Position numbers and translations under genes: made by a program | Part shown: piece by piece, positions 1 to 56,021 of the stretch | How positions within the stretch are numbered: the first letter of the stretch is position 1 | How the letters are laid out: every line of letters begins with the position of its first letter | The notes under the pieces: generated by a model | Database searches by the model: none | Told to the model about the DNA's origin: nothing | Seen by the model: only the letters and a program-made list of their open reading frames with translations | From: an uncultured Spartobacteria bacterium | GTDB taxonomy: Bacteria > Verrucomicrobiota > Verrucomicrobiia > Chthoniobacterales > Chthoniobacteraceae | NCBI GenBank assembly: GCA_903919125.1 | Contig: CAIXGS010000078.1 | Span: 1-56,021, forward strand | Length of the DNA: 56,021 bases | Reading direction: 5' to 3'

Positions 1-791
1 GCCCAGCCCCAGAGAATCTTCCCACGGATCACGAACTCGTCGAACGCCTGCGCCTAGCTCAATGCTCTTATGGAGCCGAAACGTTGGCCCAGCAATTAGC
101 GGCCCTGCGTCACGCTAGCCGGGTGACGGAGGCCGAGGCACTCAGGGAGCGATTTTTCGCACACATGTGGGACGTTAGCTTTTTTATGAGGCTGCTCAAA
201 CAGCGATTTTCTCAGTGGTTCAACACAATCCATAGCCGGAAAGGTACTTTGTGGGAGGAACGCTTCCGTAGCGTTTTGGTCGAGGGCGGCGATGCCTTGC
301 GAGCGGTATCTTTATACGTCGACCTGAATCCGGTACGAGCTGGGATTGTCAAAGATCCGAAAGACTATCGGTGGAGCAGCTACGGAGAGGCCGTGGCCGG
401 AGTGCGGAGGGCCGTGGAGGGGCTTTGCGCAATTATCGAAGGTTTGAGCAGCCTCCCTCAGTCGGAGCGACAACGTCTCGCCCAGTATCGAGTGCAACTC
501 TTCGCTCGAGGTGAGGTTTGGCCCGAGCAAACAGAAGCGTTTTCAGGAAAACTTGGCTTCTCTCAGGACGAGGTTGTTGCCGTGGATAAAGCCAAAGGGG
601 AATTGGGAATCTGTGATAAACTGTCGTGCCGAGTACGGCATTTTACCGAAGGCTTTCTCTTGGGAAGCGCGTTGTTCGTGGAGCATCACTTTGGAATCCG
701 ACAGAGAAACAGTTCCGAAATTCGTTCAGAAGCAGGAACAAGACGGGCGCGCATTTGCAGGGTTGCTGGATTCTTTTGCTTGGCCGGTTGA
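1..791 (+). CDS. REP-associated tyrosine transposase (RAYT, Y1/IS200-like), 5' end outside window
   Basis: The frame is open from the first bases of the window to the TGA at 789-791, so the gene starts upstream and only its C-terminal two thirds are seen. The segment LLKQRFSQWFN followed by GTLWEERFRSVLVE and YVDLNPVRAGIV is typical of the RAYT branch of Y1 transposases, which are domesticated single-strand transposases linked to REP hairpins. The later CRVRHFTEGFLLGS block is also found in these proteins. The N-terminal HUH motif would lie outside the window. The last ~35 residues match the family less well, so a late frameshift is possible. The motif AAAGTGTCTGTC follows the stop codon at 824-835 and recurs near 32.9-34.6 kb. 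Confidence 0.85.
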   Translation, partial: PAPENLPTDHELVERLRLAQCSYGAETLAQQLAALRHASRVTEAEALRERFFAHMWDVSFFMRLLKQRFSQWFNTIHSRKGTLWEERFRSVLVEGGDALRAVSLYVDLNPVRAGIVKDPKDYRWSSYGEAVAGVRRAVEGLCAIIEGLSSLPQSERQRLAQYRVQLFARGEVWPEQTEAFSGKLGFSQDEVVAVDKAKGELGICDKLSCRVRHFTEGFLLGSALFVEHHFGIRQRNSSEIRSEAGTRRARICRVAGFFCLAG

Positions 792-823
792 GCGCCTAGG
801 GCGGCATTGGGGAATGAGTGACC

Positions 824-835
824 AAAGTGTCTGTC
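824..835 (+). repeat. GTGTCTGTC motif copy 1, just 3' of the RAYT gene
   Basis: The string AAAGTGTCTGTC lies 33 bases after the transposase stop. Related copies extended with CCC occur at 32887-32903, 34071-34083 and 34565-34580. Its position next to the transposase suggests a REP-type recognition element. This link is inference. Confidence 0.4.
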
Positions 836-926
836 ATCGGGGTACATCCATGTCATCGCGTGCTGAATACGAGCTGTAGTGCCAATGACAGTTGAAAAAT
901 CACTACGCCCGTGCTATCCGGAATTT

Positions 927-1166
927 ATGAGCACCATTACGGCGACCATCGATATCGGAAGCGACAGCGCAAACGTGATCAGCGGGCTATTGAGCCGTTT
1001 TCCAAAAGGGCATCGCGTTCACTTAGTTTTGGCTGACGAACAAGACGTCTCTCCCGGATCAAAGGCTGATTTGGTGGACTGGTTAAAAGCTTGTCCTGAA
1101 AAAGATTGGTTCTCTGCGATTGACCAGAAGGACACAGTTGCTGATCTCAAGGCCATCTCTTTTTGA
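927..1166 (+). CDS. Putative antitoxin of a VapBC-like pair
   Basis: A 79-residue protein starting MSTITATIDIG. An upstream ATG at 879 would add 16 residues of low-quality sequence, so the start at 927 is preferred. The family is not firmly recognised. The call rests on size, an acidic C-terminus (KDWFSAIDQKDTVADL) and its position: its stop overlaps the ATG of a PIN-domain toxin reading frame (TGATG at 1164-1168), the usual translationally coupled antitoxin-toxin order. In type II systems the antitoxin binds and neutralises the toxin and represses the operon. Here the antitoxin is intact but the toxin is broken, so it is an orphan. Confidence 0.6.
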   Translation: MSTITATIDIGSDSANVISGLLSRFPKGHRVHLVLADEQDVSPGSKADLVDWLKACPEKDWFSAIDQKDTVADLKAISF

Positions 1167-1573
1167 TGAAGTATCTTGTAGATGCCAACCTGCTTTAAGA
1201 ACCGACCAAACTGCAAAGTGTTAAAAAGGCGGTAGACTGGCTTCAGGCTAATGTTCAGGAGTGCGTCACTGATGCCGTTGTGATGGGAGAAATCTGGCAC
1301 GGTATTAGGAAAATGCCGGAGGGCCAGAGACGAGCCAACTTGGAGGTTTGGTTTGGGGGGCTGCGTAGTCGGGTATTTTGCTTGGATTGAACCCTGGATG
1401 TAGCCCTGGTTTGGGGGGCGCTCCTCAGTGAAATTCGTGACTCTGGTTTTACTGTAGAGATAAAGAACACCATGATTGCAGCGAGTGCGCGATATCACGG
1501 GTTGACGGTGGCAACTCGGAATATGTCGGATTTTGTCCATTGCGGTGTGCAAGTTATAAATCCCTTTCAGTGA
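1166..1573 (+). pseudogene. VapC/FitB-like PIN-domain toxin, inactivated by two in-frame stops
   Basis: The frame from the ATG at 1166 gives a 135-codon PIN-domain protein: MKYLVDANLL at the N-terminus, MGEIWHGI with the expected glutamate (codon 42), and NTMIAASARYHGLTVATRN plus SDF near the end. It is interrupted by TAA at 1196-1198 (codon 11) and TGA at 1388-1390 (codon 75). In the family the segment normally reads DTMIAATA, so the third metal-binding aspartate is also changed to asparagine. PIN toxins are Mg-dependent ribonucleases needing a cluster of acidic residues. Three independent lesions make this a dead toxin. Overlap with the antitoxin stop is preserved. Confidence 0.85.
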
Positions 1574-1657
1574 AAGGGACCCTGCTGCCATCGATCCCGA
1601 ACCGATTCGCCAAATCAATTTCCCATTCCTTTGAGCGTTGTTCATCATCACTAGCTG

Positions 1658-4246
1658 ATGGAAATGAGCTCAACTCTCACCAACTTGCTCGTGCGACTCT
1701 GGCGCCTCACGGCCCTGGGGATGGCCGCTTGGATGTTGCATCGCCAGGCTCTCCCTCCGATTCAATCCCAACAACCAATCGAGCTTTCGAGGGCACGCGC
1801 TTTTTTTCCGACGGCGACGACGCTCGTGCCGCAGACCGGAGGCGCCATGCTCGCGAAGGATGCGGACGAAGGCGCGTTGGGGCTTCTTGTCACAACGTCT
1901 CCTGCAGCGGACGGCGTAATCGGATACGCAGGGCCAAACAACCTGCTGGTCGCGTTGGATAAGACAAACAAGATCATCGGCATCCAGATTCTTGAAAGCG
2001 CCGACACTCCCGAACACGTCGAGGCGTTGCGCAAAAATCCGACCTTTGCCAACAGCCTGCTCGGCTGGAATCCCGCCACCACGCCACCGCCACGTGTGGA
2101 CGGCATCGCGGGAGCAACACTCACAGGACTGGCGATGGTCGAGGGCGTGGCGCAACGCTTGGGAGGCCAGCTCGGTTCGCTGCGTTTCCCCGAAGCAATT
2201 GCCATGCAGGAAGTCGCAACGCTTTTCCCAAGCGCAACGACGACGATGCCCGACATCCCGCGCCAAGGCTGGCTCCATGTCCAAGACGGCTACGGCAAGA
2301 CTCTCGGCTACGTTTTGCGCACATCGCCCGTAGCCGACGGCATCCTCGGTTACGCGGGCCCAAGCGAGTGCCTCGTCGCTGTGGCGCCCGACCGCGAAAC
2401 GCTTCTCGCTGTAAAGTTGAGAAAGTCGTTCGACACCGAAGATTACGTCGAGCGCATGATTGACGATGGCGATTATTTGAAATCGCTGACCCGCTGGAAA
2501 GTCGCTCAATGGCCGGCGCTAGATTTTGTCGCAGAAAAAATCGAAGGGGTCGCCGGGGCAACGATGACAAGTTACGCCGTGGCAGAGGGGCTCAGGGAGC
2601 GGTTTCGCCAGGACTCTGAATTGCGAAACCGACATTTCTGGGACAAGTTAGGAATGAAAGATTTCGCGTTAATAGGGATTCTCGTGGGGGCGCTATTTTT
2701 GGCGTTCAGTAAATGGAGGGGTGAGCGGGGGGTGCGGATGGCGTGGCAGGCTGTGGTGGTGATTGGCCTCGGGGTGTGGCTTGGGCAGTTCGTGTCACTT
2801 GGCCTGCTGGCGGGCTGGGCGCGCCACGGTTTGCCTTGGGGGCAGGCGGCGCCTCTGGTCCTCCTTGCGGGAGTGTCGCTACTGGTACCGTGGGCGGGGC
2901 GGCGCCAGGTGTATTGCCATCACGTTTGTGCGCATGGAGCGGCGCAGGAGTGGTTGGGACGGTTGCCCTTGCCCAAATGGACGTTGCCGACGGCGTGGCA
3001 CAGGGTGTTGAAACTTGCGCCGAGCCTGCTGCTAGGCTCCGTTTTTTTAATGGCCCTCAGCGTACCTCGTTTGGCGTTGGGAAAATTCGAACCTTTCGAT
3101 GCTTGGATTCTGGGTTTCGCAACGCTCCCGCCAGCGATTCTCGCAATCGTCGGCCTGCTCGGCTCTCTCTTTGTGCCAATGGCCTACTGCAAATACGGTT
3201 GCCCTACCGGCGCGCTTCTGGACTTCGTGCGAAGCACTTCTTCCGTCGAAAAGTTTACAATGAAAGACGCCGCAGCTGCGCTTCTGCTGGTCTGCGGTGT
3301 GTTCTTTGTGGCGAAGTCCACTCCCGCATCTCCCGCAACCTCGGCGAGTGTGACGCTCAATCCCCAAGAACTACGAGGCGCAGCATTTGGAACAACGTGG
3401 AGCCTAAAATTACGCGGCGCCCCCAACGATTTATCGACGGTGCGGGCTGCCGTTTCCCGCGAACTGGAACGCATCGAAGCCACGCTCTCCCACTGGCGGC
3501 CCAGCTCCGAGACAAGCCGTTTTAACACGAACCGTTCTCTGGAGCCGCAGCAAGTTTCCGAAGAACTCGTAAAGCTTGTGCGATTCGCTCAACACCTTAG
3601 CCGCGCAAGCAACGGCGCTTACGACCTCACCGTCGCCCCCCTCGTAAACGCGTGGGGTTACGGCCCATTCGGCGAGCCCGCTTCGGCACCGCCGGAGACC
3701 GAGGTGAACAGGCTGCTGCTGGCCGTGGGTTGGGAAAAAGTGGAGCTCGGCGACGACGGCCATACGCTTCGTAAAACGCATCCCGATGTATCGCTTGACC
3801 TTGGCTCGATCTTGCAGGGCTACGCGTGCGACCGAGTGGCGCAAATTTTACGCAAGAAAGGCTGCGCAGAGTATCTCGTGGAAGTTGGCGGTGAACTCCT
3901 CGCTCGCGGCAGTTGGAGCGTAGCCATCGAAAACCCCGCCGATGCCCAAAAGCCGCTACAAGTGTTGCAACTCAAAGACGCGGCCTTGGCCACCTCAGGA
4001 TTGGTGCGGGCCCGCCACAAGTTAAGCGGCAAGGTTGTCTCCCACATCATCTCCCCGAAAACCGGTTATCCAACCGAAGGCGGCATCGAGGTGTGCTCCG
4101 TGGAAATGGCGAATTGTTTGGAAGCAGATGGATGGGCGACGGCCATTATCGCCAGTGGGTTGCCAGACGCTTCCAATTTGATTCAAAAGGAGAGACTCCG
4201 AGTATGGGTTCAAGATTCCACGGGAGCCTGGCGGACTCCCCAATGA
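1658..4246 (+). CDS. NosR-like flavinylated membrane redox protein fused to ApbE flavin transferase
   Basis: An 862-residue inner-membrane protein. An N-terminal hydrophobic segment is followed by two FMN_bind domains, each ending in a flavinylation motif: GATLT (T156) and GATMT (T304). Next come about six membrane segments (roughly residues 333-550) with two CxxxC pairs, C420/C424 and C511/C515 (the second followed by P), as in NosR/NapH-type electron carriers. From about residue 572 to the end lies an ApbE domain (FAD:protein FMN transferase) with GAYDLTVAPLVNAWG, VEVGGELLARG, HIISPKTGYP and a retained Asp in EADGWATAI. ApbE attaches FMN through a phosphoester to Thr, so the protein carries both acceptor and enzyme. 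Two usual ApbE residues look replaced: KGYA is QGYA, and the Asp after HII is Ser. The likely role is moving electrons across the membrane to an unknown periplasmic acceptor. No nos or nap genes are nearby. Confidence 0.85.
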   Translation: MEMSSTLTNLLVRLWRLTALGMAAWMLHRQALPPIQSQQPIELSRARAFFPTATTLVPQTGGAMLAKDADEGALGLLVTTSPAADGVIGYAGPNNLLVALDKTNKIIGIQILESADTPEHVEALRKNPTFANSLLGWNPATTPPPRVDGIAGATLTGLAMVEGVAQRLGGQLGSLRFPEAIAMQEVATLFPSATTTMPDIPRQGWLHVQDGYGKTLGYVLRTSPVADGILGYAGPSECLVAVAPDRETLLAVKLRKSFDTEDYVERMIDDGDYLKSLTRWKVAQWPALDFVAEKIEGVAGATMTSYAVAEGLRERFRQDSELRNRHFWDKLGMKDFALIGILVGALFLAFSKWRGERGVRMAWQAVVVIGLGVWLGQFVSLGLLAGWARHGLPWGQAAPLVLLAGVSLLVPWAGRRQVYCHHVCAHGAAQEWLGRLPLPKWTLPTAWHRVLKLAPSLLLGSVFLMALSVPRLALGKFEPFDAWILGFATLPPAILAIVGLLGSLFVPMAYCKYGCPTGALLDFVRSTSSVEKFTMKDAAAALLLVCGVFFVAKSTPASPATSASVTLNPQELRGAAFGTTWSLKLRGAPNDLSTVRAAVSRELERIEATLSHWRPSSETSRFNTNRSLEPQQVSEELVKLVRFAQHLSRASNGAYDLTVAPLVNAWGYGPFGEPASAPPETEVNRLLLAVGWEKVELGDDGHTLRKTHPDVSLDLGSILQGYACDRVAQILRKKGCAEYLVEVGGELLARGSWSVAIENPADAQKPLQVLQLKDAALATSGLVRARHKLSGKVVSHIISPKTGYPTEGGIEVCSVEMANCLEADGWATAIIASGLPDASNLIQKERLRVWVQDSTGAWRTPQ

Positions 4247-4360
4247 AGCTGCGTAGCGACTCAATAAGCAAATTCGTGAACAGTTGCCCGATTTTCTGTC
4301 TAGGGTAGAGCGGGGCCCGCGGGTACACTTGCGTCTCCCTTACCCCACAACGTCTGTCCC

Positions 4361-5926
4361 ATGTCTCGCCTGCTCCCCCACTTGCTTTTCTGTTGCGTCG
4401 CTATTTCCGGCGCTACCTCACACGCCGCAACTCCCTCGCGCCCACCCAACATTCTACTGCTGCTCGCCGACGACATGGGCTTTTCCGACGCAGGTTGTTA
4501 TGGAGGCGAAGTTCTCACCCCAAACCTCGATCAACTCGCCAAAGAAGGCCTGCGCTTTACTCAGGCCTACAACACCGCCCGCTGCTGGCCCACCCGCGCT
4601 GCCATCCTCACCGGCTTCTACGCGCAGCACGTACGCCGCGACTATCTTCCGCACCAACCGGAGAGTGGCGGAGTCAAGGGACGTCGCCCCGATTGGGCCC
4701 GTTTGCTGCCCGCGCTACTCAAAACAGCCGGTTACAGCAGTTATCACTCGGGAAAATGGCACGTGGATCAAACCCCTCTCACCGCGGGATTTGATCACTC
4801 TTACAGCTTGGACGATCAAGACCGTTATTTCGCCCCCAAACGCCAGTTGTTAGACGATGTCAAACTCCCCGATCCCGAACCCGGTTATTATGCAACGACC
4901 GCGATCGCGGACCACGCACTCGACTTCCTGAAGCAGCACGCCGAGCAGTCTCCAAAGGCGCCATTTTTCGCGTACGTCGCATTCACCTCCCCTCATTTTC
5001 CATTACAGGCTCCCCAAGAGGATATTGAGCGCTACAAGGGTCGCTTCCAAGAGGGCTCAGACGTGTTGCGCACGGCACGCCTCAGCCGCCTCTGGGACCT
5101 TGGTATGCTCTCAAGCGCAGAACTTTCAGAACCCACGGCTCCCGCCAAAAATTGGGCGGAACTAACAACCGAACAACAGACGGCTTTCACCACCCGGATG
5201 GAAATCCACGCCGCGATGATCGACCGCATGGACCGGGAAATCGGGCGCATTCTCGACCATCTGCGTTCAACCGGCGCACTGGACAATACGATCGTCTTAT
5301 TTCTGAGCGACAACGGAGCCAGCGCGGAGAGCCTCGTGCGCGGTGATGGCAATCCCCCAGACGCCGCACCGGGTTCCGCAAGGTCCTTCCTCTGTTTAGA
5401 GGCGCAGGGTGCCAACCTTGCCAACGCGCCCTTGCGTTACTCTAAAAAGTACGTGCACGAAGGCGGGATTTCCACGCCGCTCATCGTCCGGTGGCCCGCT
5501 GGGTTTAAGGCGAAGGGGGAACTACGTGAACAACCTGTGCACGTGGTGGATATCGCTCCGACGCTGCTCAAATTCGCGGGAGTTCCCTGGCCGAAACTCG
5601 CGGGCGAACTCGCAGTCCCAGCCTCCGACGGAGTGGATCTAAGCGCCGCAATCAAAGAAAACAAGCAATTGCCACAGAGAGCCTTGTGGTGGGCCCACGA
5701 GGACAATTGCGCACTGCGTCTCGGGGACTGGAAGTGGGTGGCAGAAAAAGGACACGCACCAGAATTGTTTTATTTAAAAGCGGACCGTTCTGAGACTCGG
5801 GACTTGGCGCCTGCCAATTCCGAGCGGGTGAAGGAAATGGAAACGATATGGTCGAAGTTTGTTAATAAATTCGTTGAAGACACCCGTGAGCCGTCGCTGA
5901 CAAAGCAGGCACAGACAGCACCTTAA
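4361..5926 (+). CDS. Secreted sulfatase (arylsulfatase family)
   Basis: A 521-residue protein with a signal peptide (ending near SHAAT) and the sulfatase core: NILLLLADDMGFSDAGCYGG holds the first metal-binding aspartates, and C75-W-P-T-R79 with AAILTG is the formylglycine signature, where Cys is oxidised to the catalytic aldehyde. SGKWHVD, DNTIVLFLSDNG (metal-binding DN) and the C-terminal HEDNCALRLGDWKW complete the type I sulfatase pattern. The CWPTR form is common in planctomycete and verrucomicrobial sulfatases. It likely removes sulfate esters from polysaccharides outside the cytoplasm; the substrate cannot be told. It starts 114 bases after the NosR-ApbE gene and ends before a strong terminator. 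No maturation enzyme is seen in the window. Confidence 0.92.
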   Translation: MSRLLPHLLFCCVAISGATSHAATPSRPPNILLLLADDMGFSDAGCYGGEVLTPNLDQLAKEGLRFTQAYNTARCWPTRAAILTGFYAQHVRRDYLPHQPESGGVKGRRPDWARLLPALLKTAGYSSYHSGKWHVDQTPLTAGFDHSYSLDDQDRYFAPKRQLLDDVKLPDPEPGYYATTAIADHALDFLKQHAEQSPKAPFFAYVAFTSPHFPLQAPQEDIERYKGRFQEGSDVLRTARLSRLWDLGMLSSAELSEPTAPAKNWAELTTEQQTAFTTRMEIHAAMIDRMDREIGRILDHLRSTGALDNTIVLFLSDNGASAESLVRGDGNPPDAAPGSARSFLCLEAQGANLANAPLRYSKKYVHEGGISTPLIVRWPAGFKAKGELREQPVHVVDIAPTLLKFAGVPWPKLAGELAVPASDGVDLSAAIKENKQLPQRALWWAHEDNCALRLGDWKWVAEKGHAPELFYLKADRSETRDLAPANSERVKEMETIWSKFVNKFVEDTREPSLTKQAQTAP

Positions 5927-6030
5927 ATTAGAAGCGAACGCTGAAGGACGGGACGGCGGTAAGATTTCCTAAAAAAACCATTGTCACCCCACCTTGGGTG
6001 TGGCACGTTGAAGGTGTTCTGGGGGGAACA

Positions 6031-6075
6031 GCAGCCCTCCGAGTGCCAGATGGCCTCGGGGGGCTGCAATTTTTT
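6031..6075 (+). terminator. Rho-independent terminator after the sulfatase gene
   Basis: A 13-bp stem (GCAGCCCTCCGAG at 6031-6043 paired with CTCGGGGGGCTGC at 6055-6067, one wobble) with an 11-base loop is followed directly by AATTTTTTT. It lies 105 bases after the sulfatase stop and points the same way. Confidence 0.85.
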
Positions 6076-6194
6076 TGCCCTGATTTCGCAAAGGTAGATA
6101 CGCCAGCGTCAATCGGACTCAAGCGACTCCGCTCCACGCGACTCCACAAGCTTCAAATAGATCACCCGCTTCGTTTAGCGCGGCACCTCACAGC

Positions 6195-8411
6195 TTACCT
6201 CACAGGTGCCACCTCTGCGGGCTCCTCCATCACGTGAATCTGATTGATCGTCTTGAAATGACGATGGTCGTCAAAACGCCAAACAATCTTCTTATCCCGC
6301 GTCACCTCTACAAACTGCGGCTGCATCCCGATGTGACCGTGACCTAAATAATTACAAAGCACCGTATTGCCATTTTGAAGGCGCTGCACCCCAGCGATAA
6401 GACGCAAGGGGAAATCCGGCATGTCGTTCTCGTTTAGCTCCCAAACCAGCGAGCCTTTAGGGTCCACCTCAACGACCCGGTGACCGTCTCCGCAAGTGAT
6501 AAGCCAGTTGCCATCCTTGAGAGGCACGACCTCGTGAGGATCTCCTACGACCGACACCTCCCTCACAACTTTGCCTGTCGCGTCTATCTCGACGACTTTC
6601 GAGTCGCCCTTGAGCGCTGCAACGTAATGTCCGTTGGCCAGCTTTCGCGCTCCACGGATTTGGTTGTGTGCGTTCGTGATCGTGGTTGGGAGAGGAATTT
6701 CGAGAGCGACTGTGCCGTCAGGAGCGACCTCGATCAACCGCTTGGGACCGCCTTCGGCGATCAGCACGCGACCGTTCTCAAGCAATTGACAGGCATGACA
6801 TTCCACCCCTGGAGCGGCTTTGTATTCCCAAATTCGTTGCTGTTTAGCGTCCAGCCTCACTGCTCCGCCCGCTTCACAGTACAGAACGCCGCCATCCGGT
6901 TGCACCCAACAGTCCTGCGGATTCTTTGCGGGGACGCTCCACGCCACAGTCCCGTCCGCGTTGACCTTCGCCACTTTTCCACCCGCATAATCACAGGCAA
7001 CAAACGCCTTGGCTCCAAGGGTTTTCGGGAAAGCAGGTAGTGATTTTAAACCCACCGTATTGACAGCGCGCACACTCCACACGGGGGCTGATTGAGCATC
7101 GACTGGCACTTCAAAGTGCATCGCGGGAAGCTTATTCTGGAAAGGATCATCTGCTGCTGGCAACCACGCTGCCGCCACTTTCGGGTCCTTAGGAACCTCC
7201 GGCGTATCATGATAAGACATCCCTTGGAAAATGGGGCGCCCATACCGGTTCTCTTGTTTTTCCGGAAGACGCGCAATTTCGAGGCCGTCTTTCTCAATTA
7301 CAAACCCAGCCAAGCCGCTTTGTAAATCGGCGTCGGCCTGCCAGTCTAGTAGCCAACGGCCCTCTGAAAAGCGGGCGCTCAAACCGAATGGCGCCGGCGG
7401 CGGGGTCGCATCGATAACGGCTCCGTCGGTGATGTATTCGGACCAAGCTTTGGCGAAAGTCTCGTTAGGGAGCCAGCTTGCTTCAGCGGGTTCGGCGACG
7501 GTTTTGGAAAAGGTGTTCCCTTCCAAAGGCGCGAATACCCCTTTTTTAAGATCCACGGCCTTGAGCGCTGAATTGGTCGCGTTGGGAGCGGCCAAGCGCA
7601 GCCCGAGACATGCGTCAAAAAAAGGAATGGCGAGGTAGCGTGAGTCGCCACATTCGTGGGAGGTGTGCGGATCCGGAGCGAACCCCGCCGGCGCACCGAG
7701 GGCCCGCAAAGCGCGCCAGTGAGCGAGGGAACCGTCCCAGGCACGCCCAAAGCGTTTGTCGTCCTTTTCCTTGCGGCCCGGATTAAACATCACAGGCACG
7801 CCATTGGAAGCCGGCGGGAATTCGGGCTTTGCGATCTCCCCCTTCTCCCAAGCACTCAGCGCCGTTCCCGAGCGAAACCAAATGGCAGCGATCCGTTCAG
7901 GGTGCAGCGCCAACATGATACTAGCCCAGAACCCGCCGCCGCTATGTCCCCATAAACACCACGGAACAGTCTGCAATTCAGGATGTCCCGAGCGTTGGGC
8001 AAGCGTTTCGAGCGCCTTGAGAAACGCAGCGTCCGAGCCGTTTCTTGGATCACACCAGTTGCGGCAATTTTCCTTTTCCTTTTGATGATAAACGGGGGCA
8101 AGCAACGCAAAATCCCATTTACGCGCCAGCGCCTGCCAGTGCAAATCATAGGCACCGGTCTGTCCGCCCTTTGAGGCACCTTCCCCGCAACCGTGCTGAT
8201 GGACGATCACGCCACGGAGCTTTTTTTCACCCAAGCCTTCCGGGATCCAAAGTGTATAAGTCGCGTCCAAGGAGAGCTCTCCCGCCTGCGTAGCAGCCTC
8301 GTGGCGCACTCGAATGTAGCCGTCCTCAGCGTGAAGGTTAGACGCGGAAGATAGCGAAATTATTGCAACGCAAAGCGCGGCAGCGGAACGGAAACTGAGG
8401 GGGAACTTCAT
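6195..8411 (-). CDS. Secreted alpha/beta hydrolase fused to a C-terminal beta-propeller
   Basis: A 738-residue protein with a signal peptide ending near residue 28 (NLHAED). Residues about 45-290 form an alpha/beta hydrolase: VIVHQHGCG near the oxyanion region and GHSGGG with the nucleophile S157. A fibronectin-like linker (about 330-440) leads into a C-terminal repeat domain. Its blades repeat phrases such as GTVAWSVP, VLIAEGGPKRLIEV, HYVAALKGDSKVVEID, WLITCGDGHRVVEVD and GNTVLCNY, as in PQQ-like or arylsulfotransferase-type propellers. The family suggests esterase activity on a polymer, with the propeller as a binding module; the substrate is unknown. It converges on the sulfatase gene from the other strand. 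Confidence 0.75.
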   Translation of the reverse strand: MKFPLSFRSAAALCVAIISLSSASNLHAEDGYIRVRHEAATQAGELSLDATYTLWIPEGLGEKKLRGVIVHQHGCGEGASKGGQTGAYDLHWQALARKWDFALLAPVYHQKEKENCRNWCDPRNGSDAAFLKALETLAQRSGHPELQTVPWCLWGHSGGGFWASIMLALHPERIAAIWFRSGTALSAWEKGEIAKPEFPPASNGVPVMFNPGRKEKDDKRFGRAWDGSLAHWRALRALGAPAGFAPDPHTSHECGDSRYLAIPFFDACLGLRLAAPNATNSALKAVDLKKGVFAPLEGNTFSKTVAEPAEASWLPNETFAKAWSEYITDGAVIDATPPPAPFGLSARFSEGRWLLDWQADADLQSGLAGFVIEKDGLEIARLPEKQENRYGRPIFQGMSYHDTPEVPKDPKVAAAWLPAADDPFQNKLPAMHFEVPVDAQSAPVWSVRAVNTVGLKSLPAFPKTLGAKAFVACDYAGGKVAKVNADGTVAWSVPAKNPQDCWVQPDGGVLYCEAGGAVRLDAKQQRIWEYKAAPGVECHACQLLENGRVLIAEGGPKRLIEVAPDGTVALEIPLPTTITNAHNQIRGARKLANGHYVAALKGDSKVVEIDATGKVVREVSVVGDPHEVVPLKDGNWLITCGDGHRVVEVDPKGSLVWELNENDMPDFPLRLIAGVQRLQNGNTVLCNYLGHGHIGMQPQFVEVTRDKKIVWRFDDHRHFKTINQIHVMEEPAEVAPVR

Positions 8412-8429
8412 AAAGGAGTGTGAGAAAAA

Positions 8430-9491
8430 CTAGCTACCGTACTGGCGTGCAACCCATTCGCGGTAGTTTCCCGAAACCACGCCCTCCACCCACTGCGGGT
8501 TTGCGAGATACCACGCGACGGTTTTGCGAATACCGGATTCGAACGTCTCAGCGGGCTTCCAGCCGAGTTCGCGCTCGAGGAGGGAGGCGTCGATGGCGTA
8601 GCGGCGGTCGTGCCCGGGGCGATCCTTAACGAATGTCACCTGCTCCCAATAAGAGCGCCCAGCGGGAAGCGGACGCAAAGCGTCAAGCATCGTGCACAGG
8701 GTTTGCACGACTTCGAGGTTCGTCATTTCGTTGTTGCCGCCCACGTTATACACATGACCAGGTTTGCCGGCTGCAAGCACACGGCGGATGGCGCTGCAAT
8801 GATCGGTGACGTACAACCAGTCGCGCACGTTTTTACCATCCCCGTACACCGGCAGCGGTTTGCCCGCGAGGGCGTTGAGGATCATGAGCGGGATTAATTT
8901 TTCGGGAAAATGATACGGGCCGTAATTGTTGGAACAATTCGTCGTCAGAACCGGCACACCATAAGTGTGGTGGTAAGCACGGACCAAATGGTCACTCGCA
9001 GCCTTTGAGGCAGAGTACGGGCTGTTGGGCTCATAGCGGTGAGTCTCCGTGAATGCGGGCGCATCGGCGTCCAGCGAGCCATAGACTTCATCCGTAGAAA
9101 CATGAAGGAAGCGAAACGCGTCCCGCGCCGAAGCGTCCAACCCGCCCCAATAAGCGCGCACAGCCTCCAGAAGCTCGAACGTGCCTACCACGTTAGTTTG
9201 AATGAATTCGCCCGGACCAAGAATGGAACGATCCACATGACTTTCCGCCGCAAAATTTACCACCGCTTGGATTGAATGTTCCGCCAGCAAACGCGAAGTC
9301 AGCGCACGATCCGCAATGTCGCCGCGCACGAAAGTGAAGCGAGGATCTTGGTGGATACTTTTAAGGTTTTCCGGATTGCCAGCGTAAGTGAGCTTATCGA
9401 GCACCACCACGGGTTGCTGCTCGTGCGTGAGCCAATCCAAAACAAAATTCGAACCAATAAATCCGGCGCCGCCGGTCACAAGAATAGCCAT
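8430..9491 (-). CDS. rfbB: dTDP-glucose 4,6-dehydratase
   Basis: A 353-residue short-chain dehydrogenase/reductase of normal family length. [11 protein letters not shown] at the N-terminus is the NAD-binding GxxGxxG loop, STDEVYG (T133-D134-E135) holds the catalytic acid/base pair, and Y159-SASK163 is the YxxxK catalytic motif. [13 protein letters not shown] and [15 protein letters not shown] are near-invariant in RfbB/RmlB. It converts dTDP-glucose to dTDP-4-keto-6-deoxyglucose, the branch point to dTDP-rhamnose and other deoxysugars. The usual rfbA, rfbC and rfbD partners are not in the window, so they must lie elsewhere. It probably supplies the glycan island further right. Confidence 0.95.
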
Positions 9492-9542
9492 AACTAAGAT
9501 TCGTAGTACTGCGCTAAAGCGAGGGAGAAGAACAAACCAGAC

Positions 9543-10769
9543 TCACAACGCCTCGTTTAAAATAGAGAAGATCACGGTGTTATCCAAAAAGCCGCTCAAC
9601 CGCTGCGCCCCTGGCCCGCGTCCAACTGAAATCATGTCCTCGGCCGTGTTAAGCGCGGAAGGCTGCGCAACAGCGGCAGGCTCGTTTCGAGGGACGGAGC
9701 CACCGGGTTGCGGACCATTGGGACCGGTGGCCCAGCTGATGTACGGGTAACCGGAAGGATCAGGTCCAAAAAATTCTCCGCGCTGAGTCTTGAGAAGCGG
9801 GTAACCACTCAAAGTCAGGCCACCAGTTCCGTGACGCCCCACGGCCAGTACTAGCGCTTTGTCACCCGCTTCGCGCAAGGCGACAGCGACGGCCTCGTCG
9901 AGCGCGAGTACTTCCCGTAAAGCACGTTCTGCTTGGTTTGCCTCACATGCGACAGTGAACAAGGCCGCGTCGACCACCAACACATAGCCTCGCCGATTGG
10001 AGCGCAGCAGTTCGATGGCGCGCCGTGTCATGTCCGCAAGGGACGGTTGTTCACTGCCGGATTCCATCTGATTCGCAAACGCCAGCGGACCTCCGCTAAA
10101 AAGCCCCACGACACGACCGTCTTCACCTCCTTGACTGCGCTCCAGATCCGCTTTGCTGCGAACCACATCCACTCCCTTAGATTTCCACTCGAGAATCAAA
10201 TCCCGCCCATCTTTGCGACGTCCCCCCTCTCCTTCAGATTGAAAATCGTTGCGCCCCCCGCCAAGGACGACCTTGATCCAGTCGCGTTCAAAAAGTTGCA
10301 GGGCAATCCCATCTGTTTCATTTGGACGAGCAGTATGAGCGTAAAAAGCTGCGGCAGATGGGGAAGTTACCAAAGAGTTCGTCACTAGACCGACTGCGCG
10401 CCCCTCTGAACGAGCCCGCTCCAGAATAGTCGCGAACGCCTTGCCCGTTCCAGTTGCTGCCACCGCACGGTGACGGGTTACGCGGCCCGTAGCCAAAGCC
10501 GTCGTTGCTGCCGCGGTGTCAGGAACGGCGAACTCCTCGCTGGGATTACGCAATAAGGCGGTATACGGAAACTTCTCCAGAGCAAGTTGATACTTAGCAC
10601 CACCAGCGTACAACCGTGCTGCAGTCAAAGGTCGCGTTGCGAGGGCGTCGCTCACAAAAAGGATGATCTGCCGAGGCTTTTGAACCACCCACATTCGGAC
10701 GTAAAGCACGCCCATTCCCAAAAACGCGAACAGACAAGCCAGAGCGATCAGTTGGTTACGAAGTTTCAT
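9543..10769 (-). CDS. Alkaline-phosphatase-fold protein lacking most metal ligands
   Basis: A 408-residue protein with an N-terminal membrane/signal segment. It aligns by eye with the PhoA family: IILFVSDA (D41, equivalent of the Asp51 ligand), VPDTAAATTALATG (nucleophile position, T85 instead of Ser), GLVTNSLVT, VLGGGRNDF, and the C-terminal LNTAEDM...FLDNT block. Against the family pattern (E. coli numbering) Asp327 is T272, His331 is E276, Asp369 is R312 and His412 is N374; only H313 of the DH pair remains. With so many zinc ligands replaced it is unlikely to be an ordinary phosphatase. It may be a pseudoenzyme or bind something else. It lies 51 bases upstream of rfbB on the same strand and may be co-transcribed. 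Confidence 0.75.
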   Translation of the reverse strand: MKLRNQLIALACLFAFLGMGVLYVRMWVVQKPRQIILFVSDALATRPLTAARLYAGGAKYQLALEKFPYTALLRNPSEEFAVPDTAAATTALATGRVTRHRAVAATGTGKAFATILERARSEGRAVGLVTNSLVTSPSAAAFYAHTARPNETDGIALQLFERDWIKVVLGGGRNDFQSEGEGGRRKDGRDLILEWKSKGVDVVRSKADLERSQGGEDGRVVGLFSGGPLAFANQMESGSEQPSLADMTRRAIELLRSNRRGYVLVVDAALFTVACEANQAERALREVLALDEAVAVALREAGDKALVLAVGRHGTGGLTLSGYPLLKTQRGEFFGPDPSGYPYISWATGPNGPQPGGSVPRNEPAAVAQPSALNTAEDMISVGRGPGAQRLSGFLDNTVIFSILNEAL

Positions 10770-10874
10770 CAGGATGCAGAAGACTACTATTCAACGCGAA
10801 ACAGCGGGGAAATGGCAACCGCGCTGATGCTCAAATGGAGGAAAATGAGACGTCAAAAGAACGCAAAGAACGCA

Positions 10875-10909
10875 AAAAAGCGGCACCGCAAAATACGGAG
10901 CCGCTTTTT
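10875..10909 (-). terminator. Terminator of the bL28/small-protein operon (bidirectional shape)
   Basis: A 10-bp perfect stem (10875-10884 AAAAAGCGGC with 10900-10909 GCCGCTTTTT) holds a loop that contains a further CCG/CGG pairing. Both strands give a T-tract after a GC-rich stem. It lies 21 bases beyond the stop of the 70-residue gene on the minus strand. Confidence 0.8.
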
Positions 10910-10929
10910 CAAAGTTAATATACCGAAGA

Positions 10930-11142
10930 CTAAGCGGGCTTTTGACTCTTCTTCAAAAGCGGGAGACCCGTGGACGGATTCTCGGAGACTTCGTAACCTG
11001 CTGGCATTGCGTCTAGTGCGCCTTCCTTAGCCTCACCACCGAAGTAGTAAAGGGTCACGGTCTGGCCGCCTTTGAGAACCTGCTTGCGACCATGAAGGAA
11101 ATAAGTTTTTCCGGATTTTTTGCTCTGTACGCTGTAAGCCAT
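10930..11142 (-). CDS. Small conserved protein of unknown function (70 aa)
   Basis: A 70-residue basic protein beginning MAYSVQSKKSGKTYFLH and containing VTLYYFGGEAKEGALDAMPAGYEV and a lysine-rich tail (LLKKSQKP). Similar short proteins occur in several bacterial phyla without a known role; this comparison is from memory. It follows rpmB after 89 bases on the same strand and ends just before a terminator, so the two probably form one transcript. Co-expression with a ribosomal protein hints at a translation or nucleic-acid-related role, but nothing in the sequence proves it. Confidence 0.7.
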   Translation of the reverse strand: MAYSVQSKKSGKTYFLHGRKQVLKGGQTVTLYYFGGEAKEGALDAMPAGYEVSENPSTGLPLLKKSQKPA

Positions 11143-11231
11143 GATGTTTGTAGGGGTTAGGTTTTAGGGGGACTGAAGGAAATATAAGGTAGAGTGGTTG
11201 GGGCCGAGGTGCTCTTCGGCTTCGAGAAATC

Positions 11232-11495
11232 TTAGAGAATGCCCGCTTTTTTCAGCGTCGCGTATGCTCCATTTTTGGAAACTGTCTTGAGAGCGCGAGC
11301 AGTGAGCTTCACCGTCACGAACCGATTTTCTTCCGGCACCCAGATTCTCTTAGTCTGGAGATTGGGAAAAAAAGTACGGCCCACAATCTTCGTTACGTGC
11401 TGGCCAATGCCGCCTTTTTTCTTAGCTAAACCGCGACGGTGGATGACAGAACCCCGTGTGGGCTTGGCTTTGGTGATGCTACAAACTCGGCTCAT
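11232..11495 (-). CDS. rpmB: 50S ribosomal protein L28 (bL28)
   Basis: An 87-residue basic protein. MSRVCSITKAKPTRGSVIHRRG, the glycine/lysine-rich stretch, FFPNLQTKRIWVPEENRFVTVKLTARALKT and TVSKNG are the conserved bL28 pattern, and the length is normal. It is a structural protein of the large ribosomal subunit. It is the first gene of a short minus-strand transcript with the 70-residue protein and faces away from the serine hydrolase gene, so its promoter should lie within 11496-11629. No bL33 gene is next to it in this window. Confidence 0.95.
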   Translation of the reverse strand: MSRVCSITKAKPTRGSVIHRRGLAKKKGGIGQHVTKIVGRTFFPNLQTKRIWVPEENRFVTVKLTARALKTVSKNGAYATLKKAGIL

Positions 11496-11629
11496 GATAG
11501 TCTCTTTCTCTTACAAATTGGGGCGGGAACTTGCTTGAACTGCCTAGCATTCGTCAAGCGTTTTTCGAGTTATTGCCCAGGATTAGAACTTTTTCTCCTA
11601 CTCAAAGAAAGTCTACTCATTCCTTTTTG

Positions 11630-12772
11630 ATGAACCCAAATGCCATAGACCAGACCTTTGCCGAGAATTTCACGCTGCGTGATGAACTGGGTGCCTCCGT
11701 CGCTGTTTGGACGCAAAGTGGTGCCCTACTCAGCCTTGCAAGCGGCTTCAAGGACAAGGCACGGACTCAGCAATGGCGTGCCTCAACTCCCGTCCTCGTA
11801 TGGTCGGCGACCAAGGGCCCCGCCGCTGCCTGCGCACTCCATGCTTTGTTGGAATCGCGTACGCCATTGGATTGCCGTGTCGCAAGTTTCTGGCCCGAAT
11901 TTGCGCAAGCCGGAAAGGCCGACGTCACAGTGCAAATGCTTCTACAACACCAAGCTGGCCTCTGTACATTAGACGCGGCGCCCCCCGTCGAAGACCGCGA
12001 AGCCGTTATCCACGCGCTCGAATCCCAGACTCCCGCTTGGACCCCAGGTTCGGCTCATGGCTACCACCCGCGGACTTTCGGTTTTTTGCTCGACGAGGTC
12101 GTACGACGACTCACCGGCGGCGAAACCTTAGCACACTACTGGCGCCGCGTTTTTGCGGATCCCCTGCAACTTCAATTCTGGATGGGCGTCCCAGAAGATG
12201 TGCTGCCCCAAGTCGCTCCCGTGTTTTCTTCGAGAACTTTACCGCCCAAGGATGATCCATTCTTGAGCGCCTTCATGTCCTTGGGATCATTAACCTCCCG
12301 CTCCTTCGCGTCTCCGAAGGGACTCCATTCAGCCGATGCCATGAACTCTCCGGCTGCCAGAATGGCCTCGTATCCGGGCTTTGGAGGAATTGGAACGGCC
12401 GAGGCTCTCGCCAAATTTTACGCCATGCTCGCCTGCGATGGTTCGCTTGAAGGAAAAAAGTTTTTCCCCGCAGGCACTCTGAGTCGTCTCCAAAACGCAG
12501 ATGTTTCCGGTCTGGATCGGGTCCTCCAGATTAACACCGCCTTCCAGTGCGGCTTCATGCTGGATCCCCGGACAGCGACGGGAGTCAAACAACGCCAGAC
12601 CTTTGGACCATCGCCATTTGCCTTTGGACATCCCGGCGCGGGAGGGAGCGCTGCGTTTGCTGATCCAGAACGTGGGCTTGGCTTTGCGTATGTGATGAAT
12701 CAGATGTCGCCTGGCGTGCTTCCGAGCGCCCGAGCAAACAGCTTAGTAGACGCCCTGTACTCTTATGAATAA
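11630..12772 (+). CDS. Serine hydrolase of the beta-lactamase/family VIII esterase type
   Basis: A 380-residue protein when started at the ATG at 11630 (MNPNAIDQTF); an in-frame start at 11531 would add 33 residues that look non-coding. S59-A-T-K62 is the SxxK catalytic motif of class C beta-lactamases and EstB-like esterases. LLQHQAGL follows the usual pattern after the active site, the tyrosine motif appears as GYHP, and GHPGAGGSAAFADPERGLGFAYVMN supplies the HxG motif that replaces KTG in esterases. No signal peptide is visible, which favours a cytoplasmic esterase over a beta-lactamase. The substrate is unknown. It reads divergently from rpmB. Confidence 0.88.
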   Translation: MNPNAIDQTFAENFTLRDELGASVAVWTQSGALLSLASGFKDKARTQQWRASTPVLVWSATKGPAAACALHALLESRTPLDCRVASFWPEFAQAGKADVTVQMLLQHQAGLCTLDAAPPVEDREAVIHALESQTPAWTPGSAHGYHPRTFGFLLDEVVRRLTGGETLAHYWRRVFADPLQLQFWMGVPEDVLPQVAPVFSSRTLPPKDDPFLSAFMSLGSLTSRSFASPKGLHSADAMNSPAARMASYPGFGGIGTAEALAKFYAMLACDGSLEGKKFFPAGTLSRLQNADVSGLDRVLQINTAFQCGFMLDPRTATGVKQRQTFGPSPFAFGHPGAGGSAAFADPERGLGFAYVMNQMSPGVLPSARANSLVDALYSYE

Positions 12773-12861
12773 CTCCTGCTAAGGTCGTGGCTGCGAATTA
12801 ACCACATTTCAGCTTGCCGCACCCCGCGCGGGCTCCTAGTTTTACGCCCCCTCAGTAATAC

Positions 12862-12946
12862 GGGTAGATACCGAAGTGGCCAAACGGGGCGGACTGTAAA
12901 TCCGCTGTCTCTGACTTCGCAGGTTCGAATCCTGCTCTGCCCACCA
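12862..12946 (+). tRNA. tRNA-Tyr (anticodon GTA)
   Basis: An 85-base class II tRNA. The acceptor arm GGGTAGA (12862-12868) pairs with TCTGCCC (12936-12942), followed by A and an encoded CCA (12944-12946). The anticodon stem GCGGA/TCCGC encloses the loop CTGTAAA with anticodon GTA at 12896-12898. A long variable arm and the GGTTCGAATCC T-arm are present. The GTA anticodon plus long variable arm identify tRNA-Tyr. Confidence 0.97.
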
Positions 12947-13199
12947 TCTCACAGCGACGGCATCCTGTTGAGGCAAAGCGGGTTCACTCAGAGCCCGTAA
13001 TTATTTTTAGAGACTCGTGCTCATTTTCGTTTTCCCGATTCGACTTCCCTCGCAGAACCTTTTAAGAAATGGGTCTGGTGTCGAAAAACTGCTGGTTCCA
13101 ATTTCTCTGCTTTGTGGCGGGGCTGGGTAACCGAAGGTATTTCACTCCCACTGGCGTCGGGCGTTATGCACCCCAACCATACGCCGGAATTTCTTACCC

Positions 13200-14780
13200 A
13201 TGTCTTCAGCGCCCATTCACAGCCGTCTCCTGATTCTCGATTTCGGATCGCAATACACCCAAGTCATCGCTAGGCGTATACGCGAGGCCCAAGTGTACTC
13301 GCAGATCGTCCCCTATGACACTTGCGCGGAGGAAATTCGAAAAATTGCCCCGAAAGGAATCATTCTCTCAGGCGGCCCCGCTAGCGTCTACGGAAGCAAG
13401 GCACCGCAGCCTGATCCGGAAATTTTCAAGCTGGGTATACCAGTACTCGGGATCTGTTACGGCATGCAACTCATGGGGCATCACTTGGGTGGAAAGGTGG
13501 AGCACTCCGAGCGCCGCGAATACGGGATGGGCAGCTTAGAGGTAGTCAAGGATTGCGCTCTCTTTAAGGGACTTGGATCCTCGCTTGAAATCTGGAATTC
13601 CCACGGTGATAAGCTCACCAAATTGCCGGCTGGATTCCGAATTGTCGCTAAAACCTCCAACAGTCCATACGCGGCAATCGAGCACCCAGGCAAAAAGTTT
13701 TTCGGCCTACAATTTCACCCCGAGGTGGTTCACACCCCCAAAGGCCGAGAGATTTTAAAAAACTTCGTGTTTCATGTCTGCGGCTTCACCGCTGACTGGA
13801 CCATGGGCTCCTTCATCGACGAGAGCTGTGCGCGCATCCAAGAACAAGTGGGAAAAGACCACGTCATTTTAGGGCTAAGCGGAGGAGTGGATTCAAGCGT
13901 GGCGGCTGCGCTGATTCACCGCGCAATCGGAGAGCAGCTCACATGTGTTTTTGTGAATAACGGCTTACTTCGGGCGAACGAAGAAGACGCAGTTCGCAAG
14001 CTCTTCGGCGATAATTTCCAGATGAAGCTTCGAGTGGTCAACGCCTCGACTCAATTCCTCTCCAAGCTCAAAGGCGTCACAGATCCCGAACGCAAACGGC
14101 GCATTATCGGCAACGAATTCATCAAGGTATTTGAGGGGGCAGTTGAGAAGCTCGCCGGTGGTAGCGCGAAGTCCAAGACGCAGAAGTTTAAGTTTCTAGC
14201 TCAAGGAACTTTATACCCCGACGTTATCGAGAGCGTTGCCATTGCTGGAAACCCTGCTGCGCTCATCAAGAGTCACCACAACGTTGGGGGTCTGCCCAAA
14301 CGCATGAAATTCCAGCTGGTGGAGCCCTTGCGCGAACTTTTCAAGGATGAGGTTCGTGAGGTCGGCGCAAAGCTAGGGCTGCCAAAGGAAGTCGTTCAGC
14401 GCCAACCTTTCCCTGGCCCAGGGCTCGCCGTTCGCATTCTAGGGGGCGTGACCCGGGAACGTCTCAGGGTACTGCGGGAAGCAGACTCGATTGTCGTCGC
14501 GGAAATGAAGGCGTCCAACTGGTATTACAAAGTCTGGCAAAGCTTTGCCGTGCTCCTTCCCGTGCGCTCTGTGGGCGTGATGGGAGACGAGCGCACTTAT
14601 GAAAATACGGTGGCCCTCCGCATCGTAGAGAGCCAGGACGGCATGACCGCCGACTGGGTGAAGGTGCCCTACGAATTGCTCGCTCGAATTTCGGGCCGCA
14701 TCATTAACGAAGTCAAAGGCGTCAACCGCGTGGTGTACGACATTTCCTCAAAACCACCCGCCACAATCGAGTGGGAGTAG
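13200..14780 (+). CDS. guaA: GMP synthase (glutamine-hydrolysing)
   Basis: A 526-residue protein of normal length. The N-terminal class I glutamine amidotransferase has [21 protein letters not shown] and GICYGMQ with nucleophile C86; QFHPEV carries the catalytic His. The ATP-pyrophosphatase domain has [12 protein letters not shown] (P-loop) and the C-terminal dimerisation domain has [13 protein letters not shown] and the closing KPPATIEWE. It converts XMP, ATP and glutamine to GMP in the cytoplasm. It lies 253 bases after tRNA-Tyr; that leader shows no purine-riboswitch-like core that could be recognised by eye. Confidence 0.97.
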
Positions 14781-14793
14781 AATCGTAGAGCAG

Positions 14794-14827
14794 CAACCCG
14801 AGCTCCGTAAAAAGGCCGCTCGAGTTG
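14794..14827 (+). terminator. Possible weak terminator hairpin after guaA
   Basis: CAACCCGAGC (14794-14803) can pair with GCTCGAGTTG (14818-14827) with one mismatch. No T-run follows directly; a CTTTTTAG lies about 12 bases further on. Weak support. Confidence 0.3.
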
Positions 14828-14919
14828 CGCCTGTTTGACGCTTTTTAGATACTGCTACAGGCGTCGCCCCCCACGAATTGGAGGGCTCAATTTCAGCCTG
14901 TAAGTGAGTCTTGTTTATC

Positions 14920-17900
14920 TCACTTGCTTGCGGCCATTTGCCCATGAGCCGCTGAAGGCAACTCAGCCTTGGCCGCGTCTGGATGTTCGAGTAAATAAGT
15001 CTCTACATTCTTGGTCACGATCAACTTACCCCACATCAACATCCCGTGGCCTGGGAAGGTGCAAACAAACTCGTACTCCCCTTCCTTGCTCGGAGCCTTC
15101 ATCTTTAAGTTCTCTTTCTGACCGGGCTCCAGCAGGCGGGTCGCCTCTATAACGCGGGCGTCTTTTTCGGGCACATAAGCGCGTCCCTTTTTGTCCAACT
15201 GATCCGGCCGTTTGGTTTGCACCAAGGTCGCCAACTCGACATGAGTGCCTGGTTCAACCACGACCAGATTGTGCGGCATTACATCGGCGTTTTCGACGAT
15301 CAACTCGAATGGCTTACCAGCCTCCACCACAATCCGCGTGGTATCAAAACGCATCTGCTCGCGCACCGTCTTGACCACAAACACGCTCACTCCCAAACCG
15401 CGCAGTTCCTTGCGCACCGCTACTCCCCGTTCCTTATCCAACAAGGAGGCCAACTCCACAGCCGTCTGCACCGTTTCAACAAAATATTGCTCCGTACGTT
15501 TCGCCGCCGGAACAGTTTTCGCCCATCCCAAAACGCTCTCCACCGCAGGAGCCGCAGCCTCCGCACTCCAAGACTCCCGAGACAGCTGCATAATACTGCG
15601 AGCGGCAGCAGTGCGCTCCTGCCCCTTGGCAAGAAAGTCGGCCAGCACTTTGAAATTCGCCGGAGCATTTGCAGCACCGGTGAGTGGAAGTGCTTTTACT
15701 ACAGCAGCAAGCGCGGCACCAGAAAGTTTAGCACCTGCGAGTTCCTCGGTGAGAATCGGCTGAAACTTAGCCCTCAACCCTGGATCAAGCACGGCACTCA
15801 TGGCGTCGATTAGCGAGACACGTGCGGCCTCAGTAGTCGCGAGCTTCCAAGTTGCAGCAGGGTCGGAATCAGCGAGAATCAAACCGCTCCAACCCGCGCG
15901 ACGTACTCCGGACTGAGTCGCCTTTTCCGCCAGCGCCACCAACCCAGAGCGCGCCTTCGCGAGTGCTGTTCCTGGAGTTGCTCCAACGAGCTTGGCCAGC
16001 TCGTCTGCTGCCCCCATCCCCGAATTACCTTTCGCATCCTGACGGTCCAAAGCCGCAACCAACTCTACCTCGCGAGAAGTACCGTGCAGTTTGGCAAGCT
16101 CCTTGAGGGCCCCTTCGCGCGCACCGGCGTCCATTGCTTTGCGCCCAAGTCGGGCGTTCAGCACGGGCTCGATCGCGGGAGCCTTCTTAAGGTCGTCATC
16201 TGTCAGCTTTTCAAGAACAATAGCAAGCGTCTCAGGGTCAGAGGGAAGTGCAAATTCACTACGGAGGCTCTGCAGTTGCTTGAGCGTCTCCTTGAAGCAG
16301 TACTCGATGTAATAATCCGTCGGCTGCTTGAGCACAGCATAGGCAACGTCTAACGCAGGCAGCGCAGCATCTCCGTTGAAGAAACTCGCCACGCGCACCG
16401 CTTCCAAACGCACACGCATATGTTGGTCGCCGGCAGCCTTCTTAAGCAGCGCCATCGCATTGGGCACGCGATCGCGCCAGTAACCCAACACGCGCACGGC
16501 TTGTGCGCGGGCACGGGGTTCGTTGGAATCAAGCACCTCACCGAGCAATTGCAGATTCACGGAATCATGCCATTGATGCACCCACAGTGCTTCCAACCGA
16601 TTGTGCTCATACGCCGCGTCTTTTTTGTCCAAAGCCTTTTCCCATTTCGTGACGGCAGCGATCACTTCCTTGGAATCTCGGCCGCCAAGCTCGATCTTTG
16701 CCCGCAGGCGCACATCGTTTTCAGGCTCCTTCAACAACTCGAGCAAGTTCACAATAGGCTCTCCAAAAACCGCCTTTGGCTTCAGCAATGGTCTCTCAGG
16801 GAATGTAATACGATACAGACGTCCATGCGCATGGTCACGGTTTGGATCACGCAAATGATGTTGCAAATGTCCAATCAACATCTGCGACCAGTCCATGAAA
16901 TACAACGACCCATCCGGAGCCACTGTGATTCCCGAGGGGCGAAAATTCGGGTTCTGCGCAATGTCGGTGGACACTAAATTTTCTAAAGTCTCTCCCTTAA
17001 TACCAGAGCCCTCCTCGGTGAGTTTCGCTCGGAAAATCCCCTGCACCGAAATCACATTCGTGTTGAGAAAATCCCCCTGCCAATCGTCCGGAAAGTGGCG
17101 ACTGGAGAGAATCGTGGTGCCGGCGCAAGGTCGCGAAGGACGAGTCCAAAACTGCTGCATACCGGGATGCGCACCCGTGTCGAGATGGCCGCTGAAGGCC
17201 GGTCCAAAATAATTGGCGTTGCCCGTGGCATCCGTGACGAGATCGTTGCCCCAGTAATCGAAAACTCGGCCGTGCGGATTCGCAAAGCCGTAGGGCACGT
17301 GGCGACCAAACTTTCCTGTCATCGGCTCATAGCGAAAAATGGCGCCGTTTGTGTTACGAACTGGACCATTAAACGTCTCGACGTTGGTACGGTGAAAAAC
17401 GCCATCACTCAAGTACACCGCGCCGCCGGGTTCGTAGCAGATCGAATTTGTTTCGTGATGAGAGTCAGCCGCATCCAAGCCGTGCAGAACGCGCTCCTTG
17501 GTGTCGGCCCGTCCACTCCCTTTGCTGTCTCGCAGAAACCAAAGGTCCGGCGATTGCATGACCAGCACCCCGTCCTTGTGGAACTGAAATCCGGTGGGAC
17601 AATTAAGTCCATCAGCCCACGTGGTGATCTTGGCGGCCTTGCCCGTTTTGGGATCCAAATCGATCACCAAAAGCTTGTCGAACACCTTGGTAGTAGGCGC
17701 GTTTTCGGGATAATTGGGCCACGCAGCCACCCACAAACGGCCCTTCGGATCAAAGGCCATCTGCACTGGGTTGACGAACTCAGGGAAGGTTTCCTCCGAG
17801 GCGACCAGCTCCACTTTGCAACCCGCTGGGAGGGTCAAATGCTTAATCGCATCCTCTCCGCTCATATACGGGATCGCCTCGGGCCGATTCGCGGGCGTGA

Positions 17901-18924
17901 GTTCCACGGCTGGAAGGTTGTCGTCCTTGACCGTGTATTTCTGACCTTTGGCCGAAGCCCAAACCAACGGATCGCGATTCGCCGTCAACACATCGCGCTG
18001 CGCAAGTTCCTGACCGAGAATCTTCGCATTGGTGACTCCGGAATACGCAATGCGAGAACGTCCCCCGAAAATGTTGTATTGGTCTACCGTACGATAGCGA
18101 TGGTGCCATTGGACATTTTTCTCCAGCACCGCGGCTCGGAGCGTTTCGAGCGATGCATCCACGGTGGCATCCTTGCCAAATATGGCCTTGAACTGCATGG
18201 GAGCGAGCGCTTTATCTCCCTCTTCTGTAAGGTGGATTCCGTTAATGGTCAGCGGATGGGTTGCCTTCGCGAAGATCTCTTGGGATGCCGCAAACAAATC
18301 CACGAACTGGATCCCGTTGGTCTTGGCGACATCGGCCATCGCCTTGGTGTAGAGCGCCAAATTGGCGTTGTTCGCCGAGCCATCAGAAAAATGCGGGCTC
18401 TTCAGATTCTCCTGCGCAATGGGTGAGAACAGCACGACTCGCGGCTTTCCCTTCCCAAAGTCAGTCGAGGCTAAGTTTTTTAGATAAGCATCTAATTCGT
18501 TTTTGAAGCTATCCAATCCAGCCGCACCTTTGAAAGATTCGTTAAAACCCCAATAAGCAAACACGACATTTGCATGAAAATCGGCACCCGAAGTGTAGAT
18601 GATATCAGGCTTGGCTGGGTTGGGAGTCAGCAACCCAGGCGTCATATTCAGAAAATATTCCGTTGAGGGAACGTCATCAGAACGCGGATGAAGATTCACC
18701 TCATCCGTCGCAAACCCCAAATTACGCACCGTGAGGTTGTGGTCTGGATAAGCCTTGTGAATCAAGGTTTCAAGCCAGGCATGATGCTGCTGACGATCTG
18801 CCAAACCGCTGCCAACAAACGCGATATGATCTCCCTTTTGTAGCTCAAGCTTCTCTGCAAAAGCAGGCTGGGCGGCGACGACGGTCGTTGCCACTAGGGC
18901 GCTGGCAATACGGGATATTCTCAT
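14920..18924 (-). CDS. Secreted PVC-type multidomain protein: SGNH-like domain, dehydrogenase-type propeller, HEAT repeats, cupredoxin
   Basis: A 1334-residue protein when started at the ATG at 18924, which gives a clean signal peptide (MRISRIASALVATTVVAAQPAFA); the longer frame adds 50 unlikely residues. Order: an SGNH/GDSL-like domain (about 25-265; FVGSGLADRQQHHAW, FAYWGFNESF, NGIHLTEEG, canonical Ser and Asp weak or replaced); a propeller of the PVC membrane-bound dehydrogenase type (about 370-750; MAFDPKGRLWVAAWPNYP, FANPHGRVFDYWGNDLVTDATG, PDGSLYFMDWSQ); HEAT-like helical repeats (about 780-1160); and a C-terminal cupredoxin with H1218 in MPHNLVV and C1288-TFPGH1293 followed by GMLM, a type 1 copper site like azurin or plastocyanin. 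No CxxCH haem motif is present, although relatives often end in cytochrome c. It probably oxidises a sugar-like substrate and passes electrons to copper. Confidence 0.82.
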   Translation of the reverse strand: MRISRIASALVATTVVAAQPAFAEKLELQKGDHIAFVGSGLADRQQHHAWLETLIHKAYPDHNLTVRNLGFATDEVNLHPRSDDVPSTEYFLNMTPGLLTPNPAKPDIIYTSGADFHANVVFAYWGFNESFKGAAGLDSFKNELDAYLKNLASTDFGKGKPRVVLFSPIAQENLKSPHFSDGSANNANLALYTKAMADVAKTNGIQFVDLFAASQEIFAKATHPLTINGIHLTEEGDKALAPMQFKAIFGKDATVDASLETLRAAVLEKNVQWHHRYRTVDQYNIFGGRSRIAYSGVTNAKILGQELAQRDVLTANRDPLVWASAKGQKYTVKDDNLPAVELTPANRPEAIPYMSGEDAIKHLTLPAGCKVELVASEETFPEFVNPVQMAFDPKGRLWVAAWPNYPENAPTTKVFDKLLVIDLDPKTGKAAKITTWADGLNCPTGFQFHKDGVLVMQSPDLWFLRDSKGSGRADTKERVLHGLDAADSHHETNSICYEPGGAVYLSDGVFHRTNVETFNGPVRNTNGAIFRYEPMTGKFGRHVPYGFANPHGRVFDYWGNDLVTDATGNANYFGPAFSGHLDTGAHPGMQQFWTRPSRPCAGTTILSSRHFPDDWQGDFLNTNVISVQGIFRAKLTEEGSGIKGETLENLVSTDIAQNPNFRPSGITVAPDGSLYFMDWSQMLIGHLQHHLRDPNRDHAHGRLYRITFPERPLLKPKAVFGEPIVNLLELLKEPENDVRLRAKIELGGRDSKEVIAAVTKWEKALDKKDAAYEHNRLEALWVHQWHDSVNLQLLGEVLDSNEPRARAQAVRVLGYWRDRVPNAMALLKKAAGDQHMRVRLEAVRVASFFNGDAALPALDVAYAVLKQPTDYYIEYCFKETLKQLQSLRSEFALPSDPETLAIVLEKLTDDDLKKAPAIEPVLNARLGRKAMDAGAREGALKELAKLHGTSREVELVAALDRQDAKGNSGMGAADELAKLVGATPGTALAKARSGLVALAEKATQSGVRRAGWSGLILADSDPAATWKLATTEAARVSLIDAMSAVLDPGLRAKFQPILTEELAGAKLSGAALAAVVKALPLTGAANAPANFKVLADFLAKGQERTAAARSIMQLSRESWSAEAAAPAVESVLGWAKTVPAAKRTEQYFVETVQTAVELASLLDKERGVAVRKELRGLGVSVFVVKTVREQMRFDTTRIVVEAGKPFELIVENADVMPHNLVVVEPGTHVELATLVQTKRPDQLDKKGRAYVPEKDARVIEATRLLEPGQKENLKMKAPSKEGEYEFVCTFPGHGMLMWGKLIVTKNVETYLLEHPDAAKAELPSAAHGQMAASK

Positions 18925-19105
18925 AAAATGTTCTGGGTGTTTGAAGTAAAGCTGGGCGGGAAGTGAGTTATGACCCCACTGGAATCCGAGGGCGAATAGA
19001 TAACCAAAAATATCACCGCACCATAGGCGCAAAATACGGATGAGGGAATTAAGCGACATCCCATCAAAAGACATTCCAGCTTTGAACGCGCCTGGAGAGC
19101 CATTT

Positions 19106-20971
19106 CTATTTCGGAGTCACCGAAAGGCGTTCGAGCCACTGCGCGGTCTTTTCACGCAAAAGGTGCGGCAGCTCTTGAGTTTGTGTGTTGGGGAACGCCG
19201 CACCCGTGCTCGTTTCCAACTCGCTTCCCACCCCTGCCACGCCCTCAGCCGCGTGCTCTAAAAACGCCCTTGCGTCTTGCGTTAACACACTGTCCTGCTT
19301 GTTTTTACTCAACTCATTAAGACGCTGTTCCAACAACCACAGGTACTCGTAATCCTCCGCGCCCTTTCGCATCATTTCCCAACGCACCGAAGGCACCAAC
19401 CCCTTCCCTGCTGGGTCCGGATAAAATAACTGACCCATCCCCCAAACCGTGCCGCCTTTAAACTGGGGGTACACGAGCGCGGGTTCCTGCCACGCCTTCT
19501 CAAGTTCGCCCATCGTTTCAAAAGTAAGCCATCCGCGAGCACCGGTTTTCCAGCAGAGCCATCCAAGCGTGCGCGGCGCAACCATGGGATAATCGATGAA
19601 CGTGCGATAATTGTCGCAAAACGTGAGCACCCCACCACCAGCAGGCACCGGAAATTTTCCACTTCCCGCAGCCTCCAAATTGCGCAGGCACCACTGGTCA
19701 ATTTGTCCTTCCAACTCCGGCACAGGATTAGCCGTGCAAAATGTTTTCAATAGCGGCGCCGACTCTCGAATCAACCCGACGAGACTCCGGATGACCGCGT
19801 AGTTATTCTGCGGGAGATCACGCTCCATCCCCTCACCCGCAACGTGGCGTGTGTACGGTTCATCCATTGTCGAAACGAGCACCCTTCCCGCCCATCCTCG
19901 GCGCTCAACCACCGCATTGACCGCCTTTAAGTAACTCGCGAAAAGCGTTTTGAATTCAGCAGTCAAAGCGCCTTCTTCATTACAAACCAATGCTCCCGGC
20001 AAACCCGGCGCAGGAAAAGCCGGCCAGCGTTGGCGAAGGACGGCAGGGAAATGCCACAGAAAGTATACCCCCTGCATCAGCCCACGCTCTGAGCCCCACA
20101 CCGGCAAAAACACCTGCGGTAACTTCATCTCATCCAAAATATACGAGGCTTCTTTCTCCCAACCACTCAGGTCTACGGAAAGTTCAGGCCCAGCCAAAAC
20201 TCGCAACTCCGGAGCAGGCAGAATCGGCTCGGGCGTCTGGCGATGTGCAGCAAAATCCTCATAAAGCGGGCGTCCACCTGCTGGGGTCGATAGCTTTGCG
20301 ATTTGGTTTGCAGAATAGTACGCCGTATTGAGCAAAGGAGAGGGCTGCGGCAGCGCAAAACTACGCACCGTCAGTTCTACCGGTATATGCACGGGAACCT
20401 CCAACGCTGGGGGCATCCAACCTTCTTTCCGAAAGCTGACGATCGCCTCGCCATGATATAATCCAGCCGAGATTCCTCTGGGCACATTCACCGCCACCCA
20501 AAACTGTAAGTTATGAGCCGGACGCACCGCCGCGAGACCGCTCAAAAGAGGATCAGGGAACAATCCGGTACCGGTTTCAAACGGCATTTTCTGTGCGATT
20601 CGTGTGCCACTGGGTTCGTCGATATAAATGTAGCCGAGGTGGCGCGCGGGAAGCTTCTGAGCCGGGATCACGGTGCCGTTTGGGCCCGTAAGTGCAGACA
20701 GGCGCACCTCAACTTCACGCAGCGGCACCTCAGGACGCAGCACCAAAAGGAAGGGCTCCGTCTCACCCTGAGCGGCACTCAATTCCACCTTCGTTGCCCT
20801 TGTTCCCTCAGACGGTTGCTCGTTCGCCTTAATCTTTTCGGGAGGATAAACCAAATAAATACGATGCTTCCAACCCTCCGAAATAAGATTAGCGGAGACA
20901 GTTGCAGCAGTGAGTTGAAGCAGCGCTCCAAACCAGAATAGTAAAAATAAAATAGCGAGGCGCATCTTCAT
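19106..20971 (-). CDS. Secreted DUF4091 / GH123-like glycoside hydrolase
   Basis: A 621-residue protein with an N-terminal signal peptide (hydrophobic run LAILFLLFWFGALLQLTAA). An N-terminal beta-sandwich (about 30-230; VELSAAQGETEPFLLVLRP, VNVPRGISAGLYHGEAIV) precedes a barrel domain ending in LGWLCWKTGARGWLTFE, WGMGQLFYPDPAGKGLVPSVRWEMMRKGAEDYEYLWLLEQ. This ending is typical of the DUF4091/GH123-type proteins. The substrate is not predictable; GH123 enzymes are beta-N-acetylgalactosaminidases. A candidate catalytic region is the STMDEP stretch (near residue 365). It lies 181 bases upstream of the copper-domain protein on the same strand and may be expressed with it as part of polysaccharide breakdown. 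Confidence 0.75.
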   Translation of the reverse strand: MKMRLAILFLLFWFGALLQLTAATVSANLISEGWKHRIYLVYPPEKIKANEQPSEGTRATKVELSAAQGETEPFLLVLRPEVPLREVEVRLSALTGPNGTVIPAQKLPARHLGYIYIDEPSGTRIAQKMPFETGTGLFPDPLLSGLAAVRPAHNLQFWVAVNVPRGISAGLYHGEAIVSFRKEGWMPPALEVPVHIPVELTVRSFALPQPSPLLNTAYYSANQIAKLSTPAGGRPLYEDFAAHRQTPEPILPAPELRVLAGPELSVDLSGWEKEASYILDEMKLPQVFLPVWGSERGLMQGVYFLWHFPAVLRQRWPAFPAPGLPGALVCNEEGALTAEFKTLFASYLKAVNAVVERRGWAGRVLVSTMDEPYTRHVAGEGMERDLPQNNYAVIRSLVGLIRESAPLLKTFCTANPVPELEGQIDQWCLRNLEAAGSGKFPVPAGGGVLTFCDNYRTFIDYPMVAPRTLGWLCWKTGARGWLTFETMGELEKAWQEPALVYPQFKGGTVWGMGQLFYPDPAGKGLVPSVRWEMMRKGAEDYEYLWLLEQRLNELSKNKQDSVLTQDARAFLEHAAEGVAGVGSELETSTGAAFPNTQTQELPHLLREKTAQWLERLSVTPK

Positions 20972-21068
20972 TCCGTCTCCCAGCTGATAATTGACTTGTT
21001 ATCGCATGGGAATCTTTAACGCCTCTCTAAAGAAAGTAAGACTTTATGGTTAAGGGGTTTTAATATTT

Positions 21069-21914
21069 TTAAGATTTGGGCGGCAGCAATGCGATTCCGC
21101 CGTCCACGAACTCGATGCGTCTGGCCCGAAAGAGTCCGCCAAGAGCTTGTTTGAAGGCTTTTTTGCTCGTTTGAAATTGTGCGCGAATGACCTCCGGAGG
21201 CGTCTTATCGTCTAGGGGAAGGCGTCCACCGGCGGCCCTGAGTGCTTCCAAAATATTATCTCTTAGAGGCTTAACGCGCTGATAACCCGCCGCGTCCACA
21301 CTCAAATCAATCTTGCCGTCAGGACGAATTTTACGCACGAAAGCGTCCATTTCATCTCCGGGCACCAGTGGCGATGGAATCTCGTTCTTGTACAACAAAC
21401 CCCAGTGGGCGTGGCGAATCACCGCTTTATATCCAAGCTCTGTTTCCTCTGCGATAACGACTTCCACTTTTTCGCCCTCGGCAAAATCAGGCTCAGCCAG
21501 ATTCAGGTGCTTCGCAAAACGCATCGTCGCCATCAACCGCCCGGAGACTTCGTCCAGCACGACCATCGCCACCACCCAGTCTCCCATTTGAGGCGTCTGC
21601 GTCTGCTCACGCAACGGCAGCAGCAAGTCCTTCTCCAGTCCCCAATCTAAAAATGCCCCCACCCCGCCCCGCACTCCCACCACCTGAAATCCTGCCACCT
21701 GCATCAACTCTGCCACCGGATTCAACGTCGTCGCCAACAGCCGATCCTCCGAATCATGATGCAAAAAAACCTGAATCTCGTCGCCAATAGCCATGTCAGC
21801 AGTCGCGTACTTCCGAGGTAAAAGAACTTCCCCCAAATTCAATGCATCGAGGTAAAAGCCCTGCGGCATTTCGCGCAGCACGCTAAGAGTGTGTTTTGTA
21901 CCGAGAACAACCAT
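21069..21914 (-). CDS. cvfB: CvfB-family S1 RNA-binding protein
   Basis: A 281-residue protein with several S1-like OB-fold domains in tandem and a C-terminal winged-helix. Seen motifs: GFYLDALNLGEVLLPRKYA with GDEIQVFLHHDSEDRLLATT in the first domain, VGVRGGVGAFLDWGLEKDLLLP in the next S1 domain, GLLYKNEIPSPLVPGDEMDAFVRKIRPDGKIDLS in the third, and TPPEVIRAQFQTSKKAFKQALGGLFRARRIEF at the end. This is the whole CvfB/YitL pattern at normal length. Relatives bind RNA and affect virulence-gene expression in Gram-positive bacteria; the role here is unknown. It is divergent from rapA with about 100 bases between. Confidence 0.9.
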   Translation of the reverse strand: MVVLGTKHTLSVLREMPQGFYLDALNLGEVLLPRKYATADMAIGDEIQVFLHHDSEDRLLATTLNPVAELMQVAGFQVVGVRGGVGAFLDWGLEKDLLLPLREQTQTPQMGDWVVAMVVLDEVSGRLMATMRFAKHLNLAEPDFAEGEKVEVVIAEETELGYKAVIRHAHWGLLYKNEIPSPLVPGDEMDAFVRKIRPDGKIDLSVDAAGYQRVKPLRDNILEALRAAGGRLPLDDKTPPEVIRAQFQTSKKAFKQALGGLFRARRIEFVDGGIALLPPKS

Positions 21915-22016
21915 GAGGCGCGCATTCTAAAGGGCCGAAGCCGCAAGGACACCGTTTTTAATCGCAACGAGCTTCCAGCCGTCTCCCAACCCCGTTAGGG
22001 TGCGACCCGCTTTTCT

Positions 22017-24764
22017 ATGGATAACCAACGGATGCTGGCCGGCCAGCGGATTGTGAGTGATACGGAACCCGAACTGGGGCTTGGGATTGTGCTCAAAACT
22101 GACGCCTCGAGGATGGAGGTGTTTTTCCCCGCAACTGGGGAGCAACGGCAGTACGCCTTGAAGAACGCACCATTGCGCAGGGTGCGTTTCAAGGACGGTG
22201 ACCGCCTGAAGTTGCACAGTGGGGAATCTTTTGTGGTGGATGCGGTTGAAGAACGGGACGGTCTGTTATTTTACCACGCAGGGGATAAGGAAATCCCGGA
22301 AGCGCATCTTTCGGACACCATTAGCTTCAGCTCACCCGAAGAGCGCTTGCTCGCTGGCCAAGTCGACGATTTGTACGCCTTTGACCTTCGGGCAGAGTCC
22401 TTGGGGCGCCGGGCTGCGATCTTGCAAAACCCTGTGCGGGGATTTCTTGGGGGGCGCGTGGACTTACTTGCTCACCAGATGTTTATCGCGAACGAAGTAG
22501 CGACACGACCTCAGCCTCGAGTGCTGCTCGCGGACGAAGTCGGTCTAGGGAAGACAATCGAGGCTGGGCTTATTTTGCACAGACTTCATCTCAGTGGCCG
22601 CGCTGGGCGGGTGCTTGTTTTACTTCCAGAACCTTTGATTCACCAATGGTTTGTCGAAATGTGGCGACGCTTCAATCTGCTCTTCAGTATTTTCGACGCC
22701 GAGCGGTGTCTTGCAGTGGAGGCGACCCAACCTGGGGTGAACCCGTTTCTAGAAAATCAGTTGGTCATCACAAGCGTCGCTTTCTTAGCAGGCGACCCAG
22801 CGCGCGGCGCGCAAGCGGCGGAGGCTGGTTGGGATTTATTGGTCGTGGACGAGGCGCATCACTTGCGGTGGAGTGCCGCTGATCCAAGCGTGGAATATAC
22901 GCTCGTCGAAACGCTTGCGTCGAAGATTCAGAGTCTGCTTCTGCTCACGGCCACGCCCCAGCAGCTCGGACCAGAAAGCCACTTTGCTCGTCTAAGACTC
23001 CTAGATCCTGCCCGTTACTCCGACTTGGAACGCTTCACAGCGGAGGCGGCTCACTACGAAGTTGTGGCAGCGACCGTCGACCGACTGCTTTCCGGTGAGG
23101 TGCCAACGCCCAAGGATACCAAGTTTTTCGGGGCGCATTCGAAACGCATTCAGGACTGGTGCAAGGCACTGCAATCCGGAGACGAATCCGTCCGACAGCC
23201 CCTCCTTGTGGCGCTCCTAGACGCGTTTGGCACTGGGCGGGTCATGTTTCGAAATACGCGAGCGGCGTTATCTGGGTTCCCTGAACGCAAAGCTCTCTTG
23301 GAGAAAATTAAGCCGGGCAAGGACGGGAACGCCTTTGGAGCCAAGATCAAGTGGTTGGTTTCTTTCCTTAAAGAGAAGCCGGATGCCAAGGTGCTCTTGA
23401 TTTGCAAAACCCGCCGTCTTGCCGAGCGGATTCATACGGAACTTCAAGCCGAGATTGCGGTGCCCGCCGGTTTGTTCCACGAAGGCCTCACGCTCATTCA
23501 AAGAGATCGCAACGCCGCATTTTTTGCGGAACCGGAAGGGGCGCGTCTTTTGATTTGCTCCGAAATTGGCAGTGAAGGCCGCAACTTTCAATTCGCCCAC
23601 GACCTGGTACTCTTCGATCTGCCAGCAGATCCCGAATTACTCGAACAGCGAATCGGGCGCCTCGACCGCATTGGGCAGACGGCAACGATTCAAATCCACG
23701 TTCCCTATTTGACTGGCACTGAGGAGGAGGTTTTGGCGCGCTGGTACCACGAGGGACTGGGCGCTTTTGAAGCGACGCCTCATGGGGCTGCAGCCATTGC
23801 CGCAATGCAACGCTCAGATTTGGATGCGCTTTGCGAGGAATTCGAGCCCCCGCAACTCAAGACTTTCATCAAGCAGACTACGACATTGCGGGCGAAAGTT
23901 GCCGTGCAGCTAAAGCACGGATACGACAGACTCTTGGAGCGTAGTTCCTGCAGGATGCCGGAGGCGAACCAGGTGCTGGAGGCGATCAGAGCGGCTGACA
24001 GCGACGCCTCCTTTGAGTCCTTCTTCATGCGATTACTCGACTTCTTGGGCATCGGCGCAGAGCCCCAAGGCGCAGAGCACCGCAGTTTTCTTCTGCAACC
24101 CGGCTTTTTACAGAAGGAGCCGCTGCCGGGCCTCCCAGTTGATGGCCTTGTGGGAACTTTCGAGCGCGGGCGGGCACTGAGCCGAGAAGATGTGAGTTTT
24201 CTGAGCGCCGACCATCCTCTGGTGGCGGGGGCGCTGGAAATGATGCTGGGTGGAGAGTCGGGTAACTCGTCGTTTGGAGTCTGGAAAGGCGGTGGGAAAG
24301 AGTCGCTATTGCTCGAAGTGTATGCCGTGGTGGAGTGCGTCGCACAAACGTCCCTTCACTCCGATCGTTTTTTTCCCGCTACGCCCGTAAGAGTGCTGGT
24401 GGACCATGAATCAAACGATCTCACCGATGAGTTTCCGGCAAGCGCCCTAGTGCTTGAGGCGGGAGAAAGCACACGGTTACTGGAGAAGGCGGTGGTGCGG
24501 CGGAAATTGATTCCCACGATGTTGGCCAAGGCGCAAGAACTAGCCAATGCACGAGCCAAAACGTTCACAGAAACGGCGACGGCCCTGATGAACGCTCAAT
24601 TGAGAGCCGAGATCAGTCGTTTGGAGGAACTCAGCGAGCTCAACGACCATGTGCGCCCCGAGGAAGCTGCGATGTTGGAGGCTCAGCGCGCGGCTTTGGA
24701 AGCAGCATTTGCAAATGCACGTCCTCGCGTCGATGCTTTACGCCTGATCCTGCGCACCCCCTGA
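22017..24764 (+). CDS. rapA: RNA polymerase-associated protein RapA (SNF2-family ATPase)
   Basis: A 915-residue protein with the RapA layout. An N-terminal Tudor-like region (about 1-110) is followed by the SNF2 helicase core: motif I ADEVGLGKT with K179, motif II D278-EAH281, motif III LLLTATPQQ, the long insertion, and the helicase C part with ICSEIGSEGRNFQFAHDLVLFDLP and EQRIGRLDRIGQ. The C-terminal spacer domain reaches the end. RapA binds RNA polymerase and uses ATP to help recycle it after transcription. The family is best known from gammaproteobacteria but is wider. It starts 102 bases from the divergent cvfB gene. No helper gene is seen. Confidence 0.92.
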   Translation: MDNQRMLAGQRIVSDTEPELGLGIVLKTDASRMEVFFPATGEQRQYALKNAPLRRVRFKDGDRLKLHSGESFVVDAVEERDGLLFYHAGDKEIPEAHLSDTISFSSPEERLLAGQVDDLYAFDLRAESLGRRAAILQNPVRGFLGGRVDLLAHQMFIANEVATRPQPRVLLADEVGLGKTIEAGLILHRLHLSGRAGRVLVLLPEPLIHQWFVEMWRRFNLLFSIFDAERCLAVEATQPGVNPFLENQLVITSVAFLAGDPARGAQAAEAGWDLLVVDEAHHLRWSAADPSVEYTLVETLASKIQSLLLLTATPQQLGPESHFARLRLLDPARYSDLERFTAEAAHYEVVAATVDRLLSGEVPTPKDTKFFGAHSKRIQDWCKALQSGDESVRQPLLVALLDAFGTGRVMFRNTRAALSGFPERKALLEKIKPGKDGNAFGAKIKWLVSFLKEKPDAKVLLICKTRRLAERIHTELQAEIAVPAGLFHEGLTLIQRDRNAAFFAEPEGARLLICSEIGSEGRNFQFAHDLVLFDLPADPELLEQRIGRLDRIGQTATIQIHVPYLTGTEEEVLARWYHEGLGAFEATPHGAAAIAAMQRSDLDALCEEFEPPQLKTFIKQTTTLRAKVAVQLKHGYDRLLERSSCRMPEANQVLEAIRAADSDASFESFFMRLLDFLGIGAEPQGAEHRSFLLQPGFLQKEPLPGLPVDGLVGTFERGRALSREDVSFLSADHPLVAGALEMMLGGESGNSSFGVWKGGGKESLLLEVYAVVECVAQTSLHSDRFFPATPVRVLVDHESNDLTDEFPASALVLEAGESTRLLEKAVVRRKLIPTMLAKAQELANARAKTFTETATALMNAQLRAEISRLEELSELNDHVRPEEAAMLEAQRAALEAAFANARPRVDALRLILRTP

Positions 24765-24903
24765 TGCAGCGGTGTGCCCGAGTGCCCTGTTGCAGTTGCA
24801 AGAAGTTCGCGGGCACAATTGCTGCTACTCTTCCCGAGGCAACTCGCGGGATGGCGGCTCAGCTTCATTCTCCTTTTGCCTCATATCGCCTCATATCGTT
24901 TAG

Positions 24904-27900
24904 ATGAAATCAAAAATCCAAGAAAGAACGGCTAAACCGTCTTATAAGCCCATTTCAATTCCAACGGCGACGACAGCGAGTTCACCGATATTACAAAAAT
25001 TGCTGAAGGATATTGATAAGGGCAAAATGGATCTTGGGGAATTAATAGCCGCCGCTGAATCGTTAAAGGCTACAGGCGAAGTCGAATCAAGCGTCGCACT
25101 CTATTCGGCTTGGTTAAGTAAAACCACATCCCCCTTGCGCTATGTCGCGCTTTTTAACCAAGCGGTGGGCCTCGCCCAATTAGGACGAGACGTTGAAGCC
25201 GCAACGACCTACGGAGCGGCCGTTGCTCTGAAATCCGACTTCCCAGAGGCGCGGGTAAATCTCGGGCTGACTCTAGAAAAACAAGGGCACCCGAAGGAAG
25301 CCCTCGAACAGTGGAAGGCAGTCTACGACCAACCCTCCACTCCGGTGGCAATGTTGACCACAGCACTCAACCACACAGGGCGTCTGCTCGAGGAAACTCG
25401 CGAATATGAACTGGCCGAGCAGGCTCTGACTCGCAGTCTGGCGGTGAACCACAATCAGCCTGACGCCCTACAGCATTGGGTGCACTTACGCCAGAAACAG
25501 TGTAAATGGCCCGTTTACTCCGAGCTTCCGGGCATTTCCAGGGCGGACATGCTCCTAGCGACCTCCCCGCTAGCCATGCTGGCCGAGGCCGATGATCCCG
25601 CGCTTCAGTTGCTTTCAGCCCAATCTTTTGCACACAGAAAATTATCCTTTCCCGAAGCCCGCCTCTGCGAAGGACGCCGCTACCATCACAGGCGGTTGCG
25701 TGTCGGCTATCTCTCTTCAGACTTTTGCGTACACGCCGTAGGACTGCTTTTAGCGGAGTTGTTTGAAAATCAAGATCGCTCCCAATTTGAGACGTACGGA
25801 TTCTGCGTTTCAAGAGAGGATGGCTCTGCGCACCGGCAACGAATCATTGCCTCGCTGGAACATTTTGAGCGGGTCGGCCACCTATCGGATGAACAAATTG
25901 CACGGCGTATTCTGGAATGTGAGATTGACATTTTAGTGGACTTGAACGGCCTGAGCTCCGGCACCCGCGTGGCAGTTCTGGGCTACCGCCCTGCGCCAGT
26001 TCAGGCAACATGGCTGGGCTTCATCGGCACGACCGCACTGCCGTACATTGATTTTGTCATCGCTGATGCCTTCGCTATTCCGGAGGATCTCGCGTCCTAC
26101 TACCGCGAAAAACCGCTATATTTACCCCATAGCTTTCTCCCCAGTGACAGCCGGAGGGAGGTGGGCGCGAATACAAACAGGGCTGCCCATTATTTACCTG
26201 AGGATCAATTCGTCTTTGCGTCGTTTAATAATATTTATAAGCTAAATCCGCGGATGTTCCAAGCGTGGATGGATATTTTACTCCGCGTCCCAAACAGTGT
26301 GTTGTGGCTTTTGGATGACAACCGTTGGGCGACTGCGAATTTAACTGAATTCGCACGAAGCCGTGGAGTAGATCCCAAACGGCTCATTTTTGCGGGTCGG
26401 ATCGATCCTCGGGATCATCTCGCTCGCCTTCCCCTCGCCGATTTGTTCCTAGACAACCACCCATACAACGCGGGCTCCACCGCCCATGACGTCTTGTCCA
26501 AGGGACTGCCCATGCTGACCCTCAGTGGGCGCACATTCGTTTCACGCATGGGAGGAAGCCTCCTAACCGCCCTCGGCTTGCCCGAATTGATCGCCCATTC
26601 CCACGAGGAATACGTCGAAAAAGCGGTTCAAATCGCCTCGATCCCAGGCCGCGCTCCGCAGTTGCGTGAGCATTTACTTTCTGCGCAAAAAAAAGCGAAC
26701 GCGCCCACCGCAAAACTGTTCGCACATAACTTGGAACGTTTATTCCTCAAAGCGGCAGGCCGCGAAATCGCCGAAACGCCCTCCAAACGCGTCAAACGGA
26801 CTCCGAACGAGCGTTCGTTACTCGTAAGAGGCTGGCGCGATATCAATCATTCTTATTCTTTAGTAAATCAATTTCAATTGATTGAACTACTCAAGAAAAA
26901 GGAACTTCACTTATCACACGAAGATCTCCCCTACCACTCTCCTAACTGGTCGCCCTCCCAAAATAGCGTTGGTTTTAGTTCAGAAACGTCTCAGAAACTT
27001 TCTTCGATTCCGGCGCATCACGGAGAAGAAGCGGACGTGGTTTTCAGCATTTCCTCCCCTTTCTCCCTTTACCGAGGGCCCGCGAAAAAAGTGGTTACGT
27101 TCATGGTGACCGAACTGGGCTTAGATCAAAGTAGCCTCACGCCAGACAGCCAGAATATAGCCGCCTTTTCAGAAGGGCGCAACTGGGTGGTTACGCCATC
27201 CCATTGGTCAAAGAAGAAGCTCGAGCTTGGAGGGATCGCCCCCGATCGAATCAAAGTAATTCCTCATGGCGTAGACCGGCAGATTTTCCGTTCACCCACG
27301 CCGCAGGAGCGAGAAATGGGCCGCAGCCAACTAGGCCTCGCCCCGGATGACTTTGCATTCCTCAACGTGGGAGGTGCTTTCTGGAACAAGGGGGGCGACT
27401 TGCTACTGCGCGCCTTCGCGGAGGTGCGAAAGAAGCACCGCAACGCCAAATTAGTGATCAAGGACAACCGGGGACTGTACGGACGTACCGCGGATCAGCT
27501 GGTCTCTTCGGTTCAGGAGTCTCATCCCGGATTGCTGACCCCTGATGTTCTTCAGGGCGTCGTTGTATTGCCAACCGCGCTCACCATGGAACAGCTGCGT
27601 TTGCTTTACGGCGCATCGGATCTCTACGTGTCGCCCTACCGCGCAGAGGGCTTCAATTTACCCGTGTTGGAATCCATGGCTTGCGGCCTGAAAGTCATCG
27701 TTACCGAAGGCGGTGCAACCGATGACTTTTTCTTCCCAGAGGTTTGTACTTCAGTGAAGAGCACATTCACGGATCACACCAAAACAGCGCTGAATACCAA
27801 AGGCGACTTTCTTGAACCCGATTTAGAAGATTTAACAAATAAAATGATGGCTGCAGTTGAAGCGGGAAATCCCTCTCAAAACGCCATCTCACCGGCACTA

Positions 27901-28866
27901 GACGCCTTCCTGAACACTTTGTCTTGGGAAGCCGCGACAGACAAACTCCATACCTTTCTTTTCGATTCACTCCCCGAAGAATATTCCATTCTGCCGGCAG
28001 AGCAGCCTCGCGCCGACCGTTCTCTTCATATTTATTGCGACGGTGGATTTGGCAATCGCTTCAACGGATTGGTGAGCGGTTTAATTCTCGCAGAAGCCGC
28101 AGGCCTCAAACCAATCATCGTTTGGCCCATCAATAATTGGTGCAGCGCCAAATTCTCAGACATTTTTGAAAATACTGAGTTCGAGGTGATTGAACGGGAG
28201 TTGCTGGAATACGCCCCAGACAAAGAGAAGTTCCATTTCTTTATGACGGAGGATCACCTCAAACTTGGGGTGCCATTTCATTCGCCACTTGCGGTATCAA
28301 CCCTCGACGATGCCGTACATTTTCTGAAATCTGATTCGCGGGATGCCTATTATCACAGCCCACTCATTCCTGGTTATCTCGATTGGGCGCGAGTAAAACC
28401 CTACATTCAGAAATTGCGAATCCAACCAGCGATTACAGGCCGTGCCGACGCTTTTATTCGTGAAAAACGCCTGCCCGAACCCTTTTTTGGAATTCAAATT
28501 CGCAAGACGGATTTTGGAGCCAACGGTGCGGATGACAAACAATTGTTCGAATTGATATCAAAGGGGAAAGACAAAACCTTCTTTGTGTGTTCCGATGACA
28601 AGACGGTTGAACAAAAGTTTGGCCAACTCAAAAATGTAGCGATTTATGAGAAAGGCGCTTATGTGGAAAAGCGAATCAGCGGAGACTGGACAGACTTAAC
28701 AGCAGACCATAGTGGGCGCATATACCCCTGCAACGTGCACCGAAGCGCCGAGAGCGTGATTGAGGCTGTGATAGATCTTTTAATCTTGTCTCGCTCCAAA
28801 GTCGTTAAAACCTCGAATAGCACCTTCTTGAACACGGCATTACTACTGCAAGCGGCTAGGGAATAA
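24904..28866 (+). CDS. Three-module glycosyltransferase: TPR-OGT (GT41), GT4 and NodZ/O-FucT-like domains
   Basis: A 1320-residue protein without signal peptide. Residues about 35-210 are TPR-like helices (VALFNQAVGLAQLGRD, EARVNLGLTLEKQGHPKEALEQW). Residues about 264-625 match O-GlcNAc transferase: GYLSSDFCVHAVG (with the family His), PVQATWLGFIGTTALPYIDF, SFNNIYKLNPRMFQAW (with the Lys) and NHPYNAGSTAHDVLSKGLPML. Residues about 645-1000 are a GT4 domain: NWVVTPSHWSKKKL, VIPHGVDRQIF, SPYRAEGFNLPVLESMACG. Residues from about 1040 resemble NodZ/O-fucosyltransferases: GGFGNRFNGLVSGL, FGIQIRKTDFG, KTSNSTFLNTALLLQ. TPRs usually choose the protein substrate, so this could build a short glycan on proteins in the cytoplasm. 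Activities of each module are inferred from family membership. Confidence 0.88.
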   Translation: MKSKIQERTAKPSYKPISIPTATTASSPILQKLLKDIDKGKMDLGELIAAAESLKATGEVESSVALYSAWLSKTTSPLRYVALFNQAVGLAQLGRDVEAATTYGAAVALKSDFPEARVNLGLTLEKQGHPKEALEQWKAVYDQPSTPVAMLTTALNHTGRLLEETREYELAEQALTRSLAVNHNQPDALQHWVHLRQKQCKWPVYSELPGISRADMLLATSPLAMLAEADDPALQLLSAQSFAHRKLSFPEARLCEGRRYHHRRLRVGYLSSDFCVHAVGLLLAELFENQDRSQFETYGFCVSREDGSAHRQRIIASLEHFERVGHLSDEQIARRILECEIDILVDLNGLSSGTRVAVLGYRPAPVQATWLGFIGTTALPYIDFVIADAFAIPEDLASYYREKPLYLPHSFLPSDSRREVGANTNRAAHYLPEDQFVFASFNNIYKLNPRMFQAWMDILLRVPNSVLWLLDDNRWATANLTEFARSRGVDPKRLIFAGRIDPRDHLARLPLADLFLDNHPYNAGSTAHDVLSKGLPMLTLSGRTFVSRMGGSLLTALGLPELIAHSHEEYVEKAVQIASIPGRAPQLREHLLSAQKKANAPTAKLFAHNLERLFLKAAGREIAETPSKRVKRTPNERSLLVRGWRDINHSYSLVNQFQLIELLKKKELHLSHEDLPYHSPNWSPSQNSVGFSSETSQKLSSIPAHHGEEADVVFSISSPFSLYRGPAKKVVTFMVTELGLDQSSLTPDSQNIAAFSEGRNWVVTPSHWSKKKLELGGIAPDRIKVIPHGVDRQIFRSPTPQEREMGRSQLGLAPDDFAFLNVGGAFWNKGGDLLLRAFAEVRKKHRNAKLVIKDNRGLYGRTADQLVSSVQESHPGLLTPDVLQGVVVLPTALTMEQLRLLYGASDLYVSPYRAEGFNLPVLESMACGLKVIVTEGGATDDFFFPEVCTSVKSTFTDHTKTALNTKGDFLEPDLEDLTNKMMAAVEAGNPSQNAISPALDAFLNTLSWEAATDKLHTFLFDSLPEEYSILPAEQPRADRSLHIYCDGGFGNRFNGLVSGLILAEAAGLKPIIVWPINNWCSAKFSDIFENTEFEVIERELLEYAPDKEKFHFFMTEDHLKLGVPFHSPLAVSTLDDAVHFLKSDSRDAYYHSPLIPGYLDWARVKPYIQKLRIQPAITGRADAFIREKRLPEPFFGIQIRKTDFGANGADDKQLFELISKGKDKTFFVCSDDKTVEQKFGQLKNVAIYEKGAYVEKRISGDWTDLTADHSGRIYPCNVHRSAESVIEAVIDLLILSRSKVVKTSNSTFLNTALLLQAARE

Positions 28867-28908
28867 ACTGCCCCACCGCCTCAGCCGCGGAAGTGATGAT
28901 TAGAGTGT

Positions 28909-29247
28909 TTAAGCCTTCTTCACAAAGCAGGCTTTTAATCCTATCGCGCTTCCCTCGATCTTGCAGGATATCTCGTGATCGCCTTCCACTAGACGAATGC
29001 TTTTGACCTTAGTGCCGCCTTTAATGACTTGAGTGGAGCCTTTAAGTTTGAGGTCTTTAAGCAGCGTCACGGAGTCGCCGTCTGAAAGCACATTGCCGTT
29101 AGCATCTTTCACAACGCGTTCAGAGGCACCTTCGAATACAGGCTCCGAAGTGGGCTCCCATTCGTGGCCGCAGGTGACACACTCCAAGCGTTCCGAGTGT
29201 TTCAGCACTTCGTTCATCGAACACATTGGGCAGGTTATTTCGTTCAT
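28909..29247 (-). CDS. yjdM: YjdM/PhnA-family zinc-ribbon protein
   Basis: A 112-residue protein of usual length. CPMC (C6, C9) and CVTCGHEW (C23, C26) form a zinc ribbon, and the C-terminal half (VKDANGNVLSDGDSVTLLKDLKLKGS, IKGGTKVKSIRL, HEISCKIEG) is the SH3-like PhnA/YjdM domain. Despite the old name (alkylphosphonate uptake operon protein) the family has no proven role in phosphonate use, and no phn genes are near. It converges on the three-module glycosyltransferase gene. Confidence 0.93.
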   Translation of the reverse strand: MNEITCPMCSMNEVLKHSERLECVTCGHEWEPTSEPVFEGASERVVKDANGNVLSDGDSVTLLKDLKLKGSTQVIKGGTKVKSIRLVEGDHEISCKIEGSAIGLKACFVKKA

Positions 29248-29304
29248 AAATTGAACTTTAACCGCGAGTGCAATTAAACCTCAATGTTCCTTTTTCTCCG
29301 ACAC

Positions 29305-31362
29305 TTAACCCCTCCGCTTAAGCCAAATCCAGCCGCCACCTGCTGCTGCTACCAAACAAAAACAAACGCTGGTAAAGGTAAACCAAGGTGCCGATTTAGG
29401 CGTATCAATGTCGCACTGATGTAGGATCACACGACTGCCATCGCCACGATCGGGTCCGAGAACACGGATCGTATTAAGGGCACCCGGCGTGAGGCTCAGC
29501 ACCGTCAAGGTTACCTTTCCCGTCGCATCGCGACGCCCTTTTATCGCACTTCTCGGGCCCCAATCGATACGCAGCGAACCGTCTGCAGAGCGTTCCAAAG
29601 AACGGAAATGCACAAGAAGTTGCTCAGGCGCGATCGCTGCGGCGAGCGGGAAGATGAGCGTGGCCCGATCCGATTTCACCCCTGTCATCGTCAATCCGTT
29701 AAGCAAGGCGCCTTGGGCAAAAGCCTGTGTCATCGTGTGGATAGTGGCGGGATCCAGCTCTGTAATTTGAGAACGGGTGGCCGAGACCGAGGCAATGAGG
29801 GACTGCTGAGGCGCAACGTCAGATGCAAACGACGTCGGAGCGGACGACGAAGCCGGCGGGGCGGCCTCAACAGCGGCGATCGTTGCAGGACTTTCGAGCG
29901 GAACGAGACGCGGAAGTGGCGCGACTTCGAGAGCCAAAACGTGCTCACCATCAGGACCGCGAATTTTGAGGGGTCCAAGGGTCGCCGGAGCAGGCTGGGC
30001 GGTTAGGAATAGGGAAACGCGCGCGGATTCTCCCGGCGCAAGTTGCAAATTAGCCTGCGTGCTCAACGGTGCGCTGCCCACACGAAGCGAACATCCCACA
30101 GGGCATTGCAGCGCCCAAGAACCCGCTTGCCCCCCCTCATTTCTGAGCAAGACGCTGGGGGCTGGGTCCGAGGACATTTGAGAAAGACGCAGCGGCGCTT
30201 GATTCATATCCACCCCGCCTAACGACGGGCCCAGAGCTGCCGCCTCCCAAAGCAGCACCTTCGTTTCGTGTTCACCTCCCCCCGAAAGAGTCAACACGCC
30301 AGAGTAACTACCCGAAATTCGAGTCATCGAGCGCAAGGGAATCGCGACTTGCTGATGCGGCGCAAGACGGACTTCCGCGGGATGTTCCAAGGGTGGCTTA
30401 GATGTCAACGTGACGGTTTGTGTATCGTCGCCTTCGTTAGATAATTGGAGTTGGCACATGCGCGTTTGAGACTCGATGGCGCGTAATTTAAGAGGGTCAG
30501 GACCCGCCTGAATCCAGTCCCGCACCTCTGCCGTCAACGTCACAGTTTTCGAAGAATCTCCTTCGAATCGCAATTCCCCAACCGATTTACCGGCCAAGAT
30601 GGGAGTCAATTCAACCGACAATGTTCGCTTTTGACCCGGAGCCAATTGCTCCGATGACTCGGGGTTGGTCAGCGTCCACGGGGGTGTCACATTAACGGAG
30701 CCGACAGCCGGCAAATCACCCGCGTTGTGGACTTCCAACGTAAGGGTCTTGCGCTCACCCACACGTACGGTGCCGAAGTCCAACTGGGCAGCAACCTCGA
30801 GTTTAGGGCCGCGGTCCACAATCTTGATTTGCACCACGGCTTCACCTGAAACACCTTTGGAATTCGCAGCCACAAAGGAAAAAGAGTCCGTCGAAAGAGC
30901 CAAATTCAAGGGTGGCGTGTATTCTACCTGCGCGCCATCTCCCTGCGCTGAAAGAAGGCGCACCGAGCCGTGCTTGGGGGATGCACGGAGAAGAAAGGTC
31001 ACCACTCCCAACTGGCTTCCCACGACTTTTAGAGGAATGCGTACGGCCTCACGACCGATCACAGTGTAAACGAGCGGCACAGGGATGGGGAGAGAGCCGG
31101 ATTCTGCTTTGGAAAAATTCCCAAACGGAGCCGCGCTACCCCTCTCCGAGAAGGCTAGTAGAACGAAAACTGCGCAAAAAAACGCCCAAAAGAGAATGCG
31201 CAAGTTTGGAGAAAAACGCTCCGCAACTGCTCTCGAAGCTACCCCCGTTCCTCCCAACTTAGAAATGCGATTCAAAAGCAAAGCCCGCAAAAGGTTTAAT
31301 ATTTTGAATGGATAGGCCCTTGGATAAACTTCGCGCATACGGCCACTGACATCGTGGCACAT
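29305..31362 (-). CDS. Cell-surface protein with Ig/ASH-like domains and C-terminal membrane anchor
   Basis: Up to 685 residues; the start is uncertain (ATG at 31362 or 31338). An N-terminal hydrophobic segment (LRILFWAFFCAVFVLLAFS) preceded by a basic region suggests a signal peptide or anchor. A cadherin/Ig-like domain (VVTFLLRASPKHGSVRLLSAQGDGAQVEYTPP, written here in part) and several ASH/HYDIN-like beta-sandwiches follow (LDFGTVRVGERKTLTLEVHN, LAPGQKRTLSVELTP, and a similar LAPGESARVSLFLTA). The C-terminal 25 residues are a membrane helix with a basic end (GGWIWLKRRG). The layout suggests an envelope protein facing the periplasm or outside. No catalytic motif is seen and no function is claimed. 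Confidence 0.6.
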   Translation of the reverse strand: MCHDVSGRMREVYPRAYPFKILNLLRALLLNRISKLGGTGVASRAVAERFSPNLRILFWAFFCAVFVLLAFSERGSAAPFGNFSKAESGSLPIPVPLVYTVIGREAVRIPLKVVGSQLGVVTFLLRASPKHGSVRLLSAQGDGAQVEYTPPLNLALSTDSFSFVAANSKGVSGEAVVQIKIVDRGPKLEVAAQLDFGTVRVGERKTLTLEVHNAGDLPAVGSVNVTPPWTLTNPESSEQLAPGQKRTLSVELTPILAGKSVGELRFEGDSSKTVTLTAEVRDWIQAGPDPLKLRAIESQTRMCQLQLSNEGDDTQTVTLTSKPPLEHPAEVRLAPHQQVAIPLRSMTRISGSYSGVLTLSGGGEHETKVLLWEAAALGPSLGGVDMNQAPLRLSQMSSDPAPSVLLRNEGGQAGSWALQCPVGCSLRVGSAPLSTQANLQLAPGESARVSLFLTAQPAPATLGPLKIRGPDGEHVLALEVAPLPRLVPLESPATIAAVEAAPPASSSAPTSFASDVAPQQSLIASVSATRSQITELDPATIHTMTQAFAQGALLNGLTMTGVKSDRATLIFPLAAAIAPEQLLVHFRSLERSADGSLRIDWGPRSAIKGRRDATGKVTLTVLSLTPGALNTIRVLGPDRGDGSRVILHQCDIDTPKSAPWFTFTSVCFCLVAAAGGGWIWLKRRG

Positions 31363-31722
31363 ATAATGACGGGAGACGAATCTTTATAAAATAAAACGCC
31401 TGCATTGTTCCTCTGCTTCTGAGTTCGTGGTCTCACCGTCGGCTTCGTTTACGCCAAAACAATCAATTGGCGGTTCTCGCGCAGGAAGACCGTGGGGCAG
31501 CCACAAACAGTCCACGCAACTTGCGGCTTAAATAGATCACACCTCTACCAAATTACGGAGGCATTTGTCATGTCAGCATTTCAGTGGCGCAGTGGCGTTC
31601 GGAGAGTGTAGAGCCCTGCTGTTCTCACTTCGTGGGGTTCATTCGACCGCGTATCATAACGGGATTAGGCTTGACCACTCGCGGGATTGCCAAGGAAATG
31701 CAAGTTCCTTACGTTTGGTTAT
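31363..31722. other. Gene-free stretch
   Basis: About 360 bases between the divergent ASH-domain and small membrane protein genes. Both must have promoters here, but no clear promoter, repeat or RNA was recognised. No reading frame in it matches a family I know. Confidence 0.5.
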
Positions 31723-32013
31723 ATGAATAGGCTCATCGCGAAAGTTTTTGCTTCAATCATCGGTTTGATCCACCTCTTAACACTCGGGAGTCTCGGCGTT
31801 ACATGGATCGCTTTCTTTGGGGAGAACGGGAATTCTGTGAGGGAATCCATGCATCAAAATAACGTCCCACCCGAGGTTGTGGGCTTCATCCTTTTCGCGT
31901 TAGCAGTCGCCTACGTGCTCGTCGTGGGTTTTGTTTCCACAGTAATATCGGTGAACGAAAACCTTGAACGTCTACACGATAAACTGGAAAAACTTCAAAA
32001 ATCTCCAGCGTAA
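31723..32013 (+). CDS. Small two-helix membrane protein of unknown function
   Basis: A 96-residue protein when started at the ATG at 31723 (MNRLIAKVFAS); an upstream in-frame ATG adds 12 residues. Two membrane helices (about residues 8-30 and 52-77) flank a short polar loop (GENGNSVRESMHQNNVPPEV), and a coiled, charged tail (NENLERLHDKLEKLQK) follows. It was not assigned to a family. The charged helix could mediate oligomerisation or binding to a cytoplasmic partner. Confidence 0.55.
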   Translation: MNRLIAKVFASIIGLIHLLTLGSLGVTWIAFFGENGNSVRESMHQNNVPPEVVGFILFALAVAYVLVVGFVSTVISVNENLERLHDKLEKLQKSPA

Positions 32014-32093
32014 AAAGTCCTAAGCCTGAGCGCTAATTTGCCATAATCAAAGTCTTGGCAAAAAAGTTAGACCGCTGAAAGACTTGCAACTGA

Positions 32094-32681
32094 TTAGACA
32101 ACACGTTCAAGAATGGCAGCGATCTGTTTTCGATGGATACCCATGTGGATTCCTGCGAGAAGGTGCCAAGACATTGCGTTCATGGGGCCAAACCATGGAT
32201 GCGCAAATTTTAGTTCGGTGGCCAGATTGGGATTCTCATGGATAACCTGCAGAAATTCGGAGCAGGACTGATTGTATTCCGACAAAACAGAAGACGTGGC
32301 ATTCGGCGAGGGTTTCACTGCAGCGGTGCTGGCAACACCAGGTGGCACAATGTTTTTGGTGAGGTTGCGGATGATATTAGAGAAAGCGTTATTGGTAATC
32401 CTAAGGTGGTCTAGGGTCATCCAAACTGACCAATCGCGTGAACTGTCTTCTAGCCCGCGCAGCCGAGGAATGAGAATGCGATGGCTGGCGGATGTCAGCG
32501 AGCATTGGTCAACCAGAGTCCCGATCTGACCTTGTTCACGGAGGAACGTATCGGTGACAGAGTTACGGCTATAGGACCAGCGGGAGAAGGTGAATAACAG
32601 GCGGGCAATCCAAAGTTCAGGTGCAGGAAGACCTGCGCCGGGTGGGGCGAGGATGGGAGAAGTGGATAATGGACTTGGCAT
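32094..32681 (-). CDS. DinB-like four-helix protein
   Basis: A 195-residue protein. WMTLDHLRITNNAF and the C-terminal WHLLAGIHMGIHRKQI supply His residues in the spacing of the DinB/YfiT metal-binding four-helix bundle, in which three histidines bind a divalent metal. DinB-like proteins include thiol-dependent transferases and many of unknown role. Its first ~80 codons and about 110 bases of upstream DNA are duplicated at 32910-33258. Function is not predictable. Confidence 0.65.
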   Translation of the reverse strand: MPSPLSTSPILAPPGAGLPAPELWIARLLFTFSRWSYSRNSVTDTFLREQGQIGTLVDQCSLTSASHRILIPRLRGLEDSSRDWSVWMTLDHLRITNNAFSNIIRNLTKNIVPPGVASTAAVKPSPNATSSVLSEYNQSCSEFLQVIHENPNLATELKFAHPWFGPMNAMSWHLLAGIHMGIHRKQIAAILERVV

Positions 32682-32791
32682 GCTTCGAAATTACATCCCC
32701 AGAACGCTTGCGTTTTACAAGTAATCATACTTGTGTTTCGGAAGTATCTTCTTTTTAGGGTGATAGTGGCGTTACTACCTATGATTTCAGC
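32443..32791. repeat. 349-bp direct repeat, copy 1
   Basis: It spans the 5' part and upstream region of the DinB-like gene. It matches 32910-33258 base for base apart from about ten substitutions, with no length change. It begins CTGTCTTCTAGCCCGCGCAG and ends at ATGATTTCAGC. Confidence 0.95.
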
Positions 32792-32886
32792 AGAGGTGGC
32801 GCGCGAAGCGGAGCCAGTTAGGTGGGTTCGGCCAAGATATCCAACAGGCGTTGTGTCTGTGCTTTTAGATTCGATGCAGTACCGCG

Positions 32887-32903
32887 AAGTGTCTGTCCCC
32901 TGC
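32887..32903 (+). repeat. AGTGTCTGTCCCC motif copy 2, at a duplication border
   Basis: AAGTGTCTGTCCCCTGC lies 6 bases before the left end of the second copy of the 349-bp repeat. A partial form (TTGTGTCTGTGC) also occurs about 40 bases upstream. Confidence 0.6.
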
Positions 32904-32909
32904 TTTCTG

Positions 32910-33148
32910 CTGTCTTCTAGCCCGCGCAGCCGGGGAATGAGAATGCGATGGCTGGAGGATGTCAGCGAGCATTGGTCAACCAGAGTCCCGATCTGACCTT
33001 GCTCACGGAGGAACGTATCGGTGACAGAGTTACGGTTATAGGACCAGCGGGAGAAGGTGAATAACAGGCGGGCAATCCAAAGTTCAGGTGCAGGAAGACC
33101 TGCGCCGGGTGGGGCGAGGATGGGAGAAGTGGATAGTGGACTTGGCAT
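32910..33148 (-). pseudogene. Truncated duplicate of the DinB-like gene
   Basis: It holds the start and first ~80 codons of the neighbouring DinB-like gene (MPSPLSTSPILAPPG onward, with a few changed residues). After the repeat border at 32910 the frame runs into unrelated sequence, so the metal-binding histidines of the bundle are missing. Its upstream region is duplicated too, so it may still be transcribed. It should make no functional DinB protein. Confidence 0.85.
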
Positions 33149-33258
33149 GCTTCGAAATTACATCCCCAGAACGCTTTCGTTTTACAAGTAATCATACTTG
33201 TGTTTCGGAAGTATCTTCTTTTTAACGTGATAGTGGCGTTACTGCCTATGATTTCAGC
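32910..33258. repeat. 349-bp direct repeat, copy 2
   Basis: A second copy of the sequence at 32443-32791, in the same orientation and 467 bases to the right. The 118 bases between the copies are unique. The high identity implies a recent duplication. Confidence 0.95.
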
Positions 33259-33309
33259 TTGCTTCCGATGAAAAACGTAGATACCAACACAACCGTCTTA
33301 CTTTGAGCG

Positions 33310-33988
33310 ATGAACAATCAACAGAATCAGGTTTCCTCCCCGCTCGTCGTATCACCTCAAGAAATGCGGGTGCTGCGCTTAGAGAGCTCAAAGCGAGCTG
33401 CCGCCACGATGACCAGAGCCGAGATTCTTGCCCAGATGAGGCGAAACGGTTCAATCGTGAGTCCCAATCCTTGGTATCGTGGGCACAAAAAAACGACTGG
33501 CTCTGGAGCCTAGAAGAGTTTCAAGAGAAGAGGTTCAAGAAGAGATCGACCATCACGACTATAAGTGCGTGGATGGCGGCTCGGAACACAACGTTTTCTT
33601 ATTCAGTGACCTTGGTGTCGTTTTTAAAATCACGAAACCATCGAGCTTTGGTCAACAGGGATCTCTTTGCGAATACGTGAACAATGTGCACTGGTCGAAT
33701 GAGCTGTTGGGAGACGACATTCGGTTTGAAGGCGTCATTACCGGTGAAGAAGGCGTGTCTATCGTGACGTCTCAACCTTTCGTGTGCGGTGAACATCCCG
33801 AGCTTGATGAAATATCTCAATGGTTTCAAAATCAGGGTGATGAAAGGGTTGGATATAATCGGTGGGCTCACCCAACCACCGGCGTTGTAATCGCCGACAC
33901 TCATTCCGGTAATTTTGTGAAACTCTATACCGGAACGCTGATCCCCATTGATCTGCAAATTTTGGAATCTGGACGTTTCGGGAAATAA
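33310..33988 (+). pseudogene. Polyvalent protein kinase-like gene split by a frameshift at an A7 run
   Basis: Two overlapping frames form one family member. The first (33310-33513) starts MNNQQNQVSSPLVV and reaches YRGHKK at the A7 run at 33487-33493. The second frame carries GGSEHNVFLFSDLGVVFKIT, ELLGDDIRFEGVI, SIVTSQPFV, TTGVVIADTHSGNF and GTLIPIDLQI, the pattern of the putative polyvalent protein kinase domain found in phage and mobile-element polyvalent proteins. Removing one A joins them into about 225 residues. The second frame could be made alone from a GTG at 33479 (169 aa) and would contain the domain core. It could be a broken gene, a slippage-controlled gene or a sequence error. 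Confidence 0.65.
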
Positions 33989-34070
33989 TCCGAGCTGCAT
34001 CTGCTGCTATAACTTAATGCCAGTTTTGTATTCTTTTGCCACCGTAAGTTGATGGGAAAGCGCGTCGGAA

Positions 34071-34083
34071 AGTGTCTGTCCCC
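34071..34083 (+). repeat. AGTGTCTGTCCCC motif copy 3
   Basis: It lies in the loop region of an imperfect hairpin (CGCGTCGG at 34061-34068 with CCGGCGCG at 34082-34089, one wobble). About 190 bases further right begins the small DUF2805 gene. Confidence 0.55.
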
Positions 34084-34267
34084 GGCGCGAGCCTCGGGCA
34101 CAAACCTCATCAACGCATCCCTCGCGTCTCGAAAATCCTTTGGTCAGTATGCAAACAAGAAAAGGGCTTTGCCAGAGACGCTGTCCCCCGCCGCCTTCCT
34201 TTGCCTGGGCGGGATTCTTTCCCTTCTGGGAAAAAAGGAGCCGTTACGACCACCAACTTTATCCGCA

Positions 34268-34510
34268 ATGAAACCGATTTATACGCCGGAACAGGTCTCC
34301 CACATTATTCGCTACGCATGGGAGGATCGCACCACCTTCGAGGAAATCGAGAAACGCACCGGCCTCTCCGAAAAGCAAGTCATCGATGTGATGCGTCGTG
34401 AGCTGAAGCCTTCCAGTTTCCGAATGTGGCGCAAGCGTGTTTGCGGGCGGGTCACCAAACACCGCAGGTTACTGGAACAGCATTTGAGGGGGCCACTCGG
34501 CGACGAATGA
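34268..34510 (+). CDS. TIGR03643/DUF2805 family small protein
   Basis: An 80-residue protein when started at the ATG at 34268 (MKPIYTPEQVSHIIRYAWED); the longer frame adds 73 residues that look non-coding. The conserved body (TTFEEIEKRTGLSEKQVID, VMRRELKPSSFRMWRKRV, GRVTKH) is the full pattern of this short family. A helix-turn-helix-like core (EEIEKRTGLSEKQVIDVMR) and many arginines suggest nucleic-acid binding, but its role is unknown. It sits alone between two copies of the AGTGTCTGTCCCC motif (34071 and 34565). Confidence 0.85.
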   Translation: MKPIYTPEQVSHIIRYAWEDRTTFEEIEKRTGLSEKQVIDVMRRELKPSSFRMWRKRVCGRVTKHRRLLEQHLRGPLGDE

Positions 34511-34564
34511 ACGATCCGAGAGCTTCAGTTTGACGGAAATGGCGCCCCCCGACGCAACCCGACG

Positions 34565-34580
34565 AGTGTCTGTCCCCTGC
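34565..34580 (+). repeat. AGTGTCTGTCCCC motif copy 4, at the broken 5' end of a GT2 gene
   Basis: AGTGTCTGTCCCCTGC matches 16 bases of copy 2 at 32888-32903 exactly. The recognisable GT2 reading frame begins directly after it. GACGCA (34551-34556) and TGCGTC (34578-34583) can pair around it. Confidence 0.6.
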
Positions 34581-34581
34581 G

Positions 34582-34977
34582 TCTTCACTCAACGGATTCG
34601 ATGTCGATTATTTTTTGTACAGCGAGGAGACGGATATTTGCCTGCGCGCGAGGGAACTTGGCTTTGAGATAGGCTGCATCGAGGAGGTTTCCATTAGGCA
34701 TGCTGGGGGCCACAGCGAGGCAGGAAGCGATCCCTTCGACGTGGCATGCAGGAAGGCTCGAGGATTGCTACTTTTTAAATAAAAGCATTATTCACATTCC
34801 GACTGCGTGTGTGCTGCTAAACGCGACATCCGGCGTGCATTTCCAAAAATGATCCTAAATCGAGTAATAGCGATGCTGAGACCGAAGGATTCAGCGGCGT
34901 GGAGAAAATATAGAACCTATCGTGGAGTCTTTGAAACCACTGCACTCTGGCTTGAGAAGAGAAATCAGACAGAATGA
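34582..34977 (+). pseudogene. C-terminal remnant of a GT2 glycosyltransferase with an in-frame TAA
   Basis: Frame 34582-34977 reads NGFDVDYFLYSEETDICLRAREL and SIRHAGG, the ED-motif region of rhamnosyltransferase-type GT2 enzymes. A TAA at 34780-34782 follows LLLFK, and the frame then stays open as a plausible GT2 tail (KHYSHSD to WLEKRNQTE) up to the TGA at 34975-34977. That TGA overlaps the ATG of the next glycosyltransferase (ATGA), an operon-type junction, so the gene was once intact and coupled to it. The 5' two thirds, with the nucleotide-binding domain, are gone, and the break coincides with the repeat motif at 34565-34580. Confidence 0.8.
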
Positions 34978-35876
34978 GTCCACAAGTAGTTTTCCTCTTC
35001 TTCCACTACGGAAAAATTCCGGGTTACTTAAGCCACTCCATAGAGCATGTGCGCACTTTCAATCCGGATGCGGAAATTCATCTTATTACCGATGGAATTA
35101 AAGATGCATCAAGGCTGGATATCTTTAATATCCGAAAGTTCCGAATTGAAGAGTTTCAATCGGAGGCTTTGCAACAATTCAAAAAGGCCTACCGTCATAT
35201 ATCATGTTTCGATGAGAAGTTTGAACGGTTCGTTTTGGAGCGGTGGTTCGTAACGGAAACCATTAGAAAATCCAATCCAAACCCCATCTATGTCATGCTG
35301 GACAGCGATGTCGCAGTCTTCGGCGATGCTAGCGCACTTCTGGGGAAACTCCCGGATTGCCCGATCTGCATGGGGGGGGACAACCCCCATTTTACTTTCA
35401 TCAGGAAAAGCATCTCTGATTTTTTAGCATTCATTACCGGAGTCTACAATGATCCAGAAAAGCTCGAAGCATCCAGAGAGCTGCACTTACGCCACAAGAG
35501 TGGAGATACGATATATAATCTTGGAGAAATGGAGTTCCTCGATTTATATATGAAACAATCGAGTAACATGCAAAATTATGAGCGACAGACGCCGGATGGG
35601 TACGTTGACTCGAATATCCACAGGACGGAAGGATTTGATTCCCTTAAGCTGCGCCGCCGTCACAGGAAAATTGTGGTCTGGAGGCAAGAAAATGGCGTTA
35701 ATATTCCTTATTTAAAAAAAGGGGATGATTTAGTGAGGGCGTTCCTCTTGCACTTTCAGGGGCCAGGAAAGAGAGTGTTTTATAGATTTAACGGTGGTGG
35801 TTTATTCAATTCAAAAGCCGGTCTATTCCTTCTAAATCAAATCTTCCAAAGCAAGACAATCGCCAACGTCCTGTAG
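34974..35876 (+). CDS. GT-A type glycosyltransferase, paralogue of the gene at 38272
   Basis: A 300-residue protein with a D110-S-D112 motif (YVMLDSDVAVFGD), the metal/nucleotide-sugar site of GT-A glycosyltransferases, and conserved blocks NPHFTF, YNLGEME, LRRRHRK and LHFQGPGKRV near the end. It aligns without gaps over its whole length with the protein at 38272-39174, roughly half of positions being identical. No signal peptide is seen, so it is probably cytoplasmic and acts on lipid-linked glycan. Donor and acceptor are unknown. The start ATG overlaps the stop of the broken GT2 gene. Its codons are more A+T-rich than those of the paralogue. Confidence 0.8.
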   Translation: MSPQVVFLFFHYGKIPGYLSHSIEHVRTFNPDAEIHLITDGIKDASRLDIFNIRKFRIEEFQSEALQQFKKAYRHISCFDEKFERFVLERWFVTETIRKSNPNPIYVMLDSDVAVFGDASALLGKLPDCPICMGGDNPHFTFIRKSISDFLAFITGVYNDPEKLEASRELHLRHKSGDTIYNLGEMEFLDLYMKQSSNMQNYERQTPDGYVDSNIHRTEGFDSLKLRRRHRKIVVWRQENGVNIPYLKKGDDLVRAFLLHFQGPGKRVFYRFNGGGLFNSKAGLFLLNQIFQSKTIANVL

Positions 35877-36368
35877 GGCAAATGACGCGTCACCAATACA
35901 TGTCAAGGGAGCCCAGAAACACACAATGGAGATCGAATTCTAGTCTTTAGAGCAAATACGTCAACGCACGCGACAAACCGAGGGCCGCTGGCAGGCTTAG
36001 TCTGAAATGTCAGGCACGCGTATGTATGACATTTCTTGATTCAGTGGGTGACGGGGTTTTGAAAAAGTGACAGGGTTGCGCTCCATGCGTGTACCGGTGC
36101 AGCGGGCGTGCGGCGGGAGCAACTGCATTGAGGCTATTCCTGCCACAGTAGATCTCGTAACGACGCATCAGTTTTAAAGAAGTTTCATTTTCCCACTCGC
36201 CCAGAACAAAGTTCCTGTCCACCACCCTAAAAACACAATGGCAATGTGCGAGATGTACCCCGGCCTCAGACTTGAATCTCGCGCACCTCCCCCCCCCTTG
36301 CGGCGGTTGCGAGTACACAAAAGGTTTGACGACAGTGTTTTCCGGCTGCTTCTCACATCGTATTAGCC
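35877..36368. other. Gene-free stretch with a perfect 9-bp inverted repeat
   Basis: About 490 bases without a recognisable gene. GAAATGTCA (36004-36012) and TGACATTTC (36027-36035) form a perfect 9-bp hairpin with a 14-base loop, 128 bases after the preceding stop; a weak terminator or operator are both possible. A C9 run lies near 36288-36296. Short frames on either strand match nothing I know. Confidence 0.45.
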
Positions 36369-37139
36369 ATGTTACCGATACCGTTAAAATACCACCGCCG
36401 CAATTTCAAGCGGTTAATAAAGCTGCTGCTTGCAAGTCCACGAAATTTCATCTGGTTCATGGGCTGCTTAAGACGTTGGCAGCAAGCTGCGGCTCCGAGC
36501 TGGAAAGCGTTTGGTGCTTAACTCAACATTTGCACGGAAGACCGTCACGCCAGCGCGGGAACCGCCCGCGGGCACTACTTTCTCCAAGATCTTTGGGCAG
36601 CGCAGCATGTTCACCAGTTCGCTGCGGAACATCATGTCGATATCGGCAGTTCGGTGGAGGGCTTCGTCGCCCATGTCGCTAGTTTCATGCCTGTAGAATA
36701 CATAGACATAAGGCCCCTTGAATCTCATGTCCCCAACCTCAGCTTCCGCTCCGGAAGCATCCTCAATCTACCTCATGCAAGTCATTCTGTAAAAAGCTTG
36801 AGCTGTCTACACGTCATTGAACACATCGGTCTTGGGCGCTATGGTGATCCTATAAACCCAGACGGGTGGATTATCGGGCTTGAGGAGTTGCAGCGAGTCC
36901 TCGCGCCAGGCGGCCAATTACTTCTGAGCACGCCCTGTGGAGTTCCGTGCGTCCAATTTAATGCGCACCGCGTTTTTACCCCCGAGCATATTATCAGAAA
37001 ACTCAACCAACTTAAGCTCGAGGAGTTTTCACTCATCGAGGACGACAATGCCCGCCGATGGCTCCCCAACTGCCCTACTTCCCGCTCCGAAACTTTGAGC
37101 TTCGGTTGTGGCCTCTTTCGTTTTTCGAGGCCCTATTGA
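36369..37139 (+). pseudogene. DUF268 methyltransferase-like gene with a nonsense codon at position 51
   Basis: One frame from the ATG at 36369 to 37139 gives a 256-residue DUF268 protein, broken only by TAA at 36519-36521. Before it: MLPIPLKYHRRNFKRLIKLL. After it: AGTARGHYFLQDLW, HVDIGSSVEGFVAHVASF (SAM-binding loop), YIDIRPL, HVIEHIGLGRYGDPINPDG and FNAHRVFTPEHI. The LGRYGDPI-PDG block is the signature of this Rossmann-fold family, whose reaction is not known. The TAA would be CAA (Gln) by a single change. Without readthrough the product is a 50-residue stub; a downstream GTG at 36654 (VEGFVAH) would miss the beginning of the fold. A second, intact DUF268 gene is at 44554. Confidence 0.8.
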
Positions 37140-37366
37140 ATCCCGCCAATGACCTTTGAGCGCCAGCGCCCCAGTCAGTGTCCATTTCCCGCTTGGGTTG
37201 CGCGAATGTTTGCCCCAGCAGGTACTGAGGAGTGCCGTCTCTCTCGAATTGATTATCCCACCTTTCGCTTCAATTTCCGCGCGCTGGCGGCATGTTGAAT
37301 CTTCTCATGTAACTCTGACCACATAGATGGCCGAATCAACCTCCCGAAGTCATACCCTGTTTTCGC

Positions 37367-38275
37367 ATGCCTCCACCGCCGATTATCCTTATCCACCGCG
37401 GAGACAGTTTTTATCTGGCCCATGCAATCGCGCAGGCGAGAAGTTCCAACCCTGATAGCCGACTCATTCTTCTAGGGGACAGCAGCAACAGCTTTTATCT
37501 CGGTGTGGAGCACTACCGGTATGAGGATTATTTTGATCGGGCCCAAGAATTCGCGAAGCTTTTCACCTTTGAATTCTTCCCAAGTTACCAATACCCATGG
37601 ATTCTTTTTTGCCACCAAAAGTATTTTGCCTTATTAGATTTCATTCGGACATTCGGGATTGAAAGATTCCTTCTGATCGATTCGGATGTGATGATCTACG
37701 AGCGGATTACGCCCTATTTTGAGCATTACGCAGCGTATCAAATGACGCTCAGTCAAGCTTCTGCAGCATATTCAGCCCAAGCTGCTTTTGCTGTTGTTAA
37801 TGACGCATCGGTCATTTCGGACCTTTGCCGTATTTACGATGAACTCTTTCGGGCTAGTCCTGAAACTCTGGAAACCCGCTTCGGCACACGTTACTTTACC
37901 GAAATGCTTGGACTTGCACTCCTCATGAAGGAGCCACTTGCCCGGGTTAAAAACACATACGGGGAAGACGATAAATTTGTTGTGTGCCACAACCTGATAG
38001 AAGACGATCGATTTGTGAAAAATGGAGAATATTCGCGGATTTTCTGGCAGGGAACCATCCCGATGTTCTGCCGGCTAAACACTGAATCTTTCGTTAAGAG
38101 CCCGATTATCCACTTCCATGGCCACGCCAAAAGACAGATGGGCCGAAACCTCAAGCTTAACGGATACAAAGAGAGACTCCAACACGCGCTCAACAAAACA
38201 ATGAGCGCAGCAGCTAAATATCCCATGCGTGCGGCCAACATGATCGCGGGGCGATCCATCTTCCCCGGCCTATGA
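37367..38275 (+). CDS. GT-A type glycosyltransferase
   Basis: A 302-residue protein. D105-S-D107 in ERFLLIDSDVMIYE is the DXD motif, and a C-terminal histidine-rich block (PIIHFHGHAKRQMG) follows the pattern of enzymes that bind metal with a late His. The N-terminus (IILIHRGDSFYLAHAIAQARSS) resembles enzymes that act on surface glycans. Donor and acceptor cannot be told. It opens the first intact plus-strand run of the glycan island, and its stop overlaps the ATG of the next gene (ATGA at 38272), so the two are translationally coupled. Confidence 0.75.
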   Translation: MPPPPIILIHRGDSFYLAHAIAQARSSNPDSRLILLGDSSNSFYLGVEHYRYEDYFDRAQEFAKLFTFEFFPSYQYPWILFCHQKYFALLDFIRTFGIERFLLIDSDVMIYERITPYFEHYAAYQMTLSQASAAYSAQAAFAVVNDASVISDLCRIYDELFRASPETLETRFGTRYFTEMLGLALLMKEPLARVKNTYGEDDKFVVCHNLIEDDRFVKNGEYSRIFWQGTIPMFCRLNTESFVKSPIIHFHGHAKRQMGRNLKLNGYKERLQHALNKTMSAAAKYPMRAANMIAGRSIFPGL

Positions 38276-39174
38276 GCCGAGCCCTTACGTTTCTCTTTTA
38301 CCACTATGGCACGATCCCACGGTATTTGCGAAACGCAGTCGAGCAAGTGAGGATCTTCAACCCAGAAGCGGAGATCAGGGTTATTACAGACGAAGTGCGA
38401 GACATCTCTATGCTGAAGCCGTTCGACATCCGGCACAGCGAGATGTCTGCCTTCCCATCGGAAGATCTGGAGACTTTCCGCCGCACCTACAGGCACATTT
38501 CCTGTTTTAAAGAACGCTACGAGCGTTTCGTTTTAGACCGATGGTTTGTCACAGAGAGTATTCGCCGTTCATCGCCAAGCCGGACTTACATCATGCAGGA
38601 CAGCGATGTCGCGGTCTTTGGGGATGCGTCAAGGTTACTTCCTGACCTGCCGGATTGCCCGATCGCATTGAGCAGCAATAATCCACACTTTACCTTCGTA
38701 CGCGGAGACATAACGGGGTTCCTTCGCTTCATATTGGATTTTTATGCTGACGAGGCACGCGTTGCAGACAGCTTGAAGCGCCATGAAGGGGCCCGGAATT
38801 CTGCTCAGATCTACAATTTAGGGGAGATGCAATTTCTCTATGAATTCATGCGGGTTTCGTCTGATATGCAGAGGTTTCCGACCGACACGCCCGCTGGTTA
38901 TGTGGACGTCAATCTCCACATTCCTGAAGGCTTTGATTTTATGCAATTGCGAAGGCGCTCGCGCAAAAAAGTGCGTTGGACAGATGAAAATGGGAGGATC
39001 GTTCCCTACTTTCTTAAAGATGCAGCCCCAGTTCGCGCCTTCCTCGTGCATTTTCAAGGCCCCGGCAAAAGAGTTTTCTTCCGCTTCAACGGCTCCAGTT
39101 TCGCAACCAACCCCATGCGTTTGGCGGTCCTTAACACGATTTTCCAAAACAGCTTTTGGGCTAATTTTACCTAA
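38272..39174 (+). CDS. GT-A type glycosyltransferase, paralogue of the gene at 34974
   Basis: A 300-residue protein of the same length and motif positions as its paralogue: D110-S-D112 in YIMQDSDVAVFGD, then NPHFTFV, YNLGEMQ, GYVDVNLH, LRRRSRKKVRW and VHFQGPGKRVFFRFNG. The two genes differ most in the stretch between NPHFTF and YNLGEM. Duplication followed by divergence could give different acceptor choice. It overlaps the preceding glycosyltransferase by 4 bases and lies 3 bases before asnB, so it belongs to a tight operon. Confidence 0.8.
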   Translation: MSRALTFLFYHYGTIPRYLRNAVEQVRIFNPEAEIRVITDEVRDISMLKPFDIRHSEMSAFPSEDLETFRRTYRHISCFKERYERFVLDRWFVTESIRRSSPSRTYIMQDSDVAVFGDASRLLPDLPDCPIALSSNNPHFTFVRGDITGFLRFILDFYADEARVADSLKRHEGARNSAQIYNLGEMQFLYEFMRVSSDMQRFPTDTPAGYVDVNLHIPEGFDFMQLRRRSRKKVRWTDENGRIVPYFLKDAAPVRAFLVHFQGPGKRVFFRFNGSSFATNPMRLAVLNTIFQNSFWANFT

Positions 39175-39177
39175 TCT

Positions 39178-41112
39178 ATGTGCGGAATAGCTGGCTTTGT
39201 TTCCCGAGAACCCTTGGGGCCCGAGGCTCCTAGTCTCGGCGCGCAGTTGTTACGTGGCATGGTACATCGAGGCCCCGACGGGGAGGGCCGTTTTGCCAGC
39301 GATCATATCTGGCTGGGTATGCGGAGGTTGAGCATCATTGACTTGGGTGGAGGATGGCAACCTCTTTACAATGAGAATCGTTCGATTGTTCTAGTCGCGA
39401 ACGGCGAAATCTACAATTACGTCGAGTTGCGGGAAAATTTAAAGTCTCGAGGGCACAGGTTTCAGACGGGCAGCGATTGCGAGACGATCGCGCACCTTTA
39501 TGAGGAGTACGGCGAAAATTGCGTCGATCACATCCGCGGTATGTTTGCTTTCGCCCTTTGGGACAATCCGCGTGGAAGACTCATTTTGGCCCGAGATCGT
39601 ATGGGCGAAAAGCCTCTTTACCTGCACGAAAAAGAGGGACGCCTCCACTTCGCCTCCGAACTGCGGCCATTGATTACCAGTGGCGTCACTCCTTTTGCGA
39701 TCGACCCGCCATCCGTTGATCTGCATCTCCACTTTGGGTACGTCCCCGAACCACGCACCATGGTGAAGGATGTCACCAAGCTTCCGGCTGGATGCACCAT
39801 GACGATCGATATTGCGGGGTGGCGCACAGTGACCAAGCGTTATTGGAGCATGAATGACGCCCCTGCATTGGCTGGCGACCCAGTTGAACTTGTCCACGAG
39901 CAGCTGCAGGAGATCGGCAAACTGATCACGCGGTCCGATGTCCCAGTCGGCGTCGCACTGAGCGGAGGATTAGATTCCAGCTTAGTCGCGGCTCTGGCCG
40001 CGCGGCATTCGCCGCAAACATTGCAAACCTTCACAGTAGGTTACGAGGGTTCTGTCGATTCTGATGAAAGAATTGATGCCCAACGCTTTGCCTCGCACCT
40101 CGGCATGCCTTGGCAAGAAGTGGTCCTTTCCACGTCCGAAGTCGTCGACGGCTTTCCCTCATTAGTCGAACGCACCGATGACCCGATCGCCGATATTGCC
40201 GGGTACGGCTATTATACCGTCATGAGAACTGCACGGGAACATGGTGTTCCTGTGATGCTCCAAGGGCAAGGCGGAGATGAATTATTCTGGGGTTACCCTT
40301 GGGTCCGTGAGGCGGCAGCCCGCTCACATCTGAAGGCGCTGGCACGCAGGCACGGTTGGAAGGCTTTTCCTGATTATTGGCTGGCTGAGCTCCCGCCAAC
40401 GCTCTCCGTACGCGACGTTCGGCGCTGGCTCAAAAAAATGTGCGGAATCTCTCCCGCAGTGTCTAAAATAAGGAACGATCTTGACACGCCCGGCGACGAG
40501 TTGGTCTTTTACAATTTAAACAACGAATTTGTGGCTGCTGACGCGCTCACCACTCGGGTTTACGCGAAAGAGTATTTAGACTCCCTGCCCTCCCGACACG
40601 CTAACACCTGCTTCAACGGGGCAAAGTACTGGGACGACATTGACGTCGCTTTGACTTCGCTTATTTGCGACACCTACCTCCTGGAAAATGGTCTCGCCCA
40701 AGGAGACCGGCTCAGCATGGCGTCGTCCGTCGAATTGAGGCTGCCACTCGTCGATTATCGTCTAGTGGAAACCGTCGTGGGCCTGCGCAAGACGCGAGCC
40801 GATCATGCCGATCCGCCAAAAAATCTTCTTCGCAAGGTAGCCACGGACATTCTGCCTGATTGGGTTATGAATCGGAAAAAGCGCGGATTCTCGCCACCAG
40901 TGGACCAATGGCTCACCGGCATCCACCAAAAATACAGCACTGACTTGCTTGATGGCTTCTTAGTGCGAGAAGGGCTTTTACACAGGGAGACGTTGTCCCA
41001 ACTCGCAAAGAGTCCGCCGTCGCGTGGTCCTCTAAGAAATGTCTGGTTCTCCCTTGTTGTCCTTGAAGCATGGTGCCGTTCCATGAAGAAACTCTCATTC
41101 AGCTCCGTTTAA
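39178..41112 (+). CDS. asnB: Asparagine synthetase (glutamine-hydrolysing) in a glycan operon
   Basis: A 644-residue protein of normal AsnB length. C2 in MCGIAGF is the glutaminase nucleophile after Met removal, followed by MVHRGPDGEG, LSIIDL and NGEIYNY. The synthetase domain has VALSGGLDSSLVAA (ATP-binding P-loop) and GQGGDELFWGYPW, and NRKKRGFSPPVDQWL near the C-terminus. Canonical AsnB makes asparagine from aspartate, ATP and glutamine. AsnB homologues in O-antigen and capsule loci often amidate uronic acids instead. Its position between glycosyltransferase genes, 3 bases after one and 1 base before another, favours that second role here. Confidence 0.9.
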   Translation: MCGIAGFVSREPLGPEAPSLGAQLLRGMVHRGPDGEGRFASDHIWLGMRRLSIIDLGGGWQPLYNENRSIVLVANGEIYNYVELRENLKSRGHRFQTGSDCETIAHLYEEYGENCVDHIRGMFAFALWDNPRGRLILARDRMGEKPLYLHEKEGRLHFASELRPLITSGVTPFAIDPPSVDLHLHFGYVPEPRTMVKDVTKLPAGCTMTIDIAGWRTVTKRYWSMNDAPALAGDPVELVHEQLQEIGKLITRSDVPVGVALSGGLDSSLVAALAARHSPQTLQTFTVGYEGSVDSDERIDAQRFASHLGMPWQEVVLSTSEVVDGFPSLVERTDDPIADIAGYGYYTVMRTAREHGVPVMLQGQGGDELFWGYPWVREAAARSHLKALARRHGWKAFPDYWLAELPPTLSVRDVRRWLKKMCGISPAVSKIRNDLDTPGDELVFYNLNNEFVAADALTTRVYAKEYLDSLPSRHANTCFNGAKYWDDIDVALTSLICDTYLLENGLAQGDRLSMASSVELRLPLVDYRLVETVVGLRKTRADHADPPKNLLRKVATDILPDWVMNRKKRGFSPPVDQWLTGIHQKYSTDLLDGFLVREGLLHRETLSQLAKSPPSRGPLRNVWFSLVVLEAWCRSMKKLSFSSV

Positions 41113-41113
41113 A

Positions 41114-42055
41114 ATGAGCGTGCAATCCTGCGCCCCAGTTCTGCTGACGGTCTTTAACCGACCGCGCGAGACGCTACAGCTTATGACTCGGCTGAAGCAA
41201 GTTCGGCCAAGAAAGATCTTCATTGCAGCGGACGGCCCGCGGAGCGGACGCGTTGAGGACCACGCTTTGTGCGAGGAGGTGCGCAGCCTTGTCACCGAGC
41301 AGATCGACTGGCCGGCGGAGGTCTTCACGGATTTTTCTCCTCACAACCTCGGGCTCCGGCGCAGAATGGCCTCAGCCATTACGTGGGCATTGGAGTTGGA
41401 TGATCGTGTCATCGTCCTCGAGGATGATTGCATTCCTGATCCATCCTTTTTTCGATTCTGCACGGAGTTGCTCGACTATTATGAGGGTGACCGCAGCGTG
41501 GGAGTAATCACTGGCGACAATTTCCAACCGACAGGCTTCCGATGTGAGGCTAGCTACTATTTCTCCCGCTACCCGCACTGCTGGGGTTGGGCCACATGGC
41601 GACGCGCATGGGAGTTTTACGACGATGGAATGTCCGATTGGCCAGACACCAGAGAAACAAATTGGCTTGAAACACTGTTTCGAAATCCTCTGGAAGCTCT
41701 CTATTGGGAAAACATTTTTAACGAAACGCACGAGGGCAAAATCCAATCGTGGGCCTATCGCTGGACCTACACCTGCTGGCGGCGCGGCATGTTGACGGCT
41801 ACCCCTGCCGTAAATTTAGTGACCAACATCGGAACAGGTCCCACCGCGACGAACACCCGTGATGTGGAAGAAAACAAGCATGGGCAAGCCGCACAGGATC
41901 TCGGATTCCCTTTGCGTCATCCGGCGGCTGTGACACGCCATCACGACGCTGATGCCTACGCCCAGCGTCATGCTTTTGGGGCTGCCAAGGATCGTTCGTT
42001 CGCTGGTCGATTCAAAAGACTTTGCGAGAAAATCAAAAACACTCTAAAACTCTGA
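41114..42055 (+). CDS. GT2-like glycosyltransferase of the HlpA-like type
   Basis: A 313-residue protein. PVLLTVFNRPRETLQLM and KIFIAADGPR at the N-terminus, HNLGLRRRMASAITWAL, and the acidic motif VIVLEDDCIPDPSFF (E103-D104-D105) form the pattern of nucleotide-diphospho-sugar transferases often annotated as hemolytic protein HlpA-like. PHCWGWATWRRAWEFYD and KIQSWAYRWTY are the conserved later blocks. It should transfer a sugar from a nucleotide donor in the cytoplasm; the identity is unknown. It begins one base after the asnB stop and ends the operon begun at 37367. Confidence 0.8.
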   Translation: MSVQSCAPVLLTVFNRPRETLQLMTRLKQVRPRKIFIAADGPRSGRVEDHALCEEVRSLVTEQIDWPAEVFTDFSPHNLGLRRRMASAITWALELDDRVIVLEDDCIPDPSFFRFCTELLDYYEGDRSVGVITGDNFQPTGFRCEASYYFSRYPHCWGWATWRRAWEFYDDGMSDWPDTRETNWLETLFRNPLEALYWENIFNETHEGKIQSWAYRWTYTCWRRGMLTATPAVNLVTNIGTGPTATNTRDVEENKHGQAAQDLGFPLRHPAAVTRHHDADAYAQRHAFGAAKDRSFAGRFKRLCEKIKNTLKL

Positions 42056-42317
42056 AAACGACGCTTCTGCTCTTGAACATCGTCCACCGCCACAAACAGC
42101 GGAGTCGGCTGGTCAGGAGATTAACTTCTCGTCAACGCGCGCCCAAGAAAAAGGCAACATGAGATATCGCCCCCAAACACCCAAAGACCAAGATTACCCA
42201 GGGTGCCCCCAGCGGAGCCAAAATTGGTGCCTGTTATTTTAATAACTTCACACAACGTTACACTAAGTTTTTAAAAAAACTAAAAAAACATCACCTTTTT
42301 AATCTTTAAAACCCTCA

Positions 42318-43103
42318 ATGCACTATACACTCTCGCAGAGAATCAAAAAAGCAAAGAGACGACTCACAAACATCTTTTCTCTCAACCCGAAAAGCGTACA
42401 CAATGCTGAGCAGGTTGAAGCCGCTGAGCACACGTTTTACGAAGAATATCTCCGCGAAGGTATGACTGTTTTCGATGTAGGCAGCAACATTGGAACGACG
42501 GCAGCTTACTTTGGAAACAAAGTCTCCGCTAGTGGGGCCGTTCATTGTTTTGAACCTGGGGAATTTGCATTCAGACAACTAAAATTGAAATCGGAACAAC
42601 AAATTCATCCTAACCTTGTACTCAACAACGTAGCGGTGGGTGCTTGCGCAGGAATTTCTAAATTTCATATTTACCCTGAGAGTCATTCATCTTGGAACTC
42701 TGTAGAACGCCGCCCGTTAGAGAATTACGGAATTGATATACAACCTGATAAAATTATTGAAGTTCCAATGCTCACGCTCGATGACTACTGCCAGAGAACG
42801 AAGGTTAATTTCATCAACTTGCTTAAACTTGACTCAGAAGGATTTGAGTTACAGGGCCTTCAAGGTGCCCGTAAACTTCTGGAAGAGCAGCGCATCGGAG
42901 CATGCGTTCTTGAGTTTGGCCAAACCACTTTCGATCAAGGCAATTCGCCACGAGAACTACTCCTCTACCTGAAGTCCGTCGGCTATGATCTCCATAACCT
43001 TATTGCTGGTGACCCAGTTTTTCCGGGAGGTAAGTTTGCTAAGACGGCACAATTTGCGATGCTGATAGCGCGCCCAAGCCAGAAAATACGAGAGAATCAA
43101 TGA
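42318..43103 (+). CDS. FkbM family methyltransferase
   Basis: A 261-residue protein. TVFDVGSNIGTTAAYFG is SAM-binding motif I, VHCFEPGEFAFRQL the following acidic strand, and NLLKLDSEGFELQGLQGARKLL the FkbM-specific D-x-EG-E region. FkbM enzymes O-methylate hydroxyls of polyketides and, in glycan loci, sugars. It opens a second block after a 262-base A+T-rich gap, and its stop overlaps the ATG of the next gene (ATGA at 43100). The DNA from about 42.2 to 45.3 kb looks distinctly richer in A+T than asnB upstream, which suggests a separate origin for this block. Confidence 0.9.
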   Translation: MHYTLSQRIKKAKRRLTNIFSLNPKSVHNAEQVEAAEHTFYEEYLREGMTVFDVGSNIGTTAAYFGNKVSASGAVHCFEPGEFAFRQLKLKSEQQIHPNLVLNNVAVGACAGISKFHIYPESHSSWNSVERRPLENYGIDIQPDKIIEVPMLTLDDYCQRTKVNFINLLKLDSEGFELQGLQGARKLLEEQRIGACVLEFGQTTFDQGNSPRELLLYLKSVGYDLHNLIAGDPVFPGGKFAKTAQFAMLIARPSQKIRENQ

Positions 43104-44557
43104 TTGAACTCAGTTACCATGGAGGGCTGGGGAACACGCTTTTCCAATATTGTTTTTCGAGGATCCTTCACGAACGCACTGGGCTTACAGTTGCGGTTCG
43201 GCCCTCCACTTACATCCAGCATCTTACTAATAATCAAATCAATAGGAATCACCTAGGAATCCAAGGATTTCCTCAAACATTTCAGCCTCTGGACGGGCGC
43301 AAGTTGATTGGTTATCCAGCGGTATATTTACCTCACCACAACACCCCAGAGAGTATTAACCCAGATTACGAGGAAGCAATAAACCTTGATTCAGCATGCT
43401 CTCAAATCCTTCATACGGGCTGCATTTTAGCTGGTTTTTTTCAGCGATATGAATACTACCGCCCGTGGAAGCTCGATATTCGAAAATGGCTTGCTACTGA
43501 CATTAATGCAACCCGTTTTCCAGGAGATAAAGACGTTGTGGTCTATGTGCAATCTTACTTTAATATTGGACCATCTTTTTTTACTCAGTCGCTAAAAGAG
43601 CTTTCATTTGATAAACTCTTTGTCCTAGTGAATGATCTCGAAAGATCGCAACCGTTTCTTAAGGCAATGGAACGCTTTAAGCCGCTTCTCATTCACAGCA
43701 CAAATCCTCTTGAAGACTTCGAGTTTTTACGTCGAGCACGGATAGCCATCGTAGCTCCAAGCAGTTTCTCGTGGTGGGCTTGCTGGCTATCATCTGCAGA
43801 ACGCATAATCACCGCGAGGCCAGACGAGGGATTTGGGGCAGAGGGGCATCTTGTTTCAGATCTTGTGATCTCAGACGAGAGCCGATACGAGTATAAATTC
43901 TATGATACTAAATCTGGCATTAAAAAAGTGAAACACCTCATTCGACGACTGCTTCAAAGACGACAGAAAAGTTTTCATCGCAAGTTTCTATATGGCGAAA
44001 AAATACCCGTTGTAGAACAGGTCCTAAGTTTGACAAAGAGAATGCCTTTCATATCTAGCATTAAGACTTTCGTAGAAACCGGGACAAACGAGGGTGAAAC
44101 AATAGAGATGGCGGCCGCCCACTTTCCTTCATGTTACACAATCGAATTGAGTAAGGAATTGCATGAGCAGGCAGCTAAACGACTGGCTCACACGCACATT
44201 CAATTTGAACTTGGAGATTCTAGTGAGGTTCTGGCTCGGTTGACTATGGAGCTGAAAGAGCCTGCCGTATTTTACCTTGATGCTCATTTTTCCGGTGGAA
44301 AAACAGCTCAAGGAGCTGAAGACGTTCCGCTTCTCAATGAAATAGCCATATTGGGGAACCGGCCATTTCTCGATCTAATCATTGTGGATGATGCCAGCCT
44401 TTTCGGTTATTCGAAGGTTGACGGGCTCAACGAAGACTGGAGCAAAATAAAGCCTGAAACGGTAATAGCAGCATTCGGCAAGGAAGGAGCGCGTCACCTT
44501 GTTGAAAATGATCGTATGATTCTTTGGCGAGAAAGTTTAATGGAGGCCGCTATATGA
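43100..44557 (+). CDS. GT11-like fucosyltransferase fused to a class I methyltransferase-like domain
   Basis: A 485-residue two-domain protein. Residues 1-270 match GT11 alpha-1,2-fucosyltransferases: SYHGGLGNTLFQYCFSRIL at the start, AGFFQRYEYY in the middle, and APSSFSWWACWLSSAERII near the end. The HxRRGD motif that binds GDP-fucose is not present; the expected place reads VVVYVQSYFNI. Residues about 310-485 are a Rossmann methyltransferase-like domain: KTFVETGTNEGETIEMA, CYTIELSKEL, FELGDSSEVL, AVFYLDAHFSGG and DLIIVDDASLFG. It may add and modify a terminal sugar in one polypeptide, or the GT domain may use another donor. It overlaps both neighbours by 4 bases. Confidence 0.75.
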   Translation: MIELSYHGGLGNTLFQYCFSRILHERTGLTVAVRPSTYIQHLTNNQINRNHLGIQGFPQTFQPLDGRKLIGYPAVYLPHHNTPESINPDYEEAINLDSACSQILHTGCILAGFFQRYEYYRPWKLDIRKWLATDINATRFPGDKDVVVYVQSYFNIGPSFFTQSLKELSFDKLFVLVNDLERSQPFLKAMERFKPLLIHSTNPLEDFEFLRRARIAIVAPSSFSWWACWLSSAERIITARPDEGFGAEGHLVSDLVISDESRYEYKFYDTKSGIKKVKHLIRRLLQRRQKSFHRKFLYGEKIPVVEQVLSLTKRMPFISSIKTFVETGTNEGETIEMAAAHFPSCYTIELSKELHEQAAKRLAHTHIQFELGDSSEVLARLTMELKEPAVFYLDAHFSGGKTAQGAEDVPLLNEIAILGNRPFLDLIIVDDASLFGYSKVDGLNEDWSKIKPETVIAAFGKEGARHLVENDRMILWRESLMEAAI

Positions 44558-45312
44558 GGTGGCTTGAAAACCTTCGCTCCCAATTAATTCGGAAGCGTCC
44601 GCCTAGGAGTCTATCCAAGGCACTAGAGGAACGGTTCACGATGGGCGGAGTCGCAAGTATTGTTTACGCCTACGATGACTCTTCCCAGAGAAAAAATCTT
44701 TATTATACTCAGGAAGAGGTTGATGAATACATCAACAAGGCATTACAGGGCAAAGAGACAGAATATGGGTCTATGGACGGCTTCATACGGGATGCTATAG
44801 CCGCCTTTCCAATAAAAGGGTTAGAGGTAGCCATCATTGGTTCAGAAAAGCCTCGGTATGAAGCGCTCTGCCTTGCGAATGGTGCCCGGCCAGTCACTAT
44901 AGAATACTCCATGATTCCGACAAATGATGCTCGATTGGAGATAACTACGCCTGCAAGGGTGTTCGGAAGCGGTCGCAAGTTTGACGCAGCAATCTCTTTA
45001 TCGACTTACGAACATTCGGGGCTGGGCCGCTACGGCGACCCTATTGATCCAGATGGTGATCTTACGGCGATGGCTCAACTCAAAACGATCGTAAAAGAAG
45101 GTGGTATAGTCTTCATCGCCGTGCCAGTAGGACAAGAAGCTGTTTTCTTTAACCTACATAGGATTTATGGTGCCAAACGATTGGCATTGCTTCATCAGGG
45201 ATGGGAAGTCCTTGGAAGTTTCGGATTCAAAGAAAGCGACTTCGAAGAAATAGACGGCTCTACTCAAATTCATCAGCCAGTTTTTGTCATGCGAAACTCA
45301 CCAACAAAATGA
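44554..45312 (+). CDS. DUF268 family methyltransferase-like protein
   Basis: A 252-residue protein when started at the ATG at 44554, which has a good ribosome binding site (GGAGG at 44542-44546) and overlaps the preceding stop (ATATGA). LEVAIIGSEKPRYEALCLANGA is a nucleotide-binding-like start, and STYEHSGLGRYGDPIDPDGDL is the DUF268 signature, followed by GGIVFIAVPVGQEAVFFNLHRIYGAKR. DUF268 proteins are related to SAM methyltransferases; their reaction is not established. It shares the signature with the broken gene at 36369 but is otherwise quite different. It closes the plus-strand block and converges on the gene at 45372. Confidence 0.82.
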   Translation: MRWLENLRSQLIRKRPPRSLSKALEERFTMGGVASIVYAYDDSSQRKNLYYTQEEVDEYINKALQGKETEYGSMDGFIRDAIAAFPIKGLEVAIIGSEKPRYEALCLANGARPVTIEYSMIPTNDARLEITTPARVFGSGRKFDAAISLSTYEHSGLGRYGDPIDPDGDLTAMAQLKTIVKEGGIVFIAVPVGQEAVFFNLHRIYGAKRLALLHQGWEVLGSFGFKESDFEEIDGSTQIHQPVFVMRNSPTK

Positions 45313-45371
45313 CTGCCTCCTAATTAGGGCCGCCTCGTTCTTAACCCATTGTGGGAATACCGCGTGCGATT

Positions 45372-46571
45372 CTACGTGTCCTCACTTAAAAACATAGGTA
45401 TCGCCTGCAATTGCTGAAGCATTGATGTCGCCATTTGGGCTGTCGCGGCAAGACCGGTACTCACGGGAATAAAACGGTAGCGGAAAGCTGCCATTCTCGG
45501 ATCGGGTTCTTGAAAAAGAATATCCTCGGGCAAGCACTGCCATTTGTCACCTGGCATCAGGTCAATGGTCATACCGGCGAGACCAGAGGGGAGGAGCATG
45601 TTTGATCCGTGGATGCCAATCACAATACGAGAGTCGGAGTAAAGCCGTGCGGTGACCTTTTCTGATGCTTCGTCAAAACAGGCAACTCGGCAATCCGCAA
45701 TCCATTTTGGAAAACTTCCGGCCACACCCAGTCCGGCCACGGCAAAGCGGGTTTCTGGAAACCTCCGGCGAATTTCTTGGAACAGTTTGATTATCTTTTT
45801 TTTCTGCCAAGCGAGTGCCCAGGATTGCAAGCCGGCCTTTCGCAGTTTCTTCGCAGTATAATGCGGCAACCAAAGGCGGTCCTCACGCCAAATGAAGGTT
45901 ACGAGGTTTTCTCCTTTGGTAAAGTCGTGCGGCAAGATGCGGGTGTAATCTTGAATCCGGAACCTTGACGGGTGCGAAAACGCTTCGCTAAGCCAGATAG
46001 AGTCATAGTCTTCACAGAACGACTGGATCTGACTATCTAAAGAAATGTAGTACGCTTTCATCGCCTTCAGACCGAGTGGAACGGACCATATTTCCGCCAT
46101 TCCTTTAGGAACGAGCCAGCGCAGAAAGGACGGAATTAGCACAACGAGCCCGCGTTCCGGGTTGTCTTCCAAGTGACGCGAAGCGTTGAGTAGCTTCAAC
46201 AGGCAATGCCCGTACATCATGTCGAGACAATTAAGAATAATGACATTCCGCTCCGTGCGGAGGATCTCCCTTTTTACAACGATCTTGTCAGAAGACGGAT
46301 GAATGAGGGAGTTAAAGAGGGGGCTTGAAAGCCATTCGACACCGAATGGACCGACCAACTGCTGGGTGTGTAAATCAACCTCGTAGGCCCAATGTGCGCT
46401 GTGACCGATGGGAAGGTCCCTAAATAATCGGGCCGCGCCTGTTTTGTCTTTGCGGATTGTTCCAACGTGGATGCCTTGCCAACAAAGGGCGTCGGCTTGG
46501 ATTTTCTCGCCGTCCCCGAGGCAGACGACCGAGCACTCCTCAAGCGGCTTTATCTGAACCATGCCTTTCAT
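45372..46571 (-). CDS. GT61-like glycosyltransferase
   Basis: A 399-residue protein when started at the ATG at 46571, whose ATGA overlaps the stop of the upstream FkbM gene; an in-frame start at 46595 would lengthen the overlap. ILNCLDMMYGHCLLKLLNASRHL and the C-terminal RIVIGIHGSNMLLPSGLAGM with IDLMPGDKWQC resemble the GT61/DUF563 type, in which a G-HG-G/S-NM-FLPxG block binds the nucleotide sugar. Identity is weak by eye. It is the last gene of the minus-strand block and its stop faces that of the DUF268 gene. Confidence 0.6.
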   Translation of the reverse strand: MKGMVQIKPLEECSVVCLGDGEKIQADALCWQGIHVGTIRKDKTGAARLFRDLPIGHSAHWAYEVDLHTQQLVGPFGVEWLSSPLFNSLIHPSSDKIVVKREILRTERNVIILNCLDMMYGHCLLKLLNASRHLEDNPERGLVVLIPSFLRWLVPKGMAEIWSVPLGLKAMKAYYISLDSQIQSFCEDYDSIWLSEAFSHPSRFRIQDYTRILPHDFTKGENLVTFIWREDRLWLPHYTAKKLRKAGLQSWALAWQKKKIIKLFQEIRRRFPETRFAVAGLGVAGSFPKWIADCRVACFDEASEKVTARLYSDSRIVIGIHGSNMLLPSGLAGMTIDLMPGDKWQCLPEDILFQEPDPRMAAFRYRFIPVSTGLAATAQMATSMLQQLQAIPMFLSEDT

Positions 46572-47368
46572 GGCCGAGCGGTAGGCCGGAGGCAAAAAAT
46601 GTTAAGCACCATATCGAAACCGTTGTAAGTCTTGATTTCCAGAAATGGCTTAGGGCTGAAAACGCTGGGCGCTGATACAAAGCACCGGAAACCTGCCTCT
46701 CTCAGAAGCAGTAGTAAGTCGGCCAAGGACTGCGGTTGATCAGCTTTGGAGTGATATTCAATGAACGCTTTGTCCACCATCCCAAGCTGGCCGTGGCAGC
46801 TGCGTAAAACCTCGAACTCGGCCCCCTCGATGTCGAGTTTCAAAAAATCGACAGGAGCATGGAGGAACTGTCCAAGAGGCACGGCAGAAACGCGGCAGGT
46901 GCCAGCTCCGGTCGCGGAAGTTACCTGCCCGCCATCAGCTCCTTCTCGATGGAAAGAAAGCTCAGTTTCGTGAGTCCAAAGCGCTTCCGCTCGGACCACC
47001 ACATCGCCCAGTCCTTGAGCTGCCAGATTGCGGCGGAGTACATCCGCCACGGATGGGTCAGCTTCGAACGCTATGATGTGCGCGGCGGGAAAGCGTTTTT
47101 TGAAATAAAGGACGCTTAGTCCGATGTTGGCGCCGCCATCAATGATGCGCGGTTGCGCGCTTGTCGTTTGAAAAGCATAAATCTCCTGTTTGAAAATTTC
47201 CTCGTGCAAGAAGAAGTAAGACGAACTGTCCACGTACTCTAGTGGACGCCCGAATAATGTGGTCGTCCCCAAGGTGTATCGGGGCCGATTGCGGACCCTT
47301 TCCAACTCCCGCCGCGCTCGAAATGACGAAGGGGATAACATGAGCCTGACTGCATCGCGGAATTTCAT
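46568..47368 (-). CDS. FkbM family methyltransferase (second)
   Basis: A 266-residue protein. PRIIDGGANIGLSVLYFKKRFP is the SAM-binding motif, HIIAFEADPSVADVLRRNL the acidic strand, and VDFLKLDIEGAEFEVLRSC the FkbM signature with the DIEGAE motif. The preceding helix region (KFRDAVRLMLSPSSFRARREL) is common in O-antigen-locus members. It likely methylates a sugar hydroxyl of the glycan. It lies 14 bases after the GT4 gene and overlaps the start of the GT61-like gene. It differs strongly from the FkbM protein at 42318. Confidence 0.9.
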   Translation of the reverse strand: MKFRDAVRLMLSPSSFRARRELERVRNRPRYTLGTTTLFGRPLEYVDSSSYFFLHEEIFKQEIYAFQTTSAQPRIIDGGANIGLSVLYFKKRFPAAHIIAFEADPSVADVLRRNLAAQGLGDVVVRAEALWTHETELSFHREGADGGQVTSATGAGTCRVSAVPLGQFLHAPVDFLKLDIEGAEFEVLRSCHGQLGMVDKAFIEYHSKADQPQSLADLLLLLREAGFRCFVSAPSVFSPKPFLEIKTYNGFDMVLNIFCLRPTARP

Positions 47369-47382
47369 ACGGAAGGTTTACG

Positions 47383-48603
47383 CTACAACTTCGAGCGGCA
47401 AATCATATTTAGGTAAAGGGAAGTGTAGCGCGAAGCTTGGAGAGCGATAGAATACTCGCCTTCCACAATCTTACGGCATCGTTCCCCGTAGGCTGCCCAC
47501 TTCTCCCTGTCATGCAATGCCTGATTGAGAGCATCGGCGCAGGCGTGGGGGGTGTTTGGCGTAAAAAGCCATCCTGTATGACCCGGTCGTACCATGTCTG
47601 GTATTCCGCCGATGTTGCTTGCAACCACTGGGGTTTCGCAAGCCATGCTCTCTAAAATGGTGTTGGGCAAATTATCGATCCTGCTGGGACAAACAAATAG
47701 ATCGCAGGCAGAATAAAGCAACGCTTGGTGCTTTTCGTCTTTCACATAGCCGGCGGTGAATAACTCGACGGATTCCGGGACATTCATTCCCTTACAGTTT
47801 CCCCACAACACCACGCCTATATTGTTTCGACGCAAGATTTCAAGAGCCGCCATTAAGATATCCGCTCCCTTCCGGCGGTCGAAACTGGCAGCAGATAATC
47901 CAAGCCATACCTTCGTAGGATTAAGTCCGATTGCCGCTCTGGCCTGAAGCTTGGGGACGGGGTTAAAAACTTCGCAGGAAACCCCGTTGGGAATTACTGT
48001 GACATGGACGTCTTGGGCCTCATTGCGTTGCGCCTCCCGCGCGAGCCAATTGGACGGACTCACTAGGATTGTGCTTTTGCGTTTGGCAAAAAACTGTCGA
48101 CGTGCAGCCAATCCTTCATGCGCTGGACGCCGATCTGCACCTTGAATTTCATCAGCCCCAGCCTCATCTTTCCAGCGGTAAGCCCATGGCGCCCACGGCC
48201 AGCAGTCGTGCATCGTCCAGGCGAGGTTAATACTGGGCGGAATTAGTGCGAGGTCTTCATGCTGGAGGGCGGAAGCGTGCAAATTATGCAGGTGCAAGAC
48301 ATCCGGTTGCTTTTCTTGCAGAGCGGAAAGAAGTAATTCCCTCTGCCGCTTGCGGCGGACAAGCTGCGCCCAGCCCTTGGAGAAATTCTTTATCAGCCTT
48401 TCGGAAAGTCGTGGGCCGCTTTTTTGCTCAAGGAAGGTTGTGGTCGGGAGGTGCTGCAAAGGATGAGACCGTCCCAAAACCCAGATCTCCGCTTGAATCT
48501 GCCCCGATGGGAGTGCTTGCGCCAAACGCTTCGCCGCCACGGCCGCTCCACCCTCGGGCTGATCGATCAAATGGACGACTCTTGGTCGCTGTGGTTCGCT
48601 CAT
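47383..48603 (-). CDS. GT4 family glycosyltransferase
   Basis: A 406-residue GT-B enzyme. VVHLIDQPEGGAAVAAKRLAQAL is the N-terminal glycine-rich loop, DVLHLHNLHAS and WTMHDCWPW the acceptor-side motifs, ILVSPSNWLAREA and VTVIPNGVSCEVFNP the inter-domain linker, and CPSRIDNLPNTILESMACETPVVASNIGG carries the EX7E donor-binding motif (given in part). Proteins beginning this way are typical of O-antigen and exopolysaccharide clusters. The sugar is unknown. It lies 103 bases downstream of the GT61 gene, the largest gap in this block, so a second promoter is possible. Confidence 0.92.
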   Translation of the reverse strand: MSEPQRPRVVHLIDQPEGGAAVAAKRLAQALPSGQIQAEIWVLGRSHPLQHLPTTTFLEQKSGPRLSERLIKNFSKGWAQLVRRKRQRELLLSALQEKQPDVLHLHNLHASALQHEDLALIPPSINLAWTMHDCWPWAPWAYRWKDEAGADEIQGADRRPAHEGLAARRQFFAKRKSTILVSPSNWLAREAQRNEAQDVHVTVIPNGVSCEVFNPVPKLQARAAIGLNPTKVWLGLSAASFDRRKGADILMAALEILRRNNIGVVLWGNCKGMNVPESVELFTAGYVKDEKHQALLYSACDLFVCPSRIDNLPNTILESMACETPVVASNIGGIPDMVRPGHTGWLFTPNTPHACADALNQALHDREKWAAYGERCRKIVEGEYSIALQASRYTSLYLNMICRSKL

Positions 48604-48706
48604 TTGCAGGGTAATTCGGTGTTTTTTCGAAAGTGATGAGTTTTAAAAATTTGAATACGTAATTTCATGAGATTTCAAGATCACGCCTTTTGATATTTAA
48701 AACTTT

Positions 48707-49828
48707 TTATTTAAAATTTATTACACAATCGTGCGGGCGAGATCTTAGGGCTAGATTTATTTCATGCTCAAACTTGGATTCTGGATAATACCAGTCGTCA
48801 TTCTGCTGCAACCGTTGTTCCCCAGAGGCACAGCTAAGCGTGATGCTTTCACCGCCAAGAGTTGCAAAAAAGTCGAAGAGCAAAGCGCACTCGAAAAAAG
48901 GATTTTCTAAAGTTGGCAAGCCGGGGACAAGTTGAATAGAAGTAGTTTTCTCGGTAAACAGGGCAAGGTGCGAACCCTGTCCATGTGGGGCGATCAGCAC
49001 CGGCGCACCGGCCACCGCGGCCAACTGCTCTTTAAATGAGTATCCCTCAAGGCAGATTCTTTCTAAATCGGGCAAGAGGCGGCGTGAAATTTCAAAAATA
49101 CGATTTTCGTTAACCAGTCGGCGGCGAGGCGCATCGCCACGAGAAATGAAAACAGGTTTTTTTTTCAAATGCATTCCAAGCAAGGCGTTGTGTCTTAGGC
49201 TTAAGTAATGATTCGGGTCGCCTATCAGGTTTGTGATCGGCTCGTCCGCTAATGGAACAAAATAAAGTTCGCTCGATTGAATTGTGCCAAATGAAGTCTC
49301 CCTACAATTGATCTTTGCCCCGGTAGCCTGGAGGTAAGGAGTATGCCATTCAGATTGCCCTTTTTGTACAATAACTTGTGTATTCCTGGGTAAGAACTCT
49401 CTCGCGATTTCGTATCGTGACAGATGTTGCATTACTGCATGGGCCCGGCTAACGCTGTTTTCAGCGAGATAGAAAAGCGGAGCATCTTCCCGAGATGACA
49501 GCTTAGGTAGGGGTCGCATCATCTTTTGCGGATCTACGCCCCCTTGACCAAGGGGTGTCCGCCTGTTTAGGAAGATATAACCTTGAGGGCCAACCACCCA
49601 GCAATCTCTAAAGCAAAACAGATCAACCGAAGGCTGCCTGATAACTAGGTTTGGACAAGGGGAATGAAGTGATTGTAGTTGGCTACAAAAGATTATGTCA
49701 TCCAGTCGCGGGCGAAGTTGACGCACTAGTTGCGGTTTGGGAGGACGGGGAGCAGGCTGTAGAGGGGCGCCAAATGTTGTGCTGATAGAATTGTGAATTT
49801 TATGCAAAACATGATTTAGACTTTTCAT
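48707..49828 (-). CDS. GT61 family glycosyltransferase
   Basis: A 373-residue protein. LFCFRDCWVVGPQGYIFLN near the start, NLIGDPNHYLSLRHNALLGM, KKKPVFISRGDAPRRRLVNE and especially APVLIAPHGQGSHLALF followed by TSIQLVPG match the DUF563/GT61 pattern, where the PHG-G block lies in the C-terminal nucleotide-binding half. GT61 enzymes include xylosyl- and O-linked GlcNAc transferases; the bacterial members of glycan loci are mostly uncharacterised. Flanked by same-strand glycosyltransferase genes, 15 bases after the GT2 gene. Confidence 0.72.
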   Translation of the reverse strand: MKSLNHVLHKIHNSISTTFGAPLQPAPRPPKPQLVRQLRPRLDDIIFCSQLQSLHSPCPNLVIRQPSVDLFCFRDCWVVGPQGYIFLNRRTPLGQGGVDPQKMMRPLPKLSSREDAPLFYLAENSVSRAHAVMQHLSRYEIAREFLPRNTQVIVQKGQSEWHTPYLQATGAKINCRETSFGTIQSSELYFVPLADEPITNLIGDPNHYLSLRHNALLGMHLKKKPVFISRGDAPRRRLVNENRIFEISRRLLPDLERICLEGYSFKEQLAAVAGAPVLIAPHGQGSHLALFTEKTTSIQLVPGLPTLENPFFECALLFDFFATLGGESITLSCASGEQRLQQNDDWYYPESKFEHEINLALRSRPHDCVINFK

Positions 49829-49843
49829 GGCACTCCAATGAAA

Positions 49844-50680
49844 CTAACTGACTTTCGTTTTGTCGAACTTGCGAACTTTCAGCTTGGGAAAGAACAGTTC
49901 CACTTTCTCGAGGCCGGCGTCTCCAAAGACTTCGTAACGCAGCCTAGCCCGAAAATACCCCCCCAAACAGAGCTTGCGGAATCTGTACCAATGCTTAACC
50001 AAACTCATGAGGCAAGACTTCGTATCTATATCTGCAAGCGCGTTTTCCTCAAGGTGCGATTGAGTCGAGCTGAGATTTTCGCCGTGCCAAATAAAAATTC
50101 CAATCGGCTCGCGCTCCACCCGAATCTCGAGGCCTCTTTCCATCTGTTGGCGGAACCACACGTGATCTGCAATTAGCCGATATTGAGTGTCGTAAGGCTC
50201 CCGCTCCCAGAGCGCTCTTCGGTAAAGTAGCGAGCATGACTGCACGGGCATGTGCCAATGCACGTCGCGCACGGTAGGACGAACCACCTGGTTGAAAAGT
50301 TGCATAAACTCCAGCCTGCCGTTTAGCATCACCGTCGGGCTCATGACAGCATCGACATCCTTGTCATCGAGGGCGGCCCAAGCGGCAAGAAGGCCGCGGC
50401 GAGAGTACTGTTCATCCGAATTGAGATGGCCGATAATTTCCCCACGCGCCATAGCGATTCCTTTGTTGAGAGCATCGTACATCCCTGCATCTTTTTCTGA
50501 CAGCAAGCGAATGTCCGATTGTTCTCGCAAATACTCGACTGTTCCATCCGAACTCAATCCGTCGACCACGATATGCTCATAATCCATGCCTTGGCACGCA
50601 TAACGCACGGATTCGACGCAGTTGCGAATATATCGAATCGAGTTATAGCAAGGGGTTACTACCGACAACTTGTGCGTCAT
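49844..50680 (-). CDS. GT2 family glycosyltransferase
   Basis: A 278-residue protein when started at the ATG at 50680 (MTHKLSVVTPCYN), directly behind the stop of the GT9 gene; an in-frame longer version adds 33 unlikely residues. LSVVTPCYNSIRYIRNCVESV, HIVVDGLSSDGTVEYL and GMYDALNKGIAMARGEIIGHLNSDEQY are the GT2 nucleotide-binding and acidic motifs of the subgroup seen in colanic acid and O-antigen loci (WcaA/WcaE-like). FIWHGENLSS is the usual late motif. The donor is unknown. Confidence 0.92.
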   Translation of the reverse strand: MTHKLSVVTPCYNSIRYIRNCVESVRYACQGMDYEHIVVDGLSSDGTVEYLREQSDIRLLSEKDAGMYDALNKGIAMARGEIIGHLNSDEQYSRRGLLAAWAALDDKDVDAVMSPTVMLNGRLEFMQLFNQVVRPTVRDVHWHMPVQSCSLLYRRALWEREPYDTQYRLIADHVWFRQQMERGLEIRVEREPIGIFIWHGENLSSTQSHLEENALADIDTKSCLMSLVKHWYRFRKLCLGGYFRARLRYEVFGDAGLEKVELFFPKLKVRKFDKTKVS

Positions 50681-50681
50681 A

Positions 50682-51809
50682 CTATTGTGGCCTTTGGGTG
50701 TGCGCGCCGCTAGCCAAAGCATCCAATAAATCTCCACTCCGCACACCGCGTATTCCAGCCTCCCCGCCGCCATCCCCAACTAATACGTTGTGCGGAGGCC
50801 CGCTGGGCGCCCAATCCTTCAAGCCGTCATACTGCCGAAACCAGGAAACCGTCGGGACGCCAGCCATCACAGCTAGATGGAGAGCGCCTGAATCGCCCCC
50901 CAAGTGGACACGAGCACCCGCGATGACGCTCACTAAATCTAGGATCTTGAGAGTTCCGGCAAATACGAGCCATGGACGCTCTGGAAGCTGACAAAGAATG
51001 CGGTTAAATTTTGACTGCTCGCGCTCGTTGGGGGCGCAGGAGACAACCAGGCGTCGTCTATTCCCCACCGATAGAAGGCTTGAAATCAGGGAAATGAGCT
51101 CGCCCTCGGGCAGTTCCTTTTGGTCCTGCGTCGTAAAGGGGCTGATGTGGATGTAGTCTCCATCCTCTTCCTCTTGAATGCCGACGCCTCGACGACCCTC
51201 TGCTGGGATGGTGACGTGGAATTCCGGCTTCGTGCCAACCGGAATGCCCGCGAGCGCAAGACAGTTCCAGCGCTGTTCGTACACGGGCATCGTTGCATAG
51301 GGGTGCTCCACTGTTTGGGTAAATTGAAACGGCCAGTGCCACGGGCCGCCACCCTGTGGCCTGCGACCAAGACGCCACCGCGCTCCAGTGAGAAAAGTGA
51401 GCAGACTCGAACGATCCGAACCGTTGAGATTGATGACGGCATCAAACTTTGCTGCTCGGAGTTTCTGTATGCGGTCGAAATCCTGCCAAGGTTTGGGGCC
51501 CTTAGGGAAACGCGGATACCCCCAAACTTGGTCAATCCATGGAGCAACTTCCAAAATTTGTGTCACATGCTCAGCCACCATGACATGGAGCTCCGCCTTG
51601 GGCCAAGCTTGTCGAATGGCCCAGAGCGCGGGCAGTAGGTGGATCGTGTCCCCGAGAAACCCGAGATCCAGCACGAGCAATTTGCGCGCGTCCTTTGAAT
51701 GTTGATAGAAGGAGTCCGGTTGGGTCACGTTTCGATTTGAAAAAGACTTACACAGCAAAGCACCTAGATAGCAAAACTGTACGATGATGAAAGACACTGC
51801 TGCCGGCAA
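50682..51809 (-). CDS. GT9 family heptosyltransferase-like glycosyltransferase
   Basis: A 375-residue GT-B protein. KLLVLDLGFLGDTIHLLPALWAI (given in part) is the GT9 N-terminal motif, FDAVINLNGSDRSSLLTFL follows, and the C-terminal half has ISPFTTQDQKELPE and GARVHLGGDSGALHLAVMAGVPTV, where the GDSG loop binds ADP-heptose in WaaC/WaaF-type enzymes. The start is uncertain: the first 30 residues (MPAAVSFIIVQFCYLG) are weak, and a later start before ARKLLVLDL is possible. It heads the minus-strand block and is divergent from the second GT9 gene, separated by the antitoxin relic. Confidence 0.88.
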   Translation of the reverse strand: MPAAVSFIIVQFCYLGALLCKSFSNRNVTQPDSFYQHSKDARKLLVLDLGFLGDTIHLLPALWAIRQAWPKAELHVMVAEHVTQILEVAPWIDQVWGYPRFPKGPKPWQDFDRIQKLRAAKFDAVINLNGSDRSSLLTFLTGARWRLGRRPQGGGPWHWPFQFTQTVEHPYATMPVYEQRWNCLALAGIPVGTKPEFHVTIPAEGRRGVGIQEEEDGDYIHISPFTTQDQKELPEGELISLISSLLSVGNRRRLVVSCAPNEREQSKFNRILCQLPERPWLVFAGTLKILDLVSVIAGARVHLGGDSGALHLAVMAGVPTVSWFRQYDGLKDWAPSGPPHNVLVGDGGGEAGIRGVRSGDLLDALASGAHTQRPQ

Positions 51810-51848
51810 CTCGCAGGTTCAAAAAGCGTGATACGAGGCGCAAGAATG

Positions 51849-52070
51849 TCAAGTATCCCACACCTTATCATTTTCGCTCATCTCGAGAACCGACTCCGTC
51901 AGAGCATTCGGAACTCCCAATTCGAGGGGAAACTCCTTTCGGATAGCGATTTGCCAGTAAAAGAGGCAGATCGCTTCTGTTGGAGTGCGGCCCAGAGCCG
52001 CTAAAATTCGTTCCGCGGCAACCTTAGTTTAGAGATCGATGCGCACGTCAGGGCCGGCGGATTGTACCAT
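51849..52070 (-). pseudogene. Relic RelB/DinJ-family antitoxin gene with a nonsense codon
   Basis: Reading the minus strand from the ATG at 52070 gives a 73-residue frame interrupted by TAA at codon 14 (52031-52029). Before the stop: VRIDL. After it: TKVAAERILAALGRTPTEAI, CLFYWQIAIRKEFPLELGVPN, which is the ribbon-helix-helix and dimer pattern of RelB/DinJ antitoxins (usual form: VRIDxETK, LGLTPSEAI, FYKQI, LPFE, PN). The TAA stands where the family has Glu (GAA). No RelE/YafQ-type toxin follows; the next gene on this strand is the GT9 gene at 51809. It is too short and too broken to appear as an ordinary gene. Confidence 0.8.
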
Positions 52071-52174
52071 TACCAAGACCACATCACACCCAACAGACGT
52101 TTTCAAAAAACTTGCCTGCTGCTTTCGCGTGCAATCTTTTGGTATCCGGAACAATCTGTGCACCATTAAAGTCC

Positions 52175-53218
52175 ATGCCTCGGTTTGTTAAAAAAAATCT
52201 CTGCATTCTCTTCAAATATCTCGGCGACGTGGCAGTGGCAGTGCCGGCTATGCGAGCGTTGAAGGAAAGCCGTCCCGAGGATGAATTGCACATTTTGGTC
52301 GCGGAAGAAGCCGTTCCGATTGTCCGACATTTACCATGGCTGACCCATGTTTGGGGCCTTCCGAGAAAGAGAGGCAGGGCGCAGTTGCGTAGCAGCCTTC
52401 CCCTTATTGCCGCGTTGCGGAGGGAGCGGTTTGCCTTGTCGGTGGATTTTGTCGGGAATGATCGGGGAGCAATTTTGAGTTTGATGATTGGTGCGCAGGA
52501 ACGGATTGGGCTAATCCCGAAACGGAGTTTTTGGGGCAGAAAACACTGCTACAATCGTCCGGTTTTAGAACAAACAATTCCCAGCGTGGATGTGCATGAA
52601 AGCGAGCGACACCTGAGGCTTCTTCAAGAATTTCACGTCGACCAGAATGCCAATTGCGCGTTGGAGGTGCATGCCGATGATACTCTTGCTCACGAGGCTA
52701 CGGGATTGTTGGAGCCCGGTGCGGTTATCGCGCACCTTTCGACTAGCCAGCCCAAAAAAGAGTGGCCGGTAGAGTATTGGCGGGCGCTTTATCTCAAGGC
52801 GCGTAGTGCAGGAGTGCGGATTGTTTTTGCGAGCGGTCCAAGTGAGCGGGAGCAGGCGCTTTTGGAAGCGCTTCGAGAGATTGAACCGGAGGCGCCGATG
52901 CTGGGGCGGGTTTCGAGTTTAGACTTGTATCTTGCGATTTTAGCTCGGGCCCGAGGGTTCATATCGGGAGACACCGGTCCACTGCATTTCGCCGCTGGGC
53001 TCGGCGTGCCGACGCTTTCACTGTTTGCGGCCACGGATGCGCGCCGCTGGGCACCGCTTGGTGAGAAGCATTGTTGTTTGACAGGCGGAGGTTGTCATTG
53101 CAGCGGTCACGCGCATATTTGCAGTCATGCCGAGCCGTGTATTCGAACCCTGAAAGTGGAGGCTGTTTGGACTGAGCTGCAACGTCTTCTACAAATTTCG
53201 GCGCAGAGGTCTCTATGA
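52175..53218 (+). CDS. GT9 family heptosyltransferase-like glycosyltransferase (second)
   Basis: A 347-residue protein when started at the ATG at 52175 (MPRFVKKNLCILFKYLGD). KYLGDVAVAVPAMRALKESRP is the N-terminal motif, FALSVDFVGNDRGAILSLMIGA follows, and the C-terminal half has AHLSTSQPKKEWPVEYW and ARGFISGDTGPLHFAAGLGVPTLSL with the GDTG donor loop (given in part). The end carries a Cys/His-rich run (CHCSGHAHICSHAEPC). It likely adds a heptose or similar sugar to lipid A-core. It overlaps the next gene by 4 bases (ATGA at 53215). Confidence 0.9.
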   Translation: MPRFVKKNLCILFKYLGDVAVAVPAMRALKESRPEDELHILVAEEAVPIVRHLPWLTHVWGLPRKRGRAQLRSSLPLIAALRRERFALSVDFVGNDRGAILSLMIGAQERIGLIPKRSFWGRKHCYNRPVLEQTIPSVDVHESERHLRLLQEFHVDQNANCALEVHADDTLAHEATGLLEPGAVIAHLSTSQPKKEWPVEYWRALYLKARSAGVRIVFASGPSEREQALLEALREIEPEAPMLGRVSSLDLYLAILARARGFISGDTGPLHFAAGLGVPTLSLFAATDARRWAPLGEKHCCLTGGGCHCSGHAHICSHAEPCIRTLKVEAVWTELQRLLQISAQRSL

Positions 53219-54021
53219 ACAAATTGCTTCCTATCAGTGTTTGCGTCGTTGCAAGGAATGAAGAAAACAACCTGCCTCGCTTATTGGAAAGCATCCATGG
53301 TTGGGTTGAGGAAATTGTTGTGGTTCTGAATAATACAACGGACTCAAGCGCCGAGGTTGCAGCCCGTTATGGGGCCAGAGTGGAGCACCGGCCCTGGATC
53401 GGATACCGCGATACGAAGAACGTTGCGCTTGGGTTGGCTTCCCAACCTTGGGTTTTGGCGTTGGACTCGGACGAGGAAGTATCGCTGGCACTCAAGGAGG
53501 AGATTCTGGGATTTTTTTCTCAAGAGCTGCACCTGCGGTATTCTGGCGCTCGGTTTCCAAGAAAAACTTGGTTTTTAGGGCGCTGGATGCGGCACGGCGA
53601 TTCGTATCCCGACCGGCAGTTGCGCTTGTTCAGACGAGGTGCCGGACGCTGGGGCGGGAGTCCGGAGCATGATAAGATCGAGCTTGAAGGGGATTGCAGG
53701 GAGATGCGGGCGGAGTTGCATCATTTTTCCAATCCGTCGATTGGGAGTTACGTCAGCAAGATCAACGTCTTCTCGGACTATTTTTTAAAGCGCCAACTAG
53801 AAAAGCGAGCGGTGTGGTCGGTGTCTGAAGCCGTCTTTCGTGCTTGGTGGCGATTTGTACGTGCTTATTTTGTGAGGCTTGGATTGCTGGATGGGTTTCC
53901 TGGTTTATTTATTGCCGCCAGCACTGCATACGCCACCTTCGTTCGTTACAGCCGATTGTATGAGCACCTTCACAACGATCCACCGCCCGTCCAAGCCACC
54001 CCTCGTGACATTAGTGGTTAA
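53215..54021 (+). CDS. GT2 family glycosyltransferase, WaaE/KdtX-like
   Basis: A 268-residue protein. ISVCVVARNEENNLPRLLES at the start, VVVLNNTTDSSAEVAARYGARV, the DXD motif D84-S-D86 in WVLALDSDEEVS, and the FPRKTWFLGRWMRHGDSYPDRQLRLFRRG block are the pattern of LPS core beta-1,4-glucosyltransferases of the WaaE/KdtX type. SEAVFRAWWRFVRAYFVRLGLLDG and FVRYSRLYEHL near the end form amphipathic membrane-facing helices usual in this group. With the two GT9 enzymes it points to lipid A-core assembly. It overlaps the next gene by 62 bases. Confidence 0.9.
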   Translation: MNKLLPISVCVVARNEENNLPRLLESIHGWVEEIVVVLNNTTDSSAEVAARYGARVEHRPWIGYRDTKNVALGLASQPWVLALDSDEEVSLALKEEILGFFSQELHLRYSGARFPRKTWFLGRWMRHGDSYPDRQLRLFRRGAGRWGGSPEHDKIELEGDCREMRAELHHFSNPSIGSYVSKINVFSDYFLKRQLEKRAVWSVSEAVFRAWWRFVRAYFVRLGLLDGFPGLFIAASTAYATFVRYSRLYEHLHNDPPPVQATPRDISG

Positions 54022-54784
54022 CACCTTCAATGCTCCAGATGCCCTCGAGAAGGTGCTTTCTGGAGTGAATGCTCAGTCTGCGGCACCATTGGAAGTTTTG
54101 GTGGCAGACGACGGGTCTGGGCCTGCAACCATCGAGCTTGTAGATGCTTGGAAAAGCCGTTTAAACTTCCCGCTGACGCACGTGTGGCAGACGCACGAAG
54201 GTTTTCGTCGCACTCATGTACTGAACCAGGCAATCCTCAAGGCGGCGGGCGACTATTTGGTTTTTCTCGATGGGGACTGTGTGCCGCATGCGGAGTTTGT
54301 GGCGGATCACGCGGCGCTCGCGGAACCGGGGCATTGGGTGCAGGCGCGGCGTTGTTTTGTGAAAGAGCGGCACGTGGCGGAGTTCAACTTAGCGAGGATC
54401 AGCGTCGCGGGTTGGGTGGCGAGACGGAGGATTGAGCAGGGGCTTAAGGCGTTTCGCACGCCGTGGCAAAGCGTTCGTTTCGACAAAGATTTGCGAGGCG
54501 TTATCGGGTGTAATCTTGGAATTTGGAAAGAGGATTTGGTTGCGGTGAACGGGTACGACGAAACGTTTACTGGCTGGGGGCGTGAAGACAGCGATCTTGC
54601 GGCACGGTTGTTTCACCTCGGACGAGGTCGCAAATTTGTGAGGGGGCGAGCGGTGGTGTTTCACCTCAACCACCCGGTGGCATCGCGAGCGCAGTTAGAG
54701 AGCAATCAGGCGCGTTTGGATGAAACGCTTGCAACGAAGCGTGTTCGGGCCGTGCGGGGACTTCACGAGCGGATGCCTGCATAG
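53960..54784 (+). CDS. GT2 family glycosyltransferase
   Basis: A 274-residue protein when started at the ATG at 53960, inside the end of the preceding gene; an in-frame start at 53879 is possible but would extend the overlap to 143 bases. VTLVVNTFNAPDALEKVL and VLVADDGSGPAT form the donor-binding half, the DXD motif is D104-G-D106 (YLVFLDGDCVPH), and GWGREDSDLAARLFHLG is the catalytic ED region. This form is typical of chondroitin/hyaluronan-like and LPS GT2 enzymes (galactosyltransferase C-terminal domain group). It ends the last glycan block. Confidence 0.9.
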   Translation: MSTFTTIHRPSKPPLVTLVVNTFNAPDALEKVLSGVNAQSAAPLEVLVADDGSGPATIELVDAWKSRLNFPLTHVWQTHEGFRRTHVLNQAILKAAGDYLVFLDGDCVPHAEFVADHAALAEPGHWVQARRCFVKERHVAEFNLARISVAGWVARRRIEQGLKAFRTPWQSVRFDKDLRGVIGCNLGIWKEDLVAVNGYDETFTGWGREDSDLAARLFHLGRGRKFVRGRAVVFHLNHPVASRAQLESNQARLDETLATKRVRAVRGLHERMPA

Positions 54785-55008
54785 GACCGACAGAAGAGGA
54801 ATCGAGAGGCAGATGCAAAGAGTCTTTATCAGGCGCAAAAGCCGAAGAAAGCGCAGGCGTTCATTTGAGAGTCGCTACGGAAGCGGAAAGCGACTGACAA
54901 CCTTTGCCTTGAGAGCGATCGAACTGGGGCGTTCCTAAAAACGCAGCAGAGAGTGAAGTAATCACCCAAAAAAGCCAAAGTTGCTCCTAACACGACAACG
55001 CCCCTACG

Positions 55009-55281
55009 TCAGCCCTCTAAGTGAGAGGCAAAGGCTTCCAGCGAGGAAGCCTTTAGCGAGTGAATGAGGAGGTTCCTCAGCTTGGCGAGGTTCTGTTCAT
55101 GCTGCACCTTCTCAAGCAAACCTTCCGGCACGCGTTCAAAGCGAACATTCAGGACATCGATAACCGAGCGTTGAGCCTCCGCAGCACAGCCCTCTTGCCT
55201 GCCTTTTTCCAAGCCTTTTTCCAAGCCTTTTTCGAGGCCTTCTTCCCTGCCTTCTTCGCGCCATTGTTCAGCAAGAGTCAT
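55009..55281 (-). CDS. Candidate intragenic RpnS-like product (internal start, same frame)
   Basis: The in-frame ATG at 55281 (residue 245, MTLAEQWREEG) is preceded on the minus strand by AAAGGA with 7 bases between it and the ATG, a better ribosome-binding site than most genes in this window have. It would make a 90-residue protein consisting of the EGxEKG repeat helix and the C-terminal domain. This matches in place and size the short antitoxin forms known from E. coli rpn genes. Use of the start is inferred, not shown. Confidence 0.5.
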   Translation of the reverse strand: MTLAEQWREEGREEGLEKGLEKGLEKGRQEGCAAEAQRSVIDVLNVRFERVPEGLLEKVQHEQNLAKLRNLLIHSLKASSLEAFASHLEG

Positions 55282-56013
55282 CGCTTTTTCCTTTAAATTT
55301 CTGTCGTGAAGACTGTTGAGCGTTTTGCGGAAGGCGTTTCTATCGATGTCCCTGTTACTGATGTAACGAAAAAGTCTCTCAACAGCGTTCTCGCTCGCGC
55401 TCAGTAGTAGAATCTCATCAAAAACCATCGCATGCAACAACTCTCCCAGAGCGTCGGCTCGTAAAGCGCGCATTGAAAGCACTCCCGCAGCCGAGCCACG
55501 CATCTCCGCATAACCAAGAGAGACCAGTTGGATGAGCTCAAAAGTAAAATCGGGAGTGTACACAGACGGCGCCCCTTGGCCAAACAAAGCGCCAAAACGG
55601 GGTTCGGTCCGCCACGCCTCGCTGCTTTGCGCAAGAACCACCGGAATGATGGGCGAGAGAAACGGCTTTTGTTTGGAGGCAACGACGTTGACACGTTGTC
55701 TCTCCCAAATTTTTACCATGTAACTCAGTAGACGAAGCGCCATCCATGGGTCTTCTCGACTTTGATGTTCGAAGAGAATGTAGATGAACGCCTCGCCAGA
55801 CTGAGAAGATATACTAAAAAGCAAATCACTTTCTGAGCCAATGAGTTCCGCATCAATGAAACTGCCCGCTTGTTGACGGAGCGTGCGCCAGTCCAGCGAA
55901 GCAACGAGATCTGTGGTGAGATAGTTTTGGAAAAAAGCAGTGGCGTTTTCGAGCTCGGAGAAAGTCGAACGAAACAGTTTGTCGTTGGGTTGATGGACGG
56001 GTTGGTCGGCCAT
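55009..56013 (-). CDS. Rpn-family PD-(D/E)XK nuclease (recombination-promoting nuclease/putative transposase)
   Basis: A 334-residue protein. PNDKLFRSTFSE at the N-terminus, then the nuclease core: FIDAELIGSESDLLFSI with D63 and IYILFEHQS with E82 and Q84, an E-x-Q form of the PD-(D/E)XK motif. RLLSYMVKIWE and PIIPVVLAQ continue the Rpn pattern. After the core comes a helical region with an EGxEKG tetrapeptide run (residues about 250-275) coded by 12-bp repeats, and a C-terminal 60-residue domain. In E. coli, rpn genes promote RecA-independent recombination and encode a full-length nuclease plus an inhibitory short product from an internal start. A strong internal start is visible here at 55281. 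Confidence 0.85.
   Translation of the reverse strand: MADQPVHQPNDKLFRSTFSELENATAFFQNYLTTDLVASLDWRTLRQQAGSFIDAELIGSESDLLFSISSQSGEAFIYILFEHQSREDPWMALRLLSYMVKIWERQRVNVVASKQKPFLSPIIPVVLAQSSEAWRTEPRFGALFGQGAPSVYTPDFTFELIQLVSLGYAEMRGSAAGVLSMRALRADALGELLHAMVFDEILLLSASENAVERLFRYISNRDIDRNAFRKTLNSLHDRNLKEKAMTLAEQWREEGREEGLEKGLEKGLEKGRQEGCAAEAQRSVIDVLNVRFERVPEGLLEKVQHEQNLAKLRNLLIHSLKASSLEAFASHLEG
55190..55261. repeat. 12-bp tandem repeats inside the rpn gene
   Basis: Six 12-base units, among them CCTTTTTCCAAG twice in a row (55202-55225), then CCTTTTTCGAGG and three more diverged units. They encode the EGxEKG-type repeats. Being in multiples of three, gains or losses would keep the frame. Confidence 0.85.
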
Positions 56014-56021
56014 GGCAGCGC

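Follow-up and report, generated by a model that had tools for sequence, protein, structure and literature searches.

A polypeptide that carries several glycosyltransferase modules behind a TPR arm raises two questions: are the modules genuinely parts of one protein, and on which acceptor would they act? We analysed a window of 56,021 nucleotides from an uncultured Spartobacteria bacterium that contains a single 1320-codon ORF (24904-28866, +) encoding such a protein of 1320 aa. As the original prediction held, the frame is unbroken, with an ATG start and no internal stop, and sequence searches together with structure modelling confirm three putative transferases behind a TPR arm, in the order TPR, GT41, GT4 and NodZ/O-FucT-fold domain. 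The upstream neighbour, a RapA-like SNF2 helicase (22017-24764, +; NCBIfam PRK04914, E 5e-300), is outside the system. Nothing ties the downstream neighbour, an ASH/choice-of-anchor D protein (29305-31362, -), to it either; this protein was considered as a substrate and dropped, being encoded convergently and having no counterpart beside the GT41-GT4 genes of congeners in their ORF lists.

The N-terminal TPR region spans residues ~45-200 (25036-25503, +; Pfam TPR_2/TPR_11/TPR_16). Its motifs lie at residues about 90-190, TPR_2 and TPR_11 exceed the Pfam cut-off, and it shares 58% identity with the TPR of a congener's GT41-GT4 protein. The OGT-like GT41 catalytic domain, residues 255-615 (25666-26748, +), was assigned by profile, XcOGT match, active-site alignment and tree. 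It matches PF13844 with an E of 4e-73 and 246.8 bits (curated cut-off 25), and its nearest solved structures are XcOGT (2jlb, E 3e-76) and human OGT. When aligned with OGT/XcOGT, the OGT catalytic lysine (hOGT K842, SPY K665) corresponds to Lys446 (NNIYKLNP versus NQLYKIDP), while a DF..H motif contains His277; the key histidine and lysine foreseen for this domain are thereby accounted for. The position of hOGT Cys917 is occupied by Tyr521, as in SPINDLY and XcOGT (PMC9715652), and not by a small residue that would leave room for GlcNAc. Because of this tyrosine in the putative donor pocket, UDP-GlcNAc, which the original prediction had assumed, is doubtful as the GT41 donor.

The protein shares a TPR arm, a GT41 domain and the catalytic lysine with XcOGT and human OGT, its best solved relatives, but differs from them in its two extra transferase domains and in having Tyr521 in place of hOGT Cys917. 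The relatives of its GT41 domain, unlike those two enzymes, are linked to one secreted-type repeat protein; for XcOGT, no substrate was detected in bacterial lysates (PMC9715652). With SPINDLY, a GT41 protein O-fucosyltransferase, it has in common the GT41 domain, the tyrosine at the donor-size position and, putatively, a protein acceptor. However, the GT41 domain of SPINDLY supplies the fucose itself and there is no GT4, whereas the window protein carries an additional NodZ-fold domain. The TPR-GT41 architecture and the conserved Lys446 would suit a regulatory enzyme in the style of OGT or SPINDLY, placing single sugars on many cytoplasmic proteins, but we consider this very unlikely, given the short TPR arm, the two further transferases, which suggest an oligosaccharide instead of a single sugar, and the link of the GT41 clade to a single kind of secreted-type protein.

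The GT4 domain comprises residues 637-1020 (26812-27963, +). On its own it matches PF00534 (E 6e-16, 58.9 bits, cut-off 26.4) and carries an EX7E motif at E915/E923, in agreement with the prediction; its identity to other GT4 domains is 57% and 53% in two congeners and 38-43% at three further loci (L047, L048 and L049). The C-terminal fucosyltransferase-like (FucT) module, residues 1038-1320 (28015-28863, +), was assigned by family alignment, profile and fold, and when searched alone gave no match in Pfam or PDB sequence searches. A protein of a Synechococcus phage, annotated as 'fucosyltransferase NodZ', aligns with it (33% identity over 98%), and 12 of the 15 members of its family match Pfam O-FucT (PF10250), the best at 6.8e-6. 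An AlphaFold2 model (pLDDT 91.9, pTM 0.91) predicts a NodZ/FUT8/POFUT fold, matching NodZ (Z 15.9), FUT8 (15.5), POFUT2 (15.3) and AtFUT1 (15.2), with the next unrelated fold at 9.5. The NodZ/O-FucT-like domain had thus been correctly anticipated, although its recognition comes from fold and family, its own Pfam match being absent. Family alignment shows all conserved motifs intact, among them GGFGNR, IQIRKTD with R1200, and FFVCSDD. R1200 is invariant in 15/15 family members and is identified as the HxR-motif arginine by a profile search that pairs its motif with AVHLRN of CePOFUT1. The likeness to NodZ, FUT8 and POFUT1-2 consists of the fold (Z 13-16) and the GGxGNR and xRxTD-type motifs, whereas identity is about 13-20%, below Pfam recognition, and the module differs from these enzymes in being fused to GT41 and GT4.

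Parts of this arrangement recur in other organisms. TPR-GT41-GT4 is present at full length in three congeners, with a fourth copy ending at a contig edge, and a GT4-FucT fusion occurs in a Burkholderiales MAG contig (L047), where the FucT part is 63% identical. Because both joints recur elsewhere, we reject misassembly as the source of the fusion, which is not an assembly accident. The equivalents of GT41 (51% identity), GT4 (38%) and FucT (36%) are separate genes in a Hyphomicrobiales MAG (L049), in the company of ALTTAQ (see below) and flagellin genes, and L048 brings together GT4-FkbM-FucT, TPR-GT41 and ALTTAQ. All four parts in exactly this order were seen in the window protein only, and in none of the relatives searched. 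Several of the loci compared are MAG contigs.

The FucT module was found in none of the congeners searched and, since all of them do without it, it has no essential role in the system. It looks like a recent acquisition: its GC is lower (0.468 versus 0.536 and 0.515), and the named sequences closest to it come from a phage and from MAGs of other phyla. A scan of viral contigs retrieved no relatives with a single sequence and 13 with a two-sequence alignment; the cyanophage relatives sit in glycan islands. A weak FucT match in one genome (G195) covered only 60 residues and was discounted as a homolog. The working enzyme could then be TPR-GT41-GT4, and the module a recent addition to it, perhaps of phage origin or without function. 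We regard this as unlikely in view of its intact motifs, of the related GT4-FucT fusion in L047 and of the GDP-L-fucose genes fcl and gmd, which lie next to each other in the window's genome (C40:3728-5793). The donor of the module is perhaps GDP-fucose, as these genes would suggest.

A candidate acceptor, absent from the original prediction, came from an outward search. ALTTAQ proteins are giant octapeptide-repeat proteins (Pfam PF20080) whose genes adjoin members of the window GT41's clade, in many cases together with a type I secretion system (T1SS); such neighbourhoods occur in Pseudomonas, Alphaproteobacteria and Syntrophobacteraceae as well as in the phylum to which the window belongs. 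On plasmids of Pseudomonas, Pseudorhizobium, Rhizobium, Cereibacter and Rhodovastum, a TPR-GT41 gene directly adjoins the ALTTAQ gene. It lies 83 bp downstream of ALTTAQ in G195 and directly downstream in G019, and in G010 fcl and gmd also adjoin ALTTAQ. The best plasmid GT41 matches (bits >= 340) number 23, of which 22 have ALTTAQ within 9 kb, whereas most weaker plasmid matches have no ALTTAQ on the same sequence record; a GT4 search of the plasmids at E 1e-25 gave no match. In the GT41 tree, the window protein belongs to an 11-member clade (support 100/99) made up entirely of ALTTAQ-linked or T1SS-linked members and GT41-GT4 congeners. Across 57 relatives, ALTTAQ is present in 13 genomes, which include every one with a strong GT41 (9/9; Fisher p 8e-8); the threshold for a strong GT41 (E <= 1e-34) was set after seeing the data, and the 57 genomes are related to one another. 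In a sample of 388 genomes of the phylum, ALTTAQ occurs in two, both of them among the three whose GT41 is closest. Some related GT41s without an ALTTAQ link are found in Azospirillum and in Collimonas, in the latter beside a YadA-like adhesin. A congener's GT41-GT4 gene shares an operon with ABC and HlyD genes (L061), and four further relatives have an ALTTAQ-ABC-HlyD arrangement. More widely, the pattern is TPR-GT41, with or without GT4, plus an ALTTAQ protein. The claim of an undescribed system is borne out in part: its components belong to known families, but our literature search found no report of an ALTTAQ-GT41 pairing.

The same linkage bears on a role in capsule, LPS or exopolysaccharide synthesis, with an acceptor other than the ALTTAQ protein. 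Polysaccharide synthesis often involves GT4 and FucT-fold domains, glycan genes form a dense island at 34974-55000 of the window, and the island setting of the cyanophage FucT relatives would fit as well. TPR plus GT41 is, however, the architecture of an enzyme with a protein acceptor, and the genes that the GT41 clade follows are ALTTAQ genes and not polysaccharide loci, which makes this role quite improbable.

The window's genome encodes one ALTTAQ protein of at least 6807 aa (contig C77 ends inside the gene), with a period of 8 and 29% Ser+Thr. It thus holds both an ALTTAQ gene and a GT41 of the ALTTAQ-linked clade, the window protein being the only GT41 of its type there. The enzyme gene (C78) and the ALTTAQ gene (C77) are on separate contigs, whereas in relatives they are adjacent. 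A search of this MAG, which is 95% complete, for the T1SS of the relatives turned up no ortholog (best ABC 33%). An alignment-free AlphaFold2 prediction for 265 aa of the L049 ALTTAQ repeats showed short helices at a spacing of about one per 8 residues (pLDDT 79, pTM 0.54); confidence was widely spread among the five models, and the prediction was not used.

We think that the window protein probably works in the cytoplasm, where it would assemble a short O-glycan on the giant ALTTAQ protein ahead of export. The activities of the modules, the sugar order, the donor sugars, the substrate in the organism itself and the export route are as we infer them. As a soluble, multi-step protein glycosyltransferase, it would hold the Ser/Thr-rich octapeptide-repeat protein with its TPR arm; the GT41 domain would start the glycan with a first sugar at Ser/Thr in the repeats, the GT4 domain would lengthen it, and the NodZ/O-FucT-fold domain would finish it with L-fucose or another, related GDP-sugar. 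Export of the glycoprotein to the cell surface would follow, probably via a T1SS. Protein glycosylation with a fucosyl-type sugar, as first proposed, is likely from the domain and fold tests, the GDP-L-fucose genes and the clade's linkage to a Ser/Thr-rich secreted-type protein. More speculatively, one cytoplasmic polypeptide may make a complete fucose-capped trisaccharide at hundreds of Ser/Thr sites of a mucin-like octapeptide-repeat surface protein of >6800 aa, without a lipid carrier or oligosaccharyltransferase, as part of a widespread, undescribed ALTTAQ-GT41(-T1SS) system in several phyla; we hold this stronger version only tentatively. Such an enzyme, three transferases in one, would give the cell a compact way to make a defined protein-bound oligosaccharide in the cytoplasm. 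OGT-like enzymes are frequent in bacteria, but the natural substrate is known for few; the conserved pairing names a testable candidate, with Cereibacter sphaeroides, Pseudomonas asturiensis and Rhizobium as culturable hosts.

The proposed system recalls HMW1C / ApHMW1C, a GT41 adhesin N-glucosyltransferase, in which a cytoplasmic GT41 is likewise paired genomically with a large exported adhesin-like protein. HMW1C consists of GT41 only, targets N-x-S/T and works with two-partner secretion; in contrast, the organism's own ALTTAQ protein has no N-x-S/T in its known 6807 aa, and a T1SS would take the place of two-partner secretion. A second parallel is FlmG of Caulobacter, a TPR-type glycosyltransferase whose domain set is not that of the window protein. 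FlmG modifies flagellins and is likewise a modular cytoplasmic enzyme acting on proteins before export (PMC7591256). By analogy, the window protein might glycosylate flagellin, its extra domains extending the flagellin glycan; its organism possesses flagellins, and flagellin genes also occur at the ALTTAQ/GT41 loci L049 and L137. We nonetheless find this quite unlikely, as no flagellin gene was seen among the ORFs of the window, which does not resemble the locus of a FlmG-type system, and both flagellin genes seen in the window's genome flank a separate, double-GT41 protein on C27 that belongs to another GT41 clade.

The open reading frame at 24904-28866 runs for 1320 codons without a stop, and its product, P0001, matches TPR repeats, GT41 (E 4e-73) and GT4 (E 6e-15) in Pfam. 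Its GT41 part matches XcOGT and human OGT (hOGT) in the PDB (phmmer). Frame and Pfam matches agree with the original prediction of an unbroken 1320-residue protein carrying these modules.

The C-terminal 283 residues gave no relevant Pfam match and no PDB sequence match. In phage genomes, tblastn found a 33% match covering 98% of the module, to a Synechococcus phage S-SCSM1 protein annotated 'fucosyltransferase NodZ'. With the module and this protein as query pair, wider searches returned 13 phage-like loci from IMG/VR and four MAG loci from species genomes. GGxGNR, xRxTD and FFVxSDD-type motifs are kept across a 15-member family alignment, 12 members match Pfam O-FucT weakly, and the family profile has three PDB matches in all, among them CePOFUT1 (E 0.04) and NodZ (E 1.3). 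A confident AlphaFold2 model (pLDDT 91.9, pTM 0.91) matches NodZ, FUT8, POFUT1/2 and AtFUT1 with Z 13-16, before a drop to 9.5 for a GT9 protein. By these motifs, profile matches and modeled fold, the NodZ/O-FucT label first given to the module is correct at fold level. NodZ-like genes also occur in glycan islands of cyanophages and phage-like contigs (L033, L034-L046); in S-SCSM1 a GDP-mannose-3',5'-epimerase is encoded nearby, which makes GDP-L-galactose a possible donor. In L050 (2-4887) a lone NodZ-like gene comes after an ABC/HlyD pair of a type I secretion system (T1SS) and the last part of a protein rich in Ser, Thr and Ala that is not ALTTAQ.

Among the relatives searched, the proposed domain order recurs only in part. 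TPR-GT41-GT4 is common to P0001 and congeners G006 (aligned over 1079 aa; 69% in GT41, 57% in GT4), G003, G001 and G008, whose copy is interrupted by a contig end. The FucT module is absent from all four and from the rest of a 388-genome sample of the phylum, except for a match in G195, rejected as a homologue for spanning just 60 residues. Given this absence, the lower GC of the module (0.468, versus 0.536 in GT41 and 0.515 in GT4) and a GT4-FucT fusion in a Burkholderiales MAG contig, 63% identical in its FucT part, we infer that P0001 gained the module recently.

A candidate substrate is a giant Ser/Thr-rich repeat protein. Two loci picked for their FucT alone, irrespective of GT41 and repeat genes (L048, Syntrophobacteraceae; L049, Hyphomicrobiales), each contain a TPR-GT41 gene, a GT4 and an odd repeat protein, and repeat frames of this kind adjoin GT41 or T1SS genes in the window's relatives. 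Pfam assigns these frames to the ALTTAQ repeat (PF20080). The single ALTTAQ gene of the window's own genome, on contig C77, encodes at least 6807 aa before the contig end interrupts it, with a period of 8 residues (ALTTAQVV), 29% Ser+Thr and, over this available length, zero N-x-S/T sequons. Its repeats begin immediately past the N-terminus, with no signal peptide evident by eye.

We searched 72,556 plasmids twice by tblastn, with ALTTAQ and with the TPR-GT41 region, and crossed the results. ALTTAQ lies within 9 kb in 22 of the 23 best GT41 matches, which include strains of one species that are not independent of each other; in the exception, Shinella sp. PSBB067, it sits on another record. 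At annotated plasmid loci TPR-GT41 adjoins ALTTAQ, and such loci carry T1SS genes in Pseudomonas (TolC/HlyD/ABC) and in Cereibacter and Pseudoroseomonas (ABC/HlyD). The two genes share a strand in G195, where 83 bp separate the end of ALTTAQ from the TPR-GT41 start. In the maximum-likelihood GT41 tree, P0001 falls within a supported 11-member clade, whose members are without exception either ALTTAQ/T1SS-linked or GT41-GT4 congeners. Among 57 relatives, ALTTAQ occurs in 13 and strong GT41 in nine, all within those 13; because the strong-GT41 cut-off was set post hoc and the genomes are related, the co-occurrence p-value is a guide only.

The TPR arm of P0001 would bind the ALTTAQ repeats, the GT41 domain would place the first sugar on Ser/Thr, the GT4 domain would extend the glycan and the NodZ-fold domain, of putative donor and activity, may cap it. 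P0001 has Tyr521 where hOGT has Cys917, a position tied to donor size (PMC9715652), so the glycan may start with a sugar other than GlcNAc. As judged from gene content, GDP-L-fucose is available, since contig C40 carries gmd next to an fcl gene that matches a congener's at 74% and is a GDP-L-fucose synthase by NCBIfam; in congener G010, gmd and fcl stand beside the ALTTAQ gene start (L131, G010:C96, 3993-6114). By analogy with relatives, the glycoprotein would be exported via a T1SS. A search of the own genome found no ortholog of the relatives' transporter, but contig C77 stops where its gene would come next. A role in the flagellum, or export through its secretion apparatus, also deserves consideration, because flagellin or flagellar genes adjoin ALTTAQ/GT41 genes in three Alphaproteobacteria (L049, L136, L137).

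All parts of the P0001 system belong to known families, and we regard it as a variant of the cytoplasmic glycosylation of proteins by GT41 enzymes rather than a separate kind. A literature search, with most subscription journals outside its reach, found no paper on the ALTTAQ repeat name or the ALTTAQ-GT41 pairing.

Two TPR-GT41 units make up part of another protein of the own genome, 1424 aa long (C27:62001-82000, 9234-13508), which lies in a different GT41 clade from P0001 in the maximum-likelihood tree. Two flagellin genes flank it (5452-6258 and 13931-14734), and it is likely a flagellin glycosyltransferase; several congeners have similar-sized frames with two GT41 units. On a Collimonas plasmid (L140, 9676-16677), roughly 3 kb separate a TPR-GT41 gene belonging to the wider group from the gene for a YadA-like adhesin, possibly another surface-protein substrate. 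In the window, a dense island at 34974-55000, with genes resembling glycosyltransferases, asparagine synthase and methyltransferases, probably serves polysaccharide or LPS synthesis.

Follow-up and report, generated by a model that had tools for sequence, protein, structure and literature searches.

The closest described systems are the Rpn nucleases of the RpnL/RpnS type, known from E. coli RpnA-RpnE and RpnP2 and from a C. difficile rpn with E. coli as the expression host (Zhong et al. 2023, PMC10327210). Within E. coli RpnA, the RpnS antitoxin has its published start at Met244; in the E. coli rpn genes and in the one C. difficile gene expressed there, the short form was removed by mutating ribosome-binding sites (PMC10327210). 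The crystallised RpnAS (PDB 7TH0) comprises RpnA residues 244-292, with Met244 as its first residue, and folds as a three-helix bundle. The domain DUF4351 has been described for the separate rpnS genes of some species (PMC10327210). A joint-name literature search for the Rpn family in Verrucomicrobi found no publication, and PMC10327210 was the only on-topic work among the 20 of 255 matches listed for RpnS/RpnL. For genes within genes, the matches listed were PMC10327210 and a review on restriction-modification.

The rpn gene described here lies at one end of a 56,021-nucleotide stretch of DNA (the window), which is an entire contig (G000:C78) of an uncultured Spartobacteria genome of 4.34 Mb in 87 contigs. 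We consider it highly probable that this gene is an rpn of the RpnL/RpnS intragenic toxin-antitoxin type, with translation from Met245, pairing governed by repeat length, and a likely role in phage defense. By the features that can be tested from sequence, it belongs to the known RpnL/RpnS family; its nuclease activity, toxicity, neutralization and role in phage defense are expected by analogy with the E. coli work. The features of the locus are listed in Table 1.

Table 1. Features of the rpn locus, by position in the window, with strand and basis.
Feature	Position	Strand	Basis
rpn gene, RpnL-like full-length product, 334 aa, stop codon included	55009..56013	-	Open reading frame; PF04754 E 8.4e-39; TIGR01784
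RpnS-like C-terminal product (predicted), 90 aa with Met245 as first residue, stop codon included	55009..55281	-	Alignment to RpnA Met244; codon-choice signature in relatives
Predicted internal start codon ATG (Met245)	55279..55281	-	Met in 64/64 aligned sequences
AAGGA, Shine-Dalgarno-like word 7 nt before internal ATG	55289..55293	-	Also in closest copies L002 and L015; not above chance
Six 12-bp (4-residue) units REEG REEG LEKG LEKG LEKG RQEG, 72 bp	55189..55260	-	Read from sequence
Asp63 codon, predicted active site	55825..55827	-	Asp in 64/64 aligned, including window gene, E. coli RpnA and RpnC
Glu82-His83-Gln84 codons, predicted active site	55762..55770	-	Glu82 64/64, Gln84 62/64; E-H-Q block also present in RpnA and RpnC

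The rpn gene and its surroundings

Domain scores placed the full-length product in the Rpn / YhgA-like family (PF04754, COG5464). A Pfam profile search matched PF04754 (YhgA-like, Transposase_31) over residues 8-183 with an E value of 8.4e-39 (133.7 bits against a cut-off of 21), and TIGR01784 scored 58.3 bits (cut-off 52.1). BLASTP aligned the protein to E. coli RpnA at 27% identity over 264 aligned positions (E 2e-18), with MTLAEQWREEGRE over MTIAERLRQEGEQ. We take D63, E82 and Q84 to be the catalytic residues, following the pattern of the PD-(D/E)XK superfamily. The sole PADLOC result on the product was a 'putative invertase' model at residues 214-278 (E 5e-5). An AlphaFold2 model of the full-length protein, built from 4 sequences, was poor (mean pLDDT 43), and the sequence matches that the entire product gave in the PDB, to TRPM7 with E values no better than 0.05, were rejected. 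An open frame at 55060-55296 on the forward strand was likewise rejected as a gene, being the opposite strand of the repeat array.

The rpn start codon is 8 bp from the contig end, so the visible DNA does not include the long form's promoter and leader. The six genes adjoining rpn (window 48707-54784) encode glycosyltransferases of Pfam families 61, 2 and 9, so that this copy looks to adjoin a surface-sugar cluster; Pfam matches revealed no defense genes among these six on the visible side, the other side being the contig end. We also observed a 15-bp word, GGGACAGACACTTTC, with 42 copies in the genome, of which 22 are forward and 20 reverse (the reversed control gave 0 and 0); it is present in the window at 34068-34082 and may be a REP-like element. 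Five matches to Y1_Tnp (PF01797) were present in the same genome.

Paralogs and tail-only copies

The genome contains 14 rpn matches, six of them full length or nearly so: the window gene, a copy 84% identical to it on contig C76 (L002), and four full copies at 44-45%. The remaining matches are contig-end pieces, or tail-only or decayed pieces. We found rpn matches in 10 of the 12 genomes of the genus and in 26 of 213 genomes of the order, with at most 10 candidates per genome scored. PF04754 scored above cut-off in 12 of 40 family genomes, with 11 stretches in the window's genome and 0 to 11 elsewhere, counts in which pieces split at contig ends enter more than once. A scan of named genomes yielded three relatives, in MAGs labelled Chthoniobacteraceae and Opitutus sp. 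GAS368 (Opitutus being Verrucomicrobiota, Opitutales) and in a Candidatus Poribacteria MAG; the compared stretches of the Chthoniobacteraceae and Opitutus relatives were identical to loci of the genus genomes G011 and G003. Among plasmid records, 4165 of 72,556 carried a relative, none spanning 80% of the query; 10 of 50,697 phage records had matches, at under 60% identity, and the viral_contigs scan gave no relative.

This abundance, with copies at contig ends and many plasmid records containing a relative, would suit a transposase or DNA-mobilizing enzyme that has spread as a mobile gene, as the old name 'putative transposase' implies. Kingston et al. 2017 (PMC5350276) is on the side of that explanation and Zhong et al. 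2023 (PMC10327210) is against it, and we regard it as very improbable.

A number of loci carry the tail of the protein alone. In a survey of 17 loci chosen by hand (many other partial matches end at contig ends and are uninformative), nine had tails without a complete nuclease part, namely L066 and L067 in the window's genome and L119, L120, L121, L122, L138, L061 and L137. In L151 a frame change splits the nuclease part and the tail is intact; L144, L148, L149 and L150 are nuclease fragments with no tail; and L047, L064 and L136 each hold a full copy, accompanied in L047 by two further tails (one with stops) and in L064 by a fragment. At none of these 17 loci did a complete nuclease part lack its tail. 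The tail-only copy L066 begins at the equivalent ATG, and its homology to the full gene extends from 18 nt before that ATG, corresponding to the parental leader. Because the set is small and hand-picked, the tail-only pattern is a lead only. Two direct copies of GGGACAGACACTTTC flank L066 (G000:C31:19921-19935 and 20227-20241). The L064 fragment (G000:C76:355731-355838), just downstream of L002, is a decayed piece covering rpn residues 209-244 and is perhaps the remnant of a tandem copy.

Conservation of the proposed internal start

As the original prediction had it, the ATG at 55281 is in frame within the reading frame 55009-56013 (reverse strand) and would open a 90-residue C-terminal product. 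In BLASTP and multiple alignments, RpnA Met244 falls in the column of window Met245. Methionine occupied this position in 64 of 64 aligned sequences, comprising 62 open frames (the window gene and the Poribacteria copy included) together with RpnA and RpnC; the frames counted were those of at least 305 aa from retrieved loci, a subset of the order-wide matches, and some were cut by contig ends. One sequence, L017, had Gln in this column in a first alignment and Met in the larger one, on which the 64/64 count rests. Within the genus, Met245 was the only internal methionine invariant across 39 of 39 sequences.

The adjoining Thr246 and Ala248 are likewise invariant in the genus, indicating protein-level constraint at the site. 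This constraint is what would be expected if only the full-length protein were made, with Met245 and the MTLA stretch kept for their place in the protein, perhaps where a dimer helix begins, and with the repeats serving as a flexible linker or coiled-coil spacer. The window gene's own codon-choice test, which was not significant, also suits such an explanation. However, protein constraint leaves the synonymous codon choice described below unexplained, in which 56 of 56 genes fold less and the effect is the largest of the scanned windows, and the tail-only copies start shortly before Met245. We consider full-length translation alone improbable.

The AlphaFold2 model of the 90-residue tail consisted entirely of helices (mean pLDDT 78). 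Its best Foldseek match in the PDB had an E value of 0.99, and 7TH0 was absent among the best 50 of 73 matches. DUF4351 (PF14261) remained below cut-off on the window tail (11.6 bits against 25, E 0.3) and was not listed for the four other tails scanned.

Shine-Dalgarno sequences and the proposed internal start

The suggestion of a good ribosome-binding site before 55281 did not hold up. The genome as sampled shows no Shine-Dalgarno excess and the AAGGA word is not conserved, making this a weak ground for internal initiation; its occurrence is within chance, and it is probably not the driver of initiation. The word is spelled by adjacent Lys and Glu codons, and when the seven codons concerned were recoded synonymously, 46% of the versions likewise had a Shine-Dalgarno-like word (at least 4). 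Such a word preceded Met245 in 4 of 40 sequences against 6.3 expected, these being the window gene, L002, L015 and L017, the last with a different word and, in that alignment, an aligned residue other than Met. Elsewhere within these rpn genes, in-frame ATGs were preceded by one more often than Met245 was (58 of 151).

Among 102 clean ATG starts drawn from the window and 400 kb of the genome, 13% had a Shine-Dalgarno word of at least 4, compared to 14% in shuffled leaders; a cruder count in the window found one at 7 of 37 first ATGs. The identical rule applied to E. coli gave 53% of 15 starts versus 30% in shuffles, and annotated E. coli starts had Shine-Dalgarno words in 29 of 42 cases versus 12.2 in shuffles. 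Leaders in the window's genome contain little G and carry C/T at -3 to -1. A pattern search of this genome for the anti-Shine-Dalgarno sequence returned 0 matches, and the 16S 3' end was therefore read from a genus member, which retains the CCTCC anti-Shine-Dalgarno. The lineage fits the published class that is 'SD-scarce with conserved CCUCC', which includes some Verrucomicrobia (PMC10783764). Two sequences from the order but outside the genus, L136 and L109, have AAAAGGAG words ahead of the internal Met, unlike genus members, and are perhaps recent acquisitions from Shine-Dalgarno users.

Codon choice around Met245

Synonymous codon choice was compared in three lineages: the genus (39 genes), another family (10 genes) and a sister genus (7 genes). 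The codons from -8 to +6 around Met245 folded less than the mean of their synonymous recodings in 39/39, 10/10 and 7/7 genes, respectively, with a folding relief of 4.6, 4.7 and 4.5 kcal/mol (200 recodings) and a median P per gene of 0.035, 0.022 and 0.035. The Met245 region is low in G and high in A, and G around Met245 was 2.3 to 4.0 under the recoding expectation. In a scan from -220 to +70 codons from Met245 in steps of 10 codons (40 recodings), which leaves the gene's first start region outside, the window at Met245 stood at +4.82, +4.62 and +4.60 kcal/mol in the three lineages, and the remaining windows reached at most +2.5 kcal/mol, except a partly overlapping one at +10 codons (+2.8, +4.2 and +2.6). 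When the genus genes were grouped as sequence clusters, 18 of 18 were positive at Met245, and the effect was greatest at +2 to +4 codons. In a separate scan of 307 windows of 7 codons, the one just upstream of Met245 had the 9th lowest difference between observed and expected G; the six windows listed with the lowest values have their ends at residues 248-254.

The Met245 regions of the relatives resemble the real starts of the window's own genome. Across 102 real starts, dG averaged -3.2 and the G count 7.2 per 45 nt, compared to -9.6 and 13.5 for ordinary internal ATGs (n=197); the rpn Met245 sites averaged -1.45 and 6.15 (n=39), and other methionines within rpn genes had a mean dG of -11.1 (n=143). 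The window's Met245 site has a dG of -3.7, exceeding 96% of internal ATGs. Taken by itself, the window gene was not significant against its recodings (P 0.14 for folding and 0.08 for G content), and its closest copies gave similar values of P (0.26 and 0.07 for L002, 0.08 and 0.21 for L015). For the window gene itself, translation from Met245 is a prediction. The original claim of an rpn gene in which an RpnS would start internally, as in E. coli, is supported by the PF04754 match, the correspondence of Met245 with RpnA Met244, the invariance of this methionine, and the codon-choice signature of the relatives.

It is conceivable that the G-poor, unstructured stretch is instead an internal promoter or an RNA-processing site that gives rise to a short tail mRNA, on which initiation at the start codon would be of the usual kind. 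In E. coli, transcription also begins inside the rpn genes and gives a short transcript (PMC10327210), and low G with high A would suit a promoter. The signal, however, is strongest between the start codon and about +6 codons and not at an upstream promoter distance, and we consider this origin of the stretch unlikely, although less so than translation of the full-length protein alone. It is compatible with internal initiation at Met245 and is no replacement for it.

The repeat array

Six 12-bp units just after the internal start were part of the original prediction and were confirmed at 55189-55260, from residue 8 of the short form. The first unit (short-form residues 8-11) is at the edge of the range of 8-20 residues after the Met in RpnL/RpnS. 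Tandem Repeats Finder reported 55201-55257 with period 12 (4.8 copies, 86% matches) and, in a second report, 55188-55258 with period 24 (3 copies).

The proposal that the units can expand or shrink in frame is supported, at the level of variation among paralogs and species, by a variable 4-residue array. In 54 of 62 sequences (8 were dropped, having no anchor match), the stretch between Met245 and the following conserved block could be measured; it ranged from 27 to 119 residues across relatives, and 46 of the 54 lengths fell in one class (3 mod 4) and 8 in another (2 mod 4), indicating mostly 4-residue steps. The window gene has six units and L015 three; L002 falls short of the window gene by 9 residues, a difference that is no multiple of 4.

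The start of the helix has undergone larger duplications (SLADQYRQEG..., SLAEQFRQEG...) in L051 (G009:C16), L118, L102, L103, L127 and L126, in which the duplicated copy is without Met, and also in L023, in which the Met is kept. Absence of the Met may be a sign that a second start is selected against.

Proposed mechanism

We propose that the 334-aa product would act as a PD-(D/E)XK-type DNA nuclease, and that ribosomes would also initiate at the in-frame Met245 to produce a 90-aa C-terminal helical protein. The short protein would pair with the equivalent region of the long form and so restrain the nuclease. The 4-residue repeats would extend the pairing helix common to both forms, so that gain or loss of a 12-bp unit would alter both partners together and change the matching of long and short forms among paralogs. 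The likely role would be phage defense of a toxin-antitoxin type. In this lineage, initiation at Met245 would rely on the G-poor, unstructured stretch, and not on Shine-Dalgarno pairing.

We lean, by a modest degree, toward a broader form of this proposal, in which rpn antitoxins across the order would have a Shine-Dalgarno-independent start in the middle of the coding sequence, kept unstructured by synonymous codon choice under selection, and the adjacent repeats would re-pair toxin and antitoxin among several (up to about ten) paralogs and tail-only antitoxins.

Comparison with known systems

The window rpn is like the RpnL/RpnS systems (PMC10327210) in its PF04754 nuclease domain with a D...E-x-Q motif, in a predicted in-frame internal start ahead of the C-terminal domain at the equivalent Met, in 4-residue repeats just past that Met with array length varying in 4-residue steps, and in the presence of separate tail-only copies and several copies per genome. 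It differs from RpnAS in the length of its tail, 90 aa compared to 49, and in a tail model without a detectable structural match. Unlike the RpnL/RpnS systems, it resides in a genome without Shine-Dalgarno excess and, by Pfam, has no defense genes among the six on its visible side.

The locus also invites comparison with Shine-Dalgarno-scarce translation in Bacteroidota and Akkermansia, as set out in PMC10783764. As in that case, there is no Shine-Dalgarno excess, yet the 16S of a genus member keeps CCTCC; unlike that case, the proposed start here is inside a gene. Leaders in the window's genome are poor in G and have C/T from -3 to -1, whereas that source gives upstream adenines for Bacteroidetes. 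A further likeness is to the TAEL repeats of the restriction enzymes EcoR124I/II, in which, as cited in PMC10327210, the number of in-frame 4-residue repeats alters specificity; the protein there is a different one, and its repeats set DNA spacing, whereas in Rpn they set partner matching.

If internal initiation free of Shine-Dalgarno pairing is true of these genes, it becomes testable on a naturally multi-copy gene family, and synonymous avoidance of structure offers a way to detect internal starts where no Shine-Dalgarno exists. Our results provide comparative evidence for an antitoxin made from within rpn across an order of Verrucomicrobiota. Compared to the known systems, what is modestly new is the indication that an internal start independent of Shine-Dalgarno pairing has been retained throughout an order.
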